A DNA stretch of 64,000 bases from assembly GCF_009906855.1 (NCBI RefSeq), contig NZ_CP047650.1, positions 1,984,001-2,048,000 of the forward strand, in the 5' to 3' direction. The stretch comes from Xylophilus rhododendri. Lineage in GTDB: Bacteria > Pseudomonadota > Gammaproteobacteria > Burkholderiales > Burkholderiaceae_C. A program made the translations under genes and the position numbers. Below the pieces are notes generated by a model that did not search any database, had not been told where the DNA came from, and worked only from the letters and a program-made list of their open reading frames with translations. This document shows, one piece after another, positions 1-64,000 of the stretch; position 1 is the first letter of the stretch; each line of letters begins with the position of its first letter.

Positions 1-477
1 GTCGTTGACCACCGTGTCGTTCTCGTTGATCACCGGCACCACGCCGAGCTTGAGCAGGGTCAGCAGCGTGGAGCGGGCATTGAGATAACGCTCGCGGTCG
101 GCCAGGTCGGCATGGGTCAGCAGGATCTGCGCGCTGCCGATGCCGCTGTCGCGCAGCAAGGTCTCGTACATCTGCGCCAGGCCCATCTGGCCGACGGCGG
201 CGGCGGCCTGCAGCTCGTTGATGGCGGTCGGGCGGCTGCCCCAGCCCAGGCGCTTCATGCCCTCGGCGATGGCGCCGCTGGAGACCATCACCACCTCGCG
301 TTTGACGCCGCCCTCCAGCCCGTTCACCAGGGCCGCCAGCTGGCGGCACCATTCGCCGATGGCGGCGGCATCGAGCCCGCGGCCCTCGTTGGTCACCAGG
401 CTGGAGCCCACCTTGACCACGATGCGCCGCGCACCGCGCAGCATCGCGGCGGATGCGTTGGTCGTGATCATGGTCAT
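1..477 (-). CDS. proB: Glutamate 5-kinase, partial (3' end outside window)
   Basis: This is the N-terminal 159 codons of a gamma-glutamyl kinase, which phosphorylates glutamate in the first step of proline synthesis. It was read directly from the reverse strand. The protein starts MTMITTNAS and shows the kinase nucleotide-binding start [13 protein letters not shown], then VSSGAIAEG and the glutamate-binding stretch [10 protein letters not shown] at the window edge. There are two in-frame ATGs, at 477 and 471; the first is used here, with a weak GGAG 12 nt upstream. Only 20 bp separate it from the obgE stop, so obgE-proB are probably cotranscribed, as in many Burkholderiales. The PUA domain and end of the gene lie beyond position 1. 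Confidence 0.93.
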
Positions 478-497
478 CGGCGCGGCACTCCGTCTGC

Positions 498-1604
<1,107 letters not shown>

Positions 1605-1668
1605 CTAGGGAAACAGCGAGCGGCGTACATCACGGACAAGCTGCGGCCGGATTCGGCCAGAAAGCACA

Positions 1669-1689
1669 AAGCCCCGACCAGCGGGGCTT
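1669..1689 (-). terminator. Intrinsic terminator after rplU-rpmA
   Basis: An 8-bp perfect stem (1669-1676 with 1682-1689) has a 5-nt loop. On the minus strand it is followed by a T-rich tail (TTTGTGCTTT). It lies between the rpmA stop and obgE. Confidence 0.75.
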
Positions 1690-1713
1690 CGCGGGGTCAG
1701 CGACAACCGAGCC

Positions 1714-1974
1714 TTAGGCTGCGGGCGTCACGAAAACCGTCTGCTTGCTCGCTGCACCCTTGATGGCGAACGACACGTGGCCGTCAACCAGGGCGAACAG
1801 CGTGTGGTCCTTGCCCACGCCGACATTGGTGCCGGCATGGAAACGCGTACCACGCTGGCGCACGATGATGGCGCCGGCAGTGATGAGTTCACCGCCGAAA
1901 GCCTTCACGCCGAGCATCTTGGGCTTGGAATCGCGCCCGTTTCGCGTAGAGCCGCCGCCTTTTTTCTGTGCCAT
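1714..1974 (-). CDS. rpmA: 50S ribosomal protein L27
   Basis: An 86-residue L27 protein of the large ribosomal subunit, near the peptidyl-transferase centre. It begins [16 protein letters not shown] and contains LGVKAFGGE and the [20 protein letters not shown] block, which are hallmarks of the family. Its length is normal. It follows rplU by 12 bp, in the usual rplU-rpmA pair. Confidence 0.98.
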
Positions 1975-1986
1975 GACCTGGACTCC

Positions 1987-2298
1987 TTAACCGGCGATCG
2001 CGCCGATTTGCAGTTCGGTGAACTGCTGGCGATGGCCTTGACGTTTCTGGTAGTGCTTACGACGGCGCATCTTGAAGATGTGCACTTTGTCGTGCTTGCC
2101 ATGCGACACGACAGTCGCCGTGACGGTAGCGCCGGACACCAGGGGTGCGCCGATCTTGATTTCAGCGCCGTTGCCGACTGCCAGAACCTGATCGATCACG
2201 ATTTCCTGGCCTACGTCCGCAGCAATCTGTTCTACTTTAATTTTTTCGCCGGAAGCAACGCGATACTGCTTGCCGCCGGTTTTTATGACCGCGTACAT
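1987..2298 (-). CDS. rplU: 50S ribosomal protein L21
   Basis: A 103-residue L21 protein that binds 23S rRNA. It starts [20 protein letters not shown] and ends with the basic stretch [21 protein letters not shown], shared by L21 proteins. It is the first gene of the minus-strand rplU-rpmA unit. An AGAGG lies just before the ATG, and a near-consensus promoter lies about 50-78 bp upstream. Confidence 0.98.
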
Positions 2299-2347
2299 AC
2301 AACCTCTTTATGTGAGTATCCGCAGACGAATTTCTGCAGAGCCCTCG

Positions 2348-2376
2348 ATTGTAGCGCGCGCCGCCGATCCTGCCAA
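2348..2376 (-). promoter_or_regulatory. Sigma-70 promoter for rplU-rpmA
   Basis: On the minus strand, TTGGCA (2376-2371) and TACAAT (2353-2348) are separated by exactly 17 bp. They lie upstream of rplU, giving a leader of roughly 40 nt. Confidence 0.7.
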
Positions 2377-2397
2377 GATGCCCCCAATGAACCGTGG

Positions 2398-2427
2398 CTG
2401 AACGCCCGGGGCGGCAGTTCCTATAAT
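2398..2427 (+). promoter_or_regulatory. Candidate promoter for ispB
   Basis: A perfect TATAAT at 2422-2427 lies 41 bp before the ispB TTG start. The -35 is poor: CTGAAC at 2398-2403, 18 bp upstream. The two divergent -10 boxes (this one and that of rplU) are about 70 bp apart. Confidence 0.5.
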
Positions 2428-2468
2428 GCGCCGCGCGAGACCTTTTCCGCAGCAAAATCTCCTTACTT

Positions 2469-3467
2469 TTGACAGCCATCGCCACACCCCCGGCCACGGC
2501 CGCGAGCCCTGCCGCCACCCTTGCCCTGATCGTCGACGACATGCGCGAGGTGGACGCCGTCATCGCGCAGCGCCTCGACTCCGGCGTTCCGCTGGTCGGT
2601 GAAGTGGCCCGCTACATCATCGCGGCCGGCGGCAAGCGCCTGCGCCCCGCCCTGCTGCTGCTGACCGCCGGCGCCCTCGGCAGCCGCGCGCCGCTGCGCC
2701 ACACGCTGGCCGCGGTGGTCGAATTCATCCACACCGCCACCCTGCTGCACGACGACGTGGTCGATGCCTCCACGCTGCGGCGCGGCCGCTCGACGGCCAA
2801 CGAGGTCTTCGGCAACCCGGCCAGCGTGCTGGTGGGCGATTTCCTGTACTCGCGGGCCTTCCAGATGATGGTCGAGTCCGGAAACATGCGGGTGATGAGC
2901 ATCCTCGCCGAGGCCACCAACGTGATCGCCGAGGGCGAGGTGCTGCAGCTGATGAACATGCACGACGCCGGGCTCGACGAGGCCGGCTACCTGCGTGTGA
3001 TCCGCTCCAAGACCGCCAAGCTGTTCGAGGCCAGCGCCCGGCTGGGCGCCATCGTGGCCGGCGCCGACGCCGCCACCGAGGAGGCCTGCGCCACCTACGG
3101 CCAGGCGCTGGGCACCGCCTTCCAGGTGATCGACGACGTGCTCGACTACGACGGCGACGCGGTCGAGATGGGCAAGAACCTGGGCGACGACCTGCGCGAG
3201 GGCAAGGCCACGCTGCCGCTGATCATCGCGATGCAGCGCGGCACCCCGGCCGAAGCCGCGCTGATCCGCACGGCCATCGAGGGCGGCGAAGGCGACCTGG
3301 CCGCCATCGTCGCCATCGTGCGCGATACCGGCGCCCTGGACGCCACCCGCGAAGCCGCCGCGGCAGAAGCCCAGCGCGCCATCGACGCAATTTTTCCGCT
3401 GCCCCAGAATTTGTACTCGAAAGCCCTGCTAGAATTAGCGGCTCAGCTTTTGACGCGCCGGTCGTAA
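2469..3467 (+). CDS. ispB: Polyprenyl (octaprenyl-type) diphosphate synthase
   Basis: A 332-residue trans-prenyl diphosphate synthase that makes the side chain of ubiquinone. It has GGKRLRPAL, the first aspartate-rich motif LLHDDVVD and the second IDDVLDYDGD, with the catalytic Asp residues present. The start used is TTG at 2469, chosen for full length and its distance from the TATAAT box. No clear ribosome-binding site is visible, and an in-frame ATG lies at 2541 (DMREVD). The gene is divergent from rplU, the classic arrangement. Chain length (C40 or other) cannot be read from sequence alone. Confidence 0.93.
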   Translation: MTAIATPPATAASPAATLALIVDDMREVDAVIAQRLDSGVPLVGEVARYIIAAGGKRLRPALLLLTAGALGSRAPLRHTLAAVVEFIHTATLLHDDVVDASTLRRGRSTANEVFGNPASVLVGDFLYSRAFQMMVESGNMRVMSILAEATNVIAEGEVLQLMNMHDAGLDEAGYLRVIRSKTAKLFEASARLGAIVAGADAATEEACATYGQALGTAFQVIDDVLDYDGDAVEMGKNLGDDLREGKATLPLIIAMQRGTPAEAALIRTAIEGGEGDLAAIVAIVRDTGALDATREAAAAEAQRAIDAIFPLPQNLYSKALLELAAQLLTRRS

Positions 3468-3502
3468 GACCGCAGTCGCCGATCGAGAGTTGAACGATTC
3501 AA

Positions 3503-3525
3503 GCCCGCCTCCACGGCGGGCTTTT
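3503..3525 (+). terminator. Intrinsic terminator after ispB
   Basis: A 7-bp GC stem, GCCCGCC/GGCGGGC (3503-3509 with 3515-3521), is followed by TTTT. It ends 3 nt before the 5' end of tRNA-Pro. Confidence 0.8.
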
Positions 3526-3528
3526 CAT

Positions 3529-3605
3529 CGGGGTGTAGCTTAGCCTGGTAGAGCGCTACGTTCGGGACGTAGAGGCCGGAGGTTCGAATCCTCTCACCCC
3601 GACCA
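3529..3605 (+). tRNA. tRNA-Pro (anticodon CGG)
   Basis: A 77-nt cloverleaf. The acceptor CGGGGTG pairs with CACCCCG, the discriminator is A, and CCA is encoded at 3603-3605. The anticodon loop TTCGGGA puts CGG at 3563-3565, decoding CCG. The T-loop GGTTCGAATCC is normal. It lies directly after the ispB terminator. Confidence 0.95.
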
Positions 3606-3614
3606 TTCGGTTGG

Positions 3615-3654
3615 CCCTCTTTTCAGAGGGAGACCGGGTTTCCCAAGGGAAACC
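3615..3654. repeat. Two stem-loops downstream of tRNA-Pro
   Basis: The first stem is CCCTCT/AGAGGG (3615-3620 with 3625-3630). The second is a nearly continuous palindrome, GGTTTCCC/GGGAAACC (3637-3644 with 3647-3654). No T-run follows on the plus strand. They may help end the tRNA transcript or the small gene on the minus strand. Confidence 0.5.
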
Positions 3655-3712
3655 AAAAACCTTGAATCCTGCCAGCCGCGACGTCAAAACGGCGATGCGT
3701 CGCCCTGCATGG

Positions 3713-3970
3713 CTAGTGCTTGCCGGTGGCGTCGCGGCGGGCATCGTGTTCCAGCGCCTGGACTCCGGCGCTGCGCGGCGCGACTTCCTTATCCGTCAGC
3801 CGGCGCCACTTGCCTGTCTTGGGGTCGGGGCCGAAGTGGATCGTTCCGGGCAGCGCGGAAGGCGCCGCGTCCGCGGAGTTCGCGGGCGGTTTCCTGGGGG
3901 TCTTCGAAGCCGCGTGGGCCACACCGCAACAAGCGAAGGCGGCAACGAGCAAGACGGCATAAGGGCGCAT
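3713..3970 (-). CDS. Small exported protein of unknown function
   Basis: The predicted protein has 85 residues. Residues 1-20 (MRPYAVLLVAAFACCGVAHA) form a signal peptide with an AHA-A cleavage site. The mature part is short, basic and proline-rich, with a GTIHFGPDPKTGKWRRLTDKE core. The start is ATG at 3970, with AGGAG at proper distance; longer in-frame starts upstream lack this and lack a leader. I do not recognise the family. It is probably periplasmic and stands alone between tRNA-Pro and the RsbQ-like gene. Confidence 0.7.
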   Translation of the reverse strand: MRPYAVLLVAAFACCGVAHAASKTPRKPPANSADAAPSALPGTIHFGPDPKTGKWRRLTDKEVAPRSAGVQALEHDARRDATGKH

Positions 3971-4087
3971 GGGGGACTCCTGTGATTCGAGCATGCCCAA
4001 CAAGGCCTTCGAGCTGGTAGCCGGCGGTAACGGCGCACCCTGCCAGCGTGCCCACCGGCATATCGAGGCACCACCATCCGGCAGCCT

Positions 4088-4117
4088 TTGCACCGTCGGC
4101 AGCTCCGATGTGACAAT
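4088..4117 (+). promoter_or_regulatory. Candidate promoter for the RsbQ-like/kinase pair
   Basis: TTGCAC (4088-4093) and GACAAT (4112-4117) are separated by 18 bp and lie about 52 bp before the ATG of the hydrolase. Confidence 0.4.
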
Positions 4118-4168
4118 GGCGCGGTATGCATCTCGCCTCGGGATGTGACCCAACCAGGATCACTTTCC

Positions 4169-4978
4169 ATGAGCGTGAAAGACCGCAACAACGTCCATGT
4201 TCAGGGCGCCGGCACTTCCACCATTTTTTTCGCCCACGGTTTTGGATGCGACCAGAACATGTGGCGCCTGCTGGCTCCGTCCTATGCCGGCCGCTACCGG
4301 GTGGTGCTGTTCGACCTGGTGGGTTCTGGCATGTCTGAGGAGTCGGCCTTCGACAAACGCAAGTACGACAGCCTGCACGGCTATGCCGATGACCTGGTGG
4401 AAGTGGTGCGGGAGTTCGGCCAGGGGCCGGCGGTGCTGGTGAGTCATTCCGTCTCGGGAATGATCGGCGCCCTGGCGGACATCGCGCAGCCCGGCCTCTT
4501 CGCGGCCCATGCGATGGTCGGGCCGTCGCCCTGCTACATCAACGACCCCGCCACCGGCTATGTCGGCGGCTTCAACCGCGCCGACATCGACTCGCTGCTG
4601 ACGACGCTGGAGAGCAATTACCTGGGCTGGTCCAGCACCATGGCGCCGGCCATCATGGGTTCGCCGGAGCAGCCCGAGCTGGGCGAGGAGCTCACCAACA
4701 GCTTCTGCCGCACCAACCCGGAGATCGCCAAACACTTCGCGCGGGTCACCTTCAATGCCGACCACCGCGCCGAGCTGCCGAAGCTGCGCACACCAACGCT
4801 GATCCTGCAGTCGGACGACGACCTGATCGCCCCGGTCGATGTCGGGCAGTACATGCAGGCCGCGATGCCGAATGCGCGGCTGCGTATCGTCGAGAACGTC
4901 GGCCACTGCCCGCACCTGAGCCAGCCGGGCGCCTGCGCGGCCGCCATCGACGAATTCCTGAAGGACTGCGCGCTTTGA
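4169..4978 (+). CDS. RsbQ-like alpha/beta hydrolase (signalling type)
   Basis: A 269-residue alpha/beta hydrolase. The fold is clear: oxyanion strand IFFAHGFGCDQNMW, nucleophile elbow VSHSVSG (Ser94), QSDDDLIAP (Asp217) and NVGHCPHLSQP (His246). These match the RsbQ subfamily, whose Bacillus founder works with the PAS phosphatase RsbP and is related to plant KAI2/D14 receptors. The start is ATG at 4169 (MSVKDRNNVH), preferred over an upstream in-frame ATG because family members begin with this NVxxxG motif. The stop overlaps the start of a PAS histidine kinase, so the pair is translationally coupled. I infer that it makes or binds a small ligand sensed by the kinase; the ligand is unknown. 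Confidence 0.85.
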   Translation: MSVKDRNNVHVQGAGTSTIFFAHGFGCDQNMWRLLAPSYAGRYRVVLFDLVGSGMSEESAFDKRKYDSLHGYADDLVEVVREFGQGPAVLVSHSVSGMIGALADIAQPGLFAAHAMVGPSPCYINDPATGYVGGFNRADIDSLLTTLESNYLGWSSTMAPAIMGSPEQPELGEELTNSFCRTNPEIAKHFARVTFNADHRAELPKLRTPTLILQSDDDLIAPVDVGQYMQAAMPNARLRIVENVGHCPHLSQPGACAAAIDEFLKDCAL

Positions 4979-6138
4979 GCATTCCCGGCCCGGACTCGCC
5001 AGAGGTAGGCGCAGACATGTTCGACGATGTCCCCTGCGGTCTCGTCAGGACCGACGGCAGGGGCACCTTTCTGCGCGTCAACCGACTGTTCTGCGAATGG
5101 GTCGGTTACTCCGCGCAGGCGCTTGTCGGTCGCCGCCGGCTGCAGGACCTCTTCAGCATGGGCGGCCGCATCTTCCACCAGACGCACTGGATGCCCTTGC
5201 TGCAGATGCAGGGCTCGATTTCCGAGGTGAAGATCGACCTGGTCTGCGCCCACGGGCCCGATCTTCCGGTGGTGATGAACGCCAGCCGCCGCGAGCGCGA
5301 AGGCGCCTGGACCCATGACATCGCACTCTTCGTGGCCCGCGACCGCGACCGGTACGAGAAGGAGCTGATGGCAGCCCAGAAGCGGCTCGAGTTTCTGGTG
5401 GAGTCGGAGCGGCAGCTCTCGGAAGAGGCGGTGAACCGGGCGACCTATGCGGAGCAGCTCGTCGGCATCGTCAGCCACGACCTGCGCAATCCGCTCTCCG
5501 CCATCCAGCTGGGCGTGGTGGCGCTCAGCCGCAGCAAACCCAGCGAGCAGCAGCAGCGGATCCTGGACCGCATCAGCCGGTCGGCGAACCGGACCAACCG
5601 CCTGATCGCCGACCTGCTCGATTTCACGCAGGCCCGCCTGGGCACCGGCCTGGTGGCGCATCGGCTGCCGATCGACCTGCATGCGGTCGTGACCGAAGCC
5701 ATCGACGAACTGAGCACCGTTTTCCCGCAACGCCTGTTCAAGCACGTGACGAGCGGCGCGGGCGAGGTGCACGGCGATCAGGACCGCCTGGCGCAGCTCA
5801 TCGGCAACCTGGTGGCGAATGCCGCGGCCTACGGCGAGCCCGGCACGCCCATCATGGTCACTTCCGACATGGACGAGGAACACTTCGCCATCAGCGTGCA
5901 CAACGAAGGCCGGCCGATACCGGCGGACTTGCTGCCCCGGCTGTTCCAGCCGCTTGTGCGCGGGGTGGAGAACGCCGGGGAAGCCAGCAGCGTCGGCCTG
6001 GGGCTCTACATCGTCGACGCCATCGTCAAAGCCCATGGCGGCGCGATGTCGGTGTCCTCCTCGGCGGAGTTCGGGACCAGCTTCATCGCCACCTTCCCGC
6101 GCGCCTGCGGCCCTGAAGTGCCCGACGGGCCGGCCTAG
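4975..6138 (+). CDS. PAS-domain histidine kinase coupled to the RsbQ-like protein
   Basis: 387 residues and no membrane segment, so probably cytoplasmic. A PAS domain spans about residues 12-120 and has the FSMGGRIFHQTHWMPLLQMQG block that I associate with PAS domains paired with RsbQ. A short coiled linker (about 125-160) leads to the dimerisation/phosphoacceptor helix VSHDLRNPL (His168). The ATP-binding domain follows, with N-box NLVANAAAYG, HNEGRPIP and VGLGLYIVDAIVKAHGG. The start is TTG at 4975 overlapping the hydrolase stop; ATG at 5017 is an alternative that would keep the PAS domain. No response regulator is next to it. The gene ends by sharing CTAG with the convergent EAL gene. Confidence 0.87.
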   Translation: MSIPGPDSPEVGADMFDDVPCGLVRTDGRGTFLRVNRLFCEWVGYSAQALVGRRRLQDLFSMGGRIFHQTHWMPLLQMQGSISEVKIDLVCAHGPDLPVVMNASRREREGAWTHDIALFVARDRDRYEKELMAAQKRLEFLVESERQLSEEAVNRATYAEQLVGIVSHDLRNPLSAIQLGVVALSRSKPSEQQQRILDRISRSANRTNRLIADLLDFTQARLGTGLVAHRLPIDLHAVVTEAIDELSTVFPQRLFKHVTSGAGEVHGDQDRLAQLIGNLVANAAAYGEPGTPIMVTSDMDEEHFAISVHNEGRPIPADLLPRLFQPLVRGVENAGEASSVGLGLYIVDAIVKAHGGAMSVSSSAEFGTSFIATFPRACGPEVPDGPA

Positions 6139-6890
6139 CCCGCCGCGCTCCAGTCCACCTCGGGCAGGCATTCGAGTCCGGGCCTGGCGAACAGATAGCC
6201 CTGGAAGAACTCCAGGCCCAGATCCGTCAGCACACGCAATTCCTCGCGGGTCTCCACGCCTTCGGCCACGGTACGGATCTTCAGTTCCGAGCAGAGCCCG
6301 ACCATGGCCGCGACGATGGACCGCTTCACGCGGTTGCCGTCGATGCCGCGCACCAGGCTCATGTCCAGCTTGATGACATCGGGCTGGAAGGCGGCCAGGA
6401 ATTCGAAGCCGGCAAAGCCCGCGCCGAAATCGTCGATGGCCGTGATGAAGCCGCGCCTTCGGTATTCGGTGAAGATCGACTCCAGGTGCACCAGGTCCTT
6501 GGAGCGCTCGTCTTCGGTGAGTTCGAAGATGATGTTCTCGACCGGAAAGCCGTGTTGCTCGGCCGTCGCCAGGGTCAGCCGGATGCAGGCTTCCGCACGG
6601 TAGACGGCATTGGGCAGGAAATTGATGCTGAGCTTGGAGCTCATCTGCAGCCGCGCCGCCAGCTCGATGGCCTTGACGCGGCATGCCTGGTCGAAGGCAT
6701 AGCGGTTGTCCGGCCCGACCTGCGACAGGATGGAATAGGCGCCCTGCCCTTCGGGCCCGCGCACCAGCGCTTCATGGGCATACACCACGCGCCTGGGCAG
6801 GTCGACCACGGGCTGGAAGGCCATGGTGAAGGGGAACAGCTCGGCTCCATTACGACAACCCTGGCAGCTGCTGGGACTGGTATCGGCCAT
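6135..6890 (-). CDS. EAL-domain cyclic-di-GMP phosphodiesterase
   Basis: 251 residues, essentially a stand-alone EAL domain predicted to hydrolyse cyclic-di-GMP. The signature residues are present: HEALVRG (Glu40), INFLPN, ELTEDE, IDDFGAGF, DVIKLD, AEGVET and FQGYLFARP. This predicts an active enzyme. A short N-terminal stretch has two cysteines (CQGC) that could bind a metal or a redox signal. AGAGG lies 5 nt before the ATG. The gene faces the PAS kinase gene and the two stop codons overlap in CTAG, so antisense interplay of their 3' ends is possible. Confidence 0.88.
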   Translation of the reverse strand: MADTSPSSCQGCRNGAELFPFTMAFQPVVDLPRRVVYAHEALVRGPEGQGAYSILSQVGPDNRYAFDQACRVKAIELAARLQMSSKLSINFLPNAVYRAEACIRLTLATAEQHGFPVENIIFELTEDERSKDLVHLESIFTEYRRRGFITAIDDFGAGFAGFEFLAAFQPDVIKLDMSLVRGIDGNRVKRSIVAAMVGLCSELKIRTVAEGVETREELRVLTDLGLEFFQGYLFARPGLECLPEVDWSAAG

Positions 6891-6987
6891 TTGAACCTCT
6901 CAAGAAACTGAAGAGATTCTGCCGCGTGTGCGCCCTGACGATCCGAGCGAAAAAGCCGCGTCGGACTGCCAGAAAATCCGCCAGCCC

Positions 6988-7962
6988 CTACAGCCGGATG
7001 CCGGCACCCTTGACCGTCGGCCCCAGCACCGCCACCTGATCCCGGACGAAGTCGTTGAACATCGCCGGCGTTTCGGGCTTGGCCACGATGCCCAGTTCGG
7101 TCAGCTTCTGCTGGATCTCCGGCATCACCAGCACCTCGTTGCAGGCGGCGTTGAGCCGCGCCACCACCTCGGCCGGCAGTTTGGCGGGGCCGGCCAGGCC
7201 GAAGAAGTTCTCCAGCACCAGCGAGGGCTGCTTGAGTTCGACGATGGTCGGCACCTCCGGCATCAGCGGCGAGCGCTGAGTGCCGGTCACCGCCAGCGGC
7301 ACCAGCTGGCCGCTCTTGAAGAAAGGCACATAGGAGGTGATCACGTCGATGCCCAGCGGAATCGTGTTGGCGATCAGGTCGGTGGTCATCGGCGCGCCGC
7401 CGCGGTAGGGCACATGCACCATGTTCAGGCCGGTGGTCTTCTTCAGCAGCTCGCCGTGGATGTGGCCGATGGAGCCCGGACCGCCCGAGCCGAAGTCCAT
7501 ATGGCCCTCCTTGCGGGCCAGGGCGACGAAGTCGGCATAAGTCTTGATGCCCGATGGCTTGCTGGCCATGATGACCAGCGGCGCCGCGCCCAGGTAGGCG
7601 ATGTTGGTGAAGGCCGCCACCGGATCGTAGGGCTGCTTCTCCAGCGCGAAGGGGCCGAGGGCGATCGGCGTGGTGTTGGACAGCATCAGGGTGTAGCCGT
7701 CCGGCGCCGCGGCCGCCACCTGCGCGCCGCCGATGGTGCCGCCGGCACCGGGCTTGTTGTCGACGACGACCGGCTGGCCCAGCTTCTTGGCCAGCTGCTC
7801 GGCCATCAGCCGGGCCAGCACGTCGCTGGATCCGCCCGGGGGGAAGGTCACGATGATCTTGATCGGCTTGTCCGGCCATTGGGCGAATGCAGGCAGGGCG
7901 GCGGCGGCCATGCCGGCGGCCAGGAATTGCAGTGCGGAGCGTCGTGTCGGATGGAAGTTCAT
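6988..7962 (-). CDS. Bug/TctC-family solute-binding receptor
   Basis: A 324-residue periplasmic binding protein of the tripartite tricarboxylate transporter (Bug) family, which is greatly expanded in Burkholderiales. Residues 1-27 (with RRSALQFLAAGMAAAALPAFAQ) form a signal peptide with a twin-arginine-like start. The mature start WPDKPIKIIVTFPPGGSSDVLAR and NKPGAGGTIGG are family hallmarks. No TctA/TctB membrane genes lie nearby, so it is an orphan receptor. Its ligand cannot be inferred; carboxylates are usual for the family. It is divergent from the next gene over a 114-bp intergenic space. Confidence 0.92.
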   Translation of the reverse strand: MNFHPTRRSALQFLAAGMAAAALPAFAQWPDKPIKIIVTFPPGGSSDVLARLMAEQLAKKLGQPVVVDNKPGAGGTIGGAQVAAAAPDGYTLMLSNTTPIALGPFALEKQPYDPVAAFTNIAYLGAAPLVIMASKPSGIKTYADFVALARKEGHMDFGSGGPGSIGHIHGELLKKTTGLNMVHVPYRGGAPMTTDLIANTIPLGIDVITSYVPFFKSGQLVPLAVTGTQRSPLMPEVPTIVELKQPSLVLENFFGLAGPAKLPAEVVARLNAACNEVLVMPEIQQKLTELGIVAKPETPAMFNDFVRDQVAVLGPTVKGAGIRL

Positions 7963-8076
7963 GGCAGTCGTGCGCCTGGGGTGGGGGATATCCGGGCGAA
8001 GCAGGAAACGAGCCCGGGCAGGCAGGACCGAAGCTTGCTAACGTCCACTTCCATGACCGTTCAGGAGGAGCGCACC

Positions 8077-9060
8077 ATGACCATGACGACCGCCACCGAG
8101 CCCCTGCTGCTGCGCTTCATCCTCAACACCTTCTATTCCGGGCCGCAGGCCTGGTTCTTCATGGCCGACGACCGCGGCTATTTCGAGGAAGAGGGGCTGC
8201 AAGTCGAGTTCACCGAAGGCGACACCCTGGCCAACGCCGTGCCCAAGCTGATGGGCGGCGCCTACGACGCCGGCTATGGCGACATGAACGCCTTGGTCGA
8301 ATGGGCCTCGGCCCGGCCCGGCGAGACACCGGTGGGCGTGTTCGCCCTGCACAACCGCTCGCCCTACACCATCGCCGTGCCGGCATCGGGCGCGCTGCGC
8401 CAGCCCGCCGACCTGGCCGGCCGCACCCTGGTCACGCATCCGAACGACGCGGCCTGGCGCATGTTCCCCGAGTTCTGCGCGGCCTGCGGCATCGATCCGG
8501 ACAGCGTGAAGATCGAGGTGTCGGACCTGCCGCATCGCGCCATCGTGCCCCTGATGCTGCAGGGCCGCTGGGACGGGCTATTCGGCTTCGTCAACACCAT
8601 CCGCGCGCAGACGTTGGAGGCCGGCATCGCGCCGGACAGCACCCTGCGCCACTTCGAATGGCAGCACCATGTGCCCTCGCTCTACGGCGCGGCGCTGATG
8701 GTCACCCCGGTGCTGCGGCGCGACCATCCCGCGGCGGTGGCCGGCCTGGTGCGGGCGGTCAACCGCGGCCTGGCCGATACCGTGGCCGACGTGGATGCGG
8801 CCATCGAGGCCGTGGCCCGGCGTAATCCCGCGCTGGACCGGCGCGCGAACCGGGAACGGCTGGCCGGCACCCTGGCGCTGGAGATGGCCCACCCGGAAGG
8901 CTCCACCCTGGGCATAGGCGCGGTCGACACAGCCCGCCTGGCCACCACCATCGAGCTGATGGCACGCGCCAAGCAGCTCGCCCGCCCGCCACGGCCCGAG
9001 GATCTGTTCGACAGCCGTTTCCTGCCGCCGCCGTCGGAACGGGTACGCTCGCTGGCCTGA
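8077..9060 (+). CDS. NMT1/SsuA-like substrate-binding protein without signal peptide
   Basis: A 327-residue periplasmic-binding-protein fold of the NMT1/ABC-sulfonate type: FILNTFYSGPQAWFFMADDRG, YFEEEGLQVEF, GGAYDAGYGDMN. The start ATG at 8077 is fixed by an AGGAGG 9 nt upstream. From this start there is no signal peptide, which is odd for a binding protein. The Thi5 pyrimidine synthase motif CCCFC is absent (only FCAACG occurs), so it is not a Thi5 enzyme. No ABC permease or ATPase is adjacent. It is probably cotranscribed with the MgtC gene 15 bp downstream. Confidence 0.8.
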   Translation: MTMTTATEPLLLRFILNTFYSGPQAWFFMADDRGYFEEEGLQVEFTEGDTLANAVPKLMGGAYDAGYGDMNALVEWASARPGETPVGVFALHNRSPYTIAVPASGALRQPADLAGRTLVTHPNDAAWRMFPEFCAACGIDPDSVKIEVSDLPHRAIVPLMLQGRWDGLFGFVNTIRAQTLEAGIAPDSTLRHFEWQHHVPSLYGAALMVTPVLRRDHPAAVAGLVRAVNRGLADTVADVDAAIEAVARRNPALDRRANRERLAGTLALEMAHPEGSTLGIGAVDTARLATTIELMARAKQLARPPRPEDLFDSRFLPPPSERVRSLA

Positions 9061-9075
9061 TCATCAGGGGCTGAA

Positions 9076-9792
9076 GTGACCGCCTTCCACAACATCAATC
9101 TCGCCTCCCTGCTCGACACGCTGCTCAGCCTGTCGGTGGCCTTCGTGCTCGGCGGGCTGATCGGCCTGGAGCGCCAGTACCGGCAGCGCACCGCCGGCCT
9201 GCGCACCAATGTGCTGGTCGCCATCGGCGCGGCGGCCTTCGTGGACACCGCCAACCGGCTCAACGGCCACGACGGCGCGGTGCATGTGATGGCCTATGTG
9301 GTCTCCGGCATCGGCTTTCTGGGCGCCGGCGTGATCATGCGCGAGGAGGGCAATGTGCGCGGCCTGAACACCGCCGCCACGCTCTGGGGCTCGGCGGCGG
9401 TGGGCGCCACGGCGGGCGCCGACCTGATCGTGGAGGCCACGCTGGCCACCCTCTTCGTGCTGGCGGCCAACACCCTGCTGCGGCCCATCGTCAACGCCAT
9501 CGCCCGCACGCCGCTGGACGTGGCCTCGGCGGAAGTCACCAACACCGTGTACGTGATCGCCGCCCACGGCCAGCAGAAGGCCGCCCTGGCCCAGCTGGAG
9601 GAAGCCCTGGGCCGCGAGAACCTGCATCCGCGCGACCTGCGGGTGCACGCTTTCGGCCCGGAGGAGATCGAGATCGAGGCGACGCTGGCCGCCACCTCGG
9701 TCGATGGCGAGGCGCTCGATGCGCTGGTCGGCCGGCTGGCCGGCTTTCCGGGCGTGCGGCAGGCCTTCTGGAGCCCCAGCACCTCGGACTGA
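9076..9792 (+). CDS. MgtC/SapB family membrane protein
   Basis: 238 residues. The N-terminal half is the MgtC membrane domain with several helices and the signatures GGLIGLERQYRQRTAGLRTN, SGIGFLGAGVI and VRGLNTAATLW. The C-terminal half (about 150-238) is a soluble ACT-like domain as in longer MgtC proteins. Members are linked to growth at low magnesium and inhibition of F-ATPase in other bacteria; the role here is inferred only from family. The start is GTG at 9076 with AGGGG upstream. Confidence 0.9.
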   Translation: MTAFHNINLASLLDTLLSLSVAFVLGGLIGLERQYRQRTAGLRTNVLVAIGAAAFVDTANRLNGHDGAVHVMAYVVSGIGFLGAGVIMREEGNVRGLNTAATLWGSAAVGATAGADLIVEATLATLFVLAANTLLRPIVNAIARTPLDVASAEVTNTVYVIAAHGQQKAALAQLEEALGRENLHPRDLRVHAFGPEEIEIEATLAATSVDGEALDALVGRLAGFPGVRQAFWSPSTSD

Positions 9793-9820
9793 ACCGGTCC
9801 GTGCGGCGCCTTTACATTCC

Positions 9821-9877
9821 AGCAGTATTCGCCCCTGAAGCCTGCCGCGTTGACCAAGCCTGGCAGGCAATACTGCT
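9821..9877 (+). promoter_or_regulatory. Long bulged hairpin before a small exported protein gene
   Basis: The outer stem is AGCAGTATT/AATACTGCT (9821-9829 with 9869-9877). It encloses an inner stem GCCTGCC/GGCAGGC (9840-9846 with 9862-9868) and leaves a 10-nt bulge on one side only. The structure ends 5 nt before the GGAG of the gene at 9894, so in an mRNA leader it could affect ribosome access. Confidence 0.6.
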
Positions 9878-9893
9878 CATCCTGGAGCTGACG

Positions 9894-10292
9894 ATGAAAA
9901 CGGATCTCGCATTGAAATGGCTGGGTGTCTCGGTGGCCGCGGCGGCCGCCCTGGCGTTCTCGACGGCGGCCTCGGCCCGCGTCGGTTTGTCGATCGGCAT
10001 CGGCGTTCCGGGCTATGTCGCACCGGCCTATGCGGCGCCGGTCTATGTGCCGCCCCAGCCCGTCTATGTGGCGCCGCCGGCTCCCGTCTATGCGCCGGCC
10101 CCGGTGAGCGGCTACTACGGACAGCCCCAGCCGGGCTATGTGGTCTCGGCCCCGGCCTACGCCCCGCCGGTCTATGCCGCGCCGGTGTACGCGCCGCCGC
10201 CTCCACGTCCGGTCTACTACGCCCCGCCCCCGCCTGTGTACTACGGCCATCCCTGGGGCCCGCCACCCGGCGCGTGGCGCCGCGGCTGGTAG
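9894..10292 (+). CDS. Proline/tyrosine-rich exported repeat protein
   Basis: 132 residues. A signal peptide spans residues 1-29 (WLGVSVAAAAALAFSTAASA). The mature part is low complexity, built from irregular YVxPPxPVYVAPP and YAPPPPRPVYY units rich in Pro, Tyr, Ala and Val, and ending GHPWGPPPGAWRRGW. Such short envelope proteins are common in Burkholderiales and have no known function. The start is ATG at 9894 with GGAG upstream. A large hairpin sits immediately before the ribosome-binding site. Confidence 0.75.
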   Translation: MKTDLALKWLGVSVAAAAALAFSTAASARVGLSIGIGVPGYVAPAYAAPVYVPPQPVYVAPPAPVYAPAPVSGYYGQPQPGYVVSAPAYAPPVYAAPVYAPPPPRPVYYAPPPPVYYGHPWGPPPGAWRRGW

Positions 10293-10301
10293 GCCGGCGC
10301 C

Positions 10302-10799
10302 TCAGGGCATGGCGCCGACGAACTGGGCGTCCGCCGTGAGGCGCTGCTCGGGTGTCATGGCCGCATAGAGCCGGTCGGCCGCCTGGCTGAATTCACGCAG
10401 GCGCCGGGCGTTCTCCTCGGCCTGATCGGCCTTCAGGCGGAAGACTTCGAGCGCGGAGGCCCGCCCGTCTGGCTCCGGCGCCGGCCGCACCGAAGGATGG
10501 CCGGCCAGGTTCCACACCGCATTCGAAAACCCCGTCCAGGCCGGACCCTGCTCCGGCGTGATGCGCAGCAGCAGCCGCAGGTCCAGCAGGCGCTCGCGCA
10601 GGCGGGCAGCGGCCTCGGCGGGGCTCTGGGGCTGCACCACGGCGGCCGCTTCGTCACCACTGCCGCCGCCTCTCTGGCCGCGGCCTTTTCCCCCGCCGCC
10701 CATCCCGCCTCCCCCCATGCCTCCGCCGAACTGCGCGTGGCTGCAGGTGGTGGCAAGCACCAGCACGAGGGCGAGGACAGGGCGCGGGATCTTCAACAT
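10302..10799 (-). CDS. Spy/LTXXQ-like small periplasmic protein
   Basis: 165 residues. The signal peptide is residues 1-22 (MLKIPRPVLALVLVLATTCSHA). A glycine-rich stretch (GGGMGGGGMGGGG) follows, then a helical region with LLRITPEQGPAW and AAMTPEQR, resembling the LTXXQ repeats of Spy/CpxP periplasmic chaperones. The assignment to that family is tentative. The start is ATG at 10799; an upstream in-frame extension would lack a signal peptide. It converges with the proline-rich gene, 9 bp between the stops. Confidence 0.7.
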   Translation of the reverse strand: MLKIPRPVLALVLVLATTCSHAQFGGGMGGGGMGGGGKGRGQRGGGSGDEAAAVVQPQSPAEAAARLRERLLDLRLLLRITPEQGPAWTGFSNAVWNLAGHPSVRPAPEPDGRASALEVFRLKADQAEENARRLREFSQAADRLYAAMTPEQRLTADAQFVGAMP

Positions 10800-11093
10800 G
10801 GCGGCATTCGTGCGAGGGGCCGCGTCGCGGCAGACCCGGCATTTCAACCGCCCGGACGCTCGGCACGACGTCCTGGCGGTGAAGCCCGGGTAAAGCCGTG
10901 CGACCGCGCCTTCCCACCATTTGCGATGCGCCGCGGGTCCGCGCGGCGGGCAGGGCGGGAGCCGGCGTGCAGTGGGCGATCGCTCGCCACATGTAACGCC
11001 CACCCGTGGATTCGTATCCCTGCGCCACCAATGGCGCCAGGGCGGCGATGGTAGGATGTATTTTTTACCCGTAACCACCTGCTACCCGGGACC

Positions 11094-12836
11094 ATGGCCG
11101 CGATTGACGCCCTCAGCAAAGACAGCGCCCCGGTCGCGCTTCCCGGCGTAGGCCGCACGCTGATCGCGGCTGGCCTGCTGAGCCAGAAGACCGCCGAAGA
11201 CCTGGTGCGCAAGGCGGCCGCGTCGCGCACCAACTTCATCGCCGAACTCACCGGCTCGGGCGTGGTGTCCGCCGCCGACCTGGCCCATGCGGTGTCGGCA
11301 GCCTTCGGCGCACCGCTGCTCGATCTCTCGGCCATCGATCCGCTGCGCCTGCCCAAGGACCTGCTGGACATCAAGATCTGCCACGACTACCGCGTGGTCG
11401 TGCTCAGCAAGCGCAGCAACCGCCTGATCGTGGCCACGGCCGATCCTTCGGACCAGGAAGCCGCCGAGAAGATCAAGTTCTCCACCCAGCTCGGCGTGGA
11501 CTGGGTCATCGCCGAATACGACAAGCTCTCCAAGCTGCTGGAGACCACCGGCACCTCGGCCTCCGAGCAGCTCGACAACATGGTCGGCAGCGGCGGCGAA
11601 TTCGAGTTCGACGAGGAGCCCGAGGCGCTCGACCCGAACGCCACCGACAACGGCAACCTGGCCGAGGTGGAGGACGCGCCGGTCGTCAAGTTCCTGCACA
11701 AGATGCTGATCGACGCGTTCAACATGCGCGCCTCCGACCTGCATTTCGAGCCCTACGAACACAACTACCGGGTGCGTTTCCGGGTCGACGGCGAGTTGCG
11801 CGAGATCGCCTCGCCGCCGGTGGCGATCAAGGAGAAGCTGGCCTCGCGGATCAAGGTGATCTCGCGCATGGACATCTCCGAGAAACGGGTGCCGCAGGAC
11901 GGCAAGATGAAACTCAAGGTCGGTGCCGACCGGGTCATCGACTTCCGGGTGAGCACCCTGCCCACGCTCTTCGGCGAGAAGATCGTGATCCGTATCCTGG
12001 ACCCGAGCAGCGCCCGCCTGGGCATCGAGGCGCTCGGCTACGAGCCCGAGGAGAAGGAGCGCCTGCTGCAGGCCATCGGCCGGCCCTACGGGATGATCCT
12101 GGTCACCGGGCCGACGGGCTCGGGCAAGACGGTGTCGCTCTACACCTGCCTGAACCTGCTCAACAAGCCGGGCGTGAACATCGCCACGGCCGAGGACCCG
12201 TCGGAAATCAACCTGCCGGGCGTCAACCAGGTCAACGTCAACGACCGTGCCGGGCTGACCTTCGCCGTCGCGCTCAAATCCTTCCTGCGCCAGGATCCGG
12301 ACATCATCATGGTCGGCGAAATCCGCGACCTGGAAACCGCCGACATCTCGATCAAGGCCGCGCAGACCGGCCATCTGGTGCTATCCACCCTGCACACCAA
12401 CGACGCGCCGACCACACTCACGCGCATGCGCAACATGGGCATCGCGCCCTTCAACATCGCGTCCAGCGTGATCCTGATCACCGCGCAGCGCCTGGCGCGC
12501 CGGCTGTGCCCGGTCTGCAAGCAGCCGCACGAGGTGCCGCGCTCGGCCCTGCTCGACGCCGGCTACACCGAAGAGCAGCTCGACGGCAGCTGGCAGCCCT
12601 ACCGCGCGGTGGGCTGTTCGGCCTGCAACAACGGCTACAAGGGCCGGGTCGGCATCTACCAGGTGATGCCGGTGAACGAGGCCATGCAGGAGATCATCCT
12701 GCGCGACGGCAGCGCGCTCGAAATCGCCGCGCAGGCCAGGCGCGACGGCGTGCGTTCGCTGCGCGAATCCGGATTGCACAAGGTGCGCCTGGGCATGACC
12801 TCGCTAGAGGAAGTGCTGGCCGTGACCAATGAATGA
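11094..12836 (+). CDS. pilB: Type IV pilus extension ATPase
   Basis: 580 residues. PilB is the cytoplasmic motor that drives pilus extension. The N-terminal MshEN/GspE-N domains span about 1-150. The ATPase core has Walker A GPTGSGKT (residues 339-346), an Asp box, Walker B DPDIIMVGEIRD and a His box GHLVLSTLHTND. A four-cysteine zinc site is Cys472, 475, 508 and 511 (CPVC, CSAC). Size and zinc site are typical of PilB. It starts the pilB-pilC-pilD group, with pilC 43 bp downstream. Confidence 0.96.
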   Translation: MAAIDALSKDSAPVALPGVGRTLIAAGLLSQKTAEDLVRKAAASRTNFIAELTGSGVVSAADLAHAVSAAFGAPLLDLSAIDPLRLPKDLLDIKICHDYRVVVLSKRSNRLIVATADPSDQEAAEKIKFSTQLGVDWVIAEYDKLSKLLETTGTSASEQLDNMVGSGGEFEFDEEPEALDPNATDNGNLAEVEDAPVVKFLHKMLIDAFNMRASDLHFEPYEHNYRVRFRVDGELREIASPPVAIKEKLASRIKVISRMDISEKRVPQDGKMKLKVGADRVIDFRVSTLPTLFGEKIVIRILDPSSARLGIEALGYEPEEKERLLQAIGRPYGMILVTGPTGSGKTVSLYTCLNLLNKPGVNIATAEDPSEINLPGVNQVNVNDRAGLTFAVALKSFLRQDPDIIMVGEIRDLETADISIKAAQTGHLVLSTLHTNDAPTTLTRMRNMGIAPFNIASSVILITAQRLARRLCPVCKQPHEVPRSALLDAGYTEEQLDGSWQPYRAVGCSACNNGYKGRVGIYQVMPVNEAMQEIILRDGSALEIAAQARRDGVRSLRESGLHKVRLGMTSLEEVLAVTNE

Positions 12837-12879
12837 AACCCGGCCGGCCATGAGCCGCCCGAGCAGGAGCTAGAGCACT

Positions 12880-14097
12880 ATGGCAACCGCCGCGTCGCGA
12901 GGCATCAAGGACTTCGTCTTCGAATGGGAAGGCCGCGACCGCCAGGGCAAGCCGGTGCGCGGCGAGCTGCGCGCCAGCGGCGAGAACCAGGTCACCGCCA
13001 CCCTGCGCCGCCAGGGCGTGGTGCCGGTGAAGATCAAAAAGCGCCGCATGAAGAGCGGCAAGAAGATCCGGCCCAAGGACATCGCCGTCTTCACCCGGCA
13101 GCTCGCCACCATGATGAAGGCCGGCGTGCCGTTGCTGCAGTCCTTCGACATCGTGGGACGCGGCAACGCCAACCCCAGCGTGGCCAAGCTGCTCAACGAC
13201 ATCCGCCAGGACGTGGAGACCGGCACCTCGCTGTCGGGCGCCTTCCGCAAGCATCCGATGTACTTCAACAGCCTCTACTGCAACCTGGTGGAAGCGGGCG
13301 AGGCCGCCGGTATCCTGGAATCGCTGCTCGACCGGCTGGCCAGCTACATGGAGAAGACCGAGGCGATCAAGAGCAAGATCAAGTCGGCGCTGATGTACCC
13401 GATCTCGGTGCTGGTGGTGGCGGCCGTGGTGGTGTCGGTGATCATGATCTTCGTGATCCCGGCCTTCAAGCAGGTCTTCAGCTCCTTCGGAGCCGACCTG
13501 CCGGCGCCCACGCTGATCGTGATCGCCATGAGCGAGTTCTTCGTCTCCTACTGGTGGCTGATGCTGGGCGTGCTGTTCGGCATCTTCTACTTCGTGCGCC
13601 AGGCTTGGCGGCGCAGCGAGAAGTTCCAGCGCAACGTGGACCGCTGGATCCTGAAGGTGCCCGTCTTCGGCCCGCTGATCGACAAGGCCTGCGTGGCCCG
13701 CTGGACCCGCACCCTCTCCACCATGTTCGCCGCCGGCGTGCCGCTGGTCGAGGCGCTGGACTCGGTGGGCGGCGCCTCGGGCAATGCGGTCTACCTGGTG
13801 GCCACCGAGAAGATCCAGCAGCAGGTCGCCACCGGCACCAGCCTGACGGCGGCCATGACCAATGCCAATGTGTTCCCGAACATGGTGCTGCAGATGAGCG
13901 CCATCGGCGAGGAATCCGGCGCGCTCGACCACATGCTGGCCAAGGCCGCCGACGTGTACGAGGCCGAGGTCGACGAGATGGTGGCCGGGCTCTCCAGCCT
14001 GCTGGAGCCGATCATCATCGTGTTCCTGGGCACGCTGATCGGCGGCATCGTGGTGGCCATGTACCTGCCCATCTTCAAGCTCGGCCAGGTGGTCTGA
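12880..14097 (+). CDS. pilC: Type IV pilus inner-membrane platform protein
   Basis: 405 residues, two repeated GspF domains (about 75-200 and 275-400) and three membrane helices, forming the platform on which PilB acts. It includes FTRQLATMMKAGVPLLQSF and the matching second-domain sequence WTRTLSTMFAAGVPLVEAL. The last 23 bp overlap the 3' end of the frameshifted oxidoreductase on the other strand. Spacing indicates cotranscription with pilB. Confidence 0.96.
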   Translation: MATAASRGIKDFVFEWEGRDRQGKPVRGELRASGENQVTATLRRQGVVPVKIKKRRMKSGKKIRPKDIAVFTRQLATMMKAGVPLLQSFDIVGRGNANPSVAKLLNDIRQDVETGTSLSGAFRKHPMYFNSLYCNLVEAGEAAGILESLLDRLASYMEKTEAIKSKIKSALMYPISVLVVAAVVVSVIMIFVIPAFKQVFSSFGADLPAPTLIVIAMSEFFVSYWWLMLGVLFGIFYFVRQAWRRSEKFQRNVDRWILKVPVFGPLIDKACVARWTRTLSTMFAAGVPLVEALDSVGGASGNAVYLVATEKIQQQVATGTSLTAAMTNANVFPNMVLQMSAIGEESGALDHMLAKAADVYEAEVDEMVAGLSSLLEPIIIVFLGTLIGGIVVAMYLPIFKLGQVV

Positions 14098-15023
14098 GGC
14101 CGGCGGCGGCGCGGATGCGGTCCAGGGTCTGCGCCACGTCGATGCTGTCACCCCAGGGCATGGTCTGGCTCTCCAGCGCGCCGCGCATCACGCAGGCGCG
14201 CACGCAGGTCGAAGCGCGCTTCCTCCGCCGGGCGCGGCGGCAGACGCAGGATGTCCAGCCCCTCGGGCCGGACGATGGCGCCGCGCAGGGCGATGCTGCC
14301 ATGCGTGCCCGACACCCGGAAGGCATCGGGCGCCCAGGAACGCAGGCTGACGCAGAAGGAGGCCATGGCGCCGCCCGGATAACGCAGCTGAAACGCGGCA
14401 TCCTCATCCACGCCGCCAGGGCCGGTGGTGGCCATGGCCTGCACCACCTCGGGCGTGCCCAGCAGCCATTGGCCCAGCGACAGCGGATACGCCCCCAGAT
14501 GCGCCAGGGCCCCGCCGCCCAGGCGGCTGTCGAAGATGCCGCCGGGCTCGGGCCGCTGCGACAGGCAGAAGTTGCCGGTGAGCAGGCGCGGCTCGCCGAT
14601 GGCCTGCGCCGCCAGCTGCGCCCGCAGGGCCTGCGCGGCGGGCAGGAAGCGGGTCCACATCGCCTCCATCGCGAAGACACCGCCGGCGCGCGCCGCCTCG
14701 GCGATGCGCCGGGCCTCTTCGGCCGTGGCGGCGAAAGGCTTCTCGACCAGCACCGGAACGCCGACCGCGATGCACATCAGGGCATGGCGCAGGTGCTCCG
14801 ACGGCGGGGTGGCGATGTAGACCGCATCCACGCCCGGATCGGACAACGCGGCCTCGTAGCCCTCGACCGCCCGCCCGGCGCCCGCTGCCGCCACCAAGGC
14901 CTGCGCCCGCTGCAGCGAGCGCGACGCGACGAAGCCCAGTTCCGCCTGCCGCGCGCTGCGCAGCCCGGCGATGAATTTGGCCGAGACGGCTCCGGTGCCG
15001 AAGACTCCCCATCGAAAGCGCAT
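14075..15023 (-). pseudogene. Gfo/Idh/MocA-family oxidoreductase with a frameshift
   Basis: The N-terminal frame, starting ATG at 15023, encodes an NAD(P)-binding oxidoreductase: RWGVFGTGAVSAKFIAGL, DAVYIATPPSEHLRHA, VLVEKPFAATAEEA. It runs into a stop at 14148 after RRAGEPDHALG. The expected C-terminus of the family (ALESQTMPWGDSIDVAQTL, then DRIRAAAGL) is present in the next frame and ends at 14075. The switch falls near 14189-14207, where CACGCAG occurs twice 12 bp apart; removing four bases (GCGC) would restore one frame. It is either a decayed gene or an assembly error. Sitting between pilC and pilD, it has no visible link to pili. Confidence 0.7.
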
Positions 15024-15180
15024 GCGTGTTCCTTGCGTCGGTCGTCCCGAGGGCCGGGACGGGCCAGTGTAAGAACCCTGGCGCGGATCGGCTGGCACGG
15101 CATTTTCAGGATCCGGGAAAAATGCTTTCTAATGCCTGCCCAGCGCTGTCCCCGCCGCCCCTCATGAACGCCCTCCTCCC

Positions 15181-16059
15181 ATGTCCTTGCCCGCTGAGCT
15201 GATCGTCCCCGCCGCCGTGGTGCTGGGCCTGCTCATCGGCAGCTTCCTCAACGTGGTGATCCACCGGCTGCCCCTGATCATGGAGCGGCAATGGGCTGAC
15301 GAGATCGCCCAGGCGCAGGCCGAACGCGACGGGCCGGCCGCCGAGCCGTCCTCCTACCGCGTCGAGCCCGAGGCGGAAACATTCAATCTTGTCGTGCCAC
15401 GTTCGCGCTGCCCGCACTGCGGCCACCAGATCCGCTGGTACGAGAACCTGCCCATCCTCAGCTGGCTGGCGCTGCGCGGGCGCTGCTCGTCGTGCAAGGC
15501 GCCGATCAGCGCGCGTTATCCGCTGGTCGAGGCGGCCACCGGCCTGGTCTTCGGCTACTGCGCCTGGCGCTGGGGCCTGGGCTGGACGACAGCGGCCTGG
15601 TGCGGCTTCGGTGCCGCGCTGATCGCCCTGGCCATGATCGACTGGGACACCACCCTGCTGCCCGACGGCATCACCCTGCCCCTGCTCTGGGCCGGGCTGA
15701 TCGCGGCCACGCTGCAATGGACCGCCCTGCCCCTGGCCGATGCGGTCTGGGGCGCCGTGGGCGGTTATCTGTCGCTGTGGCTGGTGTACTGGGGCTTCAA
15801 GCTGCTGACCGGCAAGGAGGGCATGGGCTACGGCGACTTCAAGCTTTTCGCGGCGCTCGGCGCCTGGTTCGGCTGGCAGGCGCTGATCCCGCTGATCCTG
15901 ATCGCCTCGATCACCGGCGCCATCGTCGGCCTGGTGCTCAAGCTGCGCAGCGGCCTGCGCCCGGGCGGCTACGTACCCTTCGGGCCCTTCCTGTCGCTGG
16001 CCGGGCTGGTGGGCATGGTCTTCAGCCCGGCGGCGCTGCTGCCGCTGGGCGGACTCTGA
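15181..16059 (+). CDS. pilD: Prepilin peptidase/N-methyltransferase
   Basis: 292 residues. PilD cleaves the leader peptides of type IV prepilins in the inner membrane and methylates the new N-terminus. An N-terminal methyltransferase domain has a cytoplasmic zinc site from CPHC (Cys77, 80) and CSSC (Cys102, 105). The aspartyl peptidase residues lie in MIDWDTTLLPD and GMGYGDFK. About eight membrane helices are visible. Substrates are likely the PilE/FimT/PilV/PilW/PilX set at 27.4-30.9 kb. coaE begins 16 bp downstream. Confidence 0.96.
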   Translation: MSLPAELIVPAAVVLGLLIGSFLNVVIHRLPLIMERQWADEIAQAQAERDGPAAEPSSYRVEPEAETFNLVVPRSRCPHCGHQIRWYENLPILSWLALRGRCSSCKAPISARYPLVEAATGLVFGYCAWRWGLGWTTAAWCGFGAALIALAMIDWDTTLLPDGITLPLLWAGLIAATLQWTALPLADAVWGAVGGYLSLWLVYWGFKLLTGKEGMGYGDFKLFAALGAWFGWQALIPLILIASITGAIVGLVLKLRSGLRPGGYVPFGPFLSLAGLVGMVFSPAALLPLGGL

Positions 16060-16075
16060 AGCGCGCGCCGCCGCG

Positions 16076-16675
16076 ATGCGAACCCTGGGCCTGACCGGCG
16101 GCATCGGCAGCGGCAAGAGTACCGCCGCGGGCCTGCTGGCCGCGCGGGGCGCGTCCATCGTGGATGCGGATGCGCTCTCGCGCGCGACCACCGCCGCGGG
16201 CGGTCCGGCCATCCCGGCGATCGCGCAGGCCTTCGGGCCGGACTTCATATCCGCCGACGGCGCGCTCGACCGTGAACGCATGCGCCGGCTGGTCTTCGAG
16301 CAGCCCGCCGCCCGCCACCGGCTGGAGGCCATCGTGCATCCGCTGGTGCGCGCCGCCACCGACGCCGCGGCCGACGAGGCGCGGCGCGCCGGTGCCGCCC
16401 TGCTGGTGTTCGACGTGCCGCTGCTGGTCGAATCCGGCCACTGGAGCGACCGGGTCGACCGGGTGCTGGTGATCGACTGCGAGGTCGCCACGCAGCTGGC
16501 CCGGGTGCTGGCCCGCAGCGCGCTCGACGAGGCCACGGTGCGCCGCATCGTCGCCTCGCAGGCCAGCCGCATCGAGCGCCGCCGGGCCGCCGATTTCGTC
16601 GTCTTCAACGACGGGCTTGACATTACGCAACTCGATGTTGCGCTCGGGGCGATCGCCCGCAGCATGGGACTATGA
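16076..16675 (+). CDS. coaE: Dephospho-CoA kinase
   Basis: 199 residues. It phosphorylates dephospho-CoA in the last step of coenzyme A synthesis. Seen: P-loop GLTGGIGSGKST (about residues 5-16), DADALSR, and the lid/CoA region VFDVPLLVESGHW. Length is normal. Its stop overlaps the start of zapD (ATGA), so translation is coupled, as in other Burkholderiales with pilD-coaE-zapD. Confidence 0.96.
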   Translation: MRTLGLTGGIGSGKSTAAGLLAARGASIVDADALSRATTAAGGPAIPAIAQAFGPDFISADGALDRERMRRLVFEQPAARHRLEAIVHPLVRAATDAAADEARRAGAALLVFDVPLLVESGHWSDRVDRVLVIDCEVATQLARVLARSALDEATVRRIVASQASRIERRRAADFVVFNDGLDITQLDVALGAIARSMGL

Positions 16676-17439
16676 TGGCCGCCGTGATCTTGTACGAATA
16701 CCCTTTCAACGAACGTATCCGGACCTATCTGCGGCTCGAACAGCTGTTCCGCCGACTGGGCGAACTGGTTCCCCGGGAGCATCCGCTGGACCATCACTTC
16801 GCCCTGGTCTCGGTCTTCGAGATCATGGACGTGGCCGCCCGCGCCGACCTCAAGGCCGACGTGATGAAGGACCTGGAAAAGCAGAAGCAGCAGCTCGACA
16901 GCTTCCGCGGCAATCCGGCCATCTCTGCGGGGGTGCTCGAAGGCGTGATCGCCCAGGTCGACCAGTGCCTGGCCTCGCTCACGCAGCTGGTGGGCCGCGC
17001 CGGCCAGTCGCTGACGGAGAACGATTTCCTCATGGCCATCCGCAGCCGCGCCGGCATCCCGGGCGGCACCTGCGGCTTCGATCTGCCGGCCTACTACGCC
17101 TGGCAGCACCAGAGCGCCACGGTGCGGCGCCACGACGTGTCCAACTGGGCCTCGACGCTCGCGCCGCTGGCCGAAGCCATCTACCTGCTGTTGAAGATGC
17201 TGCGCGACTCCGGCGTGCCGCAGAAGGTGATGACCCAGCACGGCGGCTTCCAGCAGACCCTGCCGCAGGGCCGCAGCTTCCAGCTGCTGCGCCTGCGCAT
17301 GGACCCGGCCAGCGGCCTGGTGCCCGAGATCAGCGGCAACCGGCTGATGGTGTCGGTGCGGCTGATGAAGCAGGAAGGCGATGGCCGCCTGCATGCCGCG
17401 GGCGAGGACGCGGGTTTCGAGCTCTCGCTTTGCGCCTGA
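16672..17439 (+). CDS. zapD: Cell division protein ZapD
   Basis: 255 residues. ZapD bundles FtsZ filaments at the division ring. It begins MMAAVILYEYPFNERIRTYLRLEQLF, quoted in parts: VILYEYPFNERIRTYL and RLEQLFRRL. This is typical, as are LESQ-like helices, QLDSFRGNPAI, NWASTLAPL and QHGGFQQTLPQG. The first of two ATGs is used because it overlaps the coaE stop; GTG at 16684 could also serve. Confidence 0.93.
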   Translation: MMAAVILYEYPFNERIRTYLRLEQLFRRLGELVPREHPLDHHFALVSVFEIMDVAARADLKADVMKDLEKQKQQLDSFRGNPAISAGVLEGVIAQVDQCLASLTQLVGRAGQSLTENDFLMAIRSRAGIPGGTCGFDLPAYYAWQHQSATVRRHDVSNWASTLAPLAEAIYLLLKMLRDSGVPQKVMTQHGGFQQTLPQGRSFQLLRLRMDPASGLVPEISGNRLMVSVRLMKQEGDGRLHAAGEDAGFELSLCA

Positions 17440-17467
17440 GCGCGCGAGCCGGCAGAATCCGCTGTCC

Positions 17468-17689
17468 ATGAGCCAGCCTACCGACCCCGTATCCGTCCCC
17501 AAACGCATCGTGCGCTGCCCTGCCTGCGGCGGCGACAGCGTCTATAGCGTGGACAACGCCTACCGCCCCTTCTGCAGCGCTCGCTGCCGCGGCATCGACC
17601 TGGGTGCCTGGGCCAGCGAGAGCTTCCGGGTACCCACCGAAGTCCCGCCCGAAGACGAGATCTACGGCGATCCGCGGCATCAACATTGA
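17468..17689 (+). CDS. yacG: DNA gyrase inhibitor YacG, small zinc protein
   Basis: 73 residues. Four cysteines in CPAC and CSARC bind one zinc ion, followed by RGIDLGAWASESFRVP, the family signature. In E. coli YacG binds GyrB and inhibits gyrase. ATG at 17468 is chosen because longer frames run into zapD. It lies 28 bp after zapD in the usual coaE-zapD-yacG order and is followed by a dispersed intergenic repeat. Confidence 0.93.
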   Translation: MSQPTDPVSVPKRIVRCPACGGDSVYSVDNAYRPFCSARCRGIDLGAWASESFRVPTEVPPEDEIYGDPRHQH

Positions 17690-17693
17690 CCTC

Positions 17694-17790
17694 CCGGCTT
17701 CTCACTACGCTTCGCTTCGTGTAGTTCGCCACCTCCCGAGGAGGAGGCGCGGCCGCCTTGGGGCGGCCCGGCGGCGGCCGCAGCGCCCGT
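17694..17790. repeat. GC-rich intergenic repeat, copy A
   Basis: A non-coding stretch between yacG and mutT contains CTTCGTGTAGTTCGCCACC and then nested GC palindromes such as GGCCGCC/GGCGGCC around CTTGGGGC. The element at 62130-62262 carries the related CTTCGTGTGGCCGCCA. It resembles the repeated intergenic elements I recall from Comamonadaceae genomes; it may act as a terminator for the converging genes. Confidence 0.55.
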
Positions 17791-18222
17791 CTACACGTCC
17801 TGGTGTGTGGCACCCTGGAAGCCCTGTTCCTCGGCCATCCAGGCCAGCACCGGGAAGGCGCCGGGCAGCACCGGCGTGACGGTCAGCGGCAGACTCTGCC
17901 ACTGCATCTGCTGGCCTTCGCGCATCTCGAATGCGCCGGTCCACTCGCGGACACGGCACCAGTGCAGGCGCACCAGCGCATGCGGGTAGTCATGCTCGGT
18001 GACCTTCCAGACCTCGCACAGGCCGATGACGATGCCCAGCTCTTCTTCCAGCTCGCGGCGCAGGGCCTCTTCGACCGTCTCGCCGGCTTCGAGCTTGCCG
18101 CCGGGGAACTCCCAGTAACCGGCGTAGGGCTTGCCCTCGGGGCGGCTGGTCAGCAGCATCTCGTGCTCGCCGCGCAGGAGGATGCCGACCGCCACCTCGG
18201 TGTGCTTGCGGGCCTCAGCCAT
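17791..18222 (-). CDS. mutT: NUDIX hydrolase, MutT type (8-oxo-dGTP diphosphatase)
   Basis: 143 residues. The NUDIX box is complete: GGKLEAGETVEEALRRELEE. Upstream EVAVGILLRGEHEMLLTSRP and YAGYWEFPGG fit MutT, which removes oxidised dGTP. The start is ATG at 18222 (MAEARKHTEV); longer frames reach into the ATPase gene. It overlaps the end of that gene by 8 bp, so the two are coupled. Substrate preference is inferred from family. Confidence 0.9.
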   Translation of the reverse strand: MAEARKHTEVAVGILLRGEHEMLLTSRPEGKPYAGYWEFPGGKLEAGETVEEALRRELEEELGIVIGLCEVWKVTEHDYPHALVRLHWCRVREWTGAFEMREGQQMQWQSLPLTVTPVLPGAFPVLAWMAEEQGFQGATHQDV

Positions 18223-19087
18223 CGGCACGCCCGGCCCGGTCCCGGGCGAACTGCCAGGCCACCCGGCCGCTGCGCGAGCCGCGCTCCAGCGCCCAGACCA
18301 GCGCATCGGCGCGCGCTGCCGCGATCTGCTCTGCCGTCTGGCCGAAGGAGGACAGCCACTGGCCGCAGATGGTCAGGTATTCGTCCTGGGTGAAGGGATA
18401 GAAGCTCACCCACAGGCCGAAGCGCTCGGACAGGGAGATCTTCTCCTCGATCACCTCGCCCGGATGGATCTCGCCATCGGGCGTGTGGGTGTAGCTGAGG
18501 TTCTCGGCCATGTACTCCGGCAGCAGGTGGCGCCGGTTGCTGGTGGCGTAGACCAGCACATTGGCGGTGGAGGCCGCGACCGAACCGTCGAGGATGGACT
18601 TGAGCGCCTTGTAGGCCGGCTCGCCGTCCTCGAAGCTCAGGTCGTCGCAGTAGACGATGAATTTCTCGGGCCGCTCGGCCACCATCTCGACGATGTCGGG
18701 CAGGTCGATCAGGTCGGCCTTGTCCACCTCGATCATGCGCAGGCCCTGGGGCGCGAAGGTCTTCAGGCAGGCCTTGATCAGCGAGGACTTGCCGGTGCCG
18801 CGCGCACCCGTCAGCAGCACGTTGTTGGCCGGGCGGCCCTCGACGAACTGGCGGGTGTTGCGTTCGATCTTTTCCTTCTGCGGCTCGATCTCGCGCAGCT
18901 CGGACAAGGCCAGGCCGGAGATGTGCTTCACCGCATCCAGCCGCCCCACGCCGTTGCCGCGCCGGCGGTAGCGCCAGGCGATGGCCTGGCTCCAGTCGGG
19001 GGCCGAGAGCGGCTGCGGCAGCACGGCTTCGAGCCGTTCGAGCACCTGTTCGGCGCGGGTGATCAAGCGTTCGAAATGCTCGTTCAT
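18215..19087 (-). CDS. DUF815-type P-loop ATPase
   Basis: 290 residues. An AAA-type core has Walker A TGARGTGKSS, Walker B KFIVYCDDLSFE, sensor-like VYATSNRRHLLPEYM and an arginine-rich C-terminus. The fold and GRPANNVLLTGARGTGKSSL match the uncharacterised DUF815 family. It stands between argJ and mutT in the order secA-argJ-ATPase-mutT seen in many Burkholderiales. The cellular role is unknown. Confidence 0.88.
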   Translation of the reverse strand: MNEHFERLITRAEQVLERLEAVLPQPLSAPDWSQAIAWRYRRRGNGVGRLDAVKHISGLALSELREIEPQKEKIERNTRQFVEGRPANNVLLTGARGTGKSSLIKACLKTFAPQGLRMIEVDKADLIDLPDIVEMVAERPEKFIVYCDDLSFEDGEPAYKALKSILDGSVAASTANVLVYATSNRRHLLPEYMAENLSYTHTPDGEIHPGEVIEEKISLSERFGLWVSFYPFTQDEYLTICGQWLSSFGQTAEQIAAARADALVWALERGSRSGRVAWQFARDRAGRADG

Positions 19088-19091
19088 GCCT

Positions 19092-20321
19092 TCAGCTGCG
19101 GTAGTCGGCGTTGATCGAGACGTAGTCGTGGCTCAGGTCGCAGGTCCAGACGGTATCGCTGGCATCGCCACGGCCCAGGCCGACACGGACGGTGATCTCG
19201 CTCTGCTTCATCACACGCTGGCCGTCTTCCTCGCGGTAGTCGGGGTTGCGGCCGCCTTTGGTGGCGACATGCACGTCGTCCAGGAACAGTTCGATACCGG
19301 TCTGGTCCAGGTCGCCGATGCCGGCGTAGCCGACCGCCGCCAGGATGCGGCCCAGGTTCGGGTCGCTGGCGAAAAACGCCGTCTTGACCAGCGGCGAATG
19401 CGCGATCGCATAGGCGACCAGGCGGCATTCGGCGGCATCGCGGCCGCCTTCGACGGCGATGGTGATGAACTTGGTCGCGCCTTCGCCGTCGCGTACGATG
19501 GCCTGGGCCAGCAGGCGCGCCACGCCCAGCAGCGCCTGGTAGAGCGCCTGGCCTTCATCGCTGTCGATGGATTCGACGACGGCATTGCCGGCACGGCCGG
19601 TGGCGATCACCACGAAGGAGTCGTTGGTGGAAGTGTCGCCGTCGATGGTGACGCGGTTGAACGAGGCCTCGGCCAGCTGCGATGCCAGCTGCTGCAGCAC
19701 CGCGGGCGCGACGGCCGCGTCGGTGGCCAGAAAGCCCAGCATGGTCGCCATGTTGGGGCGGATCATGCCGGCGCCCTTGCTGATGCCGGTGACCGAGACG
19801 GTCTTGCCGCCGACCATGGCCTGGGCGCTGAAGGCCTTGGGCACGGTGTCGGTGGTCATGATGCCTTCGGCGGCGCGCGCCCAGTGGGCGGGCTGGGCAT
19901 CGGCGATTGCCGCGGGCAGGCCGGCCGCGATGCGGTCCACCGGCAGCGGCTCCATGATCACGCCGGTGGAGAACGGCAGCACCGCGTTCGCCGGCAGGCC
20001 GAGCAGGCCGGCCAGCGCTTCGCAGGTGGCGCGGGCACGCGCCAGGCCGTCGGCGCCGGTGCCGGCGTTGGCATTGCCGGTGTTGATCACCAGGGCCCGC
20101 ACCGGCTGGCCACCGGCCAGGTGTTCGCGGCAGACCTGCACCGGCGCGGCGCAGAAGCGGTTCTGGGTGAACACGCCGGCCACCTGGGTGCCTTCGTCGA
20201 GCAGGAAGACGCTCAGGTCCTTGCGATGGGCCTTGCGCACGCCGGCTTCGGTGATGCCGATACGCACGCCGGCGATGGGAAGCAGCGCCGCGGCGTCGGG
20301 CGCGGAAAGATTCACGGGCAT
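19092..20321 (-). CDS. argJ: Bifunctional ornithine acetyltransferase/N-acetylglutamate synthase
   Basis: 409 residues. ArgJ recycles the acetyl group between N-acetylornithine and glutamate in arginine synthesis. It is a self-cleaving enzyme: the motif NMATMLGF contains the Thr that becomes the N-terminal nucleophile of the beta chain. Also seen are NTGNANAGTG and DGDTSTNDS. It starts 19 bp after secA on the same strand and ends 4 bp before the ATPase gene. Confidence 0.96.
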
Positions 20322-20340
20322 AAGGAGTCCTTGGCCCGGC

Positions 20341-23100
<2,760 letters not shown>

Positions 23101-23374
23101 GCGTGTGGAGCATTCCGCCGCGGGTGCGGCGGGGCTCGTCCATCCTCAGAGTGAAGGGTGCCCGACAGGAGCGACAGGCCCGTAAAAAGCGCCTCGGGAC
23201 ACGCGCGCGCCAGGCGCGGGCGGGTACCCGGTCAAACGGCAAATTCTAGCCGTGCGGCCGGGCGCTTGCGGATAATGGGGATGCCACCCTGGCCCGACAA
23301 GACCAGCGGCCCGTTTCCGGGCCCCTCGTCCCACTCCTGCTCCCGATACCGCTCCCGATCCCGCGCCCGACTCC

Positions 23375-23680
23375 ATGTACCGCCGCCACCAAGCCGTCAC
23401 GCTGCAGAAAGCCGCGTCCGAATCGCCCGGACTGCACCGGCTGGTGGCGCTGGCGCGCGAGTCCGGCGAGCGGCTGCGCCGCTGCGAATCGCTGATCCCG
23501 CCGATGCTGCGCGCGCGCATCCAGGCCGGGCCGGTGGAGGGTTCCGAATGGTGCCTGCTGGCGGAGAACAACGCGGTGGCCGCCAAGCTGCGCCAGCTGC
23601 TGCCGGCGCTGGCGGCGCATCTGCGCAGCCATGGCAGCGATGTGCAGTCGATCCGGGTCAAGGTGGTCAAGCTGCGCTGA
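23375..23680 (+). CDS. DciA-like (DUF721) protein
   Basis: 101 residues. It resembles the DUF721/DciA family, whose members load the replicative helicase in many bacteria without DnaC. Seen: LARESGERLRRCESLIPPMLRARIQAG and the C-terminal VQSIRVKV strand, here quoted in two parts: LARESGERLRRCESLIPP, MLRARIQAG. It is short but complete and divergent from secA, the common place for this gene in Burkholderiales. It converges with pilY1, 21 bp between stops. Confidence 0.78.
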   Translation: MYRRHQAVTLQKAASESPGLHRLVALARESGERLRRCESLIPPMLRARIQAGPVEGSEWCLLAENNAVAAKLRQLLPALAAHLRSHGSDVQSIRVKVVKLR

Positions 23681-23701
23681 AAGCCGGCGCTCACAGTCGG
23701 G

Positions 23702-26700
23702 TCACTGGCTGTCGGTGAGCCGGCGCCAGGAGATGCGGCGGGTGCCGGTGCTCGATCCGGCGACCGGCACCGGCGTGGTGGCCACGCTGCCGTCCGAGGA
23801 CTTGATCACCGCGATCACCGAGCCGGTGGTGGTGCGCGCCAGCACCACGCCGCTGGCCAGGCTGGTCGAGGACAGCAGCGTGCCCGAATTGGTCGCCCCC
23901 GCCACGGCCAAGCCGGTGCTGTAGTTGACGTAGTTCTTGTAGCTGCTGCCGCCGACGCTGCAGGCGCCGGCCGTGCTGGGCGCGTTGGAGACGAAGAACA
24001 GGGTGCTGAGCTGCAGGATCGGGTCCACGTCCATGCGCTCGCCGGTGGTGGGCATGTCGATGTACCAGCCGTTCATGGTGGCCAGGCTCCAGGAATAACT
24101 CACCGAACTGGAGGAGGTGCGGGTGCCGCTGGCGTCGGTGAGGATCTGCCGCACGAAGCAGCCGGACGAGGTGGCCGCGGCGGCGCAGGTGTTGGCGCGC
24201 GGGCTGCCGTAGAGGCTGCCGGTGGCGGTCGCCAGCGTGTCCTTGATGGCGTACATGGTCTGCGACTGGGTGGTGCTGATGTCCGACACCCCCAGATAGG
24301 CGCCGGTGCCCTGGTAGACCATGCGCACATTGCTGGCCAGGCCCAGCTCGGGTGTGGAGGTGATCGGCTGGCGGTTGCCCGAGGCGTCGGCCAGCGTGGC
24401 CAGCAGCTGCACGGTGGCGGTGCCGCCGCTGGCGGTGAGCGCGCTGATGTCGAAGCGCCAGAGGTTGCCGTAGAGGTCGCCGCCGTAGACCTGGGTGCCG
24501 GTGGCGTTCTGCTCGGTGTCGGTCCACACGCCGATCTTGGCCAGGCCGCTCGGGCAGGGCGCCGTGCTGCAGCCGGTGACGGTGCCGCCGGTGGCGGTGG
24601 TGCCCACTCCCGTGTCGATCTTCTTGATGACCGCGCCGGTGCGTGCGTTGAGCACCCACAGGATGCCGTGGCCGCTGCCGGGCGAGACGTTGTTGTAGCC
24701 CGATGTCACCAGCACCACCCAGGTGCCGTCGCCCAGCTTGGTGACCACCGGCTGGCCGTAGGTGTAGCCCAGGTCCTGATCGACGATGTAGGGCGAGGAT
24801 TTGGTGGTGTCGGCGGTGAACTCCCACAGCAGCGTGGGCGACGAAGGCGTGGTCACGTCGAGCGCGTAATAGCCGCGTCCGCCGCTGCCCAGGCCGCCGA
24901 CCAGGATGGTGCGCCAGGCGCTGCTGGCGTAGATGTCGGCCTGCACCAGGGGGCCGTCCACGAAGGGCTGGTGGGTGGCGGCGTAGTTCTTGTCCGCCAG
25001 CTTGTAGAGCGAGGGCAGCAGCATCGAGGGGATGTAGGCCCAGGCCTCGGCGCCGTTGTCGGAATTGAAGGCATGCAGCATGCCGTCGTTGGCGCCCACG
25101 TAGACCATGCCCTGGCGCGCGGACTGGGCCGACTTGAAGGCGGTGTAGCCGCTGTCGGAATAGTTGTAGCTCGGCGCCTGCACGTACACCGGCTGCGAGT
25201 TGACGATGTCGCCCAGCACATGGGTGCGGGGGAAGTAATAGCTGGTGTTCGAGCTGCCCTCGTTGCTGCGGTCCCCGCGCAGGTAGTTGACCAGGTTGAT
25301 GCCGCCCGCGCCGGTGGTGGTGCCGGCGGTGCTGCTGTCGACCTGCGCGGTTGGGATCAGGCAGTTGCTGGCCGAGCTGCAGATCTGCGAGAGGCCGCCG
25401 ATGGCCGCCATCTGGAAGTAGCCCTTGACCGTGCTCGACAGCGAGGACCACTGGAAGGGCAGCAAGGCGGTGCTGGTGGCCGGGTCGTAGGTGTAGATGG
25501 TGCGCGAGGCGAAGCCCAGCCTGTCCAGCAGCGGCGTGGTGGTGAGCGCGCCGGTGGCGTCCACGCAGTCGCCGCCCGCGCCGGACTCCGCCCAGCTCGC
25601 CGAGCTGCTCGGCTGGCCGGTGGTGCCGTCGATGCTGTAGCGGATCAGGTCGCCGAACCACTTGGCCGAGCAGAACACGGTGGAGAAGACATAGTTGCCG
25701 CTGCCAGAAACCAGGTTGGGCGTGTAGAGCGTGGGCGATGCCGAGCTGGCCGCCGTCGCCACCACCGCGTTGAGGAAGTTGCTCAGGCCCGCCTTCAGGT
25801 CCGACGAATTGGTCGCGCTGTAGTAGGTGCCGCGGCCGTTCACGGCGGCATGCCAGAGGTCGTCGATGGTGGTCTGGCTGTTGTTGACCGGCACCGGCCA
25901 GTTGCAGTTGCCCGAGCTCTGCCAGCTGCAGACGCCGCTGGCCAGGGTGCTGCTGCTGGTGGCGGTGACGTTGGCCACGTTGTAGTAGTCGCCGCTGCTG
26001 GCGGTGGCGTAGCCGCTCAGGTACTGCATGTAGCCCGAGGCACCCAGGCCGATGGTGTAGGTGTTCATGCGCTGCTGCTTGTTGGAGTAGCTGTTGCTGG
26101 AGACATCCACGCCGCTGGCGTTGGTGACGTTGCCCAGGGTGGAGGAGCGCAGGTCGGTGGCGTAGAAGTACTCGGCCACGTCGGCCAGGGTGTTGGGGGT
26201 GGCGTTGCCGTCGAGATAGGGGCGGGTTTCGCCGCCGTCCTGGTCGCCGATGGCGGTGGCGCCGTCGATCTGCACCGGGTTGGCGCTTTCGTTCCAGTAG
26301 CCGTCGGTCGCCAGCATGGTGTAGTTGCGCTGGCAGGCGTACTGGATCGGGTCGACGGCGCTCTGCGAATTGATGCTCGTGAGTTTGCCGGCGTAGTAGC
26401 GGCCGGCGGTGGACAGCGACCGGCGCAGCGGCGTGCTGTTGCTGGGCAGGGCGCGGAACAGCTTGGCGTACCAGGCCGCCTTCTGCCCGCTGCTGCCGGT
26501 GGTGATGTCGGAGATGTTGAGGAAGTCGTTGCCGTTGTTGTTGTTGATGGTCATGAAGCCCAGCCGGTAGCTGGTGCCCAGCACATTGAAGGACTGGGAG
26601 ATGGCCGTCTTGGTGGCCTGCATGCGGGTCTGGTAGTAGGCATACCAGTTGGCGTAGTTGGTGATCTCCTCCGCATAGGTGCAGGTGGTCCCGGCGCAGT

Positions 26701-27433
26701 CGGTGCGGCTGGAGGCCTTGGCCGAAGTGCCGGGGTAGACGTAGCTGTTCTGCAGGATGTTGATCGTCGTGAGTACCTGGCTGCCCGGCACGGTGCCGAG
26801 CAGCGCGCCGGGATAACGCGGGTTCAGGTAGGTGCTGCCGCCGGCGGGCGCGGTCTCGATGCGGGTGGCCTGGCAGTTGGTCAGCAGCACCGAGCTGCAC
26901 CAGCGCAGGTAGGCCGGATAGGGATAGGCGGTGCTGGGCGCGCTCTGCGTGACGCAGGTGCGCAGATTGGGCGAGTTGCAGTATTCGCCGGCGATGAAGG
27001 TGTAGTAGGAGACCCCGGTGGTCAGGATGCCGGTCAGGGTGGACTGCACGCCGAAGCCGTCCATCGGCACCCGCAGCCAGGACGTGGTGTTGGCCGAAGT
27101 CATGCTGGGATAGCTGCTGCCGTCGTACTTCAGGGGCGGCGTGTAGGTGACCGCCGGATCGTAGGCCTGGCCGTTGAAGCGGCTGTTGAGGAACAGGCCG
27201 GTGAGCGAGGGATACAGGGGCACCCAGTCGGGCAGGTAGTTGTAGTCCATGCTGCCCGAGTCGTCGAGCACGAAGAAGATGTTGGGCTTGACCAGGGTGG
27301 CGGTGGAGGTCTCCAGCGGCGCGTTCGCCAGGTCGGTCACCGCGGCCTGGGCGGCGCCCGCCAGCAGGCCCGCCGCCAGGAGCCAGCCGGCGGCCGCGCG
27401 GACGGATCGGATCAGGAAGCTGTGCAGGTTCAT
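23702..27433 (-). CDS. pilY1: Type IV pilus tip/adhesin protein PilY1
   Basis: 1243 residues. A signal peptide (about 1-34) is followed by a von Willebrand-like region with the MIDAS start FVLDDSGSMDYNYLP. The C-terminal part (about 700-1200) is a PQQ-like beta-propeller, with AWAYIPSMLLPSLYKLAD and VYGGDLYGNLWRFDIS. PilY1 primes pilus assembly and mediates adhesion or surface sensing. The start is ATG at 27433, overlapping the pilX stop (ATGA). It is the last gene of the minor-pilin operon. Serine/threonine/glycine-rich composition of the middle part fits an exported protein. Confidence 0.93.
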   Translation of the reverse strand: MNLHSFLIRSVRAAAGWLLAAGLLAGAAQAAVTDLANAPLETSTATLVKPNIFFVLDDSGSMDYNYLPDWVPLYPSLTGLFLNSRFNGQAYDPAVTYTPPLKYDGSSYPSMTSANTTSWLRVPMDGFGVQSTLTGILTTGVSYYTFIAGEYCNSPNLRTCVTQSAPSTAYPYPAYLRWCSSVLLTNCQATRIETAPAGGSTYLNPRYPGALLGTVPGSQVLTTINILQNSYVYPGTSAKASSRTDCAGTTCTYAEEITNYANWYAYYQTRMQATKTAISQSFNVLGTSYRLGFMTINNNNGNDFLNISDITTGSSGQKAAWYAKLFRALPSNSTPLRRSLSTAGRYYAGKLTSINSQSAVDPIQYACQRNYTMLATDGYWNESANPVQIDGATAIGDQDGGETRPYLDGNATPNTLADVAEYFYATDLRSSTLGNVTNASGVDVSSNSYSNKQQRMNTYTIGLGASGYMQYLSGYATASSGDYYNVANVTATSSSTLASGVCSWQSSGNCNWPVPVNNSQTTIDDLWHAAVNGRGTYYSATNSSDLKAGLSNFLNAVVATAASSASPTLYTPNLVSGSGNYVFSTVFCSAKWFGDLIRYSIDGTTGQPSSSASWAESGAGGDCVDATGALTTTPLLDRLGFASRTIYTYDPATSTALLPFQWSSLSSTVKGYFQMAAIGGLSQICSSASNCLIPTAQVDSSTAGTTTGAGGINLVNYLRGDRSNEGSSNTSYYFPRTHVLGDIVNSQPVYVQAPSYNYSDSGYTAFKSAQSARQGMVYVGANDGMLHAFNSDNGAEAWAYIPSMLLPSLYKLADKNYAATHQPFVDGPLVQADIYASSAWRTILVGGLGSGGRGYYALDVTTPSSPTLLWEFTADTTKSSPYIVDQDLGYTYGQPVVTKLGDGTWVVLVTSGYNNVSPGSGHGILWVLNARTGAVIKKIDTGVGTTATGGTVTGCSTAPCPSGLAKIGVWTDTEQNATGTQVYGGDLYGNLWRFDISALTASGGTATVQLLATLADASGNRQPITSTPELGLASNVRMVYQGTGAYLGVSDISTTQSQTMYAIKDTLATATGSLYGSPRANTCAAAATSSGCFVRQILTDASGTRTSSSSVSYSWSLATMNGWYIDMPTTGERMDVDPILQLSTLFFVSNAPSTAGACSVGGSSYKNYVNYSTGLAVAGATNSGTLLSSTSLASGVVLARTTTGSVIAVIKSSDGSVATTPVPVAGSSTGTRRISWRRLTDSQ

Positions 27434-28050
27434 AGGGCCACCATTGCCTGGATGTAGCTGGTCGTGCCGCGCGGGCCGGACACCTGGACGGTGATGCGGT
27501 AGTAGGTCGAACTGGTGCAGCTGATGTTGCCGGCGCCGGCATTGCTGTTCTGGCGCTTGCTGTTGCCGCAATAGGCCGAGGACGGCGCGCTGGAGCAGCC
27601 CAGGCTGACGCTGGCGTCTCCCTGCTGGCCGCACATGCGCTGGATCAGGTAGGAGGCCGTGTTGCCGGCGGCGTCGGCGGACAGCACCTGCGGCGTGGCA
27701 TTGGAGGTGCCGACCAGGATGCCCCACACGGTGGCCCAGCTCTGGGTGGACGTCGGATCGAGCCGGGTCGAGACATAACCCTTGGCCGGCTGGTCGCAGG
27801 ACAGCACGGTGGTGCCGCCGCCGGTCGGACAGCTGGCCGCCACACCGGTGTTGTTCTCCAGCCAGGCGATGGCGGCTTCGGTGCCCGCGTCGGCCCCGGT
27901 CACCGCCGCCTGTTCGAAAGCCAGGTTGCCGCTGACCAGCGTGGCCGTCGAGACGGTGCGCATCAGGCTGACCGCGGCCAGCGCCATGATCACCAGGGCC
28001 ACCAGCGCGACGATGAGCGAGAAGCCCTGTTGCGGGTGGCGCGGCATCAT
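27430..28050 (-). CDS. pilX: Minor pilin assembly protein PilX
   Basis: 206 residues. A short leader is followed by a class III signal: QQGFSLIVALVALVIMALAAVSLM, quoted as QQGFSLIVALVAL and VIMALAAVSLMR. The globular part has six cysteines. PilX helps build the priming complex with PilV, PilW, FimT and PilY1. The family's Glu5 after the cleavage site is replaced (SLIVAL), as is usual in PilX. It begins 1 bp after pilW. Confidence 0.9.
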   Translation of the reverse strand: MMPRHPQQGFSLIVALVALVIMALAAVSLMRTVSTATLVSGNLAFEQAAVTGADAGTEAAIAWLENNTGVAASCPTGGGTTVLSCDQPAKGYVSTRLDPTSTQSWATVWGILVGTSNATPQVLSADAAGNTASYLIQRMCGQQGDASVSLGCSSAPSSAYCGNSKRQNSNAGAGNISCTSSTYYRITVQVSGPRGTTSYIQAMVAL

Positions 28051-28051
28051 G

Positions 28052-29245
28052 TCAGCAGCCTCCCGATCCGCCCTGGTAGGCCGGCTGGCTGCCCTGCCAG
28101 ATGGCGTTGCGCAGCGGGATGGTGGTCTGGCTGACGACGTAGCGGTAGCGGTCCCAGTCGGCGATGCCGCTGCTCAGCGTGATGGGCACGGCGGTCGGAT
28201 TGAGCGTGCCGGTCGATGAACCATCCCAGACCGGCAGCGGCAGCACGGACTTGGCGGTCGATGCATTCGAGGTTCCGGTGTAGCTCAGCGTCTTGTCGTA
28301 CTGCTGCCCGCGCCCCACCACCGCCGCGCGGATGCCCACCACCCGCGCCCACTGGCAATACAGCGGAATGGTCACCGCCGCGACGCTGCCCGGCGTGGCC
28401 TGGTCGTAGGTGTCGACGATGCCGTCCATGGTCGAGGTGCTGCCGCTGATGCCCGAGGTGTCGCGTGCGTACTGCGCCCGCAGCGAGGCGATGTTGTTGG
28501 CCACCGGCACCCACACCGAGGGGGTGACGGTGGAGGTGTAGGTGCTCGATCCGCAGTTGTAGGCCAGGTAGTCGCAGACGGTCAGGTCGCCGTTGCGCAC
28601 CGCATAGGCCCGCACCGTGGGCGTGCCGCCCAGGTTGTAGACGATGCTGCCGCTGGGCAGGCCCGAACTGCCGTTGCTGACGGTGAGGACGGAGCCCGAG
28701 ACGCCGCCGACCGTGGCCAGCTGCAGCGCGCAGGTGGCGGCGCGTGTGGCCGGCGCCACCACCACCCGGTCGTTGGCGATGAAGGAGGCCGGTGTGGTGA
28801 CCACATAGGCGGTGGAGGCGGTGGCCGAGGTCACCGCATCGCCCTCGGACGGGCTGCCCGAGTTGCCGGAGACGACCAGCAGCGTGTCGGTATTGGCATC
28901 GCCCGCCGGCACCAGCGAGGTGGCCGGGTTGATGGTCACCGGCGCCAGCGGCAGCGTGACCGAGGCGCCGTCCGACGAGGTCGTATAGCTGACGCTGCAG
29001 CCGGAGATGTTGAAGGACTGCAGGCCGAGGCCGGCATGCTCCACATCCAGCGTCATCGCCCGCACCGCCGCCAGGCCGTTGAGCTGCGCGTCGCCGCCGG
29101 CCACCGCGATGCGCCGGCTGGTGGCCGTGTTGCCGAGCACCTGCAGGATCACCAGCACGCTGAACATGCCGATGATCACGGCGATCATCAGCTCCAGCAG
29201 GCTGAAGCCGCGCTGGCCGCGGGCAGGACGAGAACGCGGCTTCAT
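28052..29245 (-). CDS. pilW: Minor pilin PilW
   Basis: 397 residues. The prepilin signal is GQRGFSLLELMIAVIIGMF, with cleavage after Gly and Glu at mature position 5. The large globular domain is Ser/Thr/Val-rich. ATG at 29245 overlaps the pilV stop (ATGA), which fixes the start; a longer frame upstream is only the shadow of pilV. It belongs to the pilus tip complex. Confidence 0.92.
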   Translation of the reverse strand: MKPRSRPARGQRGFSLLELMIAVIIGMFSVLVILQVLGNTATSRRIAVAGGDAQLNGLAAVRAMTLDVEHAGLGLQSFNISGCSVSYTTSSDGASVTLPLAPVTINPATSLVPAGDANTDTLLVVSGNSGSPSEGDAVTSATASTAYVVTTPASFIANDRVVVAPATRAATCALQLATVGGVSGSVLTVSNGSSGLPSGSIVYNLGGTPTVRAYAVRNGDLTVCDYLAYNCGSSTYTSTVTPSVWVPVANNIASLRAQYARDTSGISGSTSTMDGIVDTYDQATPGSVAAVTIPLYCQWARVVGIRAAVVGRGQQYDKTLSYTGTSNASTAKSVLPLPVWDGSSTGTLNPTAVPITLSSGIADWDRYRYVVSQTTIPLRNAIWQGSQPAYQGGSGGC

Positions 29246-29742
29246 TTGATCTGCGCCGTTTCGATGTATTTGTGCGCCTGCGTCTCGCCCGGCGCCTGCC
29301 AGAAGACGGTGACGATGACATTGCTGCTGGCCACCGGGCTGCTGCCGCCGCCGGCCACCGGCGAGACCCTGACGGTGGGCAGGTTCGTGTTCGTGCTCAC
29401 GTTCACTCCGGGCAGGCCGGAGCCGGCCACCGCCGCCAGCCAGGGAGCGAAACCCGGGACGGTCTGCGAACTGGTGTTGTCGAAGTTGGCCGCCAGCGTG
29501 GCCGGCGTGCGGTCGCTCATCCACATGCGCGAGATGAGGTTCTTGGCCAGCAGCGAAGCAGTGGAGCGCGAGGCGGCCGCGCTCGTCTCCTGCACCGCGG
29601 CCGACTGCAGCCGGGCGATGCCGAGCACGCCGGTGGAAAAGATCAGCAGGGCGATGACCGCCTCGATGAGCGAGAAACCCCGCTGGCGCGCGCCGCGCGG
29701 ATGAACACGTGTCCCAAATGGAAGGCGGCGGCGGGGCTGCAT
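29242..29742 (-). CDS. pilV: Minor pilin PilV
   Basis: 166 residues. Prepilin signal ARQRGFSLIEAVIALLIFSTG with Glu5 (quoted as RQRGFSLIEAVIALLIF). It includes GVLGIARLQSAAVQ, typical of PilV. The start is ATG at 29742, 19 bp after fimT; an upstream frame extension overlaps fimT and is not likely to be used. It is translationally coupled to pilW. Confidence 0.92.
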   Translation of the reverse strand: MQPRRRLPFGTRVHPRGARQRGFSLIEAVIALLIFSTGVLGIARLQSAAVQETSAAASRSTASLLAKNLISRMWMSDRTPATLAANFDNTSSQTVPGFAPWLAAVAGSGLPGVNVSTNTNLPTVRVSPVAGGGSSPVASSNVIVTVFWQAPGETQAHKYIETAQIK

Positions 29743-29761
29743 GGTCGTCACGCTCCTGGTG

Positions 29762-30415
29762 TCAGCAGCGGGTGGGATCGGTGGCGCTGGTCTGGGCGGG
29801 GTCGCACATGCGGACCTCGCCGGCGGGGTAGACCACCAGGCGCAGGCAGCGGACCGTGCCGCTGCTGACGACGCAGGCCGAGCCCGGGAACTGGATGTCG
29901 ATCTGCGTCTTGGGCACCGGCGCCGCCACCGTCGGATTGAGGGTGGGCGAGAGCCGCCCGCTGGCATCGAAGGCCACCACGGCGGTCGCGGGCAAGGCGG
30001 CGATGCTCACCTTGCTGCTGGCCGCCGTCATCGGTCCCTTCTGGATGATGTTGGGCCCCGTGCCGCTGCCGGCCAGCGCGCCGCAGGCGCCCGCGGGCGA
30101 GACCGCCGAACCGATATTGACCACCCAGTACGGCCCCGAGGCCGACAGGGCGCAGCTGTTATCGAGCGTGGACACCAGCTGCATGCGCACCCGGGTGTTG
30201 CGCTTGAGGGCTTCGGAGCGGGCCAGCTGCAGGCCCTCGCGCAGGGTCTCGGCCGTGCTGCGCACCTGGTTGTTGCGCATCCAGTCGGAGAAGGACGGCA
30301 GGGCCAGGCCCAGCAGCACCGCCAGCATGCTGATGCCGACCAGCAGTTCGATCAGGCTGAAACCGCCTGGCGGGCCCGCCGCGCCCGGCCGACCGTGGAG
30401 ACGGTCGGGGCCCAT
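29762..30415 (-). CDS. fimT: Minor pilin FimT (GspH family)
   Basis: 217 residues. Prepilin signal PPGGFSLIELLVGISMLAVL with Glu5, followed by WMRNNQVRSTAETLREGLQ and LARSEALKRNTRV, the GspH/FimT signature. FimT proteins have been linked to DNA binding in natural transformation in some bacteria; that role is not shown here. The ATG at 30415 overlaps the pilE stop by one base (TGATG). Confidence 0.92.
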   Translation of the reverse strand: MGPDRLHGRPGAAGPPGGFSLIELLVGISMLAVLLGLALPSFSDWMRNNQVRSTAETLREGLQLARSEALKRNTRVRMQLVSTLDNSCALSASGPYWVVNIGSAVSPAGACGALAGSGTGPNIIQKGPMTAASSKVSIAALPATAVVAFDASGRLSPTLNPTVAAPVPKTQIDIQFPGSACVVSSGTVRCLRLVVYPAGEVRMCDPAQTSATDPTRC

Positions 30416-30906
30416 CAGCAGTTCCCGCCCTTGGTGGTCACCCAGCAGGCGGTGTTGCCGGTCCAGCCCGAAAGCCCGGTGACGGTGCTGGACATGTTGT
30501 TGGACTGGTCCACGACATAGCTGAACGCCGCCATGGGCCCGGTGGCGATGCCGGTGGCGGTGAGCGTGTACGCGGTCGCGCTGCTGGCCGAGCAGGTGAT
30601 GGTGAAGTACTTGAGACCGGTGGGCATCGCCACGCCGCAGGTCGTGCCGCTGACCGGGGTCGGCTGGTAACTCTTGGAGTCCTGGAACCACTGCTCCAGT
30701 CGCACCTGGGTGGAGCTCAGGTTGGAGGTCGCCTCGGGGATGCGCCCGCGCCGGATGTAGTCGGTATACGCGGGCAACGCGATCGCGCTCAGGATGCCGA
30801 TGATGGCCACCGTGACCATCACCTCGATCAGGGTGAAGCCGGCCGCCATGCGGCGCGGCGGGACGGAAGATCGGCAGGCAATTCGGCGACGCATGAGGAA
30901 TACCAA
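30415..30906 (-). CDS. pilE: Type IV pilin-like protein PilE
   Basis: 163 residues. Leader [20 protein letters not shown] with Glu5 after the cleavage Gly, then [19 protein letters not shown] as in PilE. It has a C-terminal disulfide pair ([10 protein letters not shown]). The TTG at 30906 is favoured because AGGAG lies 7 nt upstream; ATG at 30894 has no well-placed site. First gene of the operon pilE-fimT-pilV-pilW-pilX-pilY1. It is a minor pilin rather than the major PilA subunit, judging by context. Confidence 0.9.
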
Positions 30907-31066
30907 GGAACGGCTCCTGAGTCTGCTTCCGGACTACCGGGAGTTTCTTTTCATTCGGTAACCTGTCTGAAAAGCAGGCCATCGGCGACAAATATCTCCG
31001 CGCCATGATCCGCGCAAGCAGCGGGATAACCCGTCTTCGTCAACGCAATTGCGAATATCTCCTACG

Positions 31067-31090
31067 TTTGTAGAGAAATATTCCTACAAA
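31067..31090. repeat. AT-rich inverted repeat between the PucR-type gene and the pilin operon
   Basis: TTTGTAG (31067-31073) and CTACAAA (31084-31090) form a 7-bp dyad with a 10-bp spacer. It lies 10 bp past the regulator stop and about 160 bp upstream of pilE on the same strand. It could be an operator for the pilin operon or a weak terminator. No sigma-54 site was found in the interval. Confidence 0.45.
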
Positions 31091-31099
31091 TCCACGTTT

Positions 31100-33100
31100 T
31101 TATTCAACAGAACTCACGTTTCCAGCGCCGAGGCTCCACAGCCGCAGGGCCATGTGGATCTCCAGCGCCCGGCTGGCGTTGCCCCAGTGGCCCAACAGCT
31201 CCTCCACGCTGTTCAGGCGCTGGCGCACCGTGTTGACATGGATGCCCATGCGCGCGGCCGTCAGCTTGGCGTTCTGGTTGCAGTCGAAATAGGCCAGCAG
31301 GGTGGAGGCCAGCTCCGAGCCCTTGCGGCGGTCGTGCGCGGTGACGGCGCCGATGGTGGCGTCGAGGAAGGCCGCGAGGCTGGCCTGGTCGTGGGTCTCG
31401 AACAGCACCGAATACAGCGCCATCTCGTTCTGGCCGACGATGCCGGATCGCATGCCCAGCCGCTCCAGCACCGAGAGCCCGCGCCGCAGGGCGGCATACA
31501 GCGGCGGAAACTCCGCCGCCGCCGCGACCGGGCGCGACAGCACGCCCTGCCAGGCCTGGCCCGATTCCCGCCGGGCGAAGGCCGAGAACTTCTCCACCAG
31601 CTCGTGCGCCCGCGGCGCGGCGCAGACCAGCACCAGCACACCATCGACCTCGTCGAGCACCTGCTGCTGCCAGGCCGGATCCGAGCGCAGCCGCCGGGCC
31701 CAGAAGGCCGCGCCGGGCTGCGTCGTCTGCGCCACCAGCAGGGACATGGGCAGTGACAGGTCGAGCCCGAAACGCTCGGCGCGTTCGCGCGCCAGCCGCG
31801 GCTCGCCCTGGCGCGGCGAGACCAGGGTGCGCAGCAGCGCGGACAGGTCGCGGTGCTTCTCCGCCTCCATGCGTTCGTGCGACAGCAGCACCACGCCGAT
31901 CACGCTCGAACTGCGCTCGAAGGTGCGCAGCGAGATGCCGCTCAGGTCCTCGTGCCGCAGCAGCAGCACCGCGCCCAGCAGCTCGTTGCCGCCGATCACC
32001 GCGATGGCCCGGCACCGCTCGCCCGCCTCCTCGAAAGCCAGGGCCGAGCGGCCGGCCTGCCGGCTCTCGCGCAGGGCGCGGGCGATGTCCGCGCTGTGCG
32101 GGCCGCTGGGCGAATAGGCCTGGGCGAGGCTGCCGGCGTAGCCGGGCGCGGACGCGCTGGCGATGGCATCTCCGGCTTCGTCCAGCACCAGCACGCTGCC
32201 GTGCAGCAACTGGGCGATGGAGGCGCAGAGTTCGCCCAGCGAGGCGCCGCGCGCCAGCAGCGAGGTCAGCTGCTCGTGCGCCTCGGCGGCACCCTGCACC
32301 TCGCGGGCATGGCGCTCCAGCGCGGCGCGGGCGGCGTCGGCGTCGGCCAGCGCGCTGCGGGCCTCGGCGAAGGCCCGGGCGTTCTCGATGGCCAGGGCCG
32401 CATGGGTGGCCAGGGTGCAGAGGATGGAGACGTTGAGCGCGGTGTGGGTGCGGTGGTAGCGGTCGGCCACGAACAGCAGGCCGACCACCCGGTCCTCGCA
32501 GATCAGCGGCGCGCCGACCAGGGCCGCCACGCCTTCGTCGCGGAAGGTGTCGTCCAGCGCCGGATCGTGCACGAAGCGGGTGTCGTGCAGGTAGTCGGGG
32601 GTGGCGAAGGGCAGGCGCGTGGCCATCACCACGCCGGCCACGCCGAGCTTGCGGCCGGCGGTCATCCGACCGGTGCGCTGGGAGATGGCGCCGTCGGCCA
32701 CGACCACGTGGAATTCGCCGCTTTGTGCATCGACCAAAGTCAGCCAGCACAGGTGCGCGCCCATCAGCTTGCGGGCGCGCTGGGCGATGGCTTCGAGCAG
32801 GCCCTGCAGGTCGCGGCGGCTCGACAGGTCTTGCGCGGACTCGATCACCGCCAGCATGCCGCGCTCGCGCTGCTCGTGCAGCTCCTGCCGGTTGCGCAGC
32901 GCCATGGCCATGCGCACCTGTTCGACCGCGCCGGGCTTGCCGGGCCAGGCGTCCGGCAGGGCCTCGACCTTCAGCAGGCGCGAGGCGAACTCGTCCGCCC
33001 CGGCGCTGCGGTGCAGCATGGCCAGCAGGTCGGGAGCGATGTCGGCGGCTTGCGGCGGTACCGCCTGCATCCGCCTTGCTTCGGGGGCCAGGGAAGACAT
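31100..33100 (-). CDS. GAF-domain PucR-type transcriptional regulator
   Basis: 666 residues. A GAF domain occupies about residues 90-245 (LEAIAQRARKLMGAHLCWLT, VGAPLICEDRVVGLLFVADR). A helical linker and a GGDEF-like/PucR middle region (about 300-560) follow. The C-terminal PucR helix-turn-helix is at about 600-650: LAYFDCNQNAKLTAARMGIH, VNTVRQRLNSVEELLG. ATG at 33100 is chosen over an extension of 53 codons that is poor in regulator-like sequence. It is divergent from the SDR/ABC/BKACE operon and likely controls it through the site at 33185-33226. The inducer is unknown; aromatic or small organic acids are typical for the family. Confidence 0.88.
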   Translation of the reverse strand: MSSLAPEARRMQAVPPQAADIAPDLLAMLHRSAGADEFASRLLKVEALPDAWPGKPGAVEQVRMAMALRNRQELHEQRERGMLAVIESAQDLSSRRDLQGLLEAIAQRARKLMGAHLCWLTLVDAQSGEFHVVVADGAISQRTGRMTAGRKLGVAGVVMATRLPFATPDYLHDTRFVHDPALDDTFRDEGVAALVGAPLICEDRVVGLLFVADRYHRTHTALNVSILCTLATHAALAIENARAFAEARSALADADAARAALERHAREVQGAAEAHEQLTSLLARGASLGELCASIAQLLHGSVLVLDEAGDAIASASAPGYAGSLAQAYSPSGPHSADIARALRESRQAGRSALAFEEAGERCRAIAVIGGNELLGAVLLLRHEDLSGISLRTFERSSSVIGVVLLSHERMEAEKHRDLSALLRTLVSPRQGEPRLARERAERFGLDLSLPMSLLVAQTTQPGAAFWARRLRSDPAWQQQVLDEVDGVLVLVCAAPRAHELVEKFSAFARRESGQAWQGVLSRPVAAAAEFPPLYAALRRGLSVLERLGMRSGIVGQNEMALYSVLFETHDQASLAAFLDATIGAVTAHDRRKGSELASTLLAYFDCNQNAKLTAARMGIHVNTVRQRLNSVEELLGHWGNASRALEIHMALRLWSLGAGNVSSVE

Positions 33101-33184
33101 GAGGCGGCAAAGGCTAGCAGAACATCGCCATGCGGACATGGGCGCAAGCCCTGAGGCGGGCGCCCATCGGCCGCAGTGCGCGCA

Positions 33185-33226
33185 GCACATCGGCACCCGG
33201 CCTGCGGTGTGCGCGGCACACATAGG
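33185..33226. promoter_or_regulatory. Three-box regulatory site, copy 1
   Basis: GCACATCGGC (33185-33194), CGGTGTG (33205-33211) and CACATAGG (33219-33226). The same three blocks with identical spacing (N10, N7) occur at 40103-40144. Read as half-sites, they are CACATCGG, its inverted relative CACACCG, and CACATAGG. It lies 56 bp before the SDR start and 84 bp before the divergent regulator start. Confidence 0.7.
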
Positions 33227-33282
33227 CGCGCCGGCCGGTCTTGCGGACACTGGCGCCATCCGTCCACGCCCTGACTGCCTCC

Positions 33283-34074
33283 ATGAGCATCCTCGATTCC
33301 CTGCGACCCCTGCCCGGCCTGCGTGTCCTCGTCACCGCGGGCGCCTCCGGCATCGGCGCGGCGATCGCGCTGGCCTTCCGCGAGACCGGCGCCCGGGTGC
33401 ATGTCTGCGACATCGACCGGGCCGCGCTCGACCGGCTGAACCGGCAGGCGCCCGAGATCGGATCGAGCATGGCCGATGCCTCGCTGCCCGACGATGTGGA
33501 CCTGGTCTTCGACGACGTGCAGGGCACGCTCGGCGGGCTGGACGTGCTGGTCAACAACGTCGGTGTGGCCGGGCCCACCGGCGCGATCCAGGACCTGCGC
33601 CGCGGCGACTGGGAGCGCACCGTGGCGGTCAACCTCAACAGCCAGTTCTACTTCGCCCAGCGCGCGGTGCCGCTGCTGCGCCAGTCCACGCAGAATCCCT
33701 CGCTGATCGCCATGAGTTCGGTGGCGGGCCGGCTCGGCTATCCGCTGCGCACGCCGTATGCGGCGACCAAGTGGGCGGTGGTCGGGCTGATGAAGTCGCT
33801 GGCCATCGAACTCGGGCCGCACGGCGTGCGGGTCAATGCCATCCTGCCGGGCACGGTGGAGGGCGAACGCATGGACGGCGTGATCGGCGCCCGCGCCGCC
33901 GAGCAGGGCGTGTCGGCCCAGGCGATGCGGGCGCAGTACCTGGACAAGATCTCGCTGCGCCGCATGGTCACGCCCGCCGACGTGGCGGCCATGGCACTCT
34001 TTCTGAGTTCGCGCGCGGCGCGCAACATCACCGGACAGGCGATCAGCGTGGACGGGAACATGGAATACCTCTGA
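33283..34074 (+). CDS. SDR-family dehydrogenase
   Basis: 263 residues. Classical short-chain dehydrogenase: VTAGASGIGAAIAL for the cofactor site with Asp at CDID (favouring NAD), NNVGVAG, catalytic Ser in SSVAGRLG, and Tyr-Lys in PYAATKWA. The C-terminus GQAISVDGNMEYL is standard. First gene of an operon with an ABC transporter and BKACE. I infer oxidation of a beta-hydroxy acid to the beta-keto acid used by BKACE. No strong ribosome-binding site is visible before ATG 33283. Confidence 0.9.
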   Translation: MSILDSLRPLPGLRVLVTAGASGIGAAIALAFRETGARVHVCDIDRAALDRLNRQAPEIGSSMADASLPDDVDLVFDDVQGTLGGLDVLVNNVGVAGPTGAIQDLRRGDWERTVAVNLNSQFYFAQRAVPLLRQSTQNPSLIAMSSVAGRLGYPLRTPYAATKWAVVGLMKSLAIELGPHGVRVNAILPGTVEGERMDGVIGARAAEQGVSAQAMRAQYLDKISLRRMVTPADVAAMALFLSSRAARNITGQAISVDGNMEYL

Positions 34075-34119
34075 GCGGGCCGCCCGCCGGATTCGAGCAA
34101 CAAATCAAAGGAGACACCC

Positions 34120-35373
34120 ATGCCACTGAAGACAAGCCTCGCGCGCCGCCTGCGGCCCGCCCCTCTCGCCGCCCTGCTGCTGTGCGCCGCCGCTTCGGCC
34201 GCGCCGGTGAAGATCGGCCTGGTCGAAACCCTCTCCGGCCCGCAGGCCTCCTCCGGCCAGGCCTACCGCAGCGCGGTGCGTTACGCGATCGACCAGATCA
34301 ACGCGGCCGGCGGCTGGAACGGCGAGCCGGTGCAGCTGCTGGAGTACGACAACCAGGGCGGCCCGGCCGGCGCCGCCGACAAACTCAAGGCGGCCGCCGC
34401 CGACGGGGTGCAGATGGTGGTGCAGGGCGCCTCCTCGGCCATCGGCGGGCAGATCACCGAGGACGTGCGCAAGTACAACCTGCGCAATCCCGGCAAGGAG
34501 ATGCTCTACTTCAACATGGGCGCCGAGGCGCTGGAGCTGACCGGCGAGAAGTGCAACTTCCACCACTTCCGCTTCGCCGGCGATGCGCAGGTGCGCACCA
34601 AGGCACTGGTCGGCGCGATGAAGCAGGCCCATGCCCTGGGCACCCGGGTGTATTCCATCAACCAGAACTACTCCTGGGGCCAGGACATGGAGCGCGCCAT
34701 CTCCGACAACGCCGCCGCCGGCGGCTACCAGGTGGTGGAGAAGACCCTGCACGACGTCAACAAGGTGCAGGACTTCGCGCCCTACGTGGCCAAGATCGCC
34801 GCGTCCAGGGCCGACTCGGTGCTCACCGGCAACTGGTCCAACGACCTGCTGCTGCTGATGAAGGCCTCGAAGTCCGCCGGCCTGAAGGTGCGTTTCGGCA
34901 CGGTGTATCTGGACCAGCCGGGCAACCTGGCCAATGCCGGCGACCTGGCCATCGGCCACTTCGTGGTGCACACCTTCAACCCGGAATCGGGCGGCGCCGA
35001 CGGCGCGCGTTTCATGGCCGACTACCAGGCCAGGACCGGTCATGCGCCCACCTTCATCGAGCCGCAGACCGTCTACGGCATGGCCATGGTGGCCGATGCC
35101 CTCAAACGCACGCCGCCCGAGAACGGCATGCTCAACGTAAACGCCTTCGCCAAGGCGCTGGAGAACACCCGCATCAAGTCGCCGATGGGCGAGATGAGCA
35201 TGCGCGCGGCCGACCACCAGGTGCAGATGCCGATGGTGGTCTCCACCGTCGCCAGGGATGCGCGCTACAAGGCCGACGGCACCGACATGGGTTTCAAGCC
35301 GGTGAAGCTGTTCACCGCGGCCGAGGCCTCCACGCCGGCCCAGGCCAGCTGCGTCATGAAGCGGCCGGGCTGA
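34120..35373 (+). CDS. Branched-chain amino acid-type ABC substrate-binding protein
   Basis: 417 residues. The signal peptide ends at about residue 27 (LLLCAAASAA). A Peripla_BP_6 fold follows: VKIGLVETLSGPQASSGQAY, INAAGGWNGEPVQLLEYDN and NYSWGQDMERA. AAAGGAG lies 9 nt before the ATG. Same family as the LivJ-type protein at 54.3 kb but clearly different, so another ligand is likely; the context suggests an organic acid. It is followed by its own permeases and ATPases. Confidence 0.92.
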   Translation: MPLKTSLARRLRPAPLAALLLCAAASAAPVKIGLVETLSGPQASSGQAYRSAVRYAIDQINAAGGWNGEPVQLLEYDNQGGPAGAADKLKAAAADGVQMVVQGASSAIGGQITEDVRKYNLRNPGKEMLYFNMGAEALELTGEKCNFHHFRFAGDAQVRTKALVGAMKQAHALGTRVYSINQNYSWGQDMERAISDNAAAGGYQVVEKTLHDVNKVQDFAPYVAKIAASRADSVLTGNWSNDLLLLMKASKSAGLKVRFGTVYLDQPGNLANAGDLAIGHFVVHTFNPESGGADGARFMADYQARTGHAPTFIEPQTVYGMAMVADALKRTPPENGMLNVNAFAKALENTRIKSPMGEMSMRAADHQVQMPMVVSTVARDARYKADGTDMGFKPVKLFTAAEASTPAQASCVMKRPG

Positions 35374-35386
35374 GCGGCGCCGCGGC

Positions 35387-36328
35387 ATGGACCAGTTCCT
35401 CGTCTCCCTGATGAACGGCATCGTCTACGGCCTGCTGCTGTTCATGGTGTCGGCCGGGCTCACCCTCATCTTCGGGATGATGGGTGTGCTGAATTTCGCC
35501 CATGCCTCCTTCTACATGCTGGGCGCCTACTTCGCCTACCTGCTGCAGGGCTGGCTGGGCTTCTGGGGGGCGATCCTGGTGTCGCCGCTGCTGGTGGGGC
35601 TGCTGGGCGTGGTGGTGGAGCGTTTCTTCCTGCGCCGGGTGCACCACCACGGCCATGCGCACGAGCTGCTGCTGACCTTCGGCCTGTCCTTCATCGTGGC
35701 CGAGTCGATCAAGCTCTTCTTCGGCAACTATCCGGTGGACTACCGCATTCCCGCCGCGCTCGACGTGCCGGCCTTCGCCATCGGCGGCGCCAGCTATCCG
35801 GCCTACCGGCTGCTGATGGGCGGCATCGCGATCGCGATGTTCCTGCTGATCTACCTGCTGCTGACGCGCACCCGCGTCGGCATCGTGGTGCGCTCTGCCA
35901 TCTACCGGCCGCGCATGGCCGAGGCCCTGGGGCACAACGTGCCGCTGGTGTTCATGGGGGTGTTCGGCGTGGGTGCGGCGCTGGCCGGCCTGGCCGGTGC
36001 GGTGGCCGGCGCCTTCTACACCACCAACCCGAACATGGCGCTGGAGCTGGGGGTGATCGTCTTCGTGGTGGTGGTGGTCGGCGGGCTGGGCTCGCTGGGC
36101 GGGGCGATGCTGGCATCGCTGCTGATCGGCGTGGTCACCTCGCTGGCGGTGAGTGTGGACCGCAGCCTGGCGGACCTCTTCGCGCTCGTCGGCGCGGGCG
36201 ACTGGGCGCGCGATGTGGGCGGGTTGATGACACTGAAGATCTCCAGCCTCTCCGCCACCCTGCCCTTCGCGCTGATGCTGCTGATCCTGCTGGTGCGGCC
36301 GCGCGGCCTGATGGGCGAAAAAGGCTGA
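35387..36328 (+). CDS. ABC transporter permease, LivH type
   Basis: 313 residues, about eight membrane helices. LivH hallmarks: MNGIVYGLLLFMVSAGLTLI, FGMMGVLNFAHASFYMLGAY and the coupling region GLGSLGGAMLASLLIG. It starts 13 bp after the binding-protein gene and is 4 bp from the LivM-type gene. Imports the ligand of the preceding binding protein across the inner membrane. Confidence 0.92.
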   Translation: MDQFLVSLMNGIVYGLLLFMVSAGLTLIFGMMGVLNFAHASFYMLGAYFAYLLQGWLGFWGAILVSPLLVGLLGVVVERFFLRRVHHHGHAHELLLTFGLSFIVAESIKLFFGNYPVDYRIPAALDVPAFAIGGASYPAYRLLMGGIAIAMFLLIYLLLTRTRVGIVVRSAIYRPRMAEALGHNVPLVFMGVFGVGAALAGLAGAVAGAFYTTNPNMALELGVIVFVVVVVGGLGSLGGAMLASLLIGVVTSLAVSVDRSLADLFALVGAGDWARDVGGLMTLKISSLSATLPFALMLLILLVRPRGLMGEKG

Positions 36329-36332
36329 ACCG

Positions 36333-37598
36333 ATGAAGACCGTCTCCTTTCTCGTCGGCGCTGTCGTCGCGCTGCTGCTCGCCCTGCCCTGGCTGCTGTC
36401 GCAGGGCCTGCTCAACGCGGCCGTGCAGATGCTGATCGCCGCGCTGTTCGCCAGCGCCTACAACCTGCTGTGCGGCCAGGCCGGCATGCTGTCCTTCGGC
36501 CATGCGGCCTATTTCGGCGTGGGCGCCTTCGCGACGGTGCATGCGATGAACGCCGTCGGCGGCGCGGGCCTGCTGCCGACGCCGCTGCTGCCGCTGGCCG
36601 GCGCGCTGGTCGGGCTGCTGGTGGGCGCGGTGGCGGGCTGGTTCGCCACCCAGCGCAGCGGCACCTACTTCGCCATGATCACCCTGGCCATCGCCGAGCT
36701 GGTGCATTCGCTGGCGCCGCACTTCAAGGGGCTGTTCGGCGGCGAAGCCGGCATCTCCTCCATGCGCATGCCGGCCTGGGGCCTGGATTTCGGCTCGACC
36801 ACGCAGGTGTACTACCTGACGCTGGGCTGGACCCTGCTCTGCCTGGCCCTGCTCTTCTTCTTCACCCGCACGCCGATGGGCCGGCTCACCCTGGGCCTGC
36901 GCGAGAACAGCCACCGCCTGCGTTTCCTGGGCTACCAGGTGCACGGCCTGGGCATGGCGGTGTTCGCCATCTCGGCCATGTTCTCCGGCGTGGCGGGGGC
37001 GCTGCAGGTGCTGTCCAACGAGTCGGCGAACTATGTGCTGTTCGACCCGGGACTGTCGGCGGCGGTGATCCTGCACAGCTATATCGGCGGCATCGGCATG
37101 TTCCTGGGACCGGCGCTGGGGGCGGCGATCATGACCTTCTTCGGCTATGCGGTGTCGGACCTGACGCAGTCCTGGCTGCTCTACCAGGGCATCGTGTTCG
37201 TGCTGGTGATGATGTTCCTGCCGGCCGGGCTGGCCAGCCTGCCGGGCCGCGCGCTGGGGCTGGCGCGGCGCTTCGGCATGGCGCGGCTGGTGCCGCTGCT
37301 GCTGCTGGGCCTGGGCGCGGCGCTGCTGCTGGCCATGGGCGCCGTCTTCCTGGTGGAGCTGCTGCAGCGCCTCTTCTCGCAGGACTACCGGGCCGCCCTG
37401 CGCCTGCATCCGGGCGATGCCTGGCCGGCGGTGGCGCTGCTGTCGCGCCAGTGGCTGCCGGCATCGCCGGCGACCTGGTCGCTGCCGCTGGCGCTGCTGG
37501 CCGGCGGCGGGCTGCTGACATGGCTGGCGCGGCGGCGGCGTGCCGCGCTCGACGAGCCGGATCGCACCGTGGCCGCGGGCGGGGAGGTGGCGGCATGA
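36333..37598 (+). CDS. ABC transporter permease, LivM type, with C-terminal extension
   Basis: 421 residues. Residues 1-300 are a standard LivM: LLCGQAGMLSFGHAAYFGVG and a coupling loop IGGIGMFLGPALGAA. After FVLVMMFLPAGLASL the protein continues about 110 residues with two further hydrophobic segments (LVPLLLLGLGAALLLAMGAV and LPLALLAGGGLLTWL), beyond the usual LivM end. Its stop overlaps the next ATG (ATGA). Confidence 0.9.
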   Translation: MKTVSFLVGAVVALLLALPWLLSQGLLNAAVQMLIAALFASAYNLLCGQAGMLSFGHAAYFGVGAFATVHAMNAVGGAGLLPTPLLPLAGALVGLLVGAVAGWFATQRSGTYFAMITLAIAELVHSLAPHFKGLFGGEAGISSMRMPAWGLDFGSTTQVYYLTLGWTLLCLALLFFFTRTPMGRLTLGLRENSHRLRFLGYQVHGLGMAVFAISAMFSGVAGALQVLSNESANYVLFDPGLSAAVILHSYIGGIGMFLGPALGAAIMTFFGYAVSDLTQSWLLYQGIVFVLVMMFLPAGLASLPGRALGLARRFGMARLVPLLLLGLGAALLLAMGAVFLVELLQRLFSQDYRAALRLHPGDAWPAVALLSRQWLPASPATWSLPLALLAGGGLLTWLARRRRAALDEPDRTVAAGGEVAA

Positions 37599-38353
37599 GC
37601 AGCGACACCATCCTCAGCGTTCGCGGCCTGCGCAAGTCCTTCGGCGCGACCGAGATCATGCGGGGCGTGGACCTGGACCTGCTGGCCGGCGAGCGCCACG
37701 CGCTGATCGGCCCCAACGGCGCCGGCAAGTCCACCCTGTTCCATCTGCTCTCGGGCCAGCTGGCGCCGAGCGGCGGCGAGATCCGCTTCGACGGGCGCGA
37801 GATCGGCGGGCGTTCGCCGCAGGCGATCAACCGGCTCGGCCTGGCGCGCTCCTTTCAGATCACCAACATCTTCCCCAGGCTCAGCGTGTTCGAGAACATC
37901 CGCCTGGCGGCGATGCGGCCGCACGGCCTGCAGTACGCCTTCTGGAAGCGCATAGACCGCGACCGGCGCATCCGCGCGGAGACCGAGCGCCTGCTGGAGC
38001 TGGTGCGGCTGGCACCCCGGCGCTCGACCCTGGCCGGCGAGATGGCCTACTCCGAACAGCGCTCGCTGGAGATCGCCATGACACTCGCCTCGGACCCCCG
38101 CCTGATCCTGCTGGACGAGCCCATGGCCGGCATGTCCACCGAGGAGACGCACTACACGGCAGCGCTGATCCGCGAGGTCACGCAGGGCCGCACGCTGCTG
38201 ATCGTGGAGCACGACATGGACGTAGTGTTCTCGCTCGGCGACCGCATCAGCGTGCTGGTCTACGGCCAGGTGATCGCCACCGGCACGCCCGACGAGATCC
38301 GCGGCAATGCGGCGGTGCAGGAGGCCTACCTGGGCCAGGAGGCCCACGCATGA
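37595..38353 (+). CDS. ABC transporter ATPase, LivG type
   Basis: 252 residues. Walker A GPNGAGKST, Q-loop RSFQITNIF, signature MAYSEQRSLEIAM (the LivG form of LSGGQ), Walker B LILLDEPMAGM and switch His in VEHDMD. It energises the LivH/LivM-type permeases at 35.4-37.6 kb. Start and stop overlap its neighbours by 4 bp. Confidence 0.93.
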   Translation: MSSDTILSVRGLRKSFGATEIMRGVDLDLLAGERHALIGPNGAGKSTLFHLLSGQLAPSGGEIRFDGREIGGRSPQAINRLGLARSFQITNIFPRLSVFENIRLAAMRPHGLQYAFWKRIDRDRRIRAETERLLELVRLAPRRSTLAGEMAYSEQRSLEIAMTLASDPRLILLDEPMAGMSTEETHYTAALIREVTQGRTLLIVEHDMDVVFSLGDRISVLVYGQVIATGTPDEIRGNAAVQEAYLGQEAHA

Positions 38354-39084
38354 GCGCTGCCGGCAAGAACGACCAGGGCAGCCTGCTGGAGGTCGCCGAA
38401 CTGCATGCCCACTACGGCAAGAGCCACATCCTGCACGGCGTGAACCTGCGGGTGGGCGAACGCGAGGTGGTGAGCCTGCTGGGCCGCAACGGCTCCGGCC
38501 GCTCGACTACGATGAAGGCCATCATGGGCCTGGTGGCGCCCTCCGCCGGCCAGGTGCGGCTGCGCGGCCGGGAGCTGGCCGGACAGCGGCCCTACGCCAT
38601 CTGCCGCGCCGGCATCGCCTATGTTCCCGAGGAGCGCGAGGTGTTCGCCAACCTCACGGTGGAGGAGAACCTGCGCATGGGCGAGCAGCCGGCGCCCGCG
38701 GGCGCGCACCGCTGGCGCATGGCCGACATGTTCGACTACTTCCCCCGGCTCAAGGAGCGGCGCGGCACCCGCGCGGGCAGCCTGTCGGGCGGCGAGCAGC
38801 AGATGCTGACCATCTGCCGCTCGCTGCTGGGCAATCCGCGCCTGATCCTGATCGACGAACCCACCGAAGGCCTGGCGCCGAAGATCGTGGCGCAGGTCGG
38901 CGAATGCATACGCGACATGCATGCCAAGGGCGTGTCGGTGCTGCTGGTCGAGCAGAAGCTGGCGATCGCGCTGAAGGTGGCCACACGCGTGTGTGTGATG
39001 GGCCATGGGCGCATCGTGTTCGAAGGCTCGCCGCAGGCGCTGGCGGCGGACCAGGCGCTGGTCGCCCAGTGGCTGGCGGTGTGA
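38350..39084 (+). CDS. ABC transporter ATPase, LivF type, with Walker A Arg
   Basis: 244 residues. The order of motifs is normal: Q-loop YVPEEREVF, signature LSGGEQQM, Walker B LILIDEPTEGLAP, and switch region VLLVEQKLAIAL, where Gln is normal for LivF. The Walker A is LGRNGSGRST: the invariant Lys is Arg51 (codon cgc). The LivF at 58.1 kb has the normal GANGAGKST. ATP hydrolysis in this subunit may therefore be weak, leaving the LivG partner as the main motor. This last point is inference. Confidence 0.92.
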   Translation: MSAAGKNDQGSLLEVAELHAHYGKSHILHGVNLRVGEREVVSLLGRNGSGRSTTMKAIMGLVAPSAGQVRLRGRELAGQRPYAICRAGIAYVPEEREVFANLTVEENLRMGEQPAPAGAHRWRMADMFDYFPRLKERRGTRAGSLSGGEQQMLTICRSLLGNPRLILIDEPTEGLAPKIVAQVGECIRDMHAKGVSVLLVEQKLAIALKVATRVCVMGHGRIVFEGSPQALAADQALVAQWLAV

Positions 39085-39130
39085 GCCGGCCGCTTCTTTT
39101 TCACTTTCCTTTTCGATCCACGAGACCCCC

Positions 39131-40072
39131 ATGGCAAGCACTTCCGACAAGGTCATCATCTCCTGCGCGGTCACCGGCTCGGTCCATACGCCGACCATGT
39201 CCGAATACCTGCCGCTGACCCCCGACGAGATCGCCGAACAGGCGATCGCGGCGGCCGAGGCCGGCGCGGCCATCCTGCACCTGCATGCACGCGATCCGCG
39301 CGACGGCCGGCCCTCGTCCGACCCCGCCGTGTTCGACCAGTTCGTGCCGCGCATCCGCGACGCCACCGACGCGGTCATCAACATCACCACCGGCGGCAGC
39401 ACCCGCATGACGCTGGAGGAGCGCCTGGCCTATCCGCTGCAGGCCAAACCCGAGATGTGCTCGCTCAACATGGGCTCGATGAACTTCTCCATCCACCCGG
39501 CGGCGCGGCGCGTGTCGGAATGGAAATACGACTGGGAGCAGGCCCATGTGGAGGGCATGGAAGACCTGATCTTCCGCAACACCTTCCGCGACATCAAACA
39601 CATCCTGAAGGTGCTGGGCGAGGACTGCGGCACCCGCTTCGAGTTCGAGTGCTACGACCTGGGCCACCTCTACAACCTGGCGCATTTCGTGGACGAGGGG
39701 CTGATCCAGGGGCCGCTCTTCATCCAGAGCATCTACGGCATCCTCGGCGGCATGGGCCCCGACCCGGAGAACCTGGTCACCATGCGCAGCACGGCCGACC
39801 GGCTGTTCGGCCGCGACGGCTACCGCTTCTCCATCCTGGGCGCCGGCCGCCACCAGATGCGGCTGCTGACCATGGGCGCGGTGATGGGCGGCAATGTGCG
39901 GGTGGGCCTGGAGGACAGCCTCTATCTCGGCAAGGGCCAGCTCGCGAAGACCTGCGCCGAGCAGGTGCAGAAGATCCGCCGCATCCTGGAGGAACTCTCG
40001 CTGGAGATCGCCACGCCCGACGAGGCCCGCGCCACGCTGGGCCTGAAGGGCCGGCACGCCGTGGGCTTCTGA
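39131..40072 (+). CDS. BKACE (DUF849) beta-keto acid cleavage enzyme
   Basis: 313 residues. The family cleaves beta-keto acids with acetyl-CoA, giving acetoacetate (or a variant) and a CoA thioester. Zinc ligands are seen as ILHLHARDP (His50, His52) and GLED (Glu261), with the family's NITTGGS and NMGSMNF. The TIM-barrel length is normal. It lies 46 bp after the LivF-type gene and is the last gene of the SDR/ABC operon. The SDR in the operon would provide the keto acid. The exact substrate is not predictable from what I see. Confidence 0.93.
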   Translation: MASTSDKVIISCAVTGSVHTPTMSEYLPLTPDEIAEQAIAAAEAGAAILHLHARDPRDGRPSSDPAVFDQFVPRIRDATDAVINITTGGSTRMTLEERLAYPLQAKPEMCSLNMGSMNFSIHPAARRVSEWKYDWEQAHVEGMEDLIFRNTFRDIKHILKVLGEDCGTRFEFECYDLGHLYNLAHFVDEGLIQGPLFIQSIYGILGGMGPDPENLVTMRSTADRLFGRDGYRFSILGAGRHQMRLLTMGAVMGGNVRVGLEDSLYLGKGQLAKTCAEQVQKIRRILEELSLEIATPDEARATLGLKGRHAVGF

Positions 40073-40102
40073 GCCCGGCCGCGGCCGCACGGTAGCCGCC
40101 CC

Positions 40103-40144
40103 GCACATCGGCGACGGCGGATCGGTGTGGCGCCTGCACATTGG
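40103..40144. promoter_or_regulatory. Three-box regulatory site, copy 2
   Basis: GCACATCGGC (40103-40112), CGGTGTG (40123-40129) and CACATTGG (40137-40144), all offset by exactly 6918 bp from copy 1. The bases between the blocks differ (2 of 17 match). It ends 59 bp before the esterase start. Confidence 0.7.
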
Positions 40145-40203
40145 TTGGCGGACCGGGCGGCGGGAAACTGCCCTGCCCCCATTACTAAGAAGGCAGGAGA
40201 CAT

Positions 40204-41955
40204 ATGAAAACCGGCATCCACAGACTGGCGCTGCTCGCCACCGCCTGCGCCAGCACCAGCGCGGTCTTGCTCGCATGCGGCGGCGGCGGCAATACCACCG
40301 TCGCACCGGCCGCTGCCGCGCCGGACGGCCCCGGCATCGTGGCGCCCGGCCAGCAGGCCACCCTCAGTTGCGCGCAGCTGCAGGGCATGGCGATCGCCGC
40401 GGCGGCCATCGGCCTGCCCACCTCCGGCGCGACCGTGACGGCCACCCGCTCGGTGGCGGCCAGCGGCAGCGGCGCCGCCGCGCTGCCGGCCTACTGCGAG
40501 GTCTCCGGCCAGATCGCGCCGGTCGACCCCACCGCGCCCAACATCCTCTTCCAGGTCGGCCTGCCGGAGACCTGGAACCGGAAGGCGGTGATGCTCGGCG
40601 GCGGCGGCTTCGACGGCACCATCCCCAGCATCAAGGGCAATGTGCCCAACGGCCCGGCCGACCAGCTGACGCCGCTGGGCCGCGGCTATGTGACATTCGC
40701 CAGCGACTCCGGCCACCAGGCCAATGCGCTGGGCTCGCAGGACGGCCGCTTCGGGCTCAGCGACGAGGCGGTGCGCAACTTCGGCGGCGATGTGCTGAAG
40801 AAGACCCGCGACACCGCCATGGCCATCGTCCAGGCGCGTTATGCCGCCAGCCCGGTGAAGTCCTATTTCGCCGGCGGCTCCACCGGCGGGCGCGAGGCGC
40901 TGGCCGCCATCCAGCGCTGGCCGGCCGACTGGGACGGCGCCATCGCCTGGTACCCCGCCTGGAACGACGCCGCCGCGCTGCTCGGCGGCCATCGCATGAG
41001 CCGCGCGCTGGCGCAGCCCGGCGCCTATCCCAGTGCCGCCAAGCGCCAGCTGCTCTACCAGGCGGCGATGGAGGCCTGCGATGCGCTGGACGGCGCCAGC
41101 GACGGGCTGATCGCCAACCAGAACCTGTGCAACGCGCGCTTCGATCCGGCCACCGCCACCGTGGGAGGCGCTCCGCTGCGCTGCGCCGGCGGCGCCGACA
41201 CCGGCGACGGCTGCCTGTCGGATGCGCAGATCGCCGCGATGAACACCATCAACACGGCCACCCGCTTCAACTTCACCCTGGCCAGCGGCGAGACCGGCTA
41301 CCCGGGCTACAACATCTGGGGCGCCGACCCGGGCATCAGCACCCGCACATCGGCGCTGGAGCCCACCGTGACCTTCCTGGCCTTCGGCACGGTGCAGCCC
41401 GCGATGCCGATGCCCGCCGGCGCGCCCTACATCAGCACCTTGACGGACCAGTGGATCAAGTACTTCGTCACCCGCGACGCCAGCTACGACTCGCTGTCGC
41501 TGGACCCGGAGAACCCGGGCGCCTGGGCCGGCCGCATCAGCGCGCTGAGCACCCAGCTCGACACCAGCACCGACATCTCGGCCTTCCAGGCGCGCGGCGG
41601 CAAGCTGCTGCTGGCCCACGGCCTGGCCGACGTGCTGGTGAGCACCCGGGCCACCGAGCAGTACTACCAGCGCCTGCAGTCGGCCATGGGACCGTCGCGG
41701 GTCGATTCCTTCGTGCGCTACTACGAGGTGGCGGGGCTGGGCCATGCGGTCAGCAGCGTGTTCAACGCGACCTGGGATTCGCTGACCGCGCTGGACCAGT
41801 GGTCCTCCACCGGCAGCGCGCCCAGCGGGCAGGTCACGACCGATACGGCCGGCGTGCCGGGCCGCACGCGGCCGCTCTGCGACTATCCGAAATGGCCGCA
41901 GTACCGGGGTTCGGGGGATGTGAACCTGGCCGCCTCGTTCCAGTGCGTGGACTGA
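40204..41955 (+). CDS. Tannase/feruloyl esterase-family lipoprotein
   Basis: 583 residues. A lipoprotein signal ends at LLAC (Cys25). The tannase fold is seen in GRGYVTFASDSGHQ, nucleophile YFAGGSTGGREAL (Ser226), Asp476 in HGLADVLV, His514 in GLGHAVSS, and the C-terminal RTRPLCDYPKWPQY. In the family the residue before Ser and the one after His are cysteines joined by a disulfide (CS-D-HC motif). Here they are Gly225 and Ala515. The gene has AGGAG before its ATG and shares a regulatory site with the SDR/BKACE operon. It probably hydrolyses an ester at the cell surface. Confidence 0.88.
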   Translation: MKTGIHRLALLATACASTSAVLLACGGGGNTTVAPAAAAPDGPGIVAPGQQATLSCAQLQGMAIAAAAIGLPTSGATVTATRSVAASGSGAAALPAYCEVSGQIAPVDPTAPNILFQVGLPETWNRKAVMLGGGGFDGTIPSIKGNVPNGPADQLTPLGRGYVTFASDSGHQANALGSQDGRFGLSDEAVRNFGGDVLKKTRDTAMAIVQARYAASPVKSYFAGGSTGGREALAAIQRWPADWDGAIAWYPAWNDAAALLGGHRMSRALAQPGAYPSAAKRQLLYQAAMEACDALDGASDGLIANQNLCNARFDPATATVGGAPLRCAGGADTGDGCLSDAQIAAMNTINTATRFNFTLASGETGYPGYNIWGADPGISTRTSALEPTVTFLAFGTVQPAMPMPAGAPYISTLTDQWIKYFVTRDASYDSLSLDPENPGAWAGRISALSTQLDTSTDISAFQARGGKLLLAHGLADVLVSTRATEQYYQRLQSAMGPSRVDSFVRYYEVAGLGHAVSSVFNATWDSLTALDQWSSTGSAPSGQVTTDTAGVPGRTRPLCDYPKWPQYRGSGDVNLAASFQCVD

Positions 41956-41965
41956 ACGCACAGCC

Positions 41966-42922
<957 letters not shown>

Positions 42923-43005
42923 TCACTTGTTTCTGGTTCAAGCGGAAGCGGCATTCCCGACGGGTCGCGCGATGCCTACAGTGACGGGCATTCCCAGGAG
43001 AAAAC

Positions 43006-43851
43006 ATGAAGAACGTCATCGTCGTCATCGGGGCCGGTTCGATCGGCCAGGCCATCGCACGGCGGGTGGGCGCCGGCAGACACGTATTGCTCGCGGACCT
43101 GGACACCGGCCATGCCGACGCCGCCGCCCGGGTGCTGGACGAGGCCGGCTTCGAGGTGAGCACCACGGCGGTCGATGTGTCCTCGCGCGCATCGGTCGAG
43201 GCGCTGGCGGCGCTGGCCACCGGCCTCGGCGACATCGTCGGCGTGATCCATGCGGCGGGGGTCTCGCCGACACAGGCGGCGCCCGCCACCATCCTGGCGG
43301 TCGATCTGTACGGCACGGCACTGGTGCTAGAGGCTTTCGGCATGGTCATCGCACGCGGAGGCTCCTGCGTGGTGATCGCCTCGCAGTCGGGCCATCGCAT
43401 GGGCGCCCTGACAGCCGAGCAGGACCGTGCCCTGGCGACCACGCCGGCCGACGCGCTGCTGGCGCTGCCGATGCTGCAGCCCGGGCAGGTCACCGATGCG
43501 CTGCATGCCTACCAGCTGTCCAAGCGCGGCAACTCGCTGCGGGTGAAGGCCGAGGCGGTCCGCTGGGGCAAGCGGGGCGCTCGTGTCAACACCATCAGCC
43601 CCGGCATCATCATGACGCCGCTGGCCAAGGACGAGCTTTCCGGCCCGCGCGGCCCCGGCTACCGCCGCATGCTGGAGCTGTCCCCGGCCGGCAGGGCCGG
43701 CACACCGGACGAGGTTGGCGCGGTGGGCGCCTTGCTGATGGGCCCCGACGGCGCCTTCATCACCGGCAGCGACTTCCTGATGGACGGCGGAGTCACCGCC
43801 TCGTACTTCTACGGCGAACTGGCGCCGCCACAGGCCACGGCCGCCGCGTGA
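43006..43851 (+). CDS. SDR-family oxidoreductase
   Basis: 281 residues. NAD(P)-binding VVIGAGSIGQAIARRVG, Ser in VIASQSGHRMG, Tyr-Lys in LHAYQLSKRGN, and NTISPGIIMTPLA. The Rossmann start GAGSIG lacks the usual TGxxxGxG spacing, as in a divergent subgroup of SDRs. AGGAG precedes ATG 43006. It is divergent from the aldo/keto reductase and followed on the same strand by a LysR-type regulator. Confidence 0.9.
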   Translation: MKNVIVVIGAGSIGQAIARRVGAGRHVLLADLDTGHADAAARVLDEAGFEVSTTAVDVSSRASVEALAALATGLGDIVGVIHAAGVSPTQAAPATILAVDLYGTALVLEAFGMVIARGGSCVVIASQSGHRMGALTAEQDRALATTPADALLALPMLQPGQVTDALHAYQLSKRGNSLRVKAEAVRWGKRGARVNTISPGIIMTPLAKDELSGPRGPGYRRMLELSPAGRAGTPDEVGAVGALLMGPDGAFITGSDFLMDGGVTASYFYGELAPPQATAAA

Positions 43852-43947
43852 AGCGGGCGTGCCATACCCGCCCGGCTGGTCACCAGACCCCGATTGATAC
43901 ATCATGGTTTGCTTGTCGATCAACCCGGGCCAGAGGCTCTTGAAACC

Positions 43948-44919
43948 GTGGCCTTCAATGAACTCCGAGCCATCGCCACCTTCGTCAAGGCAGCGGAACT
44001 GGGCAGCCTGCGCAAGGCGGCCGCCGCGCAGGGCGTGACGCCCCAGGCGGCCAGCCAGTCGCTGAGCCAGCTGGAGTCGCATCTGGGGGTGCGGCTGTTC
44101 CATCGCACCACCCGCAAGCTGAGCCTGACGGAGGAAGGCGAGGCATTTCTCTCGGCCGCCAAGCCGGGGCTGCACACGCTGGAGCGTGCCCTGCACGGCG
44201 CCCGCCAGGGCAGCGATGGCGTGGCCGGGCCGCTGCGCATCGTGGGTCCGCGCTCGACCATGCTGCAGGTGCTGCCGCCGGTCCTGCAGGAGTTCTGCCA
44301 GCTCCATCCGGAGGTGCGGCCGGATGTCCAGCTCGACGACATGCTGGGCAACTGGGTGGAGAGCCGGGTGGATGTGGGATTCCGGGCCGGCAGCCCGCCC
44401 GACAACGGCGTGATCGCCCGCCGCCTGATGCCGCTGCAGCTCATCGTCTGCGCATCCCCGGCCTACCTGCGGGCGCATGGCGCGCCGGCCAGCATCGACG
44501 ACCTGGCCCATCACCGCTGCAGCGGCTTCCGGTCGCCGCAGATACCGAACGTCCGCGCCTGGGACTTCCAGGTGGGCGACGAGATCGTCTCGCGCACCAT
44601 TCCCGCCGTGTTCACCACCAACGACCTGGACGTGGAAGCCAGCGCCGTGGTGGCCGGAGAAGTCATCGGCCAGATCGACGGCGTGACGGCCACCCCGCTG
44701 GTGCGCAGCGGCGCGCTGGTGCCGGTGCTGGGCCAGCACATGGTCGACCACCTGGGGCTCTACATCTATTACGGAAGCCGGGTGGCGCTGCCCCGGCGGG
44801 TACGTGCCTTCATCGACCTGGCGGTGGAACGCCTGGTGGACAACGACCGGTTCTTCCTGCATCCGCACGAACTGCAGCCCGGGCTGGCCGCGAAGAAACC
44901 AAGGCGCCGGTCGGCGTGA
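43948..44919 (+). CDS. LysR-type transcriptional regulator
   Basis: 323 residues from the GTG at 43948. The winged helix-turn-helix is at residues 1-60: FNELRAIATFVKAAELGSLR, KAAAAQGVTPQAASQSLSQL. The effector domain (about 90-300) is of the LysR substrate-binding type. An earlier in-frame TTG at 43894 would add 18 residues not found at LysR N-termini. TTGAT (43894-43898) and ATCAA (43919-43923) upstream may be an autoregulatory site. It likely controls the neighbouring SDR/reductase pair. Confidence 0.88.
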   Translation: MAFNELRAIATFVKAAELGSLRKAAAAQGVTPQAASQSLSQLESHLGVRLFHRTTRKLSLTEEGEAFLSAAKPGLHTLERALHGARQGSDGVAGPLRIVGPRSTMLQVLPPVLQEFCQLHPEVRPDVQLDDMLGNWVESRVDVGFRAGSPPDNGVIARRLMPLQLIVCASPAYLRAHGAPASIDDLAHHRCSGFRSPQIPNVRAWDFQVGDEIVSRTIPAVFTTNDLDVEASAVVAGEVIGQIDGVTATPLVRSGALVPVLGQHMVDHLGLYIYYGSRVALPRRVRAFIDLAVERLVDNDRFFLHPHELQPGLAAKKPRRRSA

Positions 44920-44932
44920 GATGCAGAGGAAA

Positions 44933-45008
44933 TGGTGCCGCTTGTCGGAATCGAACTGACGACCTACCGCTTACAAGGCGGTTGCTCTACCAACTGAGCT
45001 AAAGCGGC
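44933..45008 (-). tRNA. tRNA-Thr (anticodon TGT)
   Basis: A 76-nt cloverleaf on the minus strand. GCCGCTT pairs with AAGCGGC, the discriminator is A and CCA is encoded. The anticodon loop CTTGTAA gives TGT (complement at 44973-44975), decoding ACA. D-arm GCTCAGTTGGTAGAGC and T-loop GTTCGATTCC are normal. Confidence 0.95.
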
Positions 45009-45054
45009 GGGGTGGCGGGCATTTTATGCGAAATGGCGGCCACCCCATGCCGAC

Positions 45055-46083
45055 CTATCGGCCGGAAGAACGCTGCCCGCCGCTGCGCCGTGTGGCCAGG
45101 CCGGCCAGCAGGTTGCGGGTGGCGTCGGCCACATGGAGCAGGGGCGAGGACAGCTGCGGCGCCGCTCTTTCGGCGCCCTGCTCCGGCAGCGCATGCGGCA
45201 TGCGGGGCGGCGCGCTGCGCAGCACGAAACGACCTTCGCTGTGGCTGGTGTTGCCTGCCGCGTCGGTGCAGGCCATGACCACCGTCTTGAAGCCCTCGGC
45301 GCCCAGGTGCAGGGTGCCGGAACCGGGCAGGGTGACGGCGGTGTCCAGGCTCCAGCGGCCCTGCTCGTCCGCCTGCGCGCGGAACACCGCGCCGCCCACG
45401 CCGACCATCACGCTGATGCCCGGCTCGGCGGTGCCGGCCAGGACCGGCGTGGCGGATCCCACCACCAGCGATTCGAGCACCGGCGGCTGCGGCGGCCGGG
45501 TGTTCAGCGTGAAGACGCCGGCCACGCCGCAGCTGTGGCCCTGGGCGTCGATGCTGGTCACGACCAGGCGCTTCTCGCCGTCTTCGCCGAGGTCGAAGCT
45601 GCCGGACATGGGCGCCACGGAGGCGGTGTCCAGCGACCAGGTTCCCGCCGCGCTGGCCGTGACGCAGAACAGCGCACCGCCGACCCCCACCATCACCACG
45701 CTGCCCGCCTGCGCGGTGCCGCCCAGCAGCGGCGTGCGGTCGTTGGTGGCCTGGCCGAAGAAGCTGGGCGCCTCGGCCGGATCCAGGCCGCCGCCGGCGT
45801 AGGGCCGGCCCGCCGGTATCCAGCCGCCGCCTTCCAGCACCACGCCGGGGGAGTCGTCGAAGCCGGCCATCTCGACCACCGTCTGGCCATCGACCTGGAT
45901 GATCATGGCGGGGCCGTCGCGTTCGGTGTCCCATGCACTGCCCAGCGGACGGACGGTATCCGCGGCCAGGCCCAGGTGCGCATCGGCCTGCGGTCTGACC
46001 CGGCCGGGCTCCCCGCCTGCCAATTGCATTTCCGGGCAATGGAATGCCTGCGCAAGACCTGCGTTGACAATCTCGATATGCAT
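45055..46083 (-). CDS. Protein with two Ig-like adhesin repeats
   Basis: 342 residues. Two tandem repeats lie at about 117-194 and 212-288. Each has TPLLGGTAQAGSVVMVGVGG (second copy TPVLAGTAEPGISVMVGVGG) followed by G-W-SLDTA and a later V-S/AC-DA-G segment, as in the Ig-like units of large bacterial adhesins. No signal peptide is seen at the N-terminus (MHIEIVNAGLAQAF). The C-terminus is disordered. ATG 46083 has a GGAGG 8 nt upstream. It follows a small membrane-protein gene by 50 bp. Function unknown; a secreted or surface role would need a non-classical exporter. Confidence 0.65.
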   Translation of the reverse strand: MHIEIVNAGLAQAFHCPEMQLAGGEPGRVRPQADAHLGLAADTVRPLGSAWDTERDGPAMIIQVDGQTVVEMAGFDDSPGVVLEGGGWIPAGRPYAGGGLDPAEAPSFFGQATNDRTPLLGGTAQAGSVVMVGVGGALFCVTASAAGTWSLDTASVAPMSGSFDLGEDGEKRLVVTSIDAQGHSCGVAGVFTLNTRPPQPPVLESLVVGSATPVLAGTAEPGISVMVGVGGAVFRAQADEQGRWSLDTAVTLPGSGTLHLGAEGFKTVVMACTDAAGNTSHSEGRFVLRSAPPRMPHALPEQGAERAAPQLSSPLLHVADATRNLLAGLATRRSGGQRSSGR

Positions 46084-46133
46084 GCTGCCTCCAAGCTGCT
46101 GATTGAGGGTTAGGAACGCGACGAAACCGAGGA

Positions 46134-46484
46134 TCAGGAAGAGACCCCGCTTTCGCCCTTCGCCGTGGTGCGGCGATAGCGGGGGGCGGCCTGGCCCGAG
46201 ACGATGGACTGGCGCACGATGCGCGCGCGCTGCCGGGCCACACGCTTGCGCTCCAGCCATTCGGCCAGCAGGCCGCGGCCGCCCTCCTTGGCCGACTGGA
46301 CCAGGATGCGCAGGGCACGCAGCGCCAGGCCCACGGCCGCCAGGGCGATCGCCAGCGCGAGCGCGATCAACACATGGTCCGCGGTGAGCGGCAGCGAGGG
46401 CAGGCAGATCGCACCGGCGAAACAGCATTTGCCATTCGAGCCCGCATTCGGAGAAAACCAGGCATATCGGATCGTGCTAGGCAT
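46134..46484 (-). CDS. Possible small membrane protein
   Basis: 116 residues. One long hydrophobic stretch (about 37-58, HVLIALALAIALAAVGLALR) is followed by a basic amphipathic tail with many Arg residues (AEWLERKRVARQRARIV). The start at 46484 lies at the edge of an AT-rich stretch. No family is recognised. It is on the same strand as the Ig-like gene, 50 bp away, and could be cotranscribed with it. Coding status is uncertain. Confidence 0.45.
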   Translation of the reverse strand: MPSTIRYAWFSPNAGSNGKCCFAGAICLPSLPLTADHVLIALALAIALAAVGLALRALRILVQSAKEGGRGLLAEWLERKRVARQRARIVRQSIVSGQAAPRYRRTTAKGESGVSS

Positions 46485-46909
46485 AAGGACGTCTGGAAAA
46501 AGGCCGCAGTGGATTCAGGTAAGCCACTCGGTCGTGGCGTGTGTCTTCGTTTCCAGAAAGATTAACGCAGCCGCCAACCTCGCAACCATTAGGTCGTGCA
46601 CCTTTCAAATAATACAAATACAATATATTTGTACAATGCGATACATTTATATGGAATATTCTCGCACCGAGTGGGCGAGTGTTCGCATTCTCCGAAAACA
46701 TCGCGTTTGCGCGAGAATCCGGCGCCCAAACCGGCACGGCGATGCAGGCCTGGGGATTCGACTCCACAGCCCGCGCATTAATCGCAATGCAGCAAAACCC
46801 TGTTGGTTACTTGTTGCGTTTCAAAACGGGAAAAAATGCCGCTCAAGCGCACGGCGCCTGGACAGACGGCCTCGGAGGCAGGCTGCTCAGGCGCCGTGGA
46901 AGGCGCGTC
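46485..46909. other. AT-rich intergenic stretch with dyads
   Basis: This is the longest gene-poor gap in the window. Its middle (about 46590-46660) is far richer in A and T than the surroundings. It holds ACAAATA/TATTTGT (46614-46620 with 46626-46632), TTGTACAA (46629-46636), and a widely spaced ATTCTCGC/GCGAGAAT pair (46658-46665 with 46711-46718). No convincing coding frame is present. It may hold the promoter of the minus-strand small membrane/Ig-like genes, and could be a remnant of acquired DNA. Confidence 0.5.
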
Positions 46910-47461
46910 TTACTTGACGCGCTTCAGGCTGGGACGGCTGCCACCGCCACCGGGACGGGGCGGCTCCTGGCCCTCCTCGGGGCCCGGCGCGGCATCGGAC
47001 AGGGGTTTGTCCGCGGACACGGCGGCGTCGCGGCCGCCGTCATCGCTCGCCACCAGTTGCACGACACGGTTTTCCGTCTCGTCCACCGTGGTGTTGCCCA
47101 GCCCGTTCGGCACCGGCTGGGGGGTGGCCGGCTGCGGCGCGTCCAGCAGGGGAAAGGCCATGCCCTGGCCGTTTTCCCGTGCGTAGATCGCCATCACCCG
47201 GCCGACCGGCACCATGATCTCGCGCGGCTTGCCGGCGAACCGTGCCTTGAAGGTGATGAACTCGTTGCCGATCTGCAGGGCGCTGGTGGCGTCGTAGCTG
47301 ATGTTGAGCACGATCTCGCCATCTTTGACGTATTCGCGCGGCACCTGCACGCTGTCGTCCACGGCCACCGCCACATACGGGGTGAACCCGTTGTCGCTGC
47401 ACCATTCGTACAGCGCTCGCAGCAGATAAGGGCGCGTGGAAGGAGATTCCAGGGCGTTCAT
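46910..47461 (-). CDS. sspB: ClpXP protease specificity-enhancing factor SspB
   Basis: 183 residues. SspB delivers ssrA-tagged proteins to ClpXP. The N-terminal fold (1-115) starts STRPYLLRALYEWCSDNGFT and includes NISYDATSALQIGNEFITF and ARFAGKPREIMVPVGRVMAI. The tail is long and disordered, ending in PSLKRVK, the expected ClpX-binding end. It lies 13 bp after sspA, in the usual petABC-sspA-sspB order. Confidence 0.96.
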   Translation of the reverse strand: MNALESPSTRPYLLRALYEWCSDNGFTPYVAVAVDDSVQVPREYVKDGEIVLNISYDATSALQIGNEFITFKARFAGKPREIMVPVGRVMAIYARENGQGMAFPLLDAPQPATPQPVPNGLGNTTVDETENRVVQLVASDDGGRDAAVSADKPLSDAAPGPEEGQEPPRPGGGGSRPSLKRVK

Positions 47462-47474
47462 GCCGGTATCCGTA

Positions 47475-48086
47475 TTACTTGCGCATGACCTTTTCGGAGG
47501 GCGTCAGCGCTTCGATGTAGGCCGGGCGCGAGAAAATGCGTTCGGCATATTTCAGCAGCGGCGCGGCATTCTTGCTGAGGTCGATGCCGTAGTAATCCAG
47601 GCGCCACAGCAGCGGGGCGATGGCCACGTCGAGCATCGAGAAATTCTCGCCCAGCATGTATTTGTTCTTGAGGAACACCGGGGCCAGCTGCGTCAGGCGG
47701 TCGCGGATATGGGCGCGGGCCTTTTCCAGCGCCTTCTCGTTGCCCTTGACGGCGCGCGCTTCGAGTGCGCTGACGTGCACGAAGAGTTCCTTCTCGAAGT
47801 TCAGCAGGAACAGGCGCACGCGGGCACGGTCGACCGGGTCGCCGGGCATCAGCTGGGGATGCGGGAAACGCTCGTCGATGTACTCGTTGATGATGTTCGA
47901 CTCATACAGGATCAGGTCGCGCTCGACCAGGATCGGCACCTGCCCGTAGGGGTTCATCACATTGATGTCTTCGGGCTTGTTGTAGAGGTCGACGTCGCGG
48001 ATCTCGAAGTCCATTCCCTTTTCGAACAGCACGAAGCGGCAGCGATGGGAGAAAGGGCAAGTCGTTCCGGAATAAAGCACCATCAT
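47475..48086 (-). CDS. sspA: Stringent starvation protein A (GST fold, RNA polymerase-associated)
   Basis: 203 residues. Glutathione transferase-like: thioredoxin domain MMVLYSGTTCPFSHRCRF, VDLYNKPEDINVMNPYGQVP and LYESNIINEYIDERFPHPQ, then an alpha-helical domain. SspA binds RNA polymerase in starvation. The start is the first of two ATGs at 48086, with AGGAG upstream; a longer frame covers a hairpin and is rejected. Confidence 0.95.
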   Translation of the reverse strand: MMVLYSGTTCPFSHRCRFVLFEKGMDFEIRDVDLYNKPEDINVMNPYGQVPILVERDLILYESNIINEYIDERFPHPQLMPGDPVDRARVRLFLLNFEKELFVHVSALEARAVKGNEKALEKARAHIRDRLTQLAPVFLKNKYMLGENFSMLDVAIAPLLWRLDYYGIDLSKNAAPLLKYAERIFSRPAYIEALTPSEKVMRK

Positions 48087-48110
48087 GGCGGGAGGCTCCT
48101 GAAAATCGAA

Positions 48111-48138
48111 GGAGCGGGCATTGTGTAATGCCCGCTCC
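48111..48138 (-). terminator. Strong hairpin between petC and sspA
   Basis: A perfect 12-bp stem, GGAGCGGGCATT/AATGCCCGCTCC (48111-48122 with 48127-48138), with a 4-nt loop. On the minus strand it is followed by TTCGATTTTC, 25-34 nt before sspA. It could end petABC transcripts or attenuate read-through into sspAB. Confidence 0.7.
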
Positions 48139-48154
48139 CGGGGGGAAAAGCCGC

Positions 48155-48171
48155 GCGGGCCGAAAGCCCGC
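48155..48171 (-). terminator. Second hairpin after petC
   Basis: GCGGGC/GCCCGC (48155-48160 with 48166-48171), loop of 5 nt. On the minus strand it is followed by GCGGCTTTT. It lies 18 bp past the petC stop. Confidence 0.6.
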
Positions 48172-48188
48172 ACGAATGCGTTGAAAAA

Positions 48189-48950
48189 CTAGCGCACCGC
48201 GCGCCAGTACGAAGCGTTGAGCCGCCAGGTGATGAAGGACAGGATCGCCAGGAATATCAGAACCCCCACGCCCACCCGGATCCGGGTGTTGGCTGCGGGC
48301 TCGCCCATCCACTGGAGATAGTTGACCAGATCGCCGACCGCCTGCTCGTATTGCAGGGGCGTCATTGTGCCCGGAGTGAGTTGCTCCCATCCAGCGACCG
48401 CCTGAACCTTCTCTCCATGCTCTTCGCGTTCTTCGTACACCGGACGACGCTGGCCCTGCAGTTGCCAGAGGGGATTGGGCATGCCGACATTGGGAAATGC
48501 CAGGTTGTTCCAGCCCGTGGGGCGCGTGTCGTCGCGGTAGAAGCTGCGCAGGAAAGTGTATAGGTAGTCGGGACCGGTGCCGCCGTGGCCCGATCGCGAG
48601 CGGGCGATGACGGTGAGATCGGGCGGGTTCGCGCCGAACCAGTCCTTGGCCTGCTTGGGGTCGATGGCCGACTTCATGGTCTCGCCCACCTTGTCGGTGG
48701 TGAACAGCAGGTTGGCCTTGATCTGCGCCTCGGTCAGGCCCAGGTCGGTCAGGCGGTTGTAGCGCATGAAGGCGGCCGAGTGGCAGCCGATGCAGTAGTT
48801 GACGAAGAGCTTGGCGCCGTTCTGCACCGACTGCAGGTCGGTGGTGCGGTCGGGCGCCTTGTCCCAGGCATAGCCGCCCTCTTCGGCCCGGGCGGATGCG
48901 CCCAGCGCCAGGGCCAGCACTGCGATCATCGTGAGGATGGTTTTTTTCAT
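48189..48950 (-). CDS. petC: Cytochrome c1 of the bc1 complex
   Basis: 253 residues. The signal peptide is residues 1-22. Haem c binds at CIGCH (Cys53, Cys56, His57). The axial Met region is in NVGMPNPLW and the family signature GTGPDYLYTFLRSFY is present. A C-terminal anchor helix VGVGVLIFLAILSFITWRL holds it in the inner membrane. ATG 48950 follows petB by 20 bp. Confidence 0.97.
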   Translation of the reverse strand: MKKTILTMIAVLALALGASARAEEGGYAWDKAPDRTTDLQSVQNGAKLFVNYCIGCHSAAFMRYNRLTDLGLTEAQIKANLLFTTDKVGETMKSAIDPKQAKDWFGANPPDLTVIARSRSGHGGTGPDYLYTFLRSFYRDDTRPTGWNNLAFPNVGMPNPLWQLQGQRRPVYEEREEHGEKVQAVAGWEQLTPGTMTPLQYEQAVGDLVNYLQWMGEPAANTRIRVGVGVLIFLAILSFITWRLNASYWRAVR

Positions 48951-48970
48951 GTGCGGGTGTCCGGCTCTGC

Positions 48971-50371
48971 TCAGTGGGCGTGGAAGACCACCCGGTCCGG
49001 CGGCGTCTTGAAGCTGCCCTTCTGGCTCCACCAGGGCATCAGCAGGAAGAAGCCGAAATAGAAGAAGGTGCCGACCTGCGCGATGCGCCCGCCCAGGTCC
49101 GAGGGCGGCTGCACGCCCAGGTAGCCCAGCACCAGGAAGTTGACGACGAAGACGCCGTACACCCACTTGTGCCAGTCGGGCCGGTAGCGGATCGACTTCA
49201 CCGGGCTGTGGTCCAGCCAGGGCAGGAAGAACAGGATGACGACCGCGCCGCCCATGGCCAGCACGCCCCAGAACTTGGCGTCGATGTTGAGCATCATGGC
49301 CACCACGCCCAGCGCCACCAGGCCGATCAGCACCTTGAAGAACAGCGCCATGCGGCTCTTGATGGCCACGAACACCGTGGCGCCCACCACCGCGGCGATC
49401 AGCGCGTACATCATCTCGCTGGTGATGGCGCGCAGCATCGAATAGAAGGGCGTGAAGTACCAGACCGGGGCGATGTGGTTGGGCGTCTTCAGCGAGTCGG
49501 CGGGGATGAAGTTGTTGTACTCCAGGAAGTAGCCGCCGGCCTCGGGCGCGAAGAAGATCACCGCGGTGAAGGCCATCAGGAAGACGCTGACCGCGAAGAT
49601 GTCGTGCACCGAATAGAAGGGATGGAAGGGAATGCCGTCGAGCGGGATGCCGTTCTCGTCCTTGTGCTTCTTGATCTCCACGCCGTCGGGATTGTTCGAG
49701 CCCACCTCGTGCAGCGCCACGATGTGCGCCGCCACCAGGCCCAGCAGCACCAGCGGAATGGCGATGACGTGGAAGCTGAAGAAGCGGTTGAGCGTGGCAT
49801 CGCTCACCACGTAGTCGCCGCGGATCAGCAGCGCCAGGTCGGGGCCCACGAAGGGAATCGCCGAGAACAGGTTCACGATGACCTGAGCGCCCCAGTAGGA
49901 CATCTGGCCCCAGGGCAGCAGGTAGCCCATGAAGGCCTCGGCCATCAGGCACAGGAAGATGGCGCAGCCGAACAGCCAGACCAGCTCGCGCGGCTTGCGG
50001 TAGCTGCCATACATCAGGCCGCGGAACATGTGCAGGTAGACCACGATGAAGAAGGCCGATGCACCGGTGGAATGCATGTAGCGGATCAGCCAGCCCCAGG
50101 GCACGTCCCGCATGATGTATTCGACCGAGGCGAAGGCGAGCGTCGCCTCGGGCTTGTAGTGCATCACCAGGAAGATGCCGGTGACGATCTGGATCACCAG
50201 CACCAGCAGCGAGAGCGAGCCGAAGACGTACCAGATGTTGAAGTTCTTGGGCGCGTAGTACTCGCTCATGTGCTCCCGGTAGAGCTTGCTGGCCGGGAAG
50301 CGGTTGTCCACCCAGTTCAGCAGCTTGGCGCCCGCGGGAGCGTTCGGGGAGATCTCCTTGAATTCAGACAT
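48971..50371 (-). CDS. petB: Cytochrome b of the bc1 complex
   Basis: 466 residues, full-length b (not split). It carries the haem ligands in helices B and D (RYMHSTGASAFFIVVYLHMF and SFHVIAIPLVLLGLVAAHI) and the Qo-site motif, here PVWYFTPFYSMLRAI. It transfers electrons from ubiquinol to cytochrome c1 in the respiratory chain. It starts 12 bp after petA. Confidence 0.97.
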   Translation of the reverse strand: MSEFKEISPNAPAGAKLLNWVDNRFPASKLYREHMSEYYAPKNFNIWYVFGSLSLLVLVIQIVTGIFLVMHYKPEATLAFASVEYIMRDVPWGWLIRYMHSTGASAFFIVVYLHMFRGLMYGSYRKPRELVWLFGCAIFLCLMAEAFMGYLLPWGQMSYWGAQVIVNLFSAIPFVGPDLALLIRGDYVVSDATLNRFFSFHVIAIPLVLLGLVAAHIVALHEVGSNNPDGVEIKKHKDENGIPLDGIPFHPFYSVHDIFAVSVFLMAFTAVIFFAPEAGGYFLEYNNFIPADSLKTPNHIAPVWYFTPFYSMLRAITSEMMYALIAAVVGATVFVAIKSRMALFFKVLIGLVALGVVAMMLNIDAKFWGVLAMGGAVVILFFLPWLDHSPVKSIRYRPDWHKWVYGVFVVNFLVLGYLGVQPPSDLGGRIAQVGTFFYFGFFLLMPWWSQKGSFKTPPDRVVFHAH

Positions 50372-50383
50372 CGTGCGGGCCCC

Positions 50384-51001
50384 TCAGGCGTCTTTTTTGT
50401 CTTCGCCGATCAGCAGCCGCGTGTCGCTCAGGTAGACATGCGGCGGGATGGGCAGGTTGTCGGGTGCGGGTTTGTTCTTGAAGACGCGGCCGGCCAGGTC
50501 GAAGGTGGAGCCGTGGCAGGGGCAGAGCCAGCCGCCCGGCCAGTCGCCGGGCAGCGAGGGCTGCGGGCCGGCCTGGAACTTGTCGGTGGGCGAGCAGCCG
50601 AGGTGCGTGCAGATGCCGACCACCACCAGGATCTCCGGCTTGATCGAGCGGTGTTCGTTGCGGGCGTATTCGGGGGTGAACTCGTCCGGATTGCGCTTGG
50701 ATTGCGGATCGGCGAGCTGGCCGTCGTGCTTGGCCAGGTCGGCCACTTCGGCGGCCGAGCGCTTGACGATCCAGACCGGCTTGCCGCGCCATTCGACGGT
50801 GATCTTCTCGCCTTCCTTCAGGCCGGCGATGTCCACCTCCACCGCCGCACCGGCGGCCTTGGCCTTTTCCGAGGGCTGGAAGGTGCTGACGAAGGGCACG
50901 GCGGTGGCCACGCCGCCTATTGCGCCCGCACAACCCGATGCGATGAGCCAAACCCGTTTGCCGCTGTCGATCTGTTTGCTGTCGACCACTGATGCACTCA
51001 T
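50384..51001 (-). CDS. petA: Rieske iron-sulfur subunit of the bc1 complex
   Basis: 205 residues. An N-terminal anchor helix (about 18-40, VWLIASGCAGAIGGVATAVP) is followed by the [2Fe-2S] domain with CTHLGC and CPCHGS. The start is ATG 51001 (MSASVVDSKQ), as upstream sequence is not family-like. First gene of petA-petB-petC. Confidence 0.97.
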   Translation of the reverse strand: MSASVVDSKQIDSGKRVWLIASGCAGAIGGVATAVPFVSTFQPSEKAKAAGAAVEVDIAGLKEGEKITVEWRGKPVWIVKRSAAEVADLAKHDGQLADPQSKRNPDEFTPEYARNEHRSIKPEILVVVGICTHLGCSPTDKFQAGPQPSLPGDWPGGWLCPCHGSTFDLAGRVFKNKPAPDNLPIPPHVYLSDTRLLIGEDKKDA

Positions 51002-51105
51002 GGATTTCCTCGAATGTTCATCGCTTATGGGGGGAGTCAGCCGAAGATTGTAGGTGCGCAGCAACGCTCGCAGACCGCGTGGTAGCCCTTATACGGCGCG
51101 GCTTT

Positions 51106-52140
51106 TCAGGCGGCCAGCAGGCGTGCCAGACGCACTGCGGCGAGCAGGCTGGAGGCGTCGGCGCGGCCGCTGCCGGCCAGGTCGAAGGCCGTGCCGTGGT
51201 CGGGGCTGGTGCGCACCAGCGGCAAGCCCAGGGTGACGTTCACGCCCTGCTCGATGCCCAGGTACTTGACGGGGATCAGGCCCTGGTCGTGGTACATCGC
51301 CACGACCGCGTCGAAGCCCCCAGGCTGGCCGTGTTGGGCGCGGGCGCGCATGAAGATGGTGTCGGGCGGATAGGGGCCGGACGCCTGGATGCCCTCGGCC
51401 TTCGCGGCGGCGATGGCCGGGGCGATGGTGTCGATCTCCTCCCGGCCGAACAGGCCGCCCTCCCCCGCATGGGGATTGAGCCCGGCCACCGCCAGCCGGG
51501 CGGGCCGGCCCAGCATGCGCGACAGGGAGGCGTGGCTGATGCGCAGCGTCTGCAGCACGTTGTCGAAATCGACCGCGTCCAGCGCCCGCCGCAGCGACAT
51601 GTGGATGCTGACCAGCACGGTGCGCAGCTCCTCGTTGGCCAGCATCATGCGCACCGGCACCTCGGCGATGCCGCGTCCCAGGTGGGCGGCCGCCTCGGCC
51701 TGCAGCAGTTCGGTATGGCCCGGGAAATCCACGCCGGCCGCCGACAGCGCCTCCTTGTGCAGCGGCGCGGTGACCAGGGCGGCGATCTCGCCGCGCAGCG
51801 CCGCGCGGGCGGCCCAGGTCACGGCCTCGGCCGCCTGGCGCCCGGCCTCGGCGGAGATCTCACCCCAGGCGACCGGCCCCTGCGCCCGCACCACCGGCAG
51901 CACCGGCAGGCAGCGCGGCGGCACATCCCAGGCTTCTGCCGCCGATTCCAGCAGCGCCACCGGCAGGCCGGGCGTGCCCCAGCAGGCGGCGGCGCGGCGC
52001 AGCACGTCGGGATCGCCCACGGCGAAGCAGCCGCGCATCTCCTCGGCATGGTCGCGGAACAGCCGGGCGACGATCTCGGGGCCGATGCCGGCGGGGTCGC
52101 CGGCCGTCACGGCGATGGGCAAGGGATGGGCGGATTTCAT
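51106..52140 (-). CDS. pdxA: 4-hydroxythreonine-4-phosphate dehydrogenase
   Basis: 344 residues. PdxA oxidises 4-phosphohydroxythreonine in pyridoxal phosphate synthesis. Hallmarks: VTAGDPAGIGPEIVAR, APLHKEAL, FPGHTELL with the metal-binding His, GLNPHAGEGG and YHDQGLIPVKYL. ATG at 52140 overlaps the stop of the Nif3-like gene (ATGA). A degradative PdxA2-type role is possible since such paralogues exist, but the residues seen do not separate them. Confidence 0.93.
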   Translation of the reverse strand: MKSAHPLPIAVTAGDPAGIGPEIVARLFRDHAEEMRGCFAVGDPDVLRRAAACWGTPGLPVALLESAAEAWDVPPRCLPVLPVVRAQGPVAWGEISAEAGRQAAEAVTWAARAALRGEIAALVTAPLHKEALSAAGVDFPGHTELLQAEAAAHLGRGIAEVPVRMMLANEELRTVLVSIHMSLRRALDAVDFDNVLQTLRISHASLSRMLGRPARLAVAGLNPHAGEGGLFGREEIDTIAPAIAAAKAEGIQASGPYPPDTIFMRARAQHGQPGGFDAVVAMYHDQGLIPVKYLGIEQGVNVTLGLPLVRTSPDHGTAFDLAGSGRADASSLLAAVRLARLLAA

Positions 52141-52916
52141 GCGGGGTTGTCGATATCGATGAAGGTATGGCGCAGCCCCAGCTCCGCCGCCACATGGCCG
52201 GCCACGGCGGGTGCGCCGTAGCGCTCGCTGGCATGGTGGCCGCAGGCGATGAAGGCCACGCCCAGTTCGCGGGCGTAGTGGGCCTGCGGTTCGGAGATCT
52301 CGCCGGTGACGAAGGCGTCCGCCCCGGCGGCGATGGCGGCCTCGAAAAAGCCCTGCGCGCCGCCGGTGCACCAGGCGACGCGGCGGATCGGCCCGCGGAC
52401 AGGATCGACCAGCGTCACCGGCCGCTCCACCACCCGCTCCACATGGCGGGCCAGCGCTGATGCGTCCTCGAAGTGCGTATCGCCGATGCTGCCCAGGTCC
52501 TGCTCGCCGAAATGCCCGTCGGCCACCCAGCCCAGGCGGGCGCCCAGCTGGGCGTTGTTGCCGAACTCCGAATGCCCATCCAGCGGCAGGTGGTAGGCGA
52601 AGAGGCTGATGTCGTGCGCCAGCAGCAGCGCCAGCCGCTGCTTGAGCCAGCCGGTGACCCGGCCGTCGTGGCCGCGCCAGAACAGGCCGTGGTGCACGAA
52701 GACCGCGTCCGCCCGGGCGTCGATCGCCGCCTCGATCAGCGCCCGGCTGGCCGTCACGCCCGAGACGATGTGGCCGATCTCCGCGCGCCCCTCCACCTGC
52801 AGGCCGTTGGGGCCGTAGTCCTTGAAGCGGGCGGGTGACAGCAGGGCGTCGAAGCGCCGCAGCAGCGCGTCGCGGCCGGCGGTACGGCCGCTGGGAAGGG
52901 GGTCGTGGGCTTGCAT
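52137..52916 (-). CDS. Nif3-like (DUF34) dinuclear metal protein
   Basis: 259 residues. Metal-binding motifs of the family: DAVFVHHGLFW, YHLPLDGHSEFGNN, GEISEPQAHYA and ACGHHASERYG. DUF34/NIF3 proteins resemble GTP cyclohydrolase I type 2; their role is still unclear. It is divergent from the HtrA-like protease over 96 bp, as in other Comamonadaceae, and coupled to pdxA. Confidence 0.92.
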   Translation of the reverse strand: MQAHDPLPSGRTAGRDALLRRFDALLSPARFKDYGPNGLQVEGRAEIGHIVSGVTASRALIEAAIDARADAVFVHHGLFWRGHDGRVTGWLKQRLALLLAHDISLFAYHLPLDGHSEFGNNAQLGARLGWVADGHFGEQDLGSIGDTHFEDASALARHVERVVERPVTLVDPVRGPIRRVAWCTGGAQGFFEAAIAAGADAFVTGEISEPQAHYARELGVAFIACGHHASERYGAPAVAGHVAAELGLRHTFIDIDNPA

Positions 52917-53012
52917 GGCGGGGATTGTCTCCGAGCGTCCCGGTACTCCCCGTTTCGCGGACAATCGCCGATTGCCTTTTTCCACCGCCACGGCCAACGC
53001 CCACCCGACTTC

Positions 53013-54185
<1,173 letters not shown>

Positions 54186-54194
54186 ACGCCAGAA

Positions 54195-54290
54195 CCCCGG
54201 TTTTGCAGCGCATCCGGGGCCAATAACGCAGCGCAACGGCCTGTCATTGGGACAGGCCCGGGGTGTACGCGCATACGCGCCGGATAGAAT
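54195..54290 (+). promoter_or_regulatory. Leader/promoter region of the second branched-chain transporter
   Basis: It holds CCCCGG/CCGGGG (54195-54200 with 54214-54219), a tight hairpin GCCTGTC/GACAGGC (54239-54245 with 54251-54257), a direct repeat TACGCGC (54266-54272 and 54274-54280), and TAGAAT at 54285-54290 as a possible -10 box 44 bp before the start codon. No good -35 is seen. Confidence 0.4.
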
Positions 54291-54334
54291 CCGCGGTTCG
54301 CTTTTGCCGCGACTCTCTCCAAGGAAGACATCCC

Positions 54335-55504
54335 ATGACCTCGATTTCCCTCCAGCGCCGTGCCCTTTACGCCCTGATGGCAAGCGTCGGCCTGGTGAGC
54401 CTGGCACCGGCCGCCCAAGCCGCCGACATCAAGATCGGTGTCGCCGAAGCCCTGTCCGGCGGCGCCGCCCAGTACGGCATCGCCATCCGCAACGGCTTCC
54501 AGCTGGCGGCCGACGAGATCAATGCCGCCGGCGGCATCAACGGCAACAAGGTCGCCCTGGTGATCGAGGACGAGCGCGGCAACAAGGAAGAGGCGATCAA
54601 CGTCTTCAAGAAGCTGATCTTCCAGGACCAGGTCCTGATGGTGTTCGGCCCCACCCTGTCGAACTCGGCCCAGGCGGCCGACCCGATCGCCCAGGCCTCC
54701 AAGACCGTGGCCTTCGGCACCTCCAACACCGCCGACGGCATCACTTCCATCGGCAACTTCGTGTTCCGCAACTCGGTGACCGAGGCCGACGTGCTGCCCG
54801 AGACGCTGAAGATCACCGCCGCCAAGACCGGCCTGAAGAAGGTCGCCGTGCTCTACGGCAACGACGACGTCTTCACCAAGAGCGGCTACGACAACTTCAA
54901 GAAGGCGCTGGAAGACCTGAAGATCCCGGTCACCACCACCGAGACCTTCGCCAAGGGCGACGTCGACTTCAAGGCCCAGCTCACCAAGATCAAGGCCACC
55001 AACCCCGACGCCATCGTGCTGTCGGCGCTGATCGCCGAAGGCGCGCCCATCATGGTGCAGGCCCGCCAGATCGGCCTGAACGTGCCCATCATCGGCGGCA
55101 ACGGCATGAACTCGGTCAAGATCTTCGACCTGGCCAAGGAAAAGGCCGAAGGCCTGTGGGTGGGCAGCCCCTGGTCGATCGAGAACCAGACCGATCAGAA
55201 CCGCAAGTTCATCGTCGCCTACACCGCCAAGTTCAAGGCCGCGCCCGACCAGTTCGCCGCGCAGGCCTACGACGCTCTCTACATCGCAGCCCAGGGCCTC
55301 AAAAAGGTCAAGCTGTCGGGCTCCGTGCCGGCCGACCGTGCCGCGCTGCGCGACGCCCTCCCCTCGGCCAAGTGGACGGGTGCCACCGGCACCTTCGAAT
55401 TCACCCAGGCCAAGGATCGCGCCGGCAAACCCGCCGGCTACGACGCCAAGCAACAAGCCATCGTCAGCGTGACCCGCGGCGGCAAGTTCGCGATCGAAAA
55501 ATAA
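54335..55504 (+). CDS. Branched-chain amino acid ABC substrate-binding protein
   Basis: 389 residues. Signal peptide residues 1-29 (VGLVSLAPAAQAA). Peripla_BP_6 fold: DIKIGVAEALSGGAAQYG, INAAGGINGNKVALVIED and KGDVDFKAQLTKIKATNPD. AAGGAAG precedes ATG 54335; longer frames hide the signal peptide. It is the periplasmic receptor for the following livHMGF set. A partial terminator follows it, fitting higher expression of the receptor than the permeases. Confidence 0.93.
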   Translation: MTSISLQRRALYALMASVGLVSLAPAAQAADIKIGVAEALSGGAAQYGIAIRNGFQLAADEINAAGGINGNKVALVIEDERGNKEEAINVFKKLIFQDQVLMVFGPTLSNSAQAADPIAQASKTVAFGTSNTADGITSIGNFVFRNSVTEADVLPETLKITAAKTGLKKVAVLYGNDDVFTKSGYDNFKKALEDLKIPVTTTETFAKGDVDFKAQLTKIKATNPDAIVLSALIAEGAPIMVQARQIGLNVPIIGGNGMNSVKIFDLAKEKAEGLWVGSPWSIENQTDQNRKFIVAYTAKFKAAPDQFAAQAYDALYIAAQGLKKVKLSGSVPADRAALRDALPSAKWTGATGTFEFTQAKDRAGKPAGYDAKQQAIVSVTRGGKFAIEK

Positions 55505-55523
55505 GAGACTTCTCGCAGCGAAT

Positions 55524-55551
55524 GGACGGCTCCTGACGGCGCCGTCCTTTT
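55524..55551 (+). terminator. Attenuating terminator between binding protein and permeases
   Basis: GGACGGC/GCCGTCC (55524-55530 with 55541-55547), loop 10 nt, followed by TTTT. The permease gene starts 62 bp further on. Confidence 0.6.
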
Positions 55552-55613
55552 GCATTTCTGGCTCTTGCCTTATCTGGCGCCGCGAACGGCGGCGCTACCG
55601 CAGGATTTCCATC

Positions 55614-56495
55614 GTGCTGGAACAGCAGTTAATCAATGCCTTGTCGCTGGGGTGCGTGTATGCGCTCTTCGCGCTCGGCTTCACCCTCATCTTCGGCGTC
55701 CTCGGCGTCATCAACCTCTCGCATGGGGCGGTCTTCATGGTCGGCGCGTATGCCGCCGTCGAGGCCATCACCCACCTGCACCTGCCGCTGTGGGCGGGCC
55801 TGGCCTTCTCCTTCCTGGTCTGCGGCGTGCTCGGCGTGCTGATCGACGTGCTGGTGCTGCGGCCGCTCAGAAAGCGCAACGCGCCCCACCTGATCCCGAT
55901 GATCGCCAGCATCGGCGTGGCCATCGTGCTGAACAACGGCGTGCAGGGCCTCTTCGGCGCGGAGAACCTGCGTTTTCCGGCCGGCATCGTCTCCACCGAT
56001 TCGATGGACCTGGGCGGGCTGCACCTGACGGCCCTGGAGCTGGGCATCATCCTGCTGTCCTTCGTGCTGATGGCCGTGCTGATGGTCACGCTCAAGCGCA
56101 CCCAGCTCGGCCGCGCACTGCGCGCGATCGCCGAATCGCCCAAGGCGGCCTACTTGGTGGGCATCAACGTCGAGGGACTGTTCCTGCTGACCTCCTTCGT
56201 CGCCGCCGGCCTCGGCGGCGTGGCCGGCGTGCTGATCGGCCTGTATTCCAACGCGCTCTTCCCGCTGATGGGCCAGCCGATGCTGCACAAGGGCATCGCG
56301 GTGATCATCCTGGGCGGCATGGGCGACATCCGCGGCGCGATGCTGGGCGGGCTGTTCCTGGGCTTCGCCGAGGTGCTGTCGGTGGCCTATATCGGCTCGA
56401 ACATGCGCGATGCGGTGGCCTTCGGCCTGCTGTTCCTGGTCCTGCTGGTACGCCCCAAGGGCCTGTTCGGCACGCTGCAAGAACGGAAGGTCTGA
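55614..56495 (+). CDS. livH: Branched-chain amino acid ABC permease LivH
   Basis: 293 residues, about eight membrane helices. LivH motifs LGCVYALFALGFTLIFGVLG, INLSHGAVFMVGAYAA and GGMGDIRGAMLGGLFLGFAE. The start is GTG at 55614 with an AGGA about 8 nt upstream. It is 3 bp from livM. Confidence 0.93.
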   Translation: MLEQQLINALSLGCVYALFALGFTLIFGVLGVINLSHGAVFMVGAYAAVEAITHLHLPLWAGLAFSFLVCGVLGVLIDVLVLRPLRKRNAPHLIPMIASIGVAIVLNNGVQGLFGAENLRFPAGIVSTDSMDLGGLHLTALELGIILLSFVLMAVLMVTLKRTQLGRALRAIAESPKAAYLVGINVEGLFLLTSFVAAGLGGVAGVLIGLYSNALFPLMGQPMLHKGIAVIILGGMGDIRGAMLGGLFLGFAEVLSVAYIGSNMRDAVAFGLLFLVLLVRPKGLFGTLQERKV

Positions 56496-56498
56496 GCG

Positions 56499-57362
56499 AT
56501 GGCCTGGTTCGACAACTTCTGGGCGGTCTACAGCAACCTGGTGCTGGGCCTGGGCATCAACGCCCTGCTCGCGCTCTCGATCTACCTGACGCTCTCCTGC
56601 GGCATGCTGGCCATGGCCAATGCCGCCTTCATGGGCATAGGCGCCTACACGGCCGCCTTGCTGACCATGAACTACGACACGCCCTTCCTGGTCTCCATCC
56701 TGGCCGGCATGGTCGCGCCCGCGGTGGTCGCCTTCCTGATCGGCAAACCCACGCTGCGCCTGTCGGGTGTGTACCTGGCGATGGCGACGCTCGCCTTCGG
56801 CGAGGTGGTGCGCATCGTGGTGCTGAACACCGAGTCGATCACCGGCGGTGCGCTGGGCCTGAACGGCATCCCGCAGTCCACCCAGTGGTGGCATGTGGTG
56901 GCGGCGCTGGTCGCGGTGCTGGCCGTGCTGTGGCGCCTGCGCCATTCGCGGGTGGGCCGGGCCTTCGAGGCGATCAAGGAAGACGAGACCGCCGCCGGCC
57001 TGATGGGCATCGACGTGGGGGCGCACAAGATGCTGGCCTTCGTGCTGGGGGCTTCCATCGCCGGCCTGGCGGGCACGCTCAACGCGCATCTGACCTTCTT
57101 CATCGGCCCGAACGAGTACGGCTTCGACCGCGGCGTGGACATCCTGACCATGGCCATCCTCGGCGGCATCAACAGCCTGGCCGGCCCCGTGCTGGGCAGC
57201 ACCATCCTCACGCTGCTGCCGGAGCTGCTGCGCGGCTTCTCGGACTTCCGCCTGATGGTCAACGGCCTGATCCTGGTGCTGATCGTGCTGTTCCTGCCCA
57301 AGGGGCTGTGGGATCCGGCGCGCATCCGCCAGTGGTTCGGACGGGGAGGGAAAGCCGCATGA
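56499..57362 (+). CDS. livM: Branched-chain amino acid ABC permease LivM
   Basis: 287 residues. LivM motifs LSCGMLAMANAAFMGIGAYT, YLAMATLAFGEVVRIVV and AILGGINSLAGPVLGS. Normal length, without the extension seen in the paralogue at 36.3 kb. Its stop overlaps livG (ATGA). Confidence 0.93.
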   Translation: MAWFDNFWAVYSNLVLGLGINALLALSIYLTLSCGMLAMANAAFMGIGAYTAALLTMNYDTPFLVSILAGMVAPAVVAFLIGKPTLRLSGVYLAMATLAFGEVVRIVVLNTESITGGALGLNGIPQSTQWWHVVAALVAVLAVLWRLRHSRVGRAFEAIKEDETAAGLMGIDVGAHKMLAFVLGASIAGLAGTLNAHLTFFIGPNEYGFDRGVDILTMAILGGINSLAGPVLGSTILTLLPELLRGFSDFRLMVNGLILVLIVLFLPKGLWDPARIRQWFGRGGKAA

Positions 57363-58140
57363 GCGCGAACCTCGAACTCAAGAACATCTCCCGCCACTTC
57401 GGCGGCCTGAAGGTGCTGCAGGACGTGAACCTGAAGATCCCGCAAGGCGGCATCTTCGGCCTGATCGGACCCAACGGCGCCGGCAAGACCACCGTGTTCA
57501 ACCTGATCACCGGCCTCTTGCCGCCCACCTCGGGCACCATCAGCTTCGACGGCCGCGACCTGGCCGGCCAGAAGCCCTACGAGATCACCCGCGGCGGCAT
57601 CGCCCGCACCTTCCAGAACATCCGCCTCTTCAAGGAGATGAGCCTGCTGGAGAACGTGATGGTGGGCATGCATGCCCAGCTGCGCTACGGTAACTGGGGC
57701 CTGCTGGCGACTTCCGGCCTGTTCCGCAGCGAGGAAAAACGCGCCCGCGAACGCGCGCGCGAGCTGCTGTCCTGGATGAAGCTCGACCACAAGGCCGAGG
57801 ACACCGCCGACAACCTCTCCTACGGCGAGCAACGCAAGCTCGAACTGGCGCGTGCGCTGGCCACCGAGCCCCGCCTGCTGCTGCTCGACGAGCCGGTCGC
57901 CGGCATGAACGCCAACGAGAAGACCGACCTGATGCGCGAGATCGAGCAGATCAGCGCACGCGGCTACACCATCTTCATGATCGAGCACGACATGCGTTTC
58001 GTGATGGGCCTGTGCCAGGAGATCGCAGTGCTGAACTTCGGCCGCATCATCGCCCAGGGCGACGCGGACCAGATCCGCAACGATCCCCAGGTGATCGAGG
58101 CCTATCTGGGCCGCGAGGACGACGAGCCGGAGGCCGCAGC

Positions 58141-58144
<4 letters not shown>
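57359..58144 (+). CDS. livG: Branched-chain amino acid ABC ATPase LivG
   Basis: 261 residues. Walker A GPNGAGKTT, RTFQNIRLF, signature LSYGEQRKLELARAL, Walker B LLLLDEPVAGM and MIEHDMRFVMGL. All motifs are canonical. It pairs with LivF and overlaps it by 4 bp. Confidence 0.95.
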
Positions 58145-58872
<728 letters not shown>

Positions 58873-58891
58873 GCCCCGCGTTGGCGGGCAT

Positions 58892-58924
58892 AAAAAAAGG
58901 GCGGACACTGCGACCGCCCTTTTT
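58892..58924. terminator. Bidirectional terminator between livF and tatC
   Basis: GGGCGG/CCGCCC (58899-58904 with 58914-58919) is flanked by an A-run (58892-58898) and a T-run (58920-58924), so it can stop transcripts from both sides. Loop of 9 nt. Confidence 0.9.
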
Positions 58925-58928
58925 GTTT

Positions 58929-59729
58929 TCAGCCCGCCGTATCGGCCGGCGTCGTCTCTTTCTCATCTTCCGGCGCCTTGGTCTGCCGGATGAAGATGCG
59001 CGCCGCGATGATGCCCAGCTCGTACAGGATGCACATGGGCACCGCCAGCGAGAGCTGCGACACCACGTCCGGCGGCGTCACCACGGCGGCCACCACGAAG
59101 GCGCCGACCACGAAGTAGCCGCGGAAGGACTTGAGCTTGTCGATGCTTACCAGGCCCATGCGCGCCAGCACCACCACCACCACCGGCACCTCGAAGGCGA
59201 TGCCGAAGGCCATGAACATGGTCAGCACGAAGCTGAGGTATTCCTCGATGTCTGGCGCCGGCGTGATGCTCTTGGGCGCGAAGCTCTGGATGAAGGCGAA
59301 GACCTTGCCGAACACGAAGAAGTAGCAAAACGACATGCCGATGAAGAACAGCAGGCTCGACGACACCACCAGCGGCAGCACCAGCTTTTTCTCGTGCAGG
59401 TACAGGCCCGGCGCCACGAAGGCCCAGACCTGGTAGAGCACCACCGGCAGCGCGATCACGAAGGCCGCCATCATCAGGATCTTCAGCGGCACCATGAAAG
59501 GCGAGATCACCGAGGTGGCGATCAGCGTGGCGCCGGCGGGCAGGTGGGCGATCAGCGGCGCGGCCAGCAGGTCGTAGAGCGCGCCCGGGCCGGGATAGAA
59601 GAAGAGCACCCCGCCGGCGATGGCGACCGCGATCAGCGCCTTCACCAGCCGGTCGCGCAGCTCCATCAAATGCTCTACGAAGGGCTGTTCGGTGCCGGCG
59701 AGTTCGTCTTCGCGGGAGGGATCAGGCAT
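58929..59729 (-). CDS. tatC: Twin-arginine translocase subunit TatC
   Basis: 266 residues, six membrane helices. TatC recognises the twin-arginine signal. Seen: FVEHLMELRDRLVKALIAV, YQVWAFVAPGLYLHEKK and FGIAFEVPVVVVVLARMGL with the conserved Glu. ATG at 59729 (MPDPSREDEL) is used; six more codons upstream are possible. Ends 5 bp from the shared terminator. Confidence 0.97.
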   Translation of the reverse strand: MPDPSREDELAGTEQPFVEHLMELRDRLVKALIAVAIAGGVLFFYPGPGALYDLLAAPLIAHLPAGATLIATSVISPFMVPLKILMMAAFVIALPVVLYQVWAFVAPGLYLHEKKLVLPLVVSSSLLFFIGMSFCYFFVFGKVFAFIQSFAPKSITPAPDIEEYLSFVLTMFMAFGIAFEVPVVVVVLARMGLVSIDKLKSFRGYFVVGAFVVAAVVTPPDVVSQLSLAVPMCILYELGIIAARIFIRQTKAPEDEKETTPADTAG

Positions 59730-59780
59730 GGGGCTCCGGCAACGCACGTACGGGTGACGGCGCGCCTGTTCTCGGTTGGA

Positions 59781-60242
59781 TTATTTGGGCCGGTAACGGG
59801 CCACGCGTGCGGCGCCCGACAGGACTTTGCCGCGCACGCCGGCGCGCGCCTTGTACCACTGCGGCGTGGCACCGCGCTTGACGCGCCAGTTCTTGCCCGG
59901 ATGCCGGTATTGCGGCGGCACCGGCTCCACATGGGTGCTGGGCGGCGCGATGCTGTTGGCGCTGTCCTGGCCGCTGTCCCAGGAACTCTGGAACTCGCTG
60001 GCGTGTGTCTGCACCGACTGGTGCACGTCGCGCGCGGCGGACTCGACCGTGTCCTTCATCTTGCGGAGCTCGTCGAGCTCCATGGAACGGTTGACCTCGG
60101 ACTTGACGTCGTTGACATAACGCTGGGCCTTGCCCAGCAGCGTGCCCACGGTGCGCGCCACGCGCGGCAGCTTCTCCGGCCCGATGACGATCAGCGCCAC
60201 CGCGCCGATCAGCGCCATCTTGGAAAGACCGATGTCGATCAC
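59781..60242 (-). CDS. tatB: Twin-arginine translocase subunit TatB
   Basis: 153 residues. A single N-terminal helix [20 protein letters not shown], then an amphipathic helix and a long tail with [20 protein letters not shown], quoted to 20 residues, which is typical of Comamonadaceae TatB. It starts 34 bp after tatA and is 51 bp from tatC. Confidence 0.95.
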
Positions 60243-60276
60243 GGTGCGCGTTCGCCTTCAGCTGCGCCGCGCGGGC

Positions 60277-60525
60277 TCAAGAACGGGTCTTGGTTTCGAC
60301 GTCGATCGGCGCCTTGTCGGCCGCCGCGGGCGTGTGCGCCACATGCGCCGAGGACGGCGGGACCGCGGGCGATGCCGGATCGGCCGAGCCGTCCTTCATG
60401 CCGTCCTTGAAGCCCTTGACGGCGCCGCCGAGGTCCGAGCCCATGTTCTTGAGCTTCTTGGTGCCGAACACCATCACCACGATCAGCAGCACGATCAGCC
60501 AGTGCCAAATGGAAAAAGAACCCAT
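60277..60525 (-). CDS. tatA: Twin-arginine translocase subunit TatA
   Basis: 82 residues. Membrane helix [20 protein letters not shown] followed by the amphipathic [20 protein letters not shown]. TatA forms the pore part. AGGAG lies before ATG 60525. First gene of tatABC, probably with its own promoter 25-51 bp upstream. Confidence 0.96.
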
Positions 60526-60549
60526 GGATATCTCCTAACGATGTCTGCG

Positions 60550-60576
60550 ATTCTAGGCCCGCCAAAAGGCCCTCAA
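60550..60576 (-). promoter_or_regulatory. Candidate promoter for tatABC
   Basis: On the minus strand, TTGAGG (60576-60571) and TAGAAT (60555-60550) are 15 bp apart. The spacing is shorter than ideal. It lies in the gap between the HIT gene and tatA. Confidence 0.4.
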
Positions 60577-60583
60577 AACCGAA

Positions 60584-60958
60584 TTAGCCACGCGACCAGG
60601 GCCGTTTACCGCCCATGACATGCACATGCAGGTGGTGCACCTCCTGGCCGCCCTCGGCGCCGGTGTTCACCATGACCCGGAAACCACCTTCGGGATAGGG
60701 GTTGCAGCCCTGCTCCAGCGCCAGTTTCGGCGCCAGCAGCATGATGCGGCCGAGCAGCGCGCCATCCGCCTCGGTGGCCTGGGCCAGCGAAGGGATGTGC
60801 GCCTTGGGCACGATCATGAAATGCACCGGCGCGGCCGGATGGATGTCGTGGAAGGCGAAGAGTTCCTCGTCCTCGTAGACCTTCTTCGACGGAATCTGGC
60901 CGGCGATGATCTTGCAGAAGATGCAGTCCGGATCGTGGCGTGCAAGGGTGGCGCTCAT
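60584..60958 (-). CDS. HIT-family nucleotide hydrolase (HinT-like)
   Basis: 124 residues. N-terminal CIFCKIIAGQIPSKKVYEDE, AFHDIHPAAPVHFMIVPK and the histidine triad HHLHVHVMGG. HinT-like enzymes hydrolyse purine phosphoramidates. ATG at 60958 (MSATLARHDP). It is downstream of the membrane-protein gene in the his cluster, with a 5-bp gap. Confidence 0.93.
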   Translation of the reverse strand: MSATLARHDPDCIFCKIIAGQIPSKKVYEDEELFAFHDIHPAAPVHFMIVPKAHIPSLAQATEADGALLGRIMLLAPKLALEQGCNPYPEGGFRVMVNTGAEGGQEVHHLHVHVMGGKRPWSRG

Positions 60959-60963
60959 TTTTT

Positions 60964-61329
60964 TCAGACGTCCATGGCCTGGCGGCGGTTCATGCGGACC
61001 ATGCCGAGCAGGATGCGGTAGAGGAACCACAGCGAGATCAGCGTCCAGGCGATCCAGCCGGGGATGAAGAACAGCAGCCACAGCCACGAAGTGAGCAGGT
61101 AGAGCGCGCCGCACCACAGCACCGAGCGCAGGCGCCAGCGGTAGTGCGATTCCTGCCAGGTGCCGGCGGCGTCGCCGCGCTTGACCAGGTCGATCACCAG
61201 GGCGATCAGCAGCAGCGTGATCGAAGCCTGCGCGCCCGGCACCACCGCGGCCACGGCCACGATCAGGTGCAGGACGTAGCTGACCCAGCCGAAGGTGGCC
61301 AGGCTGTCGTCGGTGGTGGTTTCGGCCAT
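60964..61329 (-). CDS. Small integral membrane protein (DUF4870-like)
   Basis: 121 residues with three or four hydrophobic helices. It begins MAETTTDDSLATFGWVSYVL, then basic and aromatic residues HYRWRLRSVLWCGALYLL and the C-terminal WFLYRILLGMVRMNRRQAM. It resembles DUF4870-type proteins. Commonly found between hisE and the HIT gene in Burkholderiales; no known function. It lies 4 bp after hisE. Confidence 0.82.
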   Translation of the reverse strand: MAETTTDDSLATFGWVSYVLHLIVAVAAVVPGAQASITLLLIALVIDLVKRGDAAGTWQESHYRWRLRSVLWCGALYLLTSWLWLLFFIPGWIAWTLISLWFLYRILLGMVRMNRRQAMDV

Positions 61330-61333
61330 GGCT

Positions 61334-61729
61334 TTAACGTGCGCCTTCCGCGGCCTCGCGGGCCACGGCCTTGCGCAGGGATTTTTCCTCGATGCCGCTG
61401 GTGCCTTCGCGGCGCGCCAGTTCCTGGATCACGTCGGCCGGCGTCAGGCCGTAGTGGGCCAGCGCCACCATGCAGTGGAACCACAGGTCGGCCACCTCGT
61501 AGACGACCTTGCTGCGGTCGCCGCCGTGGTCGGCATCCTTGGCGGCCAGCACCACCTCGGTGGCTTCCTCGCCGATCTTCTTCAGGAAGGCGTCCGGGCC
61601 CTTGTGCAGCAGGCGGGCGACGTAGCTGCTGTCCGGATCGCCGCCGCGCGCGGGCAGGCGGCTTTCGATGATCTGGGCCAGCCGGGCCAGGACTTCGGCC
61701 TGGGGTGCGTTGTCTTGCGTCGTGCTCAT
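61334..61729 (-). CDS. hisE: Phosphoribosyl-ATP pyrophosphatase
   Basis: 131 residues. HisE removes pyrophosphate from phosphoribosyl-ATP in histidine synthesis. MazG-like helices: [31 protein letters not shown] and [23 protein letters not shown] 61729 overlaps the hisI stop (4 bp). Separate hisI and hisE genes are normal in betaproteobacteria. Confidence 0.96.
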
Positions 61730-62115
61730 GAGTAGATGGATTCCGGGTCTTTCAGCACCGGATCGACCGGTGTCCAGGCGCCGTCCTTCAGCACGCTGAA
61801 AAAGCAGCTGTGGCGGCCGGTGTGGCAGGCGATGCCGGGCTCGTGGCCGAGTTGCGTGACCTTGAGCAGCACCACGTCGTTGTCGCAGTCGAGCCGGATC
61901 TCGTGCACCTGCTGCACATGGCCGGATTCCTCGCCCTTGAACCACAGGCGCTGGCGCGAGCGGCTGTAGTAGACGCCCCGGCCCAGCTCGGCGGTCTTTT
62001 CCAGCGCCTCGCGGTTCATCCAGGCGAACATCAGCACGTCGTTGCTGCCCTGCTCCTGCGCGATGACGGGGACCAGGCCCTGCGCATCCCATTTGACTTC
62101 GTCTAACCAATTCAT
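61726..62115 (-). CDS. hisI: Phosphoribosyl-AMP cyclohydrolase
   Basis: 129 residues. HisI opens the adenine ring of PR-AMP. Zinc/Mg motifs: [17 protein letters not shown] and [11 protein letters not shown]. The start [14 protein letters not shown] is typical. No ribosome-binding site precedes the ATG; CATAAT (62128-62123 on the minus strand) lies only 7 nt upstream, so the mRNA may be leaderless. A dispersed repeat separates it from hisF. Confidence 0.95.
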
Positions 62116-62129
62116 TTAATGATTATGGC

Positions 62130-62262
62130 TCGCCCCCAGGCTTGCCCACTTCGTGTGGCCGCCAACCCCCTACCGGGGGCGCCGGGCTGCTCGGCATAGC
62201 CTCGCCACCACGGCCCTGAGGCAGTCGGCCTAGCTTCGCTGTGCCTCCCAGCGGCGGTTTGC
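62130..62262. repeat. GC-rich intergenic repeat, copy B
   Basis: Non-coding stretch between hisF and hisI with CTTCGTGTGGCCGCCA, a CCCCC/GGGGG hairpin around 62168-62180, and GTCGGCCTAGCTTCGCTG. It shares its first part with copy A at 17694-17790. It interrupts the his operon and might end or punctuate the hisF transcript. Confidence 0.5.
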
Positions 62263-63042
62263 TCAGAGCCGGATCGGGATGCCCCGCGCGGCCATGGCCG
62301 TCTTGGCCTCGCCCACGGTGTGCTGGCCGTAGTGGAAGATGCTGGCCGCCAGCACCGCGTCGGCGCCGCCCTGCTGCACGCCGTCGGCCAGGTGTTCCAG
62401 GTTGCCGACGCCGCCGGAGGCGATCACCGGCACCGGCACCGCGTCGCTGACGGCGCGGGTCAGCGCCAGATCGAAACCGATCTTGGTGCCGTCGCGGTCC
62501 ATGCTGGTCAGCAGGATCTCGCCAGCGCCGCGGCGCGCCATCTCGGTGGCCCAGGCGACGGCGTCCATGCCGGTGTTCTTGCGGCCGCCGTGGCTGTAGA
62601 CGTCCCAGCCGGGGCCGCGCGCGATCTCGTCCTCGCCGCTGCGGCGCTTGGCGTCGATGGCCACCACGATGCACTGGGCCCCGTAGCGGGCCGAGGCATC
62701 CTCGATCACCTGCGGATTGGCGATGGCGGCGGAGTTGAAGCTGGTCTTGTCGGCGCCGGCGTTGAGCAGGCGGCGCACGTCGTCCACGGTGCGCACGCCG
62801 CCACCGACGGTCAAGGGGATGAAGACCTGCGAGGCGACCGCCTCGATGATCGGCAGGATCAGGTCGCGGCCGTCGCTGGTGGCGGTGATGTCGAGGAAGG
62901 TCAGCTCGTCGGCGCCCTGCAGGTTGTAGCGGGCGGCGATTTCCACCGGGTCGCCGGCATCGCGCAGTTCCAGGAAATTGACGCCCTTGACGACGCGCCC
63001 TCCGGTGACGTCGAGGCAGGGAATGATGCGTTTGGCGAGCAT
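62263..63042 (-). CDS. hisF: Imidazole glycerol phosphate synthase, cyclase subunit
   Basis: 259 residues. HisF with HisH makes IGP and AICAR. TIM-barrel motifs: [20 protein letters not shown] (catalytic Asp in CLDV), [26 protein letters not shown] and [13 protein letters not shown]. Length is normal. The ATG at 63042 is the conserved start. Confidence 0.97.
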
Positions 63043-63071
63043 GGGAAAAGGTTCAGGGGCCGTTCGGCCGT

Positions 63072-63920
63072 TCAGGCCGGGACGACGGAAAGCTTCTGGG
63101 CGCCGGCCCAGACCTCGCCGGGCGCCACGCGCACCGGCGTGTCGACCACGGCGGCCTCCACGCACAGCATCTGGCGGTAGCCGTCGGCCGGCATCTGGGC
63201 GAGCTTGGCGCAGAGTTCGGCGCCGGGGTTCCAGACGGTGGTCTGGGCGTAGACCGGGTCCTGCGCGATGGACAGCCGGCCCAGGCCGTCGGCCAGGGTC
63301 AGCGGCGCGGGCGCGGCTTCGTAGACACGGTCGGTCTGGCCCTGGATGGCCAGCGCGGCGCCGGATGGCAGCGGCGCGGGATGGGTGTCGGTGACGGCGT
63401 CCCAGTAAGGCAGGCCGCCCAGGCCGTGCAGGCGCACCGCATCGATGTCGTCGATGCGCAGATAAGTGTGCAGCGCCATGGTGAACGCGAAGGCCTCGCG
63501 GCCGGTGTTCTCCACCATCAGGCCGATGGTGAGCGACTGCGGCGCCAGGCCCACCTCGATGCGGGCATTGAAGGCATGCGGCCACATCGCGCGGGTGGCT
63601 TCGCTGTCGCGCAGGGCCAGCACCACGGTATGGTCGTCGCCGGCCTCGGGCACCGGGCTCCAGGCCAGGTTGCGCACGAAGCCGTGCTTGGGCAGTGGGC
63701 CGCGTTCGTTGAACTGCGGCCAGCACACCGGCACGCCGCCGCGGATCGCGGCCTGGCCGTCGAACAGGGCTTCGGGGCTGAGATAGAGCCGCTCGGGTCC
63801 GCCGGCCGGTGTCCAGGACAGCACCTGCGCGCCGTGCAGCGCCACGATGGCGCGGTCGCCCTCGGGCAGGCTCAGCTCGATGGCGGGCTGGCCGTGGAAG
63901 GTGATGTTGCTGGACGCCAT
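63072..63920 (-). CDS. Hexose-6-phosphate mutarotase-like (YeaD) aldose epimerase
   Basis: 282 residues, a galactose-mutarotase-like beta-sandwich. Seen: [40 protein letters not shown] (catalytic His), [13 protein letters not shown] and [15 protein letters not shown]. It interconverts anomers of glucose-6-phosphate or similar sugars. It lies 11 bp after hisA and 29 bp before hisF, inside the histidine cluster, where such a gene is unusual. Confidence 0.92.
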
Positions 63921-63931
63921 GTTCGCCGGTC

Positions 63932-64000
63932 TCAGACCGCCAGTTCGTCGGCGCGAACCTGCGCCGCGGAAAAATCGAGGTCGCCCGAGTAGATCGCCCG
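63932..64000 (-). CDS. hisA: HisA C-terminus, partial (gene enters from outside the window)
   Basis: The last 22 codons and stop, read directly from the reverse strand: [20 protein letters not shown] then AV and TGA. This is the typical end of betaproteobacterial HisA (phosphoribosyl isomerase: GRAIY, LDF, AQ-ADEL). The position upstream of hisF supports it. The rest of the gene is beyond 64000. Confidence 0.75.

Follow-up and report, generated by a model that had tools for sequence, protein, structure and literature searches.

The locus and its putative regulator

The window, i.e., the whole 64-kb stretch of DNA that was analysed, contains an operon whose first gene encodes an SDR-family dehydrogenase. 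It is followed by the gene of a periplasmic substrate-binding protein, by genes at 35387-39084 which we take to encode the permease and ATPase components of the same ABC transporter, and by a gene encoding a beta-keto acid cleavage enzyme (BKACE) (Table 1). The last protein exceeds the cut-off of the model NF053538 (3,5-dioxohexanoate:acetyl-CoA acetone transferase), with 517 bits versus 430. The next gene encodes a tannase/feruloyl-esterase-family hydrolase which, judged by its N-terminus alone, may be secreted. A LysR-family gene is also found nearby, at 43927-44919.

The gene divergent from the operon had been described as a PucR-type regulator, which holds for one end of the protein. Its C-terminus carries the PucR-type helix-turn-helix (HTH) HTH_30 (PF13556, E 3.6e-16, 59.1 bits, cut-off 27) at residues 597 to 654, while the N-terminal PucR domain PF07905 had no match up to E 0.001, and a GAF domain (PF01590, E 3.8e-14) takes that place. 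A GGDEF-like domain, which many PucR-type regulators carry ahead of the HTH, is weak (PF17853, E 1.5e-4, 22.4 bits, just under the cut-off of 24.5), and the Pfam scan revealed no IclR domain. Since PF07905 is given as the defining feature of the PucR family in the available text of PMC7652997, the regulator is, by its predicted domains, a protein that shares the PucR-type HTH and stands outside the PF07905 family; by that shared HTH, it probably works in a PucR-type manner.

Table 1. Genes and promoter elements of the locus
Feature	Position	Strand	Remark
Divergent regulator gene, putative binder and activator	31100..33100	-	Pfam domains
Box 0, degenerate fourth half-site CGCAGTG	33172..33178	+	7-nt gap to box 1; not seen in copy 2
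Box 1 CACATCGG, SDR operon promoter	33186..33193	+	pattern match; position kept in relatives
Box 2 CGGTGTG, SDR operon promoter	33205..33211	+	left arm of proximal inverted repeat
Box 3 CACATAGG, SDR operon promoter	33219..33226	+	right arm of proximal inverted repeat
Predicted -35 position TAGGCG, SDR operon promoter	33223-33228	+	overlapped by box 3
-10-like hexamer GACACT, SDR operon promoter	33246..33251	+	17 bp past predicted -35
SDR-family dehydrogenase, first gene of target operon	33283..34074	+	PF13561, 1.5e-55
ABC transporter periplasmic substrate-binding protein	34120..35373	+	PF13458, 3.8e-74
BKACE beta-keto acid cleavage enzyme, final gene before second site	39131..40072	+	PF05853, 9.6e-108
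Box 1 CACATCGG, tannase promoter	40104..40111	+	pattern match
Box 2 CGGTGTG, tannase promoter	40123..40129	+	pattern match
Box 3 CACATTGG, tannase promoter	40137..40144	+	overlaps predicted -35 position
Predicted -35 position TTGGTT, tannase promoter	40141-40146	+	overlapped by box 3
-10-like hexamer GAAACT, tannase promoter	40164..40169	+	spacing kept in relatives
Tannase/feruloyl-esterase-family hydrolase, second target	40204..41955	+	PF07519, 2.5e-109

A three-box site in two promoters

The sequence-only reading had reported one three-block site in the promoters of the SDR operon and the tannase gene, and we found the pattern with 0 mismatches at exactly those places, 33185-33226 and 40103-40144, whereas 0 occurrences are expected in the window from dinucleotide-preserving shuffles (n = 100). 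When the 5.87-Mb genome was searched with a slightly looser pattern at ≤3 mismatches, the two known sites (0 mismatches) were joined by C1:4076540 (3 mismatches), while the reversed pattern gave 0 matches. A third copy with ≤2 mismatches was not found anywhere in the genome, which speaks against a pattern scattered over unrelated places. A plasmid search with the intergenic region as query gave no match at E 1e-5.

Between the two copies, boxes 1, 2, and 3 are identical at 10/10, 7/7, and 7/8 positions, compared with 2/10 in the first spacer and 0/7 in the second. The offset of 6918 bp given for the three blocks is correct and holds for a fourth one, the hexamer GACACT or GAAACT located 19 nt past box 3. 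This hexamer had been overlooked, as had the half-site CGCAGTG of copy 1; the segment formed by the latter and box 1 (33172-33193) has 2 mismatches to the dyad. From the last box to the start codon there are, as originally stated, 56 bp at the SDR gene (start 33283) and 59 bp at the tannase gene (start 40204), and from the hexamer just 31 and 34 bp.

Conservation of the layout and co-occurrence with the regulator

Among 200 genomes, the pattern (≤3 mismatches) was present in 10 of the 11 that bear the regulator, our own included, versus 5 of the 189 others (Fisher p = 1.4e-12); at ≤2 mismatches, the comparison was 7/11 versus 0/189. The eleventh regulator genome, G078, has the dyad and the hexamer with no mismatch before its SDR gene. 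In genomes without the regulator, the pattern accompanied a BKACE gene in 0/19 cases and a tannase gene in 1/10, and it was still present where the regulator occurs without BKACE (G053, G068, and G199). Site presence is tied more closely to the regulator gene than to its proposed targets. Five genomes that had not been used to draw the pattern (G056, G119, G162, G182, and G199) yielded seven matches, all by a regulator or tannase orthologue; in G056, a second copy of the cluster has no site, though the genome has the regulator. Single matches with three mismatches are weak, since the reversed-pattern control matched 6/200 genomes, and three of the ten regulator genomes (G068, G162, and G182) depend on such a match, albeit one beside the regulator. 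Another lies in G164, about 140 to 180 bp upstream of where a tannase relative is inferred to start, with no recognised regulator within 18 kb. A search by the three-box motif alone in 399 genomes of the family, at ≤2 mismatches, returned 15 genomes (own included) versus 2 for the reversed control. Among them, the matches lie by the regulator at L004, L006, and L007, before a tannase gene at L016 and L017, and before a carboxylesterase gene at L018; those at L008 and L012 to L015, one similar word recurring in five genomes, were taken as chance.

Relatives of the regulator were searched with two peptide patterns, which found at least 58 loci, and the upstream regions of 43 of the 58 were used, leaving out L087 and L102 (where the locus begins at the match), L091 (whose upstream region reads N), and 12 actinobacterial loci (L096 to L100 and L103 to L109). 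The group occurs in Variovorax, Bordetella, Achromobacter, Noviherbaspirillum, Ramlibacter, Azohydromonas, Piscinibacter, and Marinomonas. For 41 of the 43 regions, all but the paralogues L092 and L093, the genomes were searched with a four-block pattern drawn from many of the same genomes. The layout (≤3 mismatches) was detected in 38/41, with 69 matches versus 1 for the reversed pattern and three matches in 3/41 genomes when the gap between boxes 1 and 2 was lengthened by one base. Within the fetched loci around the regulator lie 58 of the 69 matches, from 35 genomes. The remaining 11, some of which may be due to chance, comprise four (G425 to G428) that resemble the carboxylesterase site, one of them, L052, having been checked, and one each in G431, G434, G440, G445, G449, G451, and G464; in G449, G451, and G464, all Noviherbaspirillum and among the 38 genomes, the match is away from the regulator.

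The spacing itself is conserved. The inverted repeat RTGTB-N7-NACATWG was found in 29/43 upstream regions, the next best gaps reaching 7/43, and when NACATNG and GANACT were scanned at spacings of 0 to 59, one spacing was shared by 31/43 regions, and the sole other one, with 14/43, is owed to box 1. With the dyad picked blind to the hexamer, A.A.T stood 19 nt from it in 37/41 regions, versus ≤2/41 at each of 47 other spacings; two of the 43 regions, L090 and L092, were under the dyad threshold, the dyad of L092 being too near the gene for the scanned range and visible in the comparison of upstream regions. The four regions without A.A.T are L065, where the site is partly beyond the stretch taken, L093, a distant paralogue, and L080 and L082, where another dyad outscored the one with a 6-nt spacer that, as read by eye, bears the hexamer. 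In five Noviherbaspirillum regions the spacer is 6 nt, not 7. When box letters are counted in relatives, those fixed by the pattern are inflated, and the unspecified columns alone are evidence. The layout is conserved across genera with fixed internal spacing, while the distance from site to gene varies. Bordetella/Achromobacter and G078 have a weak box 1, which may therefore be dispensable. The paralogues L092 and L093 (38 to 39% identity) have the dyad without box 1, L093 also lacking the hexamer, and no site was seen in the upstream region of L090, whose regulator is 57% identical.

Of 65 sites, 58 precede orthologues of the SDR gene (40), the tannase gene (13), or the substrate-binding-protein gene of the transporter (5). 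The other seven comprise four before an AraC-family gene (called by Pfam at L071, by resemblance at L095, and by position and length at L070 and L094), two before type-B carboxylesterases (L052 and L071), and one at a contig edge (L058). The idea of a shared control site kept next to SDR and tannase orthologues in related genomes is borne out by these data.

A predicted operator-promoter unit

Taken together, the genomic evidence makes it likely that both copies serve as operator-promoters within one regulon under the divergent GAF/PucR-HTH regulator, a putative activator. The shared site is very probably the switch through which this regulator acts on genes for uptake and breakdown of an ester-derived food source. 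The regulator had been named as the obvious candidate binder, which the co-occurrence of site and regulator gene supports. The three boxes are real, yet instead of a triple half-site they are better taken as two inverted repeats, of which the proximal one is strong and the distal one degenerate, and instead of a whole element, as part of a rigid promoter unit with the -10-like hexamer. The core of the site would be the inverted repeat made by boxes 2 and 3, RTGTG-N7-CACATWG, to which the regulator would bind, probably as a dimer whose two DNA-reading helices are separated by one turn of the double helix. Box 1 lies 33 bp, or about three turns, ahead of box 3 on the same helix face; it would be the better-kept half of the second repeat and probably takes a second dimer or subunit. 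The evidence for a fourth half-site is modest: an exact GTG stands at the expected offset in 11/45 clusters, the next best offset having 4, and a looser 3-of-4 test gave 16 versus 14 at a neighbouring offset. Box 3 would overlap the -35 position, and its TTG or TAG is exactly 17 bp from a weak -10 (nAnAnT), within the 16-18 bp of sigma-70-type promoters; as in these promoters, the second letter of the hexamer is A and the sixth T. In response to an inducer that is probably an intermediate of the pathway, the bound regulator would recruit RNA polymerase by class II type activation to express the ester hydrolase, the ABC transporter, the SDR dehydrogenase, and the beta-keto acid cleavage enzyme.

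The same site and regulator could instead work by repression, the dyad over the -35 blocking polymerase until an inducer frees it. The overlap of box 3 with the predicted -35 also suits such steric repression, and the PucR of B. subtilis is said to be both activator and repressor in the available text of PMC7652997; however, the remaining PucR-type regulators named alongside it there are activators, and the poor -10 and, at the SDR genes, mostly poor -35 (TAG in box 3 at 31/40 sites) fit dependence on an activator, so we regard repression as unlikely. Still less probable is another binder, such as the LysR-family protein or an unlinked one, with the GAF/PucR-HTH gene merely divergent or itself a target. 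The site is indeed flanked by divergent genes, a LysR-family gene is located nearby, and the possible site of G164 has no recognised regulator near it, but the tracking of the regulator over 200 genomes, even without BKACE, and the near absence of the site beside BKACE or tannase genes where the regulator is missing argue against this. The LysR protein was rejected as binder, since the site follows the GAF/PucR-HTH gene.

Recent duplication or a chance likeness of GC-rich promoter DNA has a very slim prospect of accounting for the two copies. They share some bases in the third spacer (9/19) and the upstream flank (34/85), about as expected from G+C content, whereas 2/17 inner-spacer bases match, none of the shuffles predicts a copy, and the spacing is fixed across genera; the argument for selection on the boxes stands, and both explanations were rejected as contradicted by the 38/41-genome layout and the 200-genome co-occurrence. 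Equally improbable is a role of the elements at the level of RNA or translation, as the closeness of the hexamer to the start codons might suggest. This was rejected since the gene distance varies in relatives while the internal spacing is constant, as in an operator-promoter.

The predicted operator-promoter, with an inverted repeat near the -35 of a divergent catabolic promoter, resembles the operators of PucR-type activators. According to the available text of PMC7652997, GabR of Corynebacterium glutamicum, called a local regulator, activates the gabTDP promoter through two 21-bp inverted repeats directly upstream of the -35, within -87 to -23, both being required for strong binding. Likewise, the regulator here has the PucR-type HTH and adjoins a divergent catabolic operon, with repeat(s) near the -35; it differs in that one strong repeat is accompanied, 33 bp upstream, by a half-site or a degenerate repeat, the site overlaps the predicted -35, several promoters are putative targets, the protein carries a GAF domain, and the sequence is another one, GabR being described in that text without a GGDEF-like domain. 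AdeR and PutR of Bacillus subtilis, in the same source, are PucR-type activators acting on single inverted repeats of 24 and 17 bp, with a distal half-site unmentioned in the part available.

Three boxes are not unheard of, since three-box operators are predicted for 32 IclR orthologous groups in the accessible part of PMC8222616. In those of PcaU, PobR, and HmgR, the three half-sites alternate in direction and make up a palindrome with a direct repeat outside it; ours differs in regulator family, sequence, and wider spacing (33 bp between direct copies), as read from the consensuses printed there. The claim that triple half-sites are unusual has this precedent against it. Our searches of open-licence PubMed Central gave no description of this operator, regulon, and geometry. 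Rather tentatively, and with somewhat less than even confidence, we propose that this may be the first operator defined for proteobacterial GAF regulators with a PucR-type HTH: phase-locked half-sites at 0, 22, and 33 bp (a decayed fourth at -11) would be locked to the -35/-10, the oligomer would tolerate one missing half-site, and each promoter would owe its strength to the degree of decay in the distal repeat and to whether box 3 has TTG or TAG. The uncharacterised regulator group thereby gains a testable binding site, regulon, and promoter geometry, which suggest a route by which a two-repeat operator may decay to three half-sites at constant spacing.

In the phloroglucinol pathway of Clostridium scatologenes, as far as the available text of PMC10470551 describes it, the dehydrogenase TfD and TAL, of the BKACE family, make and cleave 3,5-dioxohexanoate. 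The predicted SDR dehydrogenase and BKACE of the window form a similar pair, and the model whose cut-off this BKACE exceeds is named after that compound. The regulon links a tannase-family hydrolase, joined in some genomes by a type-B carboxylesterase at an unlinked place, to a transporter and a putative 3,5-dioxohexanoate-type cleavage enzyme, and this link leaves fewer candidate substrates to consider.

Extent and conservation of the putative operator

The sequence-only reading had described one three-block site, with identical spacing, before the SDR operon and again before the tannase-family gene, and this description is accurate, since the two inner spacers of the copies agree at just 2 of 17 positions. 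Pattern search returned both copies without mismatch, and a scan of the 5.87-Mb genome allowing up to three mismatches added a single place, with three. A -10-like hexamer follows box 3 in each copy as a fourth block, the two hexamers being offset by 6918 bp, as the boxes are. The pattern thus extended matches the copies at 33185 and 40103 and no third place. It has no match in front of the second SDR gene or the LysR-type regulator gene, which lie downstream of the tannase gene. The minus-strand ORFs just past the regulator gene look, by their translations, like a putative cluster for PilY1-like proteins and type IV pilus minor pilins.

Features of the putative operator region (window coordinates)
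Feature	Position	Remark
Minus-strand ORFs	23691-30906	just past the regulator gene
Half-site CGCAGTG	33172-33178	copy 1; degenerate fourth half-site
Boxes 1-3, copy 1	33185-33226	before the SDR operon
Hexamer GACACT	33246-33251	copy 1; 19 nt downstream of box 3
Boxes 1-3, copy 2	40103-40144	before the tannase-family gene
Hexamer GAAACT	40164-40169	copy 2; 19 nt downstream of box 3
Second SDR gene	43006-43851	
LysR-type regulator gene	43927-44919	

Relatives of the regulator were found at 58 loci in a collection of 84,980 species genomes, searched by two peptide patterns only; 46 are proteobacterial (most Burkholderiales by name, one Marinomonas) and 12 are distant actinobacterial. The regulator profile was built from 17 of 120 listed proteins (alignment A1). 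The box layout is frequent in the regions preceding the 43 regulators that could be used. NACATNG..GANACT occurs at one spacing in 31 of these 43 regions and, among spacings from 0 to 59, at no other save a box-1-derived one (14/43). The gap in RTGTB..NACATWG peaks at 7 nt (29/43 regions; runner-up gap 7/43) and that in AYATC..ACATWG at 28 nt (21/43; runner-up 3/43). When the inverted repeat was picked blind to the hexamer, A.A.T stood exactly 19 nt from the best repeat in 37 of 41 regions; none of 47 other distances gave it in more than 2 of 41.

Individual loci depart from this layout. In four from Bordetella/Achromobacter (L064, L073, L085, L089) the proximal repeat is near-perfect, CTATGTG-N7-CACATAG, and box 1 is weak, while five from Noviherbaspirillum (L066, L078, L080, L082, L110) have an inverted-repeat gap of 6 nt rather than 7, with the hexamer still at 19 nt. 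No site was seen in the upstream region of locus L090; in G399, a relative from the same genus, the layout is present at three mismatches.

Half-site phasing and predicted promoter geometry

In the inverted repeat made up of boxes 2 and 3, the half-site centers are 11 bp apart, one helical turn. In the PucR-type protein MabR, neighboring major grooves, separated by one turn, were judged to suit the two recognition helices best (PMC11617747, excerpted text). Box 1 repeats box 3 in the same orientation, exactly 33 bp further upstream, and the half-sites therefore lie on one helix face. GTG, which is outside the search pattern, is enriched 11 bp before box 1, where 11 of 45 sequence clusters show it exactly (4 at the best other offset); a looser GTG test is less clear (16 versus 14 at a neighboring offset). 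A degenerate fourth half-site is present in copy 1 and was not seen in copy 2. Because of the half-site phasing and the GTG before box 1, the array is best viewed as a tandem pair of inverted repeats spaced by 33 bp: a strong proximal repeat and a decayed distal one, of which often just the right half is left.

If the end of box 3, T(A/T)GGnn, is taken as the -35 hexamer, a 17-bp spacer separates it from GACACT or GAAACT in both copies, and transcription would start about 25 nt before the SDR ATG (33283) and about 28 nt before the tannase ATG (40204). The most variable letters are those at hexamer positions 1, 3, and 5, which fits a weak -10 element. Box 3 carries TTG in 12 of 13 tannase promoters, whereas it carries TAG in 31 of 40 SDR promoters, so that the promoters differ in the quality of the would-be -35.

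Association with the regulator and range of targets

Among 200 family genomes, the regulator (E <= 1e-60) occurs in 11, the genome studied here included, and the four-block pattern in 15, while the reversed pattern matched in 6. The pattern is present in 10 of the 11 regulator genomes versus 5 of the 189 lacking the regulator (p = 1.4e-12), every match in these five being at three mismatches; at two mismatches or fewer the counts are 7/11 versus 0/189. The eleventh regulator genome (G078) has a mismatch-free inverted repeat and hexamer and a decayed box 1. As for the site following its target genes instead, BKACE (E <= 1e-100) occurs in 27 of the 200 genomes and tannase (E <= 1e-100) in 19, and the pattern was found in 0 of 19 BKACE genomes and 1 of 10 tannase genomes without the regulator. 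The one exception (G164; L157 11618-11682) has three mismatches, precedes a tannase relative by roughly 140-180 bp as counted to that gene's inferred start, and has no regulator relative within 18 kb; it may be a chance match, a leftover, or the site of a more distant regulator. Genome G056 has a second SDR/tannase/transporter/BKACE cluster (L158, C1:3992000-4010000), in which neither a regulator relative nor a site was found over the 18 kb fetched; this second cluster may be controlled in another way within the same cell. In genome G199, matches flank the regulator gene (C2:983185-983249 and 985313-985377), the second preceding a tannase orthologue, so that the cluster is present here in rearranged form.

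In the 41 genomes of regulator loci, a set that leaves out paralogues, the pattern with up to three mismatches gave 69 matches in 38 genomes, versus 1 match for the reversed-pattern control and 3 matches, in 3/41 genomes, with one base added between boxes 1 and 2. Fifty-eight of the 69, from 35 genomes, lie within the sequence fetched on either side of the regulator; in G449, G451, and G464 the sole match is away from it and may be due to chance. For the 65 sites in fetched sequence and the window, the following gene is the SDR orthologue in 40 cases, tannase in 13, and the substrate-binding protein in 5, with 7 others. The last include an AraC-family-like regulator gene in four genomes of one group (L070, L071, L094, L095, at ~16.1-16.3 kb; Pfam on L071 only), which suggests a small regulatory cascade, and type-B carboxylesterases. 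One carboxylesterase, in Variovorax (L052; G215 C11, ~899545), does not share a contig with the regulator and is probably an unlinked regulon member; matches in G425, G427, and G428 resemble its site, the gene having been looked at for L052 only.

Proposed mechanism and known systems

The motif, its spacing, conservation, and targets, and its co-occurrence with the regulator are shown. In the mechanism that we propose, the GAF/PucR-HTH protein would bind the array, the proximal repeat would place it over the -35, and it would activate a promoter having a poor -10, under the control of an effector for which the GAF domain is perhaps the sensor. Solved-structure sequence matches to the regulator (E <= 0.01) are confined to the region around this domain. 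The regulator has the PucR-type HTH in common with the PucR family but lacks PF07905, the domain that defines the family in the excerpted text of PMC7652997. According to the same excerpt, the PucR-type activator GabR recognizes a pair of 21-bp inverted repeats that closely precede the -35 in its divergent region, and strong binding requires both. Predicted three-box sites of IclR-family regulators are described for 32 orthologous groups (PMC8222616, excerpted text). From both precedents, the general kind of operator is already known. Our search of open-licence PubMed Central found no description of this operator sequence, regulator group, regulon, or geometry. In Clostridium phloroglucinol degradation, a BKACE-family enzyme and a partner dehydrogenase act on 3,5-dioxohexanoate (PMC10470551, excerpted text). 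The BKACE of the window scores above the threshold of the 3,5-dioxohexanoate:acetyl-CoA acetone transferase model, so that this compound is a candidate substrate here.
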